Shown here: positions 1 to 35,589 of the stretch, one piece after another | Layout: each line of letters starts with the position of its first letter | Position numbering within the stretch: the first letter of the stretch is position 1 | The notes under the pieces: model-generated | Seen by the model: the letters and a program-made list of their open reading frames with translations, nothing else | Database searches by the model: none | What the model was told of the DNA's origin: nothing | Made by a program: the position numbers and the translations under genes | DNA from: Oligoflexales bacterium | Lineage (GTDB): Bacteria; Bdellovibrionota_B; Oligoflexia; Oligoflexales; RGVZ01 | Direction: 5' to 3' | DNA length: 35,589 bases | NCBI GenBank assembly: GCA_947445775.1 | Contig: CANFEB010000027.1 | Location: forward strand, 1-35,589

Positions 1-76
1 ACTTTTAATGAATCGGCAGGTGTGTAGGAAACTAAAGCCGAAATGAAAGTAGTAGCGATTACTTACTATTGATGAA

Positions 77-109
77 AAAGGATCCTCTCTGAAAAAGAAA
101 GGATCCTTT
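77..109 (-). terminator. Rho-independent terminator of the peroxiredoxin gene
   Basis: A perfect 9-bp inverted repeat (AAAGGATCC at 77-85, GGATCCTTT at 101-109) with a 15-nt loop lies 24 bp past the peroxiredoxin stop codon. Read on the minus strand, the second arm runs into a short T tract (TTTTTC). That is the layout of an intrinsic terminator for minus-strand transcription. The plus strand also has A/T-rich flanks, so it could work weakly both ways. Confidence 0.75.
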
Positions 110-132
110 GATCAAGGAGTTCCGGCTGAAAT

Positions 133-714
133 TTACTGTGCGAAGAAGGTTTTCAGGCCTTCTGCAGTCGCTTTCATGGATTTTTCGCCTTTTTTCCAAT
201 TTGCCGGGCAAACTTCGCCGTGCTGCTCATGGAACTGGAGGGCTTCCACCAGTCGGAGCATTTCGTCGACATTACGGCCAAGGGGCAGATCGTTGACGGA
301 TTGATGACGAACAATGCCTTCCTTGTCGATCAGGAAGGTTCCGCGCAGGGCAATGCCAGCGTCCGGAAGGAGCACGTCATAATCGCGGGCAATGGTTTTG
401 TTGATGTCGGCAAGGATCGGGTATTTCACGCCTTCAATGCCGCCCTGTGATAGCGGCGTTTTTAGCCAGGCGTTGTGGGAAAAGTGACTGTCCACTGAGC
501 ATCCGATCACTTCGGTGTTCAATTTATGGAACTGGCCCAGCTTCTCTTGGAATGCGTGGAGTTCGGTTGGGCAGACGAAAGTGAAATCAAGGGGATAAAA
601 GAAGAGAACGACATGCTTGCCGCGCAGACTGCTGAGGGTGATTTCCTTGAAATCGCCAGCGATGGCTGCGGTTGCCTTGAATTCAGGGGCTTTTTTTCCT
701 ACGAGTACGGACAT
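133..714 (-). CDS. Typical 2-Cys peroxiredoxin (AhpC/Prx1 family)
   Basis: This is a cytosolic thiol peroxidase that reduces H2O2, organic peroxides and possibly peroxynitrite. The 193-residue product has the PxxxTxxC active site (P41, T45, peroxidatic C48, context DFTFVCPTE) and a C-terminal resolving cysteine in an EVCPANW motif (about C169), so it is a full-length typical 2-Cys enzyme. An in-frame ATG exists at 726, but the codons between it and 714 contain the sequence TGAGG six bases before the second ATG, so 714 is the better start. It is a single gene: a terminator lies downstream and about 115 bp of A/T-rich intergenic sequence upstream. No reductase partner (AhpF) is in the window, so thioredoxin is the likely electron donor (inference). 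Confidence 0.95.
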   Translation of the reverse strand: MSVLVGKKAPEFKATAAIAGDFKEITLSSLRGKHVVLFFYPLDFTFVCPTELHAFQEKLGQFHKLNTEVIGCSVDSHFSHNAWLKTPLSQGGIEGVKYPILADINKTIARDYDVLLPDAGIALRGTFLIDKEGIVRHQSVNDLPLGRNVDEMLRLVEALQFHEQHGEVCPANWKKGEKSMKATAEGLKTFFAQ

Positions 715-763
715 GGTAGACCTCATTAAAGCTAAAAAAATAAAATAAATCGAGGTTCTTCGA

Positions 764-786
764 CGAGATCCCTCGCTACTCTCAGG
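764..786 (+). repeat. Dispersed 23-bp repeat, copy 1
   Basis: The 23-nt stretch containing GAGATCCCTCGCTAC matches 21 of 23 positions with the reverse complement of 35511-35533 at the other end of the window. Both copies are intergenic. This one lies between the peroxiredoxin start and the rlmM stop. It looks like a small interspersed intergenic repeat of this genome; function unknown. Confidence 0.55.
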
Positions 787-830
787 ACACGATCTAGCCG
801 AAAAAACGATGTTTTGTCAGCTAAATCTGG

Positions 831-1982
831 CTAGGGTGCCAATCGGGACGCAGCAAACACCGTGACCTCACGCCGGTCGTGGTAGAGCTGGCGTGCCGCC
901 AAGTGCCAGTTTTCATTAGCCGCACCAATGACTTCCAGGCATTTCAAGACCTCTTGTCGGCGCTGCTTCATGGGCAACTTCAGGTTCAAAATCACGTAGC
1001 GGCAGTGCCCTTCCCGGATCCATTCGGCCGCTAGTTTCGCGACCCGCGATGGTTGCTCCACCACATCGCAAATCAGCCAGTCCACTGGTGTTTTTGGTTT
1101 GTAGTGGAAGGCATCTGCTTCCTTATGGTTGACCATGCCCGTGGCCATCAGGGCATTATCCATGGGGCCATTGTCGACCGCGGTCACGAACATTTCCCGC
1201 TTGATAAGCTGATAAGTCCAGCCCCCAGGCGACGCCCCAAGGTCGACCGCGGTGAGGCCCGGACGTAAAAGATAATCCCTTTGGTCCTTGTTCATGAAAA
1301 CGTGAAAGGCCTCTTCCAACTTCAAAGTGGAGCGGCTTGGCGCAGCTGGCGGCAGTTTCAGGCGTGCCACACCGTCAATCCATTGGGATGAATTGTTGGG
1401 GTCGATCCAGGTCAACAGGGCCGATTTCGCGCGGTCGTAAAAAAACACGTTGAAAATCGGCAGACCCCGAGCGCCATTTTTGGTGATGAGTCCACCCTTG
1501 GTCAGGGCCTTGGTCAGGGCCGGGTGAACGAGTTTGGAAAATCGAGTTAATTCTTTGCCGTCGTTATTGTCCGGATAGGTCACAACCATTCGGTTATATT
1601 GAATGCCGGCGGTCGCAAAAAGCGTGTCCAGCGCGGCTGCAGCGATGGGGGCGGCACGGTCCCGAGCGTCCCCTAGATTCAAGGGACCAAAACCGAAGGC
1701 CAGTTGCCGGGCGAAAATCAGCGAGCTTAGGCGCAACTTTTTACGCAACCCCATCAACTCTTCCGCGCTGGCAAGGGGCAGCATTACAAACGCCGAATTG
1801 AGCGTGGTCACTGCCTGCAATTGACGCTTGGCACCGATAATGCCGGTGAGGGACAAAATCTCCGAGACTTTTGCAGCGAGTTCCTGGCCCGCATCCGCCT
1901 CAAAGCCCTCGCGGCAATAGACCATGACCAAGGGGGTCAAGGGATTTAAGTGTTTCAAAACGGGTGCACCAGATTCTGTCAC
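831..1982 (-). CDS. rlmM: 23S rRNA 2'-O-ribose methyltransferase, RlmM-like
   Basis: The product is a SAM-dependent methyltransferase of the FtsJ/RlmM type. RlmM methylates the 2'-OH of C2498 of 23S rRNA in E. coli. The 383-residue product has an N-terminal THUMP-like region beginning around VYCREGFE (residue 21 on), then a Rossmann methyltransferase domain with the SAM motif DLGASPGGWT and downstream motifs WLICDVVEQP and LNLKLPMKQR, as in the family. The start is GTG at 1982, directly abutting the TGA of pruA (TGAGTG). An AGGAG lies six bases upstream inside the end of pruA, so the two genes are translationally linked. The length is close to E. coli RlmM. The alternative ATG at residue 20 has no comparable ribosome-binding site. 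Confidence 0.88.
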   Translation of the reverse strand: MTESGAPVLKHLNPLTPLVMVYCREGFEADAGQELAAKVSEILSLTGIIGAKRQLQAVTTLNSAFVMLPLASAEELMGLRKKLRLSSLIFARQLAFGFGPLNLGDARDRAAPIAAAALDTLFATAGIQYNRMVVTYPDNNDGKELTRFSKLVHPALTKALTKGGLITKNGARGLPIFNVFFYDRAKSALLTWIDPNNSSQWIDGVARLKLPPAAPSRSTLKLEEAFHVFMNKDQRDYLLRPGLTAVDLGASPGGWTYQLIKREMFVTAVDNGPMDNALMATGMVNHKEADAFHYKPKTPVDWLICDVVEQPSRVAKLAAEWIREGHCRYVILNLKLPMKQRRQEVLKCLEVIGAANENWHLAARQLYHDRREVTVFAASRLAP

Positions 1983-3614
1983 TCAGGTCTCCTGCATGTG
2001 CGGGTAACGATGGTCGGTGATCGGCAGGAAGTTTTCCTTGATGGTGCGCATGGAAACCCAGCGCAAAAGATTCAGCATGCTGCCAGCTTTATCGTTCGTG
2101 CCAGAAGCGCGCGAACCACCGAAAGGTTGCTGGCCCACGACGGCCCCCGTCGGCTTGTCGTTGATGTAGAAATTTCCGGCGGCGCCTTCTAGCGCATTGG
2201 TCATATGCCGGATTGTCCGGCGTTCCCGCGCAAATATGGCCCCGGTCAGGGCGTATGGCGTTGCTTCGTCACAAAGCCTCAGTGTTTCTTCGAACTTGCT
2301 GTCGTCGTACACATAAACAGTGAGGACCGGTCCGAAAATTTCTTCGACCATGGTTTTGAAGGTTGGATTGAGTGTTTCGATGACCGTCGGGCGGATGAAC
2401 CAGCCCTTGCTGTCATCGCATTGTCCGCCGGCGATCACCTTGGCATCCGGAGCCGACTTCGCAAAATCAATGTAGCCATTGATTTTCTTAAACGCCCGCT
2501 CGTCGATCACAGCGCCCATGAAGTTGGTGAAATCTTCCGGGTCGCCCATTTTGAGTTCTTCGGTGATGGCAATCAAACGGTCCCGCACATGTGGCCAAAT
2601 GCTGCGTGGAATATACGCACGTGACGCCGCCGAACATTTCTGACCCTGATATTCGAAAGAACCCCGGACAAGAGCTGTCACCAGTTGGTCGATATCGGCA
2701 GAAGGATGCGCGAAGACAAAATCCTTGCCGCCCGTTTCACCGACTAATCTCGGGTAGGATTTGTAGCGGTCGATGTTTTTGCCAACGGCCTTCCACAGGT
2801 CATTGAAGGTTGCTGTCGACCCGGTGAAGTGGATCCCCGCCAAGTCACGATGTTCAAGGAGTGCATCGCTGATCGCGGCGGCTGGACCCGGCAGGAAGTT
2901 GATGACGCCGGGTGGCAGTCCAGCTTCCTCCAGGATTTGCATGCCAATCCATGCCGACAAAACACTCGTCGCCGCCGGTTTCCAGACCACCGTGCAACCC
3001 ATCAGGGCCGGGGCGCACGGCAAATTTACGGCGATGGATGTGAAGTTAAAGGGGGCCACAGCGTAAACAAAACCTTCCAGTGGACGGGCCGCTAGACGGT
3101 TCCACTGACCGGCAGGCGACACTGGCTGCTGGGCGTAGATTTCCGTCATGAAGTGGACATTCCATCGGAAAAAATCGATCAGTTCGCAGGCGGCGTCGAT
3201 TTCAGATTGATAGCAGGTTTTACTTTGCCCAAGCATCGTCGCCGCATTCATTTTGGCCCGGTATTTCGTCGCCAATAGATCAGCGGCCTTTAAAAACACG
3301 GCGGCGCGTTCTGCCCAAGGCATGACCGACCAGGACTTGCGGGCGTGCAGGGCGGCCGTGACTGCGGCCTGGGTATCTTCAGCTGATGCCTGGGCACAAC
3401 GGGCCAGGGTCAGACTTTTGTTGTGAGGGCTGGTTACAGACCGGCCATTTTTTGTCATGATGTGCTTGCCGTCTATGACTAGCGGGATTTCAATCGGGGT
3501 CTGGCGCTGGCGGGCAAGTTCACTTTTAAGCTCTCGTTTTTCCAGGGATCCTGGCCCATAGGCCCGAATCGGTTCGTTGGTGGGTACGGGAGCGTTAAAA
3601 AGGGCATGGGGCAT
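1983..3614 (-). CDS. pruA: L-glutamate gamma-semialdehyde (1-pyrroline-5-carboxylate) dehydrogenase
   Basis: This enzyme oxidises glutamate semialdehyde to glutamate with NAD+, the second step of proline degradation. The 543-residue product is an aldehyde dehydrogenase of the stand-alone, mitochondrial ALDH4A1-like type. It shows the N-terminal family segment [10 protein letters not shown], cofactor-binding [13 protein letters not shown], the GETGGKDF region with the general-base Glu, and the catalytic cysteine C327 in [10 protein letters not shown] longer in-frame reading to 3728 exists, but ATG 3614 has GGAG seven bases upstream and gives the length usual for the family. No proline dehydrogenase is nearby and the protein is not a PutA fusion. 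rlmM follows without a gap. Upstream it is divergent from the MsrB-MsrA gene across only 36 bp. Confidence 0.93.
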
Positions 3615-3650
3615 GAAGAATCTCCGTCTGAAAGTCGTGGAGACCGTAAC

Positions 3651-4568
3651 ATGAAGAAGTATGTGAAACCAAGCGCTGACGAGTTGCGCAAAATCTTGAC
3701 TCCCGAGCAGTTTGCTGTGACCCAGCAAGATGCCACGGAGCCCCCGTTTCGCAACGCTTTTTGGGACTCAAAATCACCCGGGATATACGTGGACATTGCC
3801 TCCGGAGAACCCCTGTTTTCTTCCCTTGCCAAGTTCGATTCTGGGTGCGGTTGGCCCAGCTTTACCGCGCCCCTGAAGCCGGCCCAAGTCACCGAACATG
3901 CAGACTACAAATTGGGTCAGCTCCGGACGGAGGTTCGCTCGGCCGCCGCAGATTCTCATCTGGGCCATGTCTTTGATGATGGCCCAGGCCCAACAGGGCT
4001 CCGCTATTGCATCAACTCAGCCGCCTTGGGTTTTGTCCCGGCGCACCGGATGGTCGAAGAGGGTTACGGTGACTTGGCTTCGTTATTCGAAATAGCGGTC
4101 CTTGCAGGCGGCTGTTTTTGGGGGGTGGAGGAAATCCTCCGGGACATCCAGGGCGTGCTGGCGACGCGTGTTGGGTATACCGGTGGTGAATCTGCCAGCC
4201 CGGCCTACGAACAAGTCAAGACCGGTGTCACGGGGCATGCCGAGGCTGTGGAAATCACATTTGACCCGGCCGTGCTAAGTTTTGAGGATTTGCTTGGATA
4301 TTTTTTTCGCCTCCATGACCCGACCATGCTTAACCGGCAAATGAATGACATCGGCACCCAGTACCGGTCGGCCGTATTTTTCGGGTCAGAGGCCCAACGA
4401 GAAATCGCCGAGCAGGTCAAGGCCAAGGTCGCCGCCTCGGGCAAGTGGGTCAAGCCCATCGTTACCCAAGTCGTTGCCCAAGCCAAATTTTGGCCGGCGG
4501 AGGACTACCATCAGCACTATCTGCTCAAAAATCCGAAGGGTTACAACTGCCACTTTATGCGAGATTAG
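3651..4568 (+). CDS. msrBA: Bifunctional methionine sulfoxide reductase, MsrB-MsrA fusion
   Basis: The product repairs oxidised methionine: MsrB reduces the R-sulfoxide and MsrA the S-sulfoxide. In 305 residues the order is MsrB (about 1-145) then MsrA (about 147-305). MsrB has SGCGWPSF (C66) and the catalytic C120 in RYCINSAAL. Its two zinc-binding CxxC pairs are absent ([11 protein letters not shown] and [11 protein letters not shown] stand in their place), as in other fused MsrB forms. MsrA has the GGCFWG motif with C155. The B-A order is less common than A-B but is known. ATG 3651 has GGAG eight bases upstream; an in-frame upstream start at 3606 would overlap pruA and has no such signal. 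No signal peptide is visible, so it is predicted cytosolic. Confidence 0.94.
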
Positions 4569-4641
4569 GGTTCGCTGTGGTAAGATTTTCCCTATGTGCC
4601 CGCAAGGCAAGAATTTTACCCTCCCGGGAGGTCGTGGACCA

Positions 4642-5169
4642 ATGTCCGGAACTAATAGTTCAAATAGTTCTAATACGTCTGGCGGCTCTAATGGCCCCCA
4701 AACCCTGAGCCAATCTGACGGGATCAATCGTCGCAGTGTCCGTAATTTCTTACTGCAGCCTTTTTTGCAGACACAACTAGGCCTGGTCAGCGTGCTGCTG
4801 TCCTTTGCTTTTGCCGGCGTGGTTGCATGGTTGTTTTACGTTCACCTGAATCGGTTCGCGACGGTGGTCATTCAGCTTACCGATGCTGAAGATGAAGTCT
4901 TGAAACTGCTTTATTCCAGTCTTTCTGAGATGCGCACGGGAATCCTTGTGGCCATCGGATTATTTTTGGTCGCAAACATTATTTTTTCGATTTTTTTCAC
5001 GCACAAAATGGTTGGGCCGACCATTGCGTTTCGCAGGTTGATCCGCAATATGATTGACGGCAATTACGGCAAGCAAATCAAGTTGCGCAATGGAGACGCC
5101 TTCGTCGAAGTCGCCGATGAACTCAATGAGTTGTCGAGGACGTTGGCAGAAAAATATGCAGGTAAATGA
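4642..5169 (+). CDS. Two-TM HAMP-domain membrane protein
   Basis: The 175-residue product has a Ser/Asn/Gly-rich N-terminus (SGTNSSNSSNTSGGSN). TM1 follows at about residues 45-70 (QLGLVSVLLSFAFAGVVAWL), then a short loop and TM2 at about 95-118. A HAMP-like segment comes last (MVGPTIAFRRLIRNM...DELNELSRTLAEK). There is no kinase, cyclase or methyl-accepting domain, so it is either a stand-alone HAMP protein or half of a complex. ATG 4642 is preceded by GGGAGG ten bases upstream; ATG 4594 is also in frame but has no good ribosome-binding site. Its stop overlaps the start of the J-domain gene by 14 nt, so the two are probably co-translated and may act together (inference). Function unknown. 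Confidence 0.7.
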   Translation: MSGTNSSNSSNTSGGSNGPQTLSQSDGINRRSVRNFLLQPFLQTQLGLVSVLLSFAFAGVVAWLFYVHLNRFATVVIQLTDAEDEVLKLLYSSLSEMRTGILVAIGLFLVANIIFSIFFTHKMVGPTIAFRRLIRNMIDGNYGKQIKLRNGDAFVEVADELNELSRTLAEKYAGK

Positions 5170-6208
5170 CAACGACTGGTTTTTGCCCGCAATATTTGCC
5201 GACGGCTCTGTCAGTGCATGCCTTGGCGCAGTCATTGTGGAATTGGAGCGTCGGCGTGAATTTGTCGTTGCAATAAAATCACGATTGGATCCGCAAAACG
5301 GCAACGGCGCTGACGCGGTGACGGATCTCGGCAACCGCATCAAGCCCCTTGAAAACACACTACGCACACGTTTGCCGATGTTGCTTCCGGACCGTCCGGG
5401 AGCATGGTTTCGGGTGTCGGCGGCGCGCACTTCCGGACCATTTGCAACCTCCATTCTTCACGAACCGGTGTTTGCTCCCTATGGTTCGGCGCCCAATCAC
5501 CTCGTGCGTGATGGGTTGGTTTCTGCTTGGAACAGCGGAGCGGGATCGGTCGGAGTTTTCCGTGTGGGGATCCGTTGCCTGTGGTTGACGTTGCTGGAAT
5601 TGAACGCCCGTTATCGCGGGATTTCGGATCTCAGCGATGTGGGTGGCAGCAGATCTAAGCCCGGCGCATATTGTGGGCTGGGCTTAGATCTGCTGCCCGA
5701 GGGTTTGCCTGGAGAACTGGACTGCAAATCCTTGCGTGCTTTTTTAACCAACGTCCGCAATGAATTGACGGGCTGCCGGCAAAGGTTAGACGCTTGTTAC
5801 CGCGACCTCTTGCAGGCCACGGACGTATTTTTTGAACAGCAGGCCGTTTCCGCGGCTAGTGCGGCCAGCGTCGCCGGCTCAGGAGGCTCAGGAGGCTCAG
5901 GAGGCGAGGCCCGAACCGGCGCCCAGGCCGGCGGCTGGCGTGACCGAGCCGACGAGTTTCGCGATGAGCAAAGCCGGCGGCGAAACGAAGCCTCGCAGCA
6001 GCGTGCTGGGGCAGTGTTTAAAACGTCCCGCGATATCGAAGCGCTGCGCTATTTTGGCTTCAGCGATTTTCCTGCCGCGGATGAATTGCGGCGCAAATAT
6101 TTGGAACTGGCCAAGCGGTATCATCCGGATGCTGGCTCAGGACACGAAGAAAAGTTCAAGACCCTCAGCCGCGTTTACGAACATCTCTTGCAGAGATGCA
6201 ATCCATGA
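5156..6208 (+). CDS. Protein with C-terminal DnaJ (J) domain
   Basis: The 350-residue product has an unrecognised N-terminal domain (about 1-230) and a low-complexity linker (AASVAGSGGSGGSGG). A charged stretch and a C-terminal J domain (about 288-350) follow, with the HPD tripeptide at 323-325 (AKRYHPDAGSG). J domains stimulate Hsp70/DnaK ATPase activity; a C-terminal position without zinc-finger or substrate domains makes this a class C J-protein whose own N-terminal part chooses the client. The start overlaps the HAMP gene by 14 nt and relies on a weak ribosome-binding site, which fits translational coupling. The coding sequence contains a perfect 18-bp inverted repeat (5645-5697) and a triple GGCTCAGGA repeat (5876-5902). 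The client and role are unknown. Confidence 0.8.
   Translation: MQVNDNDWFLPAIFADGSVSACLGAVIVELERRREFVVAIKSRLDPQNGNGADAVTDLGNRIKPLENTLRTRLPMLLPDRPGAWFRVSAARTSGPFATSILHEPVFAPYGSAPNHLVRDGLVSAWNSGAGSVGVFRVGIRCLWLTLLELNARYRGISDLSDVGGSRSKPGAYCGLGLDLLPEGLPGELDCKSLRAFLTNVRNELTGCRQRLDACYRDLLQATDVFFEQQAVSAASAASVAGSGGSGGSGGEARTGAQAGGWRDRADEFRDEQSRRRNEASQQRAGAVFKTSRDIEALRYFGFSDFPAADELRRKYLELAKRYHPDAGSGHEEKFKTLSRVYEHLLQRCNP
5645..5697. repeat. Perfect 18-bp inverted repeat inside the J-domain gene
   Basis: The arms at 5645-5662 and 5680-5697 are exact reverse complements (core AGATCTAAGCCC / GGGCTTAGATCT), separated by 17 nt. The repeat is in frame and encodes a segment starting GGSRSKPG and ending LGLDLLPE. 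An mRNA hairpin of about 18 bp would sit in the middle of the coding region. Confidence 0.9.
5876..5902 (+). repeat. Three tandem 9-bp GGCTCAGGA units
   Basis: Three exact copies of GGCTCAGGA encode a Gly-Ser-Gly linker ahead of the J domain. Copy-number change would lengthen or shorten the linker by three residues without a frameshift. Confidence 0.85.
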
Positions 6209-6223
6209 TGTCATAAGCAAATA

Positions 6224-6613
6224 ATGCCAACCCCCCAAGGCAAATTAAGATTGCTGCCGCTGTTCCGGCTTCGTTGCCCGTATTGCGGGTCAACTCCGCT
6301 GCGTGCAGATGGGTCTTGGTTTTATTTTCGACCTGGCTGCAAGATTTGCGATTACGTCTACGAACGCGAGCCTGGCTACTTCACCGGCGCGTCGTGGATG
6401 ATCAACTATGCGGCCTTGGCGGGATCTGGCTGCATGCTCGGGGCGTTGCTTTTGGTTCTCTTGCCTAATCTCGACGCCCTTTGGGTGGCGGCCCTGGTCT
6501 CCGTTTTTTTGATTATTTTTGGCATGTGGTTTATTCCCTACAGCATGGCCCTTTGGCTTGGTTTTGATCATCTCCTTCATCCGCTGACCCAGGCGGACCG
6601 TTACCGGGAGTGA
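6224..6613 (+). CDS. DUF983 family membrane protein
   Basis: The 129-residue product has an N-terminal zinc-ribbon pair (CPYCG about 19-23 and CKICDY about 41-46), the family segment EREPGYFTGASWMINYA, and two hydrophobic helices (ALAGSGCMLGALLLVLL and ALVSVFLIIFGMWFI). This is the standard DUF983 architecture and length. It starts 16 bp after the J-domain gene stop, in the same direction; no strong ribosome-binding site is visible. Members of this family are often found near cytochrome oxidase genes in other proteobacteria, but none are present here and the function is unknown. Confidence 0.82.
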   Translation: MPTPQGKLRLLPLFRLRCPYCGSTPLRADGSWFYFRPGCKICDYVYEREPGYFTGASWMINYAALAGSGCMLGALLLVLLPNLDALWVAALVSVFLIIFGMWFIPYSMALWLGFDHLLHPLTQADRYRE

Positions 6614-7257
6614 CATTTATATGGACCCGCCGGTGAAGGAATTTTACTCGGCTCCCTTGGTCAGCACTTTTTTTGTGGCGACGACACCGCAAGGTTAAAT
6701 TATCTCCGCTATGATCGCCATTCCCCGGGGAAGCGAGGGTGGAGACTGCATCTGCATCTGCCTCGGCCTCCACCCCTCATGTTAGCCAGGACCTCGCGGG
6801 CTCGCTACAACAACTCTCCTTGGGATTCGGTCAAGGTCACGCGCAATTCAAATGTCGCCTCCACCGGCAGAAGATCACCTTCGGGCGTTATGCGCGATTA
6901 AGGCCAAGTGAGATACCTGCGTCTCGCCAGATTCAGGCATCTTTTGCGCTTCAGGATGAAACCGAATCAACCGTGCCGAGGTCATCGATAAATTAACGGC
7001 GAGATTGATCCGTCTTTGTAGACGTGCACACACACGTCTGGTTTCTTCGCCCGCCTGGTCACCGCCCGTTCGGTAACACTTATTGTGGCGCTACTCGCCT
7101 GCAAAGTCCCGCCATCCCGAACGCTCAGACAACAAATGATCAGTAAAATCAGTGTGTTGCTTTATTTTTCCCTACCCGCCTCCATTGTGCCTTCAGTAAT
7201 TCACAGAAATTCCGATTTCTTTCATGTGGTTAGGCCACGCGCACGGGGGAATCCGAC
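6614..7257. other. Gene-free stretch between DUF983 and the Lcl lipoprotein
   Basis: I see no convincing gene in these 644 bp. Short open frames on both strands lack ribosome-binding sites and family resemblance. The stretch holds one copy of a 44-bp dispersed repeat (6712-6755) and a perfect 7-bp stem (AGACGTG / CACGTCT, 7020-7039) with a CACACA loop. The promoter of the lipoprotein gene probably lies in the A/T-richer part around 7140-7220, but no clear -35/-10 pair stands out. Confidence 0.6.
6712..6755 (+). repeat. 44-bp dispersed repeat, copy A
   Basis: This 44-nt stretch (core CCGGGGAAGCGAGG) matches the reverse complement of 28247-28290 at 39 of 44 positions. Both copies are intergenic and in opposite orientation, 21.5 kb apart. 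The unit contains short self-complementary parts. It is followed here by CATCTG-type low-complexity sequence. Confidence 0.75.
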
Positions 7258-8787
7258 TTGCTTGCAGGTCTGCATGCCATCGCCAAGGTTTTCATGGCCG
7301 GCACGGTTGTGTCGCTAGTCGCGGCGTGCCTTAATAAAAACTCCTCATCATCCCAGGCGCCAGATTCAATCGTCATTGAACAGACCTCGACAGTGACGGG
7401 TGTGCGTCCGGTCGTCGGCAAGCCTGGCGACGTGATGACTTTAAGTGGCAATAATTTGAATTCTGCCGTCGTGACATCGATTGAATCTGGCGCGGTATCA
7501 GCACGCGTTAGCGTTGTGTCTCCTGAATCCGGGACATTCATTTTTCCTGATGGGCTGGGTCTAGGCCTCAAAGAAGTCAAGGTCATGGCGGCTAGTGCCC
7601 AGGTCGGGGCGTTTTCGGTTGTCGCCAATTCGGCCGGGAATTTTTTGCCAATCATTATTTCTGATGCCGCTCTAGTTTGCAGCGATGTGACCTACATCAA
7701 TGCCGCCGGCGGTCAGTCCACTGGAACGCGTGCCTGCTCAGGAGCCTCGGTGGACCCCCACAGCATCAGAAAGGGCCAGACTGTTTCTGGCGTGGCTGGA
7801 AAGTTGATTCCCAACTGCCAGAATCGAGTCAATGGCAATATTTTTGACATGTCGGGAGGGACTAGTCTGGGTGTTGCCCGCGTAAAAAAAATCACCTCTG
7901 GTCAGATCTTCACCCTTGGCAAGATAGGCAATGCGCCGTTGCCAATGATCGCCAACTCGACTTTAATCAAACCAGTTGGATCAGTGCATCCCCTGCCTAA
8001 ATCGGCGGCTTATTTCACCATCAATACAGGGGTGCTTGACGGCAATCCGCCCGCCGAATCTACCACAATTGTTCCTGATAATTCCCTCTGGGAAGTGGCG
8101 CTCAAGGCGTCTAATGGGGGTGGTCATACGGTCGTTCTTTCAAATGCAGCCTGCGATGAAACTGATAGCCTCGCCACCAATGACGCCGACTGCTTCGACA
8201 TCGTTATGGCGGACTTTAATCGCGACGTCTGGGATACGATCGATGATCTCAACGGCCCCAGTAATCTTCCAGTCCCTGACAGCAGGTCCGACGACGGCAG
8301 GTCCCTCGAGGCTTTTCCGGAAAGTCTGTGCGGCTATATGGAAGGGGGCAGCCTTCCTGCTGGCGCTGTGGTTTCTTGGCAGGACAACACGATCGACGAC
8401 GCTGGAGTGGCCAGCAGTTGCTCTGCCACCAGCAGCAACTGTGCGCTGAAAGATTTGACCACCGGTTTGACCTGGTTCAAAGGACACGGCAATTTAACGG
8501 CGGAGAATTGGTACGAGGCCGTTTATTACTGCAGCACACTGGCTTTAAATTCTAGATCATGGCGTCTGCCGACCCAAAAAGAGTTGATGGCTGCGTATGT
8601 TGATACCATCAGAAATACGGTTGGGACGGGCACGGTGCAGGACTACAATACCGGCTGGTGGTCGAGCACCTCGGATAGCACCAATCCCACAAAAGGCTGG
8701 CATGTGAATCTGGCGACCGGTGCAACGGCATCGGGTTTGAAGTCTTTGAGTGCGAACAAGTCGATGTGTGTGCGAGACGCTGACTAA
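7258..8787 (+). CDS. DUF1566/Lcl C-terminal domain lipoprotein
   Basis: This is a predicted secreted lipoprotein of 509 residues. The N-terminus has a hydrophobic signal ending in SLVAAC, a usable lipobox with lipidated C24 if the TTG at 7258 is the start (GGGGGA lies eight bases upstream). ATG 7294 is the alternative and would leave only an 11-residue signal. After a Ser-rich stretch comes an IPT/TIG-like beta region (about 40-130, VTGVRPVVGKPGDVMTLSG). The C-terminal ~110 residues are a DUF1566 domain: LTTGLTWFKG, WRLPTQKEL, GWWSSTSD, CVRDAD. Such domains occur in surface proteins such as Legionella Lcl and in many uncharacterised lipoproteins. Binding partner unknown. The stop codon lies in a 15-bp tandem repeat. 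Confidence 0.8.
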   Translation: MLAGLHAIAKVFMAGTVVSLVAACLNKNSSSSQAPDSIVIEQTSTVTGVRPVVGKPGDVMTLSGNNLNSAVVTSIESGAVSARVSVVSPESGTFIFPDGLGLGLKEVKVMAASAQVGAFSVVANSAGNFLPIIISDAALVCSDVTYINAAGGQSTGTRACSGASVDPHSIRKGQTVSGVAGKLIPNCQNRVNGNIFDMSGGTSLGVARVKKITSGQIFTLGKIGNAPLPMIANSTLIKPVGSVHPLPKSAAYFTINTGVLDGNPPAESTTIVPDNSLWEVALKASNGGGHTVVLSNAACDETDSLATNDADCFDIVMADFNRDVWDTIDDLNGPSNLPVPDSRSDDGRSLEAFPESLCGYMEGGSLPAGAVVSWQDNTIDDAGVASSCSATSSNCALKDLTTGLTWFKGHGNLTAENWYEAVYYCSTLALNSRSWRLPTQKELMAAYVDTIRNTVGTGTVQDYNTGWWSSTSDSTNPTKGWHVNLATGATASGLKSLSANKSMCVRDAD

Positions 8788-8818
8788 CGAGACGCTGGCT
8801 AACGAGATGCTGACTAGT
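8774..8818 (+). repeat. Three 15-bp tandem repeats spanning a stop codon
   Basis: Units of the form GAGACGCTGACTAAC occur three times (8774-8788, 8789-8803, 8804-8818) with few differences. The repeat spans the stop of the lipoprotein gene. Because the unit is five codons long, each copy re-encodes RDA(D/G)-stop in the same frame, giving three successive in-frame stops. Confidence 0.85.
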
Positions 8819-8846
8819 GGGATGAAGAAAAAAAAGGTGGGAGACC

Positions 8847-9647
8847 GTGTCAATTTTTGGAACAGGCAAGTCCCATACGATTGTGGCCTATGCCTTTGCA
8901 GAAAACTTCAGAATGTCCAAGGTCCAAGCCGAGCTGGGAGCAACCCAGAGCCTCATGGATCCCAAGGATAGCGTCAGCCGCGAAGTGCCTGGAGGCGGCA
9001 GAGTGTATGCCTATAACTTTGGTGTCTTGACCTTTATGAATGTCAGTCCTGAAATCCGCCTCAAGGAAATGGATGAATTTCGGGCGCGGCGTGAAGGGGG
9101 TCTGACGGAGCCCGCTGTTATCGAGGACTTTATCGTCGAAGAAGACCCCGGCGAACGCCCGCGGGCTGAGTTCAGCCGTTTGATTTTGGACAAGTTGACG
9201 CCCCAACGAGCCGAAGTGGTTGCCTTGACCGTCGCCCAAAGCGCTGCCATGTCTTATTACGAAAGCCTCTTGGAAAAATCCCAGACCAAACTTGCGGCGA
9301 TGTTGATCCAACTTGAGTCCAAGGGCAACGTCGGAAGGTCACCGGGAAAGCTGCACCGCTTCATCGCGGAAACGGTGATCATGCGCAGTGAAATTGTCGG
9401 CGTTTTGCATTTGCTTGATCGCCCAGATTTGATCTGGGAAGACAAAACGATGGACAGCCTCTATGACGATCTGCGTGCGGTGTTTGATTTGAAGGAACGG
9501 TTTCAAGCGCTAGTGCATAAACTGGACTACATCCAAGACAGCGCAGAAATTCTTTTGGATATGGCCCGAGACAGTCGCCTTTTCCTGGTAGAAATGGCGA
9601 TTGTTTTTCTCATCACCGTCGAAATTGTGATGTCAATTTTCCGCTGA
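8847..9647 (+). CDS. RMD1/DUF155 family protein with C-terminal membrane anchor
   Basis: The 266-residue product belongs to the RMD1/YagE (DUF155) family, better known from eukaryotes (yeast Rmd1, human RMND1). It has the N-terminal IVAYAFAENFRM segment, the central YNFGVLTFMNVS strand pair, the helical C-terminal domain (DRPDLIWED, LDLKERFQAL-like segment, KLDYIQDSAEILLDMARDSR) and a terminal hydrophobic helix (about 243-262) that would anchor it in the membrane. GTG 8847 is used; GGGAG and AAGG lie just upstream. No ATG is available before residue 23, which lies inside the conserved region. Its bacterial role is not established. It converges with the SH3 lipoprotein gene, overlapping by 15 nt. 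Confidence 0.85.
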   Translation: MSIFGTGKSHTIVAYAFAENFRMSKVQAELGATQSLMDPKDSVSREVPGGGRVYAYNFGVLTFMNVSPEIRLKEMDEFRARREGGLTEPAVIEDFIVEEDPGERPRAEFSRLILDKLTPQRAEVVALTVAQSAAMSYYESLLEKSQTKLAAMLIQLESKGNVGRSPGKLHRFIAETVIMRSEIVGVLHLLDRPDLIWEDKTMDSLYDDLRAVFDLKERFQALVHKLDYIQDSAEILLDMARDSRLFLVEMAIVFLITVEIVMSIFR

Positions 9648-10178
9648 CTTCAGATGCCTTGCGCGGACGAATTCGCCGTCGGCAATCTTCGCCCAGCCAA
9701 TATTTTCATCAATGTCGACTAGGACGATGTCCCCCTGGTGCAATTCCGTCACGATTTTGGAATGGCGGTCCGGCGAAGTGCGGATGTTGATTCGGTCCAC
9801 CTTGATCATCATGCGCTGCGAGCCAGTGCCTCGGGCATTGGGAGAGGTTCCCGCCGCCGCCGCCGCCGCCACTGGCGCCTCTTGAGTTCCTGGCTTGTAG
9901 TCTGGATTTTCGTTGAAAGCCTCGCTGTAGTCGCGCGTTGCCTGGGTTGGAGCCTCGTCTTCTGGAGGCTGAGGCATTGCATCGACGATGGCGGGCCTGT
10001 CAGATCCCGTATTTGATGAGCCTGCCTGTCCTTCTGGAACAGGCGGTGCCGCAGGGGCGTCGGGATCGATCTCCGGTGCTGCGGACGCAGCGGGTTCGTC
10101 AACATCACCGGAAAGGGCCCTGTGGATACAAGACGTCGTTGCAAGGGCAATCAAAAATGCGGCGGCAATGGCCTTCAT
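9633..10178 (-). CDS. SH3-domain putative lipoprotein
   Basis: The 181-residue product has a signal sequence (MKAIAAAFLIALATTSC) ending in a cysteine that could be lipidated; the lipobox (TTSC) is imperfect. A Pro/Ala/Glu-rich, probably disordered linker (about 25-110, including a GCC-repeat-encoded alanine run) follows. A bacterial SH3-like domain ends the protein (about 118-175, VDRINIRTSPDRHSKIVTELHQ). Such domains in envelope lipoproteins usually bind peptidoglycan or proteins. ATG 10178 has AGAGGA about ten bases upstream; a longer TTG reading to 10196 would bury that site. It is the last gene of the minus-strand nuoB-GHKL-icd run, 25 bp after icd. Its last 15 nt overlap the convergent RMD1 gene. 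Confidence 0.75.
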   Translation of the reverse strand: MKAIAAAFLIALATTSCIHRALSGDVDEPAASAAPEIDPDAPAAPPVPEGQAGSSNTGSDRPAIVDAMPQPPEDEAPTQATRDYSEAFNENPDYKPGTQEAPVAAAAAAGTSPNARGTGSQRMMIKVDRINIRTSPDRHSKIVTELHQGDIVLVDIDENIGWAKIADGEFVRARHLKSAEN

Positions 10179-10203
10179 GGTGCAATGTCCTCTCAATGGG
10201 ATT

Positions 10204-11439
10204 TCACTTCATGCATTTCGTAAGATTGGCGACCAACTTGTCCAGGAAGTCGCCCGTATTTAGGTAACTACCCTCTGGAACCTTGTCGCCGTGAATGCAC
10301 ACAGCGAGGTCCTTGGTCATGGCGCCACTTTCAATGGTTTCCACGCAGACTTTTTCAAGAGTTTCGCAGAATCGCGTCAATTCCTGATTGCCGTCAAGCT
10401 TGGCGCGGTGGGCAAGTCCCTGGGTCCAGGCAAAGATGCTGGCAATCGGATTGGTGCTGGTCGGTTTGCCCAGCAGGTGCTGGCGGTAATGGCGCGTCAC
10501 GGTTCCGTGGGCAGCCTCGGTTTCTATGGTCTTGCCATCTGGACACAGCAGCACGGAGGTCATCAGGCCCAAGCTGCCAAATCCCTGAGCAACCGAATCC
10601 GATTGGACGTCACCGTCGTAATTTTTACAGGCCCAAAGAAAGCCGCCATTCCACTTCATGGCCTGAGCCACCATGTCGTCGATTAAGCGGTGTTCGTAGA
10701 CAAGTCCAGCGGCCTCGAACTTGCCCTTGTAATCGGCGTCAAAAATCCTCTGAAAGATATCTTTGAAGCGACCATCGTAAACCTTGAGAATGGTGTTTTT
10801 TGTGGACAGATACACCGGATATTTTTTCATCAGGCCGTAGGAGAAACAGGCATGGGCAAATCCTTCGATCGAGTGATCAAGGTTGAACATCCCCATGGCA
10901 ATTCCAGGTCCGTCAAACTTGTTGATTTCCCATGTCTGGGGCGCGCCGCCGCCTTCTGGCTCAAAAACCATCTTGACGACTCCCTTGCCCGGGATCTTCA
11001 CATCCGTGGCACGGTACTGGTCGGCAAACGCATGACGACCAATCACAATTGGGCGGGTCCAATTGGTGACCAAGCGAGGGACGTTGCGGCAGACGATCGG
11101 TTCACGAAAAACAGTCCCGCCTAAAATATTGCGGATGGTCCCGTTGGGGCTCTTCCACATTTTTTTGAGGTTGAATTCTTTAACGCGGGCTTCGTCCGGC
11201 GTGATCGTCGCGCACTTGATGCCGACGTTGTATTTTTGGATGGCCTCGGCGGATTCAATCGTGACTCGATCTTCCGTTTTGTCGCGATTTTCGATGCCAA
11301 GGTCAAAATACATGAGATTGACGTCCAGAAACGGCAGGATCAATTTTTTCTTGATGTCGGCCCAGATGATCCGCGTCATCTCATCGCCGTCTAGTTCGAC
11401 CACTGGATTGGCGACTTTGATCTTGCTCGTTTGGCTCAT
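10204..11439 (-). CDS. icd: NADP-dependent isocitrate dehydrogenase, eukaryotic (type II) form
   Basis: This TCA-cycle enzyme converts isocitrate to 2-oxoglutarate and CO2 with NADP+. The 411-residue product is of the homodimeric eukaryote-like subfamily, not the E. coli Icd type. It has the start [15 protein letters not shown], the [21 protein letters not shown] substrate loop region, [12 protein letters not shown], the [13 protein letters not shown] segment and the NADP-site region [13 protein letters not shown]. Its length is normal for the subfamily. AGGAG lies about eleven bases before ATG 11439. It sits between the GHKL-ATPase gene and the SH3 lipoprotein gene on the same strand, so co-transcription is likely. 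Confidence 0.96.
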
Positions 11440-11474
11440 GGACCTGGAACTCCTAAGGTTGGTTGGCTGGTTGG

Positions 11475-12548
11475 TTAATTGATTTGGGGGGGGGTGAAAT
11501 AATGAATCGAGCGCGGAATCTTTTCGAAATCGCGAACCTTTGTTCTGGTATCGATGAGGGCCATGACTTCTGTGCCCCGTCCCGGGTCAACATTGCAAAT
11601 AAGGCCGTGGCTTCTCAGATACACAGTCATCAGGCCGAGTCCGGCCCCCTCAATCTTGGAGTCGATGATTTCCTCGGAATTTGCGCGATTAAGAGCCTTG
11701 CGGGCATAGGTAAAGAAAATGTCGCGCTTGAAAAGGCCGAACGGGTCCCAAACAGAAACGGCCAAAATCTCGCCGTCAAAGCCCAGCTCCAAACGGCCGT
11801 GATCCTGGGGAGCAAGGTCCACGGGGCGTCCGGACCGTTCCTTGACTTCGTGGCGCCCGGCGGCATTGGGCGCGTCGTAGATTGCATTCAACAGCATTTC
11901 TTGAACGATCTGTTTTGCTGCCATGGCGACGGATTGACTCAAGCCGCAGGCAAGGGCGAAATTGGCGGTTTCATTGTGCAGGGGATCCCGATCCTTGGAG
12001 GAGGTCACCGGAAAGGTTGCAAACCTAGCGCCAGTCCGCAGGTACTTGGCGACGCCGAACAGGTCGCGGCGGATGAGCTTTTGCAGGGTGGCTCGCAAGT
12101 CCATATTGCTCCACTGACACGACTGGGTCGATGGGCTCGATTGCCTGTCGGCGGATGGCGCCGTGTCTGCGTCGTGACGGACCGCGATGATATGGTCAAC
12201 CAGGTCATGTTCCCGGCCGCCAAGTGCTTTCGTGTATTCCGCGTGGACTTTATCGACCAGCAATATCACCACTGCATTCGGATTGGCATTGCGGGCGTCA
12301 CCGTGAATCCATGTCAGAGTCTCCGGATTGAGCGTGTTGGTCAGCACGGCCATGGGACCTGGATGCAATAGACTTGGAGCCAACGCTGCCCTCAGGGCCG
12401 CTGGATCCCCCGTGGCGATGAGTCGCGCCCCAGCGCAAAGGTTTGCCAGGGCACCGCTTTCGGGCAGCGGCGTTCGACCCGCTTCGTTATAGGCAACGAT
12501 CGTGGGTTGAGATTTCGATGGAGTGCTGGGTTTCGCGCTCTGGGGCAT
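11475..12548 (-). CDS. GHKL (HATPase) domain protein with N-terminal receiver-like region
   Basis: The 357-residue product has a C-terminal histidine-kinase-like ATPase fold. The N-box is [12 protein letters not shown] (E217, N221), the second motif is [10 protein letters not shown] (D268) and the G2 loop is GAGLGL (301-306). There is no H-box dimerisation domain, so it resembles anti-sigma/serine-kinase (RsbW-like) or phosphatase-type regulators rather than a sensor kinase. The N-terminal ~130 residues ([27 protein letters not shown]) look like a degenerate receiver domain. I start it at ATG 12548; TTG 12551 is just upstream. It lies in a run nuoB-this gene-icd, 34 bp after nuoB. A run of nine C (minus strand) occurs eight codons before the stop. 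Target unknown. Confidence 0.72.
11486..11494 (+). repeat. Nine-G homopolymer near the 3' end of the GHKL gene
   Basis: A G9 run (C9 on the coding strand) encodes part of FTPPQIN at the end of the GHKL-ATPase protein. A slip of one base would change only the last few residues and the stop position. Confidence 0.8.
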
Positions 12549-12581
12549 CAAGAATAATCCCTGATTGTCTGTGATTTGCGG

Positions 12582-13082
12582 TCAGGTGACGTCAGGACTT
12601 GCACCGGGCTCGCCGGCGGCTTCCCGGGCGATTTTATCTTGCAGCGCCATTAGCCCTGCGATCACCGCTTCGGGGGTGGGCGGGCAGCCGGCAACGTAAA
12701 TGTCCACAGGGATAATCCGGTCAACGCCTTGCAGGACATGATACGCGCGGTAAAATCCGCCGCTCGAGGCGCATGCGCCCATCGCCATAACCCATTTGGG
12801 CTCGGCCATCTGGTCGTAAATCTTCTTGATCACGGGGGCCATTTTTTCCGTGATGGTCCCGGCAACAATCATCAGGTCGCATTGGCGGGGGGAAAAACGG
12901 ACGACCTCAGCTCCGAAACGGCTGATGTCATATTTGGGGCCGACAACCGACATGTATTCAATGCCGCAGCAGGCAGTCCCAAAAGGATAAGGCCAAAGCG
13001 AGTTTTTGCGTGCCCATCCAATGAATTCATTGAGTTTCGACGTAAAAACGGGAATTCCACTGTCATTCTGCTGATGTTTCAT
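12582..13082 (-). CDS. nuoB: NADH-quinone oxidoreductase subunit B (NuoB), isolated gene
   Basis: This is the complex I subunit that carries iron-sulfur cluster N2, which passes electrons to quinone. The 166-residue product has the tandem CC pair C38-C39 ([10 protein letters not shown]), C104 ([10 protein letters not shown]) and C133 ([10 protein letters not shown]), the complete N2 ligand set, plus the family segments [10 protein letters not shown] and [10 protein letters not shown]. In most genomes nuoB lies inside nuoA-N; here no other nuo gene is in view. It leads the minus-strand run nuoB-GHKL-icd-SH3 and is divergent from the Agl-like cluster. It may belong to a scattered complex I or be a second copy; the window cannot tell which. 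Confidence 0.94.
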
Positions 13083-13201
13083 GATCTCGGTTTCCCTTGT
13101 AAAAATCCGAATCCATGCGGGAGCTTACGACAATTTCGGGCCCATGCACACTGTAAATCGCCGGGACGCTCAAGAGAGACTCGAAAGTACTTAAGGAGGC
13201 C

Positions 13202-13210
13202 GGGGGGGGG
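13202..13210 (+). repeat. Nine-G homopolymer in the nuoB / TolQ divergent intergenic region
   Basis: A G9 run ends three bases before the -35-like TTGACT of the predicted promoter of the TolQ-led cluster. It lies in the 198-bp gap between two divergent transcription units. Confidence 0.85.
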
Positions 13211-13213
13211 CAG

Positions 13214-13243
13214 TTGACTTGGCCCTCAGGGAGTCAGTAAAAT
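13214..13243 (+). promoter_or_regulatory. Predicted sigma70-type promoter of the Agl-like cluster
   Basis: TTGACT (13214-13219) and TAAAAT (13238-13243) are separated by 18 bp and lie 37 bp before the TolQ-like start codon at 13281. They match the -35/-10 consensus at five of six positions each. A G9 run directly precedes the -35. The match is by eye only. Confidence 0.55.
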
Positions 13244-13280
13244 ACTAGTGAACTTAATTGTTTAGCCTGGAGTCAGCGCC

Positions 13281-13973
13281 ATGATCGATTCACTTGTCAA
13301 ACTGTTCAACCCGAATGACGGCCCTCACTTTGTCGTGATGTGCGCGATCACCCTGACACTGATCATCTCGGTCTCGATCATTGTCGAGCGGGTGTTCCGG
13401 TACTGGTATCAGTACGACCTTTCCAACAGCTCGGCATTCATGTCGGCCGTTCAGAAGTTGGTTATGAACAACTCCATTGAGAACGCAATTCGCCTGTGTA
13501 AGGGCAAGCGCAATCAAGGCCAGCTACTTCCTTATGTGCTGGCCGAAGGACTTAAGCGGGCCAACGACTCCACGGAGGAAATCGAAAACGCCATGCACCA
13601 CGCCCAATTGGCTGCCATTCCGCGGGTGGCGCGCCGGGTTCCCCTGCTGTCGACGACTGCCAACGTGGCCACGCTGCTGGGACTTCTCGGGACTTTATTT
13701 GGCCTCATCAAATCTTTTGCTGCCGCAGCCAACGCCACTGGTCAGCAAAAAGGCGTGATCCTGGCCCAAGGGATTGCAGAGGCGCTTTCGGCAACGACGT
13801 TCGGTCTTGCCACAGCGCTTTTGTGTTTACTTGTATACGGGATCCTGATGACCAAGCAGACCGCCATCATCGACGACATCAACCAGAATGCGGCGCGGCT
13901 TTTGGACTTGCTTTACACGCGCAAAATGAAAATCCGCAGTGGCCAGGAAATGACGACGGCGAGCGCAGACTGA
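13281..13973 (+). CDS. MotA/TolQ/ExbB proton-channel protein, AglR-like
   Basis: This is the inner-membrane stator subunit of a proton-motive-force-driven motor. The 230-residue product has three membrane helices: about 16-37 (FVVMCAITLTLIISVSIIV), 120-146 (LLSTTANVATLLGLLGTLFG) and 166-190 (EALSATTFGLATALLCLLVY). The TolQ/ExbB signature and conserved threonines of the third helix are present (ALSATTFGL). GGAG lies eight bases before ATG 13281. It is followed by two TolR/ExbD genes, the same one-TolQ, two-TolR set as Myxococcus AglR-AglQ-AglS. No TolA, TolB or Pal gene is in the cluster, which argues against the classical Tol-Pal system. Confidence 0.9.
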   Translation: MIDSLVKLFNPNDGPHFVVMCAITLTLIISVSIIVERVFRYWYQYDLSNSSAFMSAVQKLVMNNSIENAIRLCKGKRNQGQLLPYVLAEGLKRANDSTEEIENAMHHAQLAAIPRVARRVPLLSTTANVATLLGLLGTLFGLIKSFAAAANATGQQKGVILAQGIAEALSATTFGLATALLCLLVYGILMTKQTAIIDDINQNAARLLDLLYTRKMKIRSGQEMTTASAD

Positions 13974-13991
13974 TTTAACGGCAGGTGATTC

Positions 13992-14537
13992 ATGCGACGT
14001 AAACGCAAAGGCATCAAGCGCGACGAGCCAACTGACATTGAACTGAATATCATTCCGTTCATCGATGTTTTCTCTCTGCTCAATACATTTCTATTGTTCT
14101 CGGCGGTATTCATGGCCACCGGGATCATAGAGGTTCAGGTGCCATTTCTCTCGAATGCTCCGGCTCCCAAAGAAGAGGGGAAGAGGACGCTTGAGGTGAA
14201 GATTGATGCAGCGAAAAATAAGGTTCAGGTCATAACCGAATATTCAAAAGATCCCAGAAACGAACAGAAATTCGATTTTCCGAACAGCAAAGAAGGAATC
14301 GACCGGATGCACGAGCGTCTGGTCGCAATCCGTCAGGCGAATCCCACCCAGGACAAGCTGACGTTCTATTCCGAGGATGATGTTATTTGGGAAAATATTT
14401 CTGCCCTCCTTGATTCAGCTAAGTTTAGAAAACAGACGGACCCCATATTTCAGGTGAAAAATCCGAAGTCTGGCGAGATGGAGCAAGACACTCAATTCGT
14501 GTTTTCGAAGATCGTCATGGGCAGCGTGATTTTATAG
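13992..14537 (+). CDS. ExbD/TolR family motor protein 1, AglQ/AglS-like
   Basis: The 181-residue product has a short basic cytoplasmic N-terminus (MRRKRKGIKRDE) and a single membrane helix starting at IPFIDVFSLLNTFLLFS, with the proton-carrying aspartate D25. A periplasmic domain follows (about 45-181). TolR/ExbD proteins couple proton flow through the TolQ-type channel to movement in the periplasm. AGGTG lies just ahead of ATG 13992, 18 bp after the TolQ-like gene. The periplasmic part is longer than in E. coli TolR. Confidence 0.9.
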   Translation: MRRKRKGIKRDEPTDIELNIIPFIDVFSLLNTFLLFSAVFMATGIIEVQVPFLSNAPAPKEEGKRTLEVKIDAAKNKVQVITEYSKDPRNEQKFDFPNSKEGIDRMHERLVAIRQANPTQDKLTFYSEDDVIWENISALLDSAKFRKQTDPIFQVKNPKSGEMEQDTQFVFSKIVMGSVIL

Positions 14538-14563
14538 CCTGAATTTGTTGCCTGAATTTGTTG
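14538..14563 (+). repeat. Two exact 13-bp tandem repeats after the first TolR gene
   Basis: CCTGAATTTGTTG occurs twice in direct succession right after the stop codon of the first TolR-like gene, in the 48-bp spacer before the second. It looks like a recent local duplication; no function is apparent. Confidence 0.9.
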
Positions 14564-14585
14564 TGTGATTTAGGGAGTTGTTCAG

Positions 14586-15095
14586 ATGGCATCCGTCGGA
14601 AACAAGAAAGATACCCTATCCCTGAACCTGTATCCAATGATGGATATTTTCAGCATTTTAATTACATTCCTGCTCATGAGTTACTCCACTGATCCAGTTT
14701 CTCATGATGTGAATGCGGGGCTTGAATTACCGGACTCCCAGACCATGATCAGCCTCGATGAAATTCCGGCCATCATCGTCACCAAGTCGGAGCTTTTTGT
14801 TAACGATAAGAAAATTTCCGATATCGTTAATGGCGAAGTTCCGAAGGAACAATTGGGCGAGTCCTATCAGGGCGCGATCCGTCCTGTTTACGATGAGTTG
14901 AAGCGAATCTCCGATGCCAACAAGCGCATCGCTGTGGCTACTTCAACTGACCCTGCCCTACTTGGAAAAACGGGAGCCCTGACCATGGAAATGGATAAGG
15001 GGCATCCCTTCAAATTGATGAAGCGGATCATGCTTTCCGCCCAACAGGCTGAATTTGTAACCTTCAAACTTGTTGTGACGCGCCTCGAGAACTGA
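14586..15095 (+). CDS. ExbD/TolR family motor protein 2, AglS/AglQ-like
   Basis: This is a second TolR/ExbD paralogue of 169 residues. It has a short N-terminus, one membrane helix (YPMMDIFSILITFLLMS) with the conserved aspartate D20, and a periplasmic domain with the family-like segment RIAVATSTDPAL. AGGGAG lies eight bases before ATG 14586. It differs clearly from the first TolR protein in sequence, as AglQ and AglS do, so the two probably form a heteromeric pair with the TolQ-like channel. Both keep the aspartate needed for proton transfer, so both should be active. Confidence 0.9.
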   Translation: MASVGNKKDTLSLNLYPMMDIFSILITFLLMSYSTDPVSHDVNAGLELPDSQTMISLDEIPAIIVTKSELFVNDKKISDIVNGEVPKEQLGESYQGAIRPVYDELKRISDANKRIAVATSTDPALLGKTGALTMEMDKGHPFKLMKRIMLSAQQAEFVTFKLVVTRLEN

Positions 15096-15139
15096 ATTTT
15101 TATTGAGCTACATGCTGGGTTTAAGTGAAGGAGCCTCCA

Positions 15140-15952
15140 TTGGGTTGGCCGAAGCAAATTGGTGGTGGGAAACGATGTGGATTGAGGTTTTTGGCATCGA
15201 CTGCTTCAGCGGTCTTGATGGCCTTCGGGCTTTTTTTTGCGCCAACGGGCGTGGCGAGCGCTGCGGCAGACGCCTCCGGGAAGGCTGAAGATCAGCCCAA
15301 GGGGGGGCTATTTGACAACTACGAGGTCCGGGTTATCCGCCCGCGATTTTTCAGCAAGGCACGCCGCGCGGAATTTGGCGGGGAATTGAGTGTCGTGATG
15401 AACCAGACGTTCATCTATACATATTTGGCGACGGGTATCCTCAATTACCACTTTACCGAGAGCCTCGGCATTGAGCTTGACGCCAGCTATGGCTTCAGCC
15501 TGGACAAGGAAGACAAGACTCTGCTGAAGAGCAGTTTCACCATCAGCACGCAGATCCAACGCACCCAGTATCAATTCCAGGGCGGGCTTGTCTGGACACC
15601 CCTCTATGGCAAATACCAGCTCGCCAGCGGGCGCCTGATTTATTTTGATACGTTTCTTATTGGCGGCGGGGGCATGACGGGCATCGATTATCAATTTGAT
15701 CATTGCCAGACTTCGTCTAGTGGAACGACCGCGACGCCGCCGACGGCGGTCACCAAAAGCTATATCGGTGGAATGGTTGGCATCGGGCAGCGCTTCTTCA
15801 TCGACAAAAACCTGTCACTTCGATTTGAGGTTCGGGACAATTTTATTTCCGTCAACGAGCGGGATGGATCTTGCGATCCTGAATTTACTGCTGATTCAAC
15901 CAAGATGATTCAAAACGTCACGATGCAGGTTGGCGCCTCTCGTTTTCTTTAG
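15140..15952 (+). CDS. Outer-membrane beta-barrel protein of the Agl/Glt-like cluster
   Basis: This is a predicted 270-residue outer-membrane barrel. It has a signal peptide (basic GGGKRCGLRF, then a hydrophobic stretch ending GVASA before AADASG). Alternating strands follow (FIYTYLATGILNYHF, LGIELDASYGFSL, YQFQGGLVWTPLYGKY) and the end is VTMQVGASRFL. The layout matches the small barrels that accompany Agl/Glt-type TPR proteins in myxobacteria and Bdellovibrio relatives. The start is decided by the ribosome-binding site: GAAGGAG six bases before TTG 15140. A GTG at 15125 is in frame but has no such signal. It lies between the motor genes and the TPR genes and may provide the outer-membrane exit or anchor (inference). 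Confidence 0.78.
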   Translation: MGWPKQIGGGKRCGLRFLASTASAVLMAFGLFFAPTGVASAAADASGKAEDQPKGGLFDNYEVRVIRPRFFSKARRAEFGGELSVVMNQTFIYTYLATGILNYHFTESLGIELDASYGFSLDKEDKTLLKSSFTISTQIQRTQYQFQGGLVWTPLYGKYQLASGRLIYFDTFLIGGGGMTGIDYQFDHCQTSSSGTTATPPTAVTKSYIGGMVGIGQRFFIDKNLSLRFEVRDNFISVNERDGSCDPEFTADSTKMIQNVTMQVGASRFL

Positions 15953-16016
15953 ATTTAGTAGGCTCTGTAGGGACTCTAGGTATTGTCGGTGGCGGGACTT
16001 CAAAGGTGAATAGATC

Positions 16017-17603
16017 ATGATTTCAGCAGGTGCAATGATTCGAATATTCAACAGGACAACCGTCTCTGCCGGCCTTTTTCGGCTGATTTCGTGCCTAATT
16101 TTTTGCGGATTATTTTTTGGCAATGCCGCGCTAGCTAATTTACAAAACACCTCGGTACTTTATACCCGTGGTGACTTTTCCGGGGCAGCATCCGCAGCAT
16201 TTCAAGTTTACAGTTCCAGCCGCAATGCCCAGGAGAAAATGAATGCCGGGATTTTTCTGGCGCGTTCGCTGCAGGCCCTTGATCTGCCCTATTCAGCCTC
16301 GCGTTTTTATGGCGCGATTGTTCGCCAGGGTCCACAGAATAACCCGTTTTTTCGCGAGGCCTTTGAAAAGCTCGGCGCCATCAACAGCATGGTAAGCCTT
16401 GGGCAGGCGCAAATTGTCCAGATGGTTTCTGGTAGGGATGGGGGCGCGTTGAACCCCGAATTCATTCCCGGGTCCGCGCGGGGGTTTTATTTCTACTACC
16501 TCGGAGTTGATAGCTTCGATGACCGCAAATACGGCGCAGCCGTGCGCTTATTCAAAAGCGTACCCGGTGGATCCCCATACTACTTACGTGCTCAATTTCA
16601 CTTGGGAGTTATCGCCAACCTTCAGGGCCAGCACAGTCAGGCCATCAGTTACTTTAGTGGTGTGGCTTCTGGTGCACGTCGTGATGACGACGGCGACCAC
16701 CTGCGCTCGGGGGCCATCATGAACATCGCTCGGGTCGAATACGAAACCAAAAGGTACAACGATTCCCTCATGCAGTATGGGCGAGTCAGCCGTGATTCTG
16801 ATCAGTGGTTAGACGCGCAATTTGAAGGCTCATGGGCATTTTTCATGATTGAGAAGCAGAACAACGCCCTTGGCAACCTGCATACCGTTCAGTCACCATT
16901 TTTCGAAAACCGGTTTTATCCGGAGAGTTACATCCTGCAGTCGATTACTTTCTTGCGGTTATGCCGTTTTGACGAAACCAAAGTGGCCCTTGTGAAGTTT
17001 CGTGACCGTTACCAACCGCTTTTCGGTGAGTTGAAAAAGCTAATCAACGACTACGGCGACAATCCAAGGTCTTTTTACAAACTTGTTTACGATTTTCGCG
17101 GCGGATCACTGACTCGTTTCAAGGAGTCCTGGCCAATATTTGACACACTCTCGCGTACGGATGCCTTTCGCGAGGGTGCGATTGCGGTTCGCAACTCAGA
17201 CTCTGAACTTGCGCGTCTGTCGCGTTATGGCGGAAAATGGGCCAGCTCGGGGTTGCAAGAAGAGCTTCGTGATTTCTTGGGTAAGAAAAAAGCGGTTGCA
17301 GCTGATGAGGCTGGGCGAAAACTTTACCTTAAGCTAAGCGTTCAAAGGGATTACTTGAAGGAGCTTTCCCGCCAGACAGAGTTCATCACTGCCGAGATGT
17401 TGCTGAATCGGGTTGATGCCCTGCGCGCCTCCCTGCAGGTTTCTACTGCCGAACAACGCGTTAATTTCATCGGTGGATTTCAGACTCTGAACGTGGCTCA
17501 GGAGCTCGAATACTGGCCTTTCCAGGGCGAATATTGGGAGGATGAACTCGGTTACTACGTTTACAATTTAGCCAGCCAGTGTCTGAAGTCCGGCAGAAAA
17601 TAA
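16017..17603 (+). CDS. Secreted TPR-repeat protein 1 of the Agl/Glt-like cluster
   Basis: The 528-residue product has a signal peptide (hydrophobic FRLISCLIFCGLFFGNAALA) and then helical TPR-type repeats, clearest at about 55-115 and 150-300 (AARSLQAL-like, YYLRAQFHLGVIANLQGQ, AISYF). The C-terminal end (LEYWPFQGEYWEDELGYYVYN) resembles the tail of GltD/AgmU-like proteins as I recall them, so the equivalence is tentative. It would lie in the periplasm as a scaffold between motor and outer membrane. ATG 16017 has AAAGGTG upstream; ATG 16035 is an alternative that keeps the signal peptide. It is in line with the barrel gene (64 bp) and the next TPR gene (54 bp). Confidence 0.75.
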   Translation: MISAGAMIRIFNRTTVSAGLFRLISCLIFCGLFFGNAALANLQNTSVLYTRGDFSGAASAAFQVYSSSRNAQEKMNAGIFLARSLQALDLPYSASRFYGAIVRQGPQNNPFFREAFEKLGAINSMVSLGQAQIVQMVSGRDGGALNPEFIPGSARGFYFYYLGVDSFDDRKYGAAVRLFKSVPGGSPYYLRAQFHLGVIANLQGQHSQAISYFSGVASGARRDDDGDHLRSGAIMNIARVEYETKRYNDSLMQYGRVSRDSDQWLDAQFEGSWAFFMIEKQNNALGNLHTVQSPFFENRFYPESYILQSITFLRLCRFDETKVALVKFRDRYQPLFGELKKLINDYGDNPRSFYKLVYDFRGGSLTRFKESWPIFDTLSRTDAFREGAIAVRNSDSELARLSRYGGKWASSGLQEELRDFLGKKKAVAADEAGRKLYLKLSVQRDYLKELSRQTEFITAEMLLNRVDALRASLQVSTAEQRVNFIGGFQTLNVAQELEYWPFQGEYWEDELGYYVYNLASQCLKSGRK

Positions 17604-17657
17604 TTCATAGAGATTGAGACAAAGCCTGAGACTGAGTCACAGGTGAAAAGGGTTTAG

Positions 17658-20600
17658 ATGCCAGATAAAAAATTTGTCCAGCGCGCGGTCCTCAGTTTGG
17701 TGGTGGGCTTCTGGTTGTCCCCAATTCTTATGGGTGCGGTCGACGTCAGCACCGATGCGGGCCGGGGCAAGGACCACAAAAGTCTGGGCGTCAATGTTGT
17801 GGAGAGGAAACTCGAAAAGGGTGGTTCTGATCGCAAGAACACGTCCTCCTTTACGCGTGCCGAGGCGTTCCTCGTGGCCACCGAACAGAAACTGAGCTCG
17901 CAAATCGGGCAAACAATACAATATTTGCAAAAAATTGAGCCACGCACCCCGGCACAGTCGCCAGAACGATTGCGCATTCTGGAGCAGCTGCTCAATTTGA
18001 ATATGGAACTCGGCCTTTATGAGTCCAACGACGAATTTCGCCGTTACGACGAAGCTTACGAACGTTGGGACGGAAGTGGGCGTCGCGGGCCAGAACCTAA
18101 ACTTAGCGCCGCCAAGTCGCAAAATCAGTGGCGACTCGTGGCGACCCGGGCGGAAAACTTGTTGCGGCAGTTTCCTCGGGCTCGCAATGCCGATGACACG
18201 ATGTTCAACCTGGCTGTGGCCTATCAGTTTCAAAAACGGGAAAAGGATGCGGCCCGTGCCTATACGCAGTTGATCACCAAATACCCGAATTCGCCCAAAT
18301 CCGGGGATGCGTATTTTCAGCTTGGGGATTTTTATTTTGATAAGTTGAACTTTCGGGCAGCAACAAACAATTACAAGCAGGCCCTGCGCTACAAGCGTTC
18401 ACGCGGTTATTCATGGGCTTTATTTAAATTGGGCTGGTGTTCATATAACCTCGGCGATTATCCGAAAAGCCTTGAGTTCTGGAAGGCGACCGTGGCAAAT
18501 GCCCGCCAGTCGGACGACAAATCGGTTGGGCAGCTGAAGGACGAAGCACTCCGGGATATGGTCTATTCATTTGCTGAATTGCAGCAAGTCGATCCCGCCA
18601 TCAACTACTACCGCTCAAACGGTGGCGAAAAATACATCGGAAAGTTTTTATTGCTACTCTCCGGCGTCTTCACCGACCAGGGGAAATATGGTGATGCGAT
18701 CAGCACACTGAAAAAGTTCCAACAAGTTACTCCGACAAACCTCGCGGCACCCGAGGCCCAGCAAGATATTTTGTCTCTGACCTATGAGCTGGGACGCTGG
18801 AACTCCCTGTGGACTGAATTGGAAATATTTCCAAAGCAATACGGACCGGGTAGCCAGTGGGAGAACGCCAATCAGGAGAATCGCAAGGAGGTTCTTGAGG
18901 CTCAGGCACTGATCAAGGATCAGTTGCTTTACTATGCCAAGGTCACTCACAAGTCGGGGCAAAAAAATGACGACGTGAGAATTTATCGCGAGGCGATGAA
19001 GGGCTATAATCTGTTTCTCAGGTTTTATCCGAAGGCCAATGAGGTTGTTGAAGTCAAATACAACATGGCCGACATTGAATATTTCCTGAAGGACTACAGG
19101 TCATCAGGAAAGCTCTATCTGGAAGTCGCCTTGTTGGGCAAGGACAAGGCAGTGATCTTGGCTTCGGGTGGCAAAAAGTCAGTCAATGTCCACAAGCCGG
19201 CCGCAAAATACATGCTGGATTCTTATTACCTGGATTTCGAGCCAGAATTCAAAGTCTTGAACAAGACCAAACCGGATTTCACAAAGCCGGGCAAGATATC
19301 TGAAAGGTCCAGCAACTTCATCAAAGGGTGCGGATACTATCAGGGGTGGTATCCGGAGGATCGCAAGAATCTGAAAACCTGCGATCTTTATGTGACGGAA
19401 ATTTATTATCGCTTGGGTGATAAACTGATGGCGATCAAGTATCTGACCAACCTTGCCAACAAGTATCCCAACGAAAAAGAAGGCCCCCAGGCCGTTGAAT
19501 CTTTGATTCCACTTTACAAGGGTGATCGGAAGGGGCTCTTGGAAACTGCGGATAAATTGCTCAAGATTCCCGCCTATCAAAAGGGCGAACTCGGGGAAAA
19601 GCTGCGTGATTTGCGGCGCTCGGCCGAGATCGAGGAAGTGGCAAGAATCCAGGATCCCCTCAAGCGCGCCAAGGCATATGAAGATCAGGCTCGTAGAAAT
19701 CCAAGCAATCCCGAGGCTGACAAATTGGCCTTCAATGCTGCGGTTGACTACACGAAAGGTGGCGCAGTGCCCCAGGCTGTTGCCATGTATCTGGTCATCC
19801 TCAAAAACTATCCAAAGTCGCCCCAAGCCCGAGAATCGCTGCTGCAAGTCGCAAAACTGAAAGACCGTCGCCTAGAGTTTGAGTCTGCAGCAGAATTTTT
19901 TGGTGAATATGCTCAGCGCTATCCAAAGGAAAAGGATGCACTTTCCGCCCTGGGGCGGTCATGCGAATTGCTTGTTGCCAACGAAAGCCCGAAGGCTGTC
20001 CAGGCCTGTTTAGATTTGGCCAAGTTTGATCAGGAAGGGGCCAAGGCCCTGTTCGCCCGGATGATTCGCTCTGCGGCCTATGGTCAAAAGTTTGAACGAC
20101 TGAATTCGCTAGTAGCGACTTACTTTGCAAAATTCAATCCGACACCGGATGAACGTATCCTTGCTGCCTACCTGATCTACCATGTCGCGAAGGGTAAGGG
20201 CACGGAGGCCGTGAGGGCGGTGGGCGAGATGACCCAAGCTTATCAAAAATCGGGCGGGAAAATTTCTGGTGAGGCTTTGCGGTGTATAGGCGAGATTTTA
20301 TTCAAGCGCGCCCTAGTGGAAGTTCCGAAGTATGAGGCGGTTAAGCTTACCGGCGGAACGGTCGATGCGCTCGCGGGCTCGATCGATCGCAAGGCTGGCG
20401 CACTTGGCAAGCTGCGGCAAAGTATGGACTCGGTCATTGCCGCCAAGGATTCTTTTTGGGGGGTCGCAGCCCTATATGAAAACGGTAAGGCCTATGAGGA
20501 ATTCGCTGCAGAGATGGATAATCCGCCAGCCATCAAGGGCGCCAGTATCGATGACGTAAAAAAGAAGTTGGCTCCCCAGGCTGAGGCCGCCCGCAAAGAA

Positions 20601-20789
20601 GCGGCAAACTTCTACAAGATCGCCATGGAAACGATGGGCAAGTTTCACGTTTACAGCAATTACTCACGCCGCGTGGTTTCCGGGGCAGCCAAGTCATCTG
20701 GTTCCAAATTGTTGATGGAAGACTGGCTTGAGGTTCCTGATCTTGTAGGCTCGGAAGTTTCCGAATCTGTTGCGGCGGAAGTCCGATGA
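17658..20789 (+). CDS. Large secreted TPR-repeat protein 2 (1043 aa) of the Agl/Glt-like cluster
   Basis: The 1043-residue product has an N-terminal signal sequence (FVQRAVLSLVVGFWLSPIL) and many TPR units across the rest. Clear ones are at about 185-275 (NADDTMFNLAVAYQFQKREK, AYFQLGDFYFDKLNFRAA, ALFKLGWCSYNLGDYPKS), about 455-490 and 690-770. It is predicted to be a long periplasmic superhelix for protein docking. The size and repeat content recall GltD/AgmU- or GltC-type components, but I cannot assign it one-to-one. AAGGG lies five bases before ATG 17658. The next gene starts 11 bp after its stop. Confidence 0.8.
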   Translation: MPDKKFVQRAVLSLVVGFWLSPILMGAVDVSTDAGRGKDHKSLGVNVVERKLEKGGSDRKNTSSFTRAEAFLVATEQKLSSQIGQTIQYLQKIEPRTPAQSPERLRILEQLLNLNMELGLYESNDEFRRYDEAYERWDGSGRRGPEPKLSAAKSQNQWRLVATRAENLLRQFPRARNADDTMFNLAVAYQFQKREKDAARAYTQLITKYPNSPKSGDAYFQLGDFYFDKLNFRAATNNYKQALRYKRSRGYSWALFKLGWCSYNLGDYPKSLEFWKATVANARQSDDKSVGQLKDEALRDMVYSFAELQQVDPAINYYRSNGGEKYIGKFLLLLSGVFTDQGKYGDAISTLKKFQQVTPTNLAAPEAQQDILSLTYELGRWNSLWTELEIFPKQYGPGSQWENANQENRKEVLEAQALIKDQLLYYAKVTHKSGQKNDDVRIYREAMKGYNLFLRFYPKANEVVEVKYNMADIEYFLKDYRSSGKLYLEVALLGKDKAVILASGGKKSVNVHKPAAKYMLDSYYLDFEPEFKVLNKTKPDFTKPGKISERSSNFIKGCGYYQGWYPEDRKNLKTCDLYVTEIYYRLGDKLMAIKYLTNLANKYPNEKEGPQAVESLIPLYKGDRKGLLETADKLLKIPAYQKGELGEKLRDLRRSAEIEEVARIQDPLKRAKAYEDQARRNPSNPEADKLAFNAAVDYTKGGAVPQAVAMYLVILKNYPKSPQARESLLQVAKLKDRRLEFESAAEFFGEYAQRYPKEKDALSALGRSCELLVANESPKAVQACLDLAKFDQEGAKALFARMIRSAAYGQKFERLNSLVATYFAKFNPTPDERILAAYLIYHVAKGKGTEAVRAVGEMTQAYQKSGGKISGEALRCIGEILFKRALVEVPKYEAVKLTGGTVDALAGSIDRKAGALGKLRQSMDSVIAAKDSFWGVAALYENGKAYEEFAAEMDNPPAIKGASIDDVKKKLAPQAEAARKEAANFYKIAMETMGKFHVYSNYSRRVVSGAAKSSGSKLLMEDWLEVPDLVGSEVSESVAAEVR

Positions 20790-20800
20790 GGGGGCGCATT

Positions 20801-21889
20801 ATGTCAGCCATGAAGTCGGCCAATTTAAGCAGCATTCTTATCGTTACGATGTTTCCGTTCGCTTTCAGCGCGGCATCGTGTTCCACCGCCAAGAAAAAAT
20901 TGGTTGAGGATCAGGAAGAATCCAGTTCGGTTGGCAGCGAGGGCCCCCAAGATCCTGTCTCCTCGTCCATTTCCGCTGATCGCCGGTTGGTGATTCAGTC
21001 GTTGAGCCGCGATCCCCTGATGCAACGGGCTGTCAACCGCCAAAAGGTTGATCAATTGGCCGCGAAACTGGCGCCTCTGGTCCAGTCGGGAAAGGCAGAT
21101 CGCCGCGTCTTGGAGGCCTATTTGAGTGCCCAGCGGTTGGGCACGCGGCCACTGGGCGAGCAAGCCGCGACCGCCCGTGCGATTGCCGATCAGAGCATGC
21201 GCAAAAATGTTGATTTTGAACTTTCTGCGGCAATCAGGCTTGAATTGGCCATTTCAGCGGTGGAAGCCGAGCGCCTAGCCCTGGCTGAATTTTTTCTGGA
21301 TCCGCTGTTCAAATTGAAGGAGGGCCGGGTCCGTGCCGGCGCATTCAATTTAGCCGGTGTGATCGCCGTGAAGCAGGACCGGATTCCCGAGGCTGTGGTT
21401 GCATTTCAAGAGGCGTTGAAATCGGCGAATGATTATCGCCCGGCCAAAATAAATCTTGGCATGCTGGCTCTTGACGGTGGCGACTTTAATCTTGCTCGGG
21501 GACTATTGACCGATGTTGGTGATGACGCATTGGTGGCCAGCGGTGAAGTTACCATAACCAGATTCAAAGACGGATCAGACCGGGCTAGCGAACTGTGCAA
21601 ATCGGCGGCAGCAAAGCACCCAGATTTCAAACCGCTGCTGTTCAACTGCGCCCTGAATGATCTGCAGGGAAAACGCGACTTACCGCGCGCCAAGGAATAC
21701 CTATCCCGCATGCTGCGCGCCCCTGGAGCGGACCGCCGGGCCGACAAGTATAACGACCGCGCCCAGAGGCTCATGATGGCGATAGATGCGGAAGCGAATA
21801 CCGCCAAAGCACCCGAAAAAACTGGCGACAAGGCCCCCGAAAAATCTTCCCCCAAGGCGGGCGCTGACGGCAATCCCGCCGCGAAGTAA
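20801..21889 (+). CDS. TPR-repeat lipoprotein 3 of the Agl/Glt-like cluster (GltE/AglT-like)
   Basis: The 362-residue product has a lipoprotein-type signal (ILIVTMFPFAFSAASC, lipobox AASC imperfect) and an acidic/Ser linker. TPR repeats fill about 110-310 (AGAFNLAGVIAVKQDRIPEAVVAFQEAL written in parts: AFNLAGVIAVK, PEAVVAFQEALK, AKINLGMLALDGGD). The C-terminal tail is Ala/Lys/Pro-rich (AKAPEKTGDKAPEKSS). GAGGGGG lies six bases before ATG 20801; an upstream ATG at 20786, overlapping the previous stop as ATGA, is less well placed. An outer-membrane TPR lipoprotein is a core Glt-type component in Myxococcus (GltE/AglT). A similar role is inferred from context, not shown. Confidence 0.78.
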   Translation: MSAMKSANLSSILIVTMFPFAFSAASCSTAKKKLVEDQEESSSVGSEGPQDPVSSSISADRRLVIQSLSRDPLMQRAVNRQKVDQLAAKLAPLVQSGKADRRVLEAYLSAQRLGTRPLGEQAATARAIADQSMRKNVDFELSAAIRLELAISAVEAERLALAEFFLDPLFKLKEGRVRAGAFNLAGVIAVKQDRIPEAVVAFQEALKSANDYRPAKINLGMLALDGGDFNLARGLLTDVGDDALVASGEVTITRFKDGSDRASELCKSAAAKHPDFKPLLFNCALNDLQGKRDLPRAKEYLSRMLRAPGADRRADKYNDRAQRLMMAIDAEANTAKAPEKTGDKAPEKSSPKAGADGNPAAK

Positions 21890-22003
21890 GTCGTGGTAAT
21901 ATTTAATGGTAATGTTTAGACAAATGGAAATTTCGGACAATGCTGTAAATCAGGTTTTGATTGTTTTGGACTTTTAGAACCTTGCACGAGGTTTCAAGTT
22001 CCC

Positions 22004-24196
22004 ATGCTAGAACTGCGTTTCACACTACCAGGACAGTCGGAACAGAGCGTTCCGTTGGATCAATCGCGCCTCGTGATTGGGGCGTTGCTGTCAAACCAGA
22101 TCGTGGTTCGAGCTGCGCTGGTTGAGCCAATTCATGGTTTGATCGAGGCACTGGAAGAAGATTCCCCGGCCGCCAGTAAAAAGTGGCAGTTGACGGACCT
22201 CGGTTCTGAGGCCGGAATCCAGGTAAACGGCAAATTCATCGATGTTGAAACGTCCGTAAAAATTGGGGACGTGATCACGATTGGATCCGTTGAGCTGCTA
22301 ATGGCTGAGAATCGCGAGCCCGTTGCTGCGGCGGTTCAAGTGCCACCGCCGCCGCCGGGGCGTTTTGCGACGACCACCACGACCACACCTCAGGCAAAAG
22401 CCGGGGCAGCAGGAGCCTTAGGAACTGCTGCCACATCAGGCGCAGCCACGGTTCTGCGGACGCCGGATGCACGGGGCGGACAAAGGCCTGGTCAAGCGAT
22501 TGAAAGCCAAATGCCACGCAGTGGCGTTTTATTTTCCCCCAAGGCCGCGCGTCCAGCCGGAGACGTCCTTGAGGCCGTGGCCTACTGGGGCGATACGGTC
22601 TTGGATGTCGATTATTTTCATCCCAGCATCAAGGGCAACGAACAGGTTTTGATCGGCGATCCCACGGGCGAGGCGCATTTAATCGCTGCCGGTCCGGACA
22701 ATATCACCAGCCACGCCTTGGTATCCATGTCCAGCAGCGGATTCCGGTTGCGATTGCTCCCGGGTATGCGTGCGCGTTTACGCCGTGGCGGAAAAATCGA
22801 AAAGGTCGAAGGGCCGGCAAAAATCAATCTCGACCGGCGCGATATTGCTATGATCAAATACGGCGCGGTCAGCTATTTTTTGATGAACATCCGCCCGCCG
22901 GTTTTGGAAATTCCGAAGCGCGGGCTACGGGATCCATTTTTTACGACGATCTTGTCGATCGGCATGTTGATTTTTGCACTTTTTATTCCATTGACCTTCA
23001 TCATCAAGCCCAAACCTGAAGATAAAAAGAAGGACGATATTTGGGCCATTGTGAATTTGCCTGAAACCGTCAAGCCACCAGAGCCGACTCCTAAGCCGCT
23101 GAAGCAAAAAGTCGAAATTCAAGAAGTAAAGGTCCCGCCTCCGGTTGTGAAGGCGCCACCTCCGCCCAAGCCGATGCCAGTGAAGGCGGTCAAGCCGATT
23201 GAGAAGGAAAAGGTCGAGCAGCCGAAGCCGGTTGAAAAACCAGTTCCCGAGAAAAAGCCGACCCAGCTTTTGACCGAGGCCACCAAGCCATCGGAGAGCC
23301 AACAGCAACCGCAAAAGCCTCAGCCGAAAATCCAAGACAAATTGGATAAGCTGGCCAAGGCTTCTGGCGGAATTGCATCGGCAGATTCTAAAAAACCTGA
23401 CTTTAAGTACGCCGGCCCGCAAAACAATAAGCCAATGGGAGCCGCTGGTGGCGCCAAGGGCAGCGGGATGAATCAGAAGGGCGGCGAAATCAAGGGCAAC
23501 AAGGCCGCCAGCGTCAAAGGCGTTGAAGGGGTTGCGAGTGAAAAGCCGTCGGGCGTCAACTTGGATAAGCTGGGCCTCGGCGCGGGCAAGGTTTTAAATA
23601 AATCCAGCGCCAGTGCGATCTATACCAATATGCAAAGCTCGGCCGGTGGGGCCGGGGGCGGCATGGGCTCCGGAGCCAAGACCTATGGTCTGGGTGGAGC
23701 CGGCGGCGGAAAATCCCTAGGGTTGGCCGGAGCTGGTGGTGCCGTGAACAACTTCGGATCTGGATCTGGCGGGCTTTTAGGTGGCCAGGGCGGTCTGGGT
23801 GGTGCGGGCGGAGCCGGTGGTGGCAAGGGAGCAGGGTTTGGCGGTGGTGCGGGCCATGGCCGTGCGAACGTTGAAGTCCCACCGGGAGATCCTGTGGTGT
23901 CCGGGGGCCTGAGCGCCCAGGAAATTTTGCAGGTCGTCCGAGCCAATTTGAATCAGATCCGGCACTGCTACGAACAATTGCTGCAGCGCTCGCCAAGCGC
24001 CTCTGGAAAACTAGCGGTCAATTGGACTATTAATGCACAAGGTAGCGTAACTTCCGTGAGAATTGGGGAATCAACGATTTCAGATTCCCAGATGAAGGGA
24101 TGCGTCACGGGGCGCATCCAACGCTGGAAGTTCCCGGATCCGCGGGGCGGCCAGACGGTCGAGGTTAGTTACCCGTTTACCTTCAACCCAATTTGA
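22004..24196 (+). CDS. FHA - transmembrane - TonB-like (AgmX/PglI C-terminal) protein, GltG-like
   Basis: The 730-residue product would span from cytoplasm to outer membrane. An FHA-like beta domain is at about 1-105 (LDQSRLVIGALLSNQIVV, GIQVNGKFIDV), then a Pro/Thr/Ala linker and a second cytoplasmic beta region at about 185-300. One membrane helix is at about 312-334 and a Pro/Lys-rich periplasmic stretch at about 340-440 (TonB/TolA-like). A Gly-rich segment runs about 540-630. The C-terminal AgmX/PglI-type TonB-like domain is at about 640-730, with the paired cysteines C655 (RHCYEQLL) and C700 (MKGCVTGRIQRWKFP). This is the architecture of Myxococcus GltG. FHA domains bind phosphothreonine, so control by a Ser/Thr kinase is possible (inference). 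A 114-bp A/T-rich gap precedes it; surE follows after 13 bp. Confidence 0.85.
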   Translation: MLELRFTLPGQSEQSVPLDQSRLVIGALLSNQIVVRAALVEPIHGLIEALEEDSPAASKKWQLTDLGSEAGIQVNGKFIDVETSVKIGDVITIGSVELLMAENREPVAAAVQVPPPPPGRFATTTTTTPQAKAGAAGALGTAATSGAATVLRTPDARGGQRPGQAIESQMPRSGVLFSPKAARPAGDVLEAVAYWGDTVLDVDYFHPSIKGNEQVLIGDPTGEAHLIAAGPDNITSHALVSMSSSGFRLRLLPGMRARLRRGGKIEKVEGPAKINLDRRDIAMIKYGAVSYFLMNIRPPVLEIPKRGLRDPFFTTILSIGMLIFALFIPLTFIIKPKPEDKKKDDIWAIVNLPETVKPPEPTPKPLKQKVEIQEVKVPPPVVKAPPPPKPMPVKAVKPIEKEKVEQPKPVEKPVPEKKPTQLLTEATKPSESQQQPQKPQPKIQDKLDKLAKASGGIASADSKKPDFKYAGPQNNKPMGAAGGAKGSGMNQKGGEIKGNKAASVKGVEGVASEKPSGVNLDKLGLGAGKVLNKSSASAIYTNMQSSAGGAGGGMGSGAKTYGLGGAGGGKSLGLAGAGGAVNNFGSGSGGLLGGQGGLGGAGGAGGGKGAGFGGGAGHGRANVEVPPGDPVVSGGLSAQEILQVVRANLNQIRHCYEQLLQRSPSASGKLAVNWTINAQGSVTSVRIGESTISDSQMKGCVTGRIQRWKFPDPRGGQTVEVSYPFTFNPI

Positions 24197-24209
24197 TCCG
24201 GCGGCCCGC

Positions 24210-25004
24210 GTGACCCAGGGAAGCACTCAAAAACCATTGTTTCTGCTCTGTAATGACGACGGAGTGCATGCCCCTGGGATCAAGGTTTTGGCGGAGGCCA
24301 TTGCCCCGCTCGGGGACGTGGTTGTGGTCGCCCCCCACGTCGAAAGGTCGGCCTCGAGCCATGCAATTTCGATCCATAGCCCGCTCAGAGTAGAACAAAT
24401 TGGCCGTAATATTTATGCGGTCGAAGGCACCCCGGCGGACTGCATCATGCTGGCCTGCCGGCGCCTATTGCACCGCAAGCCATCCTGGGTCATTAGCGGC
24501 ATCAATCGGGGTGGAAACCTCGGAATTGACACGCTTTATTCGGGTACCGTCCATGCCGCTATGGAGGGGGCTTTGCACGGCTACCGGGCCATGGCTGTCT
24601 CCAGCCACGGACGGGGCAATTTGAACTACGAAACCGCCGGGCGGGTGGTCCGGATGCTCCTTGAAAAGCAAGAACTACTAGCCGTGAGCGACCGTTTTAC
24701 GATAAACGTGAATGTTCCGAACCTGCCGTTCGACGAACTCAAGGGGATCTCGGTGGCAGGAATGGGTCGTCGAATTTATGAAGATGAGATGGTCGAGGGG
24801 ATCGACCCCAGAGGGCGCCCGTATTATTGGATAGGCGCCGGTGGTGAGATGTTCGAGGATATCCCGGACTCTGACTGCTGCCTGGTGGATCAAGGCTACG
24901 CGACTGTATCGGTCCTGAAGCCAAGCCTCCTCGACGAGCGTGCGAATGATCTGCTTCGGCAAGTTTTGCCCGACGCGTTTTCAGGATCGTTTGCACAAAG
25001 GTAA
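24210..25004 (+). CDS. surE: 5'/3'-nucleotidase SurE
   Basis: The product is a metal-dependent phosphatase acting on nucleoside monophosphates, linked to stationary-phase and stress survival. The 264-residue product has the metal-binding DD pair in LLCNDDGVHAPG, the VVAPHVERSASSHAIS segment, GTPADC, SGINRGGNLG and YSGTVHAAMEG, all hallmarks of the family at normal length. GTG 24210 is the start; no strong ribosome-binding site is seen, and it follows the GltG-like gene by 13 bp, so it may depend on coupling. The surE to nlpD-like order matches the surE-pcm-nlpD arrangement of gammaproteobacteria with pcm missing. Confidence 0.94.
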   Translation: MTQGSTQKPLFLLCNDDGVHAPGIKVLAEAIAPLGDVVVVAPHVERSASSHAISIHSPLRVEQIGRNIYAVEGTPADCIMLACRRLLHRKPSWVISGINRGGNLGIDTLYSGTVHAAMEGALHGYRAMAVSSHGRGNLNYETAGRVVRMLLEKQELLAVSDRFTINVNVPNLPFDELKGISVAGMGRRIYEDEMVEGIDPRGRPYYWIGAGGEMFEDIPDSDCCLVDQGYATVSVLKPSLLDERANDLLRQVLPDAFSGSFAQR

Positions 25005-25043
25005 GAACCGGCCGGGAGCCTGATGCTTCCCATAGGAGGGTTC

Positions 25044-26051
25044 ATGTTGCGACTTCATTTTGGTGAAGTTTTAGGTGGTTTGGTTTTTTGTGTGCGTCAT
25101 GGCCGCGTTTCTTTCTTCGGCCTGATGATGTTTTTTGCGACCGGTTGCATGACGTTTGGAAGCCGCGACGGCGTGATCTATCAGGTCCGTGTCGAAAACG
25201 GCGATACTCTGGCCAACCTGTCGAAACGTTTTGATTCTAATTGGCAAAGTGTAGCCAGGATGAATGGGCTCAGCGGCAAAAACCCATTGCGCGTGGGCCA
25301 GGTTCTGCGTGTGGCGGCCGGGGTCGGAGCCAGCGACCTCAAAATCGGGCACGTTGATATGCCCATATCGCGGCGCTCCCAGGGTAATGTTTCTGCAAAA
25401 AGTCGCGGTCCAGCCGACGATGATTCTCGTTATGAGCAACCAGGCACTCCAGAGGCAGGCGACGAGCGAAGCTGGCAAGAGGAAGACCTCAATGCCCCAC
25501 GGAAAACTCCGGGCGCTGTGGATTCCGAGACGGATGATGACAGGGCGAGTGATTCCCGGGGCGGGCGTGGTTCGAAGGCTCGCAGCGGAATGATGGGCGA
25601 GCCAGCCCAGAATTTTGTAGTGAGTTGGCCAGCGCCTGGCGATGTTTCGTCCAACTACGGTCCTCGTTGGGGCCGCTTTCACAATGGCATCGACATCCGG
25701 GCAAGTCGTGGCGCGCAGATCCGAGCGGCGGCCGATGGGCGGGTGATTTTTGTTGGGCGTTTGAATGGGTATGGCAGAACCGTCATCGTCGATCACGGCC
25801 AATATCGCTCCCTGTACGGCCACTGCGAAAAGATCGTCGCCAAGCAGGGCACTTGGGTCAAATCAGGCACCCACATCGCCCACGTCGGGATCTCCGGGAA
25901 TTCTCGGGGGGCCCATTTGCACTTTGAACTGAGAACCCGCCGCGACCAGCCGGTGGATCCGATTCCTTTCATGGAAGCAAAACTTCTGAGTTCTGTGACT
26001 CATAAAAAATCCCGTAAAAAAGCCGTCGTTCGCACGGCAGCCACGCACTAA
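25044..26051 (+). CDS. NlpD-like LysM + M23 peptidase lipoprotein
   Basis: The 335-residue product has a lipoprotein signal with lipobox FATGC (lipidated C about residue 35). A LysM domain at about 50-95 (YQVRVENGDTLANLSKRF) binds peptidoglycan. A charged Ser/Arg/Asp-rich linker follows, then a C-terminal M23 (LytM) domain at about 190-310. The M23 zinc site looks complete: H213 and D217 in FHNGIDIR, H291 and H293 in HLHFE, plus the YGHC histidine. NlpD of E. coli has lost these residues and acts as an amidase activator, so this one may itself be a peptidase. AGGAGG lies four bases before ATG 25044; ATG 25023, with GGGAG, is a close alternative. Confidence 0.85.
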   Translation: MLRLHFGEVLGGLVFCVRHGRVSFFGLMMFFATGCMTFGSRDGVIYQVRVENGDTLANLSKRFDSNWQSVARMNGLSGKNPLRVGQVLRVAAGVGASDLKIGHVDMPISRRSQGNVSAKSRGPADDDSRYEQPGTPEAGDERSWQEEDLNAPRKTPGAVDSETDDDRASDSRGGRGSKARSGMMGEPAQNFVVSWPAPGDVSSNYGPRWGRFHNGIDIRASRGAQIRAAADGRVIFVGRLNGYGRTVIVDHGQYRSLYGHCEKIVAKQGTWVKSGTHIAHVGISGNSRGAHLHFELRTRRDQPVDPIPFMEAKLLSSVTHKKSRKKAVVRTAATH

Positions 26052-26071
26052 GCGTCTTCAGCCTACAACGA

Positions 26072-26109
26072 TTGACATACATTTAAGGCGCATCTAAAAT
26101 ATATTTTAG
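26072..26109 (+). promoter_or_regulatory. Promoter with palindromic operator upstream of the first DUF4143 ATPase
   Basis: TTGACA (26072-26077) and TAAAAT (26095-26100) are 17 bp apart, a near-ideal sigma70 promoter. The -10 lies inside the perfect 16-bp palindrome CTAAAATATATTTTAG (26094-26109). A protein bound there would block polymerase. AGGAG, which starts in the palindrome's last bases, sits eight bases before ATG 26121. Confidence 0.7.
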
Positions 26110-26120
26110 GAGCATCTCAA

Positions 26121-27308
26121 ATGAAAGAAATATTCAGAGATTTCAAGGGATTACTTGAAAATCGCCTGCTCGATTTGGAGCGATTGGCGCCATCCGCAAA
26201 TCTGCTACAGGTTCTGCTTGGCCCTCGACAGGTCGGAAAAACCACGGCAGTTCAGCAAATTGCTAAGACTTGGCCGGGACCAATCGTATTTGCCTCCGCA
26301 GATCTTCCCTTTGCGCCAGACTCAGAATGGGTTTCTACGCAGTGGCAAAAGGCACGTTCATACGAAAACAATAAAACCCTCCTGATATTGGACGAGATTC
26401 AAAAGGTTCATAATTGGAGTTCAATCATCAAAGTCTTAATTGATGAAGAGCGTCAGCGCCGATCTGGAATGCGTATTGTTTTGTTAGGGTCAGCAAGTTG
26501 GACCATTGAAGAAGGCCTTGGGGACACACTGGCGGGGCGATTTGAAATAACCCGTGCCTATCATTGGACGTATCAAGAATGCATGAGCGCTTTCGGCTGG
26601 GATCTGAAAACATTTCTTAAGTTTGGCGGCTATCCCGTGCCTGCGCAGTTCATTGACGATGCAGAGCGCTGGCAGCGATTTATTTTGGACTCTATTGTTG
26701 AGCCGATGTTATCCAAAGACATACTGCCGCTGAAGCACATTGCAAAGCCTGCCCTGTTTCGCCAGGCTTTCGCGTTGGCCATGTCATATCCGGCACAAGA
26801 AATTGCCATCCACAAAATGTTGGGTCAGCTCCAAGATCGCGGAAATAGTACGACCCTTAAGAACTATCTCGACATGATGGCAACCGGCTACGCGATACGC
26901 CTTCTGGAAAAATACTCTACTCGTTTGCTTTCTAAAAAGAGCTCGTCTCCGAAGCTTGTTCCATTGTGTTCCGCGTTAGTTCACGCTTTTGTGCGGCCCG
27001 ATTTAATGGACGAAGATAAAGAATGGTTCGGCAGAATGTTTGAAAATGCGATTGGGGCCCATTTGTGTAAAGGTTTTCTAGAGGTCAGTTATTGGCGTGA
27101 AGGAAAGGATGAGGTTGATTTCGTTGTTGTCATTGATCGTCAAGTTATTGGTATCGAGGTCAAATCTGGGCGAAGGAAATCAACCCGCGGATTGTCTGAA
27201 TTTAAAAATAAATTTCCCGCCGCAAAAACTGTTTTAATGGATCTTGAGTTGGGTGAAAAATTTTTGCTCGCACCGGATGCCAAAAAATTCCTGGAAAATA
27301 TTCTCTGA
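26121..27308 (+). CDS. AAA ATPase with DUF4143 / nuclease-like C-terminus, paralogue 1
   Basis: The 395-residue product has an N-terminal P-loop (GPRQVGKT, 34-41), Walker B LLILDE (87-92) and a sensor segment IVLLGSAS. A winged-helix-like middle (about 200-290) follows. The C-terminal DUF4143 region has a PD-(D/E)xK-like pattern, DEVDFVVV...IGIEVKSG (about 333-353). This is the widespread AAA_14 + DUF4143 family, common in accessory regions; its biochemical role is not settled. It has its own strong promoter with an embedded palindrome, so it looks like an independent, self-regulated unit. Its codon and base use appear more A/T-rich than the neighbouring nlpD and surE genes, consistent with transfer (by eye). 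It is followed by a triple 10-bp repeat. Confidence 0.88.
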   Translation: MKEIFRDFKGLLENRLLDLERLAPSANLLQVLLGPRQVGKTTAVQQIAKTWPGPIVFASADLPFAPDSEWVSTQWQKARSYENNKTLLILDEIQKVHNWSSIIKVLIDEERQRRSGMRIVLLGSASWTIEEGLGDTLAGRFEITRAYHWTYQECMSAFGWDLKTFLKFGGYPVPAQFIDDAERWQRFILDSIVEPMLSKDILPLKHIAKPALFRQAFALAMSYPAQEIAIHKMLGQLQDRGNSTTLKNYLDMMATGYAIRLLEKYSTRLLSKKSSSPKLVPLCSALVHAFVRPDLMDEDKEWFGRMFENAIGAHLCKGFLEVSYWREGKDEVDFVVVIDRQVIGIEVKSGRRKSTRGLSEFKNKFPAAKTVLMDLELGEKFLLAPDAKKFLENIL

Positions 27309-27310
27309 TC

Positions 27311-27340
27311 TTCTATTTACTTCTATTTACTTCTATTCAC
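27311..27340 (+). repeat. Three 10-bp tandem repeats TTCTATTTAC
   Basis: TTCTATTTAC is present twice exactly and once with one change (TTCTATTCAC), starting two bases after the stop of the first DUF4143 gene and ending just before the convergent hypothetical gene. It is followed by the 12-bp palindrome AATCAGCTGATT (27342-27353) and T-rich sequence, which might help terminate transcription. Confidence 0.85.
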
Positions 27341-27343
27341 TAA

Positions 27344-28111
27344 TCAGCTGATTTTCTTGAAGATCTGGTAGGCCGTGGCCGCTTGGTATCCGGCCAGATT
27401 GCTGGCTGCGCTTTCGACGCTTTTTTCCAGTGACCGAATCTGGTCGCGCTCAAAAAACTCGTTTTCCAAATGCTTCAGGGACCAGCTGTGATTCTGAGTG
27501 TTGGTGGCGGAATCAACCGCTCGGCCGATCATCAGGTGGCTGATCCAAATTCGGTCCTTGTTGACCAGTGCGGTGTACGCCTCCAATCCGTCGCGGGAGA
27601 GCGTGTGTTGGTGCAAGTCTTGGGAAATGGCCTCGCGGTTGAAAGATTTGTCGTCTTTAATCCGAAGGATGCGTTTTCGGTCCAAGCCCAAGGCATAGAG
27701 GACGAGGGCCTCTGCAAAATGATTTTCAAGAAAAGCGATTTCTTGCGCGTGCCATCCTTGCCGTTCCACGACGCGCCGCAATTCCTCGCGGGATCGGGAC
27801 AGGCGGGTTGCTCGTTTCCAGAATTCTATGTCGTTGACAGAGGTGCCTGAAATCGCGCTGGAGAGCATGCGCGGGTCTGCATCGATGAGCCCTTTGGGCA
27901 GCGCACTATGGGGCATGTCGGGTACTGCTCTAAATTTTTGATCTAGCCGGATTTGCAGCGGCGGGACCGGCGAAGACGGCACTAAAAAGGTCGGGTTCTG
28001 GGAAGGCATTTTCAAAATGCCATTGGCTGGGTCGGTATCGATCACGTTCAGGCGTCGTGAGACCTCCTCAGCCATCTGAATAGTCACCGGTTTGATCGGG
28101 TCAATCGCCAT
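27344..28111 (-). CDS. Hypothetical protein, no family recognised
   Basis: I do not recognise this 255-residue protein. It is predicted soluble, with no signal peptide or membrane helix. The N-terminal ~75 residues are Pro-rich (SQNPTFLVPSSPVPPLQ). The remainder is probably alpha-helical and charged (FWKRATRLSRSREELRRVVERQG, given here in part). ATG 28111 has GGGGGGA five bases upstream and is preferred to the longer reading to 28150. It stands alone on the minus strand between two DUF4143 ATPase genes that read the other way. It is coding-like: long, uninterrupted and with a good ribosome-binding site. Confidence 0.6.
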   Translation of the reverse strand: MAIDPIKPVTIQMAEEVSRRLNVIDTDPANGILKMPSQNPTFLVPSSPVPPLQIRLDQKFRAVPDMPHSALPKGLIDADPRMLSSAISGTSVNDIEFWKRATRLSRSREELRRVVERQGWHAQEIAFLENHFAEALVLYALGLDRKRILRIKDDKSFNREAISQDLHQHTLSRDGLEAYTALVNKDRIWISHLMIGRAVDSATNTQNHSWSLKHLENEFFERDQIRSLEKSVESAASNLAGYQAATAYQIFKKIS

Positions 28112-28246
28112 AAAGTCCCCCCAAAAACCACTATCTACGTAACGACGCAATTGGATGGGAACTTGCGTCAGACTTGTAAGTCATGGCATTTATTGGCGTT
28201 TAATGGGGGGAATTGGCAGGCCGTCTTGGAAGAAGTAGGGATCGAG

Positions 28247-28290
28247 GCAGAAGCGGTCTCCGACCTCGCTTCCCCGGAGAATGGCGATCA
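28247..28290 (-). repeat. 44-bp dispersed repeat, copy B
   Basis: This is the reverse-complement partner of 6712-6755 (39 of 44 positions identical). It lies in the 252-bp gap between the hypothetical gene and the second DUF4143 ATPase. In this copy, GAAGCG-GGTC pairs imperfectly with GACCGCTTC, so a short hairpin is possible. Confidence 0.75.
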
Positions 28291-28331
28291 ACGCCCAACA
28301 AAAAAAGCGTTGTCCAAAACAAACCAATTAT

Positions 28332-28350
28332 TTATACTAAAATAGTATAA
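28332..28350 (+). promoter_or_regulatory. Palindromic operator upstream of the second DUF4143 ATPase
   Basis: The perfect inverted repeat TTATACTA-AAA-TAGTATAA ends 13 bp before ATG 28364. It shares the core CTAAAATA with the palindrome before the other DUF4143 gene. The second arm contains TAGTATAAT, a -10-like element, and AAAGGGG of the ribosome-binding site follows, so binding here would shut off the gene. Confidence 0.65.
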
Positions 28351-28363
28351 TAAAGGGGTTTGT

Positions 28364-29722
28364 ATGTTGCCTAGGGATCTCACCGTTTTTAAAAGGTGGT
28401 TCTCCACCCGCAAACGTAAGCCCCTGGTGCTTCGGGGGGCGAGGCAGGTCGGCAAGTCAACGGCCGTACGACTCTTTGCAAAGGAGATGGGGCTCAAGCT
28501 GGTTGAAATCAATCTCGAGCAGTTTCCGCATCTGGATACGGTATTTAAAAGTCTCAACGTCGAGCAAATTCTGGCAACCATCGAATCGGCGACCGGGGAA
28601 TCCACTCAAAAGCCCAATTTGCTCCTCTTTCTAGATGAGGTGCAGGCCACGCCCAACGCTTTGGCTGCCCTACGTTATCTCTATGAGCAGCGGCCTGAGC
28701 TTCCCATTATTGCAGCGGGATCCCTGCTGGAATTTGTCCTCTCGGACCATGAATTTTCCATGCCAGTGGGTCGCGTGGAATATGCTTGGTTATACCCCCT
28801 TTCTTTTGCCGAGTTTCTCAGAGCTCGGGGGAAAATTTTCTTGGCTGAAACATTGGACGCATTCCAACCCGAGAAATTTTGGCCGGAGCCCCAACATCAG
28901 GATCTGCTGTTTGAATTGAGGTCTTACATGTTGGTGGGTGGCATGCCTGAGGTTGTTCAGGGTTTTGTGAACGGTTCAGACGAAAAAGAGATCCAATCAT
29001 TGCAAGACAACATCATCGTCACCTACGGCGATGACTTCTCGAAATATGCTTCTGGGGCCGCCCTTGGTCGACTCCAGCAGGCCTATCGTCGATTGCCGCA
29101 ACTCTGCGGTAAAAAAATTAAATTGGCGGAAGTATTGCCTCACGAAAAATCCGCAAACGTCAGATCTGTCATTGATCTGCTGGCGAAAGCTGGCATCATT
29201 CATCGTGTCCATCATGCTGCCTGCGATGGACTGCCGCTGCGCGCCAGCATCGACTTTCGCGTGTTCAAGGTTTATTGGTTGGATTGCGGATTACTGAATC
29301 GCATGCAGGGCCTAACTTGGCATGTTTGGCGGCAAAATAAAAAAAATATTTACGAGGGACAGCTCGCCGAACAGTTTGTCGCCCAGGAGTTGATGTCGGC
29401 CCAGAAGTCAGCGGACCCTGCGCCCCTTTGTTATTGGTTGCGTGAGGGCAAGTCAGCAAATAGTGAAGTTGATTTTGTCGTGCAACGTGATGCGGATCTC
29501 GTTCCTGTCGAAGTAAAATCTGGGGCGGCGGGAAGTTTGAAATCATTGGCCAGTTTCATGCAGTATAAAAAAGCTGAATACGCCATCAAGCTTGGCGCGC
29601 GAGCGCCATCCGTCCAGGACGTTTCCATGAAACTTTCATTAGCCGATCACACAGTCGAAATTCGATATAAGCTTGATGAGCGCCCGCTCTACCTTGCGGC
29701 GACAATTCGCCGTGATTTTTAA
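28364..29722 (+). CDS. AAA ATPase with DUF4143 / nuclease-like C-terminus, paralogue 2
   Basis: The 452-residue product has the P-loop GARQVGKS (25-32), Walker B LLLFLDE (85-91) and sensor PIIAAGSLLEF. The DUF4143-typical middle is LYPLSFAEFLRA and YMLVGGMPEVVQGF, and the C-terminal PD-(D/E)xK-like part is NSEVDFVVQ...LVPVEVKSG. It belongs to the same broad family as the gene at 26121 but is only distantly related to it: longer, with different linkers. ATG 28364 has AAAGGGG nine bases upstream. Function is unsettled for the family. pyrD follows 40 bp later in the same direction. Confidence 0.9.
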   Translation: MLPRDLTVFKRWFSTRKRKPLVLRGARQVGKSTAVRLFAKEMGLKLVEINLEQFPHLDTVFKSLNVEQILATIESATGESTQKPNLLLFLDEVQATPNALAALRYLYEQRPELPIIAAGSLLEFVLSDHEFSMPVGRVEYAWLYPLSFAEFLRARGKIFLAETLDAFQPEKFWPEPQHQDLLFELRSYMLVGGMPEVVQGFVNGSDEKEIQSLQDNIIVTYGDDFSKYASGAALGRLQQAYRRLPQLCGKKIKLAEVLPHEKSANVRSVIDLLAKAGIIHRVHHAACDGLPLRASIDFRVFKVYWLDCGLLNRMQGLTWHVWRQNKKNIYEGQLAEQFVAQELMSAQKSADPAPLCYWLREGKSANSEVDFVVQRDADLVPVEVKSGAAGSLKSLASFMQYKKAEYAIKLGARAPSVQDVSMKLSLADHTVEIRYKLDERPLYLAATIRRDF

Positions 29723-29762
29723 ACCCTCCCGGTGCGGGTCGTCCCGCCAGCAGGATGCTGTC

Positions 29763-30836
29763 ATGGTCAGAAAAAGCCTTGCTGAGATTGGAGCGAAAGC
29801 CTTGCAGCTGTTGCCGCCCGAGGCTGCACATGATCTGGGTATGCAACTTTTGGCCCTGGATCCCTTGCGGTTTTTTGCGGATGATTCTGCGCCTTTCGCT
29901 GTCCTTGAACGTCAGGGCCTTGGTTGCAAGGTGAACCTGCCTGGAATCGGCGAGCTGCCTCATCCAATCGGCCTGGCTGCTGGATTCGACAAAAACGCAG
30001 TTGCGCTGAAGGCTCTGGTCCGACTCGGATTTTCTCACATTGAAATCGGTGCGGTAACGCCACGCCCGCAAACAGGAAATCCAAAGCCGCGGTTGTTTCG
30101 TTATCGTGAGGACCTGGCGCTCATCAATCGCATGGGGTTTAATAACGACGGCGTAACCAAAATCAGCGATCGATTGCGATCCAATGGTTCTTTCGTCGCT
30201 AATGACTCCTGCGCCGCTTGCGCCGTGGGGGTCAACATTGGCAAAAATAAGGATACGCCCCCCGATGGCGCCATCGATGATTTTATGGAAGTTCACGCCG
30301 GCTTCAAGGATCTTGCCCGGTTTTTTGTCATCAACTTGAGTTCCCCCAATACGCCCGGTCTGCGGGAGTTGGCGACTCCGGAATTCATCGCTGAACTCGC
30401 GCGCCAGTTTGGTCCGGAAATACAAAAAATCTGGATCAAGTTTGATCCCGATATGAATCGTGACTCCTTTCAAAAACTGGTAGAAGCCACTGGCGTCGGT
30501 GGCTTTGGCGGGCTCGTGTTGACCAACACCCAGCGCGTCAACAAACCTGAGTCTGGCGGGCTTTCGGGGCAGCCGCTTCTTGGGCGAGCCAACACCGTTT
30601 TGGAATGGGCCTGGGACGTGCATCGCGGAAAAATTCCGATGATCGGCGTCGGCGGCATCATGTCTGGCGGAGATATTCTGGATAAAATCGTTCGTGGCGC
30701 CAACGCCGTCCAGATTTACACGGCATTGGCCTTTCAAGGTCCGCTGGTGGTGGCAAACCTGATGGCTGGGCTTGGGGTGGAAATGAGGCAGCGCGGATTT
30801 TCCTCACTTGAGGCGGCCCGAGGGGCTCATTATTAA
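29763..30836 (+). CDS. pyrD: Dihydroorotate dehydrogenase (quinone), class 2
   Basis: This FMN enzyme oxidises dihydroorotate to orotate in pyrimidine synthesis and passes electrons to quinone; class 2 enzymes bind the membrane through an N-terminal helical region. The 357-residue product has HPIGLAAGFDKNA, EIGAVTPRPQTGNPKPRLFR, NRMGFNNDG, the class 2 signature NLSSPNTPGLR with the catalytic Ser, and GVGGIMSGGD. ATG 29763 has AGGA nine bases upstream; a longer reading to 29673 would overlap the previous gene. The C-terminus is of normal length. Its last codons form the first copy of a 31-bp direct repeat and overlap the antisense end of the AbiEi-like gene by 33 nt. Confidence 0.95.
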   Translation: MVRKSLAEIGAKALQLLPPEAAHDLGMQLLALDPLRFFADDSAPFAVLERQGLGCKVNLPGIGELPHPIGLAAGFDKNAVALKALVRLGFSHIEIGAVTPRPQTGNPKPRLFRYREDLALINRMGFNNDGVTKISDRLRSNGSFVANDSCAACAVGVNIGKNKDTPPDGAIDDFMEVHAGFKDLARFFVINLSSPNTPGLRELATPEFIAELARQFGPEIQKIWIKFDPDMNRDSFQKLVEATGVGGFGGLVLTNTQRVNKPESGGLSGQPLLGRANTVLEWAWDVHRGKIPMIGVGGIMSGGDILDKIVRGANAVQIYTALAFQGPLVVANLMAGLGVEMRQRGFSSLEAARGAHY

Positions 30837-31436
30837 TTGGGTCAGGCGTAGCAGTTCTATAACCATTTGCCGCCGCGAGTCTGAGGCAATCAATTTCGCA
30901 TATCCAAGTGCACGTTGCATGCGGAACCCTTTCGGCAGTTCTAGCTCAGGCAAAGCCCGAAAACTCCGAGACCGCGTCTGCCTGAGATAGAAGAAGTCCA
31001 CCAAAGCCTTCTCAGGGGTAGCTATCTGTGCTGGTCCTCCGGCGAGTGGCTCGAACCCGCAAAAAAAATCTGGGACGACTTGATGTATGGCATACGTTCC
31101 GACTGTTGTTTTGGCGGTGCGTGTCTTGGCCGTCGAAACGAGATGGATCGTGGTGGGGATCTGCTCGATCATCCCGTGATGAAAGAGGGCCGTCTGGAGC
31201 GACACATAGCTAGGCGATGGGTCGGACAGATAGGGATGCAGCGTCCACGGATTTGCCTGGCGGTCGAGGAGCCATAGCCCGCGCACCAGTCGTGTCAGGT
31301 GTCCGACCCGAGCCAGTCTTGCGAGCATGGTGCTCGCCGTGGCTCGGCTGACGTTCCAGAGCGCCGCCGCATCATTTGTGCGCACGACCAGGGTCGGCAT
31401 GGCGCGAAGCTTCGCCAGTGCTTCGTTGAGGCTCAT
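30804..31436 (-). CDS. AbiEi-like antitoxin / winged-HTH repressor
   Basis: The 210-residue product has an N-terminal winged helix-turn-helix (NDAAALWNVSRATASTMLARL, about 23-43, then GHLTRLVRGLWLL) and an AbiEi-type C-terminal domain (PSYVSLQTALFHHGMIEQIP; EKALVDFFYLR). AbiEi proteins neutralise the AbiEii nucleotidyltransferase toxin and repress their own operon by binding inverted repeats. The start overlaps the toxin stop as ATGA. Being second in the operon is the reverse of the usual AbiEi-AbiEii order. The last ~14 residues (from about TQLIMSPSGRLK) are read from the direct repeat and antisense pyrD sequence, so the original C-terminus was probably different. Confidence 0.85.
   Translation of the reverse strand: MSLNEALAKLRAMPTLVVRTNDAAALWNVSRATASTMLARLARVGHLTRLVRGLWLLDRQANPWTLHPYLSDPSPSYVSLQTALFHHGMIEQIPTTIHLVSTAKTRTAKTTVGTYAIHQVVPDFFCGFEPLAGGPAQIATPEKALVDFFYLRQTRSRSFRALPELELPKGFRMQRALGYAKLIASDSRRQMVIELLRLTQLIMSPSGRLK
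30817..30847. repeat. 31-bp direct repeat, left copy (pyrD 3' end)
   Basis: These 31 bp, from the pyrD codons for Arg-Gly-Ala-His-Tyr and the stop to GGGTCAGGC, match 32278-32308 at 29 of 31 positions in the same orientation. The two copies lie 1461 bp apart and bracket the AbiEi/AbiEii genes. Confidence 0.93.
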
Positions 31437-32176
31437 GGGAGCGCCTCTAGCTTTGCTATGACACTAAGCTGAAGCGCCTTCCAAGCTGACGGACGCGCAA
31501 AGAATTCTTTGGCATCGTCGGGAAGAAACTCGACGACCTGGCCACGAAAATGCTCGAAATCGACACTTGTCGCGCATGCAATCGCCTGTTCGACTGTCGC
31601 GGGCCGCACAATCAAGTCGCCCTCGATACGGCGCGAGAAGAGAAAACTTAAGTCGTAAACGTCGCGCGCCTGGGTTTGGGGTCTGCCCGCCAATGCCGCG
31701 ATTTTCTGCAGCAGCGCGTGGGATGCGCCGTAATGCGTCATGAAGTTTGGACTGAGTCCGTATACCCCGAGAAGCATGGGATCGATCGGATCGAAGGACG
31801 TTCCGCTGCGATCGATCCCGCGGCGTGAGAATTCGATCTTTGACGGTACCTCGAGGCCTTGGGACCGCAGCATCACTTTCCACCGTTGGACGGTTGCGGT
31901 TTGCTTGGGCGCCGTATGTGAAACGAGTTCAATCTTTTGCGCGGCGAGCATGGTCTTCAGGGCTTGACCGTTCAGGACCTTGTCGACCCGTTTTTTTAAC
32001 GTCTCGCAGGCGATGGTTTCGACATCGAAGTCGATATCTTCGGAATAGCGGTTGCTGCCAAGGAAAAAGCGGAGGTTGCAGCCACCCTTGAGGGCGATTA
32101 GAGTTTTGTCCTGAGTCGTCAGGAACGACCGACAGAAGACGAGGTGGAAGAGTTCGATGTCGCGTTGAATACTCAT
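31433..32176 (-). CDS. AbiEii-like nucleotidyltransferase toxin
   Basis: The 247-residue product is of the AbiEii/DUF1814 nucleotidyltransferase family. It has the KGG motif (K30-G32 in LIALKGGCNLRFFLG) and the DxD-type metal site D47-I-D49 (YSEDIDFD). The middle helical part includes ARDVYDLSFLFSRR (about 170). Relatives in the AbiE and MenT systems add nucleotides to tRNA or other targets and stop growth, giving abortive phage resistance. It overlaps the antitoxin gene by 4 bp (ATGA). It is first in the operon, directly downstream of a 44-nt palindrome, with AGAGGA ten bases before ATG 32176. Confidence 0.87.
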   Translation of the reverse strand: MSIQRDIELFHLVFCRSFLTTQDKTLIALKGGCNLRFFLGSNRYSEDIDFDVETIACETLKKRVDKVLNGQALKTMLAAQKIELVSHTAPKQTATVQRWKVMLRSQGLEVPSKIEFSRRGIDRSGTSFDPIDPMLLGVYGLSPNFMTHYGASHALLQKIAALAGRPQTQARDVYDLSFLFSRRIEGDLIVRPATVEQAIACATSVDFEHFRGQVVEFLPDDAKEFFARPSAWKALQLSVIAKLEALP

Positions 32177-32181
32177 ATATC

Positions 32182-32225
32182 GATATTCCTCTGAATCGAC
32201 AGATATGTCAATTCAGAGGAATATC
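32182..32225 (-). promoter_or_regulatory. 44-nt palindromic operator/promoter of the AbiE-like operon
   Basis: The arms GATATTCCTCTGAAT (32182-32196) and ATTCAGAGGAATATC (32211-32225) are perfect reverse complements. After one mismatch the centre continues as GACA-GATA-TGTC, so 19 of 20 arm positions pair. On the minus strand the centre carries TTGACA, a -35-like element, and the distal arm carries the AGAGGA ribosome-binding site. It starts six bases before the toxin start codon. AbiEi repressors are known to bind inverted repeats at their own promoter, so this is the likely operator. Confidence 0.8.
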
Positions 32226-32234
32226 AAAGGCAAA

Positions 32235-32260
32235 GGCAGTGCTTTTTATTTCGCACTGCC
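32235..32260. terminator. Hairpin in the AbiE upstream region
   Basis: GGCAGTGC (32235-32242) and GCACTGCC (32253-32260) form a perfect 8-bp stem with a 10-nt loop. It lies between the operator palindrome and the right direct repeat. No strong U tract follows on either strand, so its role as a terminator is uncertain. Confidence 0.4.
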
Positions 32261-32269
32261 GTCATCAGA

Positions 32270-32287
32270 AAAAGGCCCCCGAGGGGC
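32270..32287 (-). terminator. Possible minus-strand terminator beside the right direct repeat
   Basis: Read on the minus strand, GCCCC-TCG-GGGGC is followed by CTTTTTC, a short stem with a T tract. It would insulate the AbiE-like operon from minus-strand read-through. The stem is partly made of the direct repeat. Confidence 0.4.
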
Positions 32288-32308
32288 ATATTATTAATTG
32301 GGTCAGGC
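32278..32308. repeat. 31-bp direct repeat, right copy
   Basis: This is the second copy of the pyrD 3'-end repeat (29 of 31 positions identical to 30817-30847). It lies 24 bp before the RIO kinase start and marks the right boundary of the AbiE-carrying insertion. Confidence 0.93.
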
Positions 32309-32332
32309 ATCGCTTTGATATATATCCTTCCC

Positions 32333-33169
32333 ATGAAGACTCCAGCGCGCCTACTTCCATTGCAACATGCCGATCTCATTGATGAGGTCGTGGGTCAGCT
32401 CCAAAGCGGCAAAGAGGCCGAGGTTTATCTGGTCCGCGTCGAGGGGGTCATCCGTTGTGCCAAGGTGTACAAAGAGGCCAATCACCGGACCTTCACTCAA
32501 AAGACGCAGTACACGGAAGGCCGCAAGATTCGCAATAGCCGGCAAGCCCGGGCGATGGAGGGCAACAGCAAATACGGCCGCAAAGAACGTGAGAGTGAGT
32601 GGCAGAATACCGAGGTCGAGACCCTTTATCTGCTGGCCGCTGCCGGTGTTCGCGTGCCACAGCCGTTGGCTTTTTATGAAGGTGTTCTGCTTCTTGAAAT
32701 GGTGGCCGATCAAGACGGCGATCCTGCCCCTCGTCTGAGCGACGTCGTGCTGACAGCCGTGCAGGCGCGAGCCTATTTTCAGGTGATGATTAGAGAGGCC
32801 GTTCGCATGCTTTGTGCGGGCATTGTCCACGGCGATTTATCAGAATTCAATGTTTTAAAGGCCCATGACGGCTTGGTCATTATCGACCTGCCCCAAGCCG
32901 TGCAAGCGACGGCCAACAATGCTTTTGCGATTTTTGAGCGTGACCTTTTGCAGCTGGCCGCTTTTTTTGGTCGTTCTGCCCCCGAAATCAAATCAACAAA
33001 CTATGCCAAAGAGATCTGGCAGCTGTACCGCAATGGCAAGTTGCGCCCAGACACGCAATTAACGGGAAAATTTGCGGATAGCTCGAAAAATGCCGACGTT
33101 GGCGAAGTCATGGCTGAGATCGACGAGGCTCGGGCCGAGGCGCTGATGAGGCACCGCGGGCCGAGGTAG
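32333..33169 (+). CDS. RIO-type atypical serine protein kinase
   Basis: RIO kinases are ATP-dependent atypical kinases/ATPases; archaeal and eukaryotic members act in small-ribosomal-subunit maturation, and bacterial ones are little studied. The 278-residue product has LQSGKEAEVYLVR (ATP-binding segment with GKEAEVY), the catalytic loop HGDLSEFNVL and the metal-binding loop IIDLPQAV. This is the full kinase core with the catalytic Asp residues intact. A RIO1-like pattern (CAKVYKEANHRTFTQ) is visible. ATG 32333 is preferred to a TTG at 32315, though neither has a clear ribosome-binding site. The gene follows the right direct repeat; before the AbiE-like insertion it would have followed pyrD directly. 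Confidence 0.88.
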   Translation: MKTPARLLPLQHADLIDEVVGQLQSGKEAEVYLVRVEGVIRCAKVYKEANHRTFTQKTQYTEGRKIRNSRQARAMEGNSKYGRKERESEWQNTEVETLYLLAAAGVRVPQPLAFYEGVLLLEMVADQDGDPAPRLSDVVLTAVQARAYFQVMIREAVRMLCAGIVHGDLSEFNVLKAHDGLVIIDLPQAVQATANNAFAIFERDLLQLAAFFGRSAPEIKSTNYAKEIWQLYRNGKLRPDTQLTGKFADSSKNADVGEVMAEIDEARAEALMRHRGPR

Positions 33170-33215
33170 TCAGTCGTTCATGCGAAAGTACGGCTTGTCG
33201 CCGCGAATTTCAAAA

Positions 33216-34256
33216 TTACAGTTTATCGGCAAAACGCTTCGGCTTGCGGTCCTTGTGCGCACCTTTGTGCCATGCGTAGGCGGCAACCAGCGGGAAGTTA
33301 ATGGTGGCTTCACCGAAAACCATCTGCTCGAAGGCGGTGTCCACTTTGCCCCAGCTGCAGGCTTCTTTTAGGGTTGATCCCGAAAGGGCGCCGTCGCGCT
33401 CGTCTGCAACAGTCAACTGGACCGCGTATTTGTGCATCGCAACTTCGTGACCCAGGACTTCAGCCGCAACGACCACGTCTTGAGCAAAGTTTTTCGGAAC
33501 GCCGCCACCGATCATGAGCAGGCCAGTGTCGCCGCTTTCGATTTTGATTTTGGTCAACTCGCGGAAATCTGCGGTCGAGTCAATCGTCACGTGTTTTTTC
33601 GGGTTGTGCCACTGATGATGGACCAATCCAAAACCGGCACTGCAATCGGAAAAGGCTGGAACGAAAACTGGGACGCCCATTTCGTAGCAAGCAAGGACGA
33701 TGGATTCCTTGTTCTTGCCCTTCTTGGAAAGGTATTCACCCATGTGCCAAATGAACTCGCGCGACGAGTACGGGCGGTGTTCTAGGGTGCCAGCAATTTC
33801 TGCGATGGTGTCGTCGCAGTAACGCAGGTCGTCCTCGTCGATGTAGGTATCGTAAATGCGGTCGATGTTGAGTTCGCGGAGTTGATGATCATCCACAAAC
33901 GGCGTGCCGACGTAGTGGTTGAAGCCGAGGCCTTCAAAGTAGTCCTGATCGACGATGTTTGCGCCGGTCGAGACAATCGCGTCGACCATGTTGTCGCGGA
34001 CCATCTGAAGGATGATTTTTTTGAGGCCGGCGCTGATCAATGATCCAGCAAGGCAGAGGATCACAGAACTATTGTGGTCGCGTAGCATCATTTCATAGAT
34101 TTTGGCGGCGCGATTCAGGTTGCGAGCTTGAAAGGCCATATTGCCCATGGCATCGACCAGGCTGACGACGTTGTGCTTGGTCATGTCCATATGGACGATG
34201 GGTTGTTTCAGGAGTTCACGTTTTTTTTCAGACATGGCGGTTTTCGAGTTATTCAT
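33216..34256 (-). CDS. Deoxyhypusine synthase-like protein (probable homospermidine synthase)
   Basis: The family transfers an aminobutyl group from spermidine using NAD+. Eukaryotic and archaeal enzymes modify eIF5A/aIF5A. Bacteria lack that protein, and bacterial relatives make homospermidine or act on unknown acceptors. The 346-residue product has the NAD-site segments AGSLISAGLKK and STGANIVDQDY, EFIWHMGEYL, VFVPAFSDCSAGFGL, and the catalytic-lysine segment GGGVPKNFAQD. ATG 34256 has GGGGA about eleven bases upstream; the longer reading to 34385 would run into the divergent dus gene. It is convergent with the RIO kinase (46 bp between). Confidence 0.9.
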   Translation of the reverse strand: MNNSKTAMSEKKRELLKQPIVHMDMTKHNVVSLVDAMGNMAFQARNLNRAAKIYEMMLRDHNSSVILCLAGSLISAGLKKIILQMVRDNMVDAIVSTGANIVDQDYFEGLGFNHYVGTPFVDDHQLRELNIDRIYDTYIDEDDLRYCDDTIAEIAGTLEHRPYSSREFIWHMGEYLSKKGKNKESIVLACYEMGVPVFVPAFSDCSAGFGLVHHQWHNPKKHVTIDSTADFRELTKIKIESGDTGLLMIGGGVPKNFAQDVVVAAEVLGHEVAMHKYAVQLTVADERDGALSGSTLKEACSWGKVDTAFEQMVFGEATINFPLVAAYAWHKGAHKDRKPKRFADKL

Positions 34257-34348
34257 GGACTTGCTTTCCCCTGTCTTGAGCAGTATGCGGAACATTAATT
34301 GAAGCTTTAAACCCAAGCCTCTATTCACATCGGAATGCCGGTTCTTAT

Positions 34349-35482
34349 ATGACCCAACTTGTTGAATCAACATCAAAACTGTCATTGGGTCCCATAGAGG
34401 GTTCCATAGCCGGTCCCATAGCCGGCCGCATGGCGGGGCTCGGCGTTGATTTTCCGGTGATGATCGCCCCGATGGTGGGGATCAGTCACGTGGCCTTTCG
34501 AGCCATGCTTGGGCGTTATGTTCCCGCGGGGCTGAAGCCCATCATTTTCACAGAAATGCTGTCGACCAGGCGGCTGCCCAGCGAACGCCTTGATTCTACA
34601 GCTGAATTGCGCTGCACTGAGGGCGAAAAATCTGGCGTTGATTGGTTCGTTCCCCAGATTCTTGGCAACGAAGAACGATTTATCACCCCCAGCATCGCCA
34701 AACTGAACACCCTGAATCCTTGGGGCTATGACATTAATATGGGCTGCCCGGCGACCCATATTCTTAAACATAACTGGGGGGTGCGCTTGATGGGCGACCC
34801 CAAGTATGCGGCCGATGTTGTCCGCATGGTCCGGGCTTGTACGGACCGCCCTGTTAGCGTCAAGATGCGCGGGGGTAGCGATAAGATTTGCGACTTGAAC
34901 TACCTGGACGAGTTCACCCAGGCTCTGGAAGAAGGTGGCGCCGATTGGTTGACGATCCATGCTCGGACCCGGGAACAGGGGCACGAGGGGAGGGCTGACT
35001 GGAATCTGGTCGGAGAGATCGCCAGGCGGCGGAAGTTGGCGGTCGTGGCCAATGGGGACATTCAGACTTCGGCCGATGCGCTGGCCATTTTGCGGGATTT
35101 TGGGGCAGATGGCGTGATGGTTGCACGAGCAGCCACCGTCAGGCCGTGGATCCTGTGGCAAATCGCCGAGGATCTAGGATATGAACAGGTGCCCCTGGGG
35201 CGCGAAGGAGAGCGGGCTCCGCGAACGCTAGCAGAAGAGGGCCGCGAGTTTTTCCGGGCCTGCTTATTTTTGATTGACGATCTGGAGCGTTATTTGGGCG
35301 ATCATCCAGAAGATGCCCTGAAGAAGTTCAGTTTTTTTGCGGCGACGGGCGCGCGCTGGTTCATGTTTGGGCACGCCTTCTGGGCTGTGACTAAAAAGCC
35401 AAAGTCGCTGGCGCATCTGCGGGAGCTAATCAGTGATTATCGCGACCGATTTGATCATCCGCTGAAAGCGCGAATTAGTTAG
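34349..35482 (+). CDS. dus: tRNA-dihydrouridine synthase
   Basis: This flavoenzyme (FMN, NADPH) reduces uridines in the tRNA D-loop. The 377-residue product has the TIM-barrel markers MIAPMVGISHVAFR, the catalytic cysteine in DINMGCPATHI, SVKMRGG, WLTIHARTREQG, VVANGDIQT and GVMVARAA. The subclass (DusA/B/C) is not clear from sequence alone. The N-terminus contains four decayed 12-bp repeats (34388-34435) ahead of the barrel, encoding Gly-x-Ile/Met-Ala/Glu units. It is divergent from the DHS-like gene across 92 bp. A strong hairpin starts at its stop codon. Confidence 0.92.
   Translation: MTQLVESTSKLSLGPIEGSIAGPIAGRMAGLGVDFPVMIAPMVGISHVAFRAMLGRYVPAGLKPIIFTEMLSTRRLPSERLDSTAELRCTEGEKSGVDWFVPQILGNEERFITPSIAKLNTLNPWGYDINMGCPATHILKHNWGVRLMGDPKYAADVVRMVRACTDRPVSVKMRGGSDKICDLNYLDEFTQALEEGGADWLTIHARTREQGHEGRADWNLVGEIARRRKLAVVANGDIQTSADALAILRDFGADGVMVARAATVRPWILWQIAEDLGYEQVPLGREGERAPRTLAEEGREFFRACLFLIDDLERYLGDHPEDALKKFSFFAATGARWFMFGHAFWAVTKKPKSLAHLRELISDYRDRFDHPLKARIS
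34388..34435 (+). repeat. Four 12-bp tandem repeats at the dus N-terminus
   Basis: GGTCCCATAGAG, GGTTCCATAGCC, GGTCCCATAGCC and GGCCGCATGGCG follow each other in frame and encode GPIE-GSIA-GPIA-GRMA. They extend the enzyme ahead of its conserved barrel. The last unit has drifted most. Confidence 0.85.
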
Positions 35483-35509
35483 TTTCTGGCGCGAAAGCGC
35501 CAGAAACTA
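35480..35509 (+). terminator. Strong hairpin at the dus stop codon
   Basis: TAGTTTCTGGCGC and GCGCCAGAAACTA form a perfect 13-bp stem closed by a GAAA tetraloop (GNRA type). The stem begins with the stop codon TAG itself. No T tract follows, so it is either a non-canonical terminator or a 3'-end stabilising/REP-like element. Confidence 0.7.
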
Positions 35510-35510
35510 T

Positions 35511-35533
35511 CCCGAGCGTAGCGAGGGATCTCG
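35511..35533 (-). repeat. Dispersed 23-bp repeat, copy 2
   Basis: This is the reverse complement of 764-786 with two differences. Here it follows the dus hairpin immediately, so hairpin and repeat together may make up a larger interspersed unit. Confidence 0.55.
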
Positions 35534-35589
35534 ATGCGCTACCCATAGCGTTGTTTGGTCGGCGACCAGTCCGACATAGATTCTTTCGG

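Follow-up and report, generated by a model that had tools for sequence, protein, structure and literature searches.

The window, that is the whole stretch of 35,589 nucleotides analysed here, is contig C27 of a 2.48-Mb genome in 60 contigs that is about 90% complete. Its nearest named relatives are MAGs labelled Oligoflexales and Pseudobacteriovorax, followed by the Silvanigrellales, and the Oligoflexales lie within the Bdellovibrionota. Between positions 13281 and 24196 the forward strand carries eight intact, co-directional open reading frames with successive gaps of 18, 48, 29, 64, 54, -4, and 114 bp. Based on searches of the window proteins with Pfam and NCBIfam models, the first gene (13281..13973) encodes an AglR-like proton channel of the TolQ/ExbB type with 230 residues (MotA_ExbB, 5e-23). 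It is followed by two TolR/ExbD-type proteins, an AglQ-like one of 181 residues (13992..14537; ExbD, 2e-9) with the motor aspartate D25 at 14064-14066 and an AglS-like one of 169 residues (14586..15095; ExbD, 4e-10) with D20 at 14643-14645. Next come an outer-membrane β-barrel of the GltA/GltB type (15125..15952; 275 residues), a GltC homologue, which is an exported TPR protein of 528 residues (16017..17603), a GltD-like exported TPR protein of 1043 residues (17658..20789; TPR_6, 5e-18), and a GltE-like TPR lipoprotein of 367 residues (20786..21889). The last gene (22004..24196) encodes a GltG homologue composed of an FHA domain (22073-22285; 3e-8), a single transmembrane helix (about 22949-23005), a Pro-/Gly-rich linker, and a TonB-like C-terminal domain (23909-24187), the end of the protein being matched by TonB_C and myxo_SS_tail (3e-32). 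The reading frames and family matches thus bear out the original prediction of a TolQ-type and two aspartate-bearing TolR-type proteins, a barrel, and an FHA-TM-TonB protein in one orientation. Of its three exported TPR proteins two stand as such, and the third is a lipoprotein with a conserved Cys32.

The predicted eight-gene run is intact and tightly packed but probably does not end with GltG. A surE gene (24210..25004, forward strand; SurE, 7e-56) begins 13 bp past the last of the eight genes, and a gene for an NlpD-like LysM-M23 protein (25023..26051, forward strand; Peptidase_M23, 1e-29, LysM, 2e-10) follows 18 bp past surE. Because of these short distances the transcription unit probably comprises ten genes, the eight machine genes together with surE and the NlpD-like gene. 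Both genes are found downstream in many Oligoflexales loci, and loci of the Silvanigrella type keep only the NlpD-like gene. SurE, although probably co-transcribed, is not part of the machine. Further downstream on the reverse strand (30804-32176) two adjoining reading frames resemble, by eye only, a toxin-antitoxin pair of the AbiEi/AbiEii type.

The comparison with Myxococcus was made through NCBIfam models and Myxococcota loci, and the components are recognised with different clarity. The barrel exceeds the cut-off of its family (TIGR04565, OMP_myx_plus; 100.6 bits against a cut-off of 60, E 9e-29), and its AlphaFold model (pLDDT 86) has an OmpA-type eight-stranded fold (1qjp, TMt 0.81). 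GltC reaches 221 bits on NF033756 (E 2.8e-65; equivalog cut-off 450), GltG 113 bits on NF033760 (E 1e-32; cut-off 650), where the GltG of a Myxococcales locus reaches 330 bits, and the GltE-like protein only 28 bits on NF033758 (E 1.4e-6; cut-off 225), a match based on its TPRs. Because all three score under the equivalog cut-offs, GltC and GltG are homologues and not equivalogs of the M. xanthus type, and the GltE-like protein is a candidate homologue. The name GltE-like rests mainly on the position of the gene and on Cys32, which is conserved at the lipobox position; in loci of the Silvanigrella type GltE was seen by profile only. The GltD-like protein was identified not by the M. xanthus sequence itself but by the full-length profile of its orthologues and by synteny, as Myxococcota loci have a large TPR protein in the corresponding place, after GltC and before GltE/GltG. 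This protein and its syntenic counterparts in other loci are matched by the profile with about 220-440 bits. The expected resemblance of the TPR proteins to Glt proteins is therefore found for GltC and, by profile and synteny, for the GltD-like protein. The C-terminal domain of GltG was modelled with a pLDDT of 89 and has TonB C-terminal domains as its top PDB matches. Sequence searches of the PDB with GltG and GltC as queries gave only TonB, FHA, generic TPR, or chance matches.

The motor proteins could in principle belong to a Tol-Pal or ExbBD system, but this identity was rejected on the basis of the channel tree and of separate sets elsewhere in the genome. In a tree of 54 sequences the window channel groups with channels whose genes lie ahead of a TolR-type gene pair, among them the channels of Myxococcota genomes that carry Glt (support 100/98). 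The genome's own TolQ, encoded in a separate tolQ-tolR-tolA-like-tolB run on contig C10, and its own ExbB, from a separate Exb-type set on contig C15, both fall outside this Agl-type clade, so that a closest relationship to Tol-Pal or ExbBD does not hold for the channel. Judged by its place in the tree, the TolQ-type protein is of the Agl type, as originally proposed, and neither Tol nor Exb. The claim that there is no Tol-Pal partner is correct for the operon, within which none of TolA, TolB, and Pal was found, but not for the genome with its run on C10. D25 and D20 are kept in the orthologues aligned. Outside Oligoflexia, several Agl-type pairs have the aspartate replaced by Asn or Gly in one TolR-type protein only, in the first of the two in L167, L171, L172, L175, and L178 and in the second in L168. 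As read from the sequences, this one-sided replacement suggests motors with a single aspartate.

A further set of similar composition is encoded on another contig of the same genome (G000:C14; L072, 9281-12844, reverse strand). In this run a TolQ/ExbB-like channel protein is joined by a pair of single-TM proteins resembling TolR and by a 568-residue protein ending in a GltG-type tail. In all 12 loci of this kind that were aligned (the L194-L205 series), both TolR-like proteins are without an acidic residue at the transmembrane motor position. The channel, which has a near-invariant EDIKDEEEII at its end, is present in 44 of 56 genomes, including a genus without the Glt operon. By its residues, the set is apparently a conserved, proton-dead Agl-like complex.

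The gene order channel-TolR-TolR-barrel-GltC-GltD-GltE-GltG is identical in 22 complete loci of other genomes, which excludes chance, and two Oligoflexus MAGs carry the operon (L089, L111). Of the 58 genomes of the phylum, 48 have a GltC homologue, and one sister genus of eight mostly near-complete genomes has none. The order GltC-D-E-G is homologous in Myxococcota and other phyla, and profiles built from the Oligoflexia GltC, GltD-like, and GltG proteins match homologues, with the order unchanged, in loci of Myxococcota, in loci labelled Bdellovibrio, and in others. Beyond Oligoflexia, the majority of the Glt loci read also encode a short exported protein (about 90-110 residues) between GltE and GltG. 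It lies where NfsF does in the nfsA-H order (PMC3858216) and is called GltF here by this position. The 114-bp gap between GltE and GltG of the window operon contains no reading frame of that size. A simple absence of GltF was considered and dropped after an unlinked homologue turned up in the same genome (C8:73510-73794, 43 bits). In the 56 genomes compared, the presence of a GltF homologue, linked or not, tracks GltC (44 with both, 9 with neither, 3 discordant; Fisher p 7e-8, and p 0.015 with the eight-genome genus counted once), although this is supportive only because the genomes are not independent. The proposal of a compact, possibly ancestral or variant form therefore holds for a compact variant, but given the unlinked GltF homologue the operon may equally be rearranged rather than ancestral. 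The unlinked homologue has a divergent neighbour (L209, G000:C8, 7372-8424 on the reverse versus 8478-8807 on the forward strand). Relatives share this neighbourhood, and the protein in them to which the neighbour is related is a PD40 propeller of the TolB-like type. GltF-like proteins are also encoded between GltE and GltG in MAGs labelled rumen bacterium and Sumerlaeota (L132-L152), and thus range more widely than the Myxococcales and Bdellovibrionales given in 2011.

Many Oligoflexia relatives have a second cluster with the order barrel-GltC-GltD-GltE-GltF (L058-L065, L067, L071), which in the nine loci read contains neither motor nor GltG. One GltF homologue in Oligoflexia belongs to this second cluster and another is unlinked elsewhere. 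The second cluster was not found in the window's own genome, about 90% complete. In a relative that has it (G039, 97% complete) there are just two strong GltG-tail proteins, and neither lies within the second cluster. By analogy, the arrangement recalls Nfs, which borrows the Agl motor. Exopolysaccharide genes were not seen linked to the window operon or to the second cluster.

The original prediction had noted that no GltJ-like gene and no MglA GTPase lie in the window, and neither was found genome-wide in the assembly, which is about 90% complete. A genome-wide search with myxo_SS_tail gave GltG, one other strong protein, and one weak match; because GltG and that other protein are the only strong GltG-tail proteins, GltJ is regarded as not found. 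An Arf-family search (PF00025), whose sensitivity for MglA is uncalibrated, gave no match of MglA size in this genome or in three congeners. Small GTPases of two other genomes (G023, G024) resembled MglA candidates at first, but the one that was read, a 163-residue protein of G023, is unlike MglA by eye, and a 214-residue Arf GTPase in a relative's MAG (208 bits; L158, G007:C64) looks like eukaryotic contamination. Across Oligoflexia the operon is nearly always unaccompanied by MglA, and therefore it probably performs a different job from gliding in Myxococcus.

The homologies and domains of the proteins, their motor residues, and the conserved order of the genes are established, and from these together we consider it likely that the operon encodes a trans-envelope machine of the Agl/Glt class that is driven by protons and has an output other than MglA-steered gliding. 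How its parts would form a complex, pass on force, and rotate or transport can be drawn by analogy with AglRQS, for which the interaction of AglR with GltG and the dependence on the proton motive force are known in M. xanthus (PMC3169522, PMC3858216). The AglR-like channel and a heterodimeric AglQ/AglS axle would draw on the proton motive force via the two aspartates and move GltG, whose transmembrane helix and Pro-rich stalk would span the periplasm. Its TonB-like C-terminal domain would touch an assembly at the outer membrane made up of the barrel, GltC, and the GltD-like and GltE-like proteins, which the unlinked GltF homologue might assist. As the likely output, material of the outer membrane or the surface would be moved directionally or put under tension. 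Transducers of the TonB/TolA type bind the motor through a transmembrane histidine (PMC12204202). The helix of GltG has no such histidine, and therefore its coupling to the motor may differ. We infer that surface or envelope transport is more likely than gliding because MglA is near-absent, the gliding parts are trimmed, and Oligoflexus has been described as non-motile, although the description of the type strain, O. tunisiensis, is not specific to surface gliding (PMC4179278). The genome also encodes flagellins and secretion-type ATPases of types II and IV, and thus other motility routes exist.

True gliding with some other control in place of MglA, a proposal made for Bdellovibrio, is nevertheless worth weighing, because the core is the same as in the M. 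xanthus glider and Bdellovibrio glides without GltH/I/J/K (PMC3169522). Luciano 2011 suggested AglRQS together with GltA-G as the mark of potential gliders, and a GltF homologue is present, if unlinked. The same study argued that the core genes are insufficient for motility (PMC3169522), and with a single GltA/B-type barrel in the operon, no GltJ found in the genome, no MglA found in the genus, and O. tunisiensis described as non-motile (PMC4179278) we regard gliding as unlikely. The alternative to be taken most seriously is a machine for the assembly of a surface polymer or coat, similar to Nfs, with a motor that serves the motor-less second cluster of relatives as well. The AglRQS motor of M. 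xanthus powers both Glt and Nfs (PMC3858216), and the nine second clusters without motor and GltG, as well as the location of both GltG-tail proteins of G039 outside the second cluster, would fit such sharing. However, no exopolysaccharide genes were seen beside either cluster, this genome shows no second cluster, and Oligoflexus does not form spores (PMC4179278), so that we lean against this explanation while leaving it considerable weight. It would be very improbable that the operon is a second system of the Tol-Pal or TonB type for outer-membrane upkeep or nutrient uptake. The TolQ/TolR-type motor and the TonB-like C-terminal fold are what such a system would share, but the genome has its separate Tol-type and Exb-type sets, the channel belongs to the Agl-type clade, and the operon lacks TolB, Pal, and a TonB-dependent receptor, its barrel being an eight-stranded OmpA-type fold.

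Returning to envelope transport by an Agl/Glt-class machine, Oligoflexia offer a clean natural case for the role of the core in bacteria not known to glide. Motor and transducer are united in one conserved operon that is almost always without MglA and from which the gliding add-ons are trimmed, many relatives have the motor-less paralogous cluster, and a sister genus of eight genomes is without the system. It could be imagined, though this broader view is somewhat unlikely to be right, that one MglA-free Agl-type motor operon powers both GltG-bearing and motor-less complexes for general surface or envelope transport, and that myxobacterial gliding and the spore coat are later specialisations. 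The unlinked GltF homologue also means that surveys of gene clusters undercount parts of the machine.

The core complex of AglRQS with GltC, D, E, and G has already been described by Luciano 2011 (PMC3169522), which found these seven components, GltE being the one for which the operon has only a probable counterpart, clustered together in bacteria not known to glide; that study predates the Oligoflexia genomes, and it also reports an extra gene in non-delta cores. Compared to this core, the Oligoflexia insert one OMP_myx_plus barrel between the motor and GltC. No description of the Oligoflexia form, in which the barrel is built in, GltF is displaced, and MglA is near-absent, was found in the literature searched. 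Like the AglRQS-Glt system of M. xanthus, in which GltG binds AglR (PMC3169522), the operon has one channel, two Asp-bearing TolR-type proteins, GltC, GltG, GltD-like and GltE-like proteins, and a barrel. In M. xanthus these genes are spread over the separate M1, G1, and G2 clusters, which include two barrels (GltA, GltB) and GltF, whereas here they form one gene run with one barrel and GltF is unlinked on C8; GltJ and MglA were not found for this genome. With the Nfs system (NfsA-H) of the Myxococcus spore coat the operon shares its compactness and the order barrel-C-D-E-G, but Nfs has no motor of its own and includes F and H, while the window operon contains the motor and lacks F. The Bdellovibrio genes Bd0828-0838 and related clusters, from the same phylum according to the NCBI taxonomy, represent an expanded core without GltH/I/J/K (PMC3169522), and in the Bdellovibrio-labelled loci L122 and L125 GltF lies between GltE and GltG and the motor is encoded elsewhere in the genome. 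The Oligoflexia operon is thus a variant of the known Agl/Glt core complex, and the core itself is not new.
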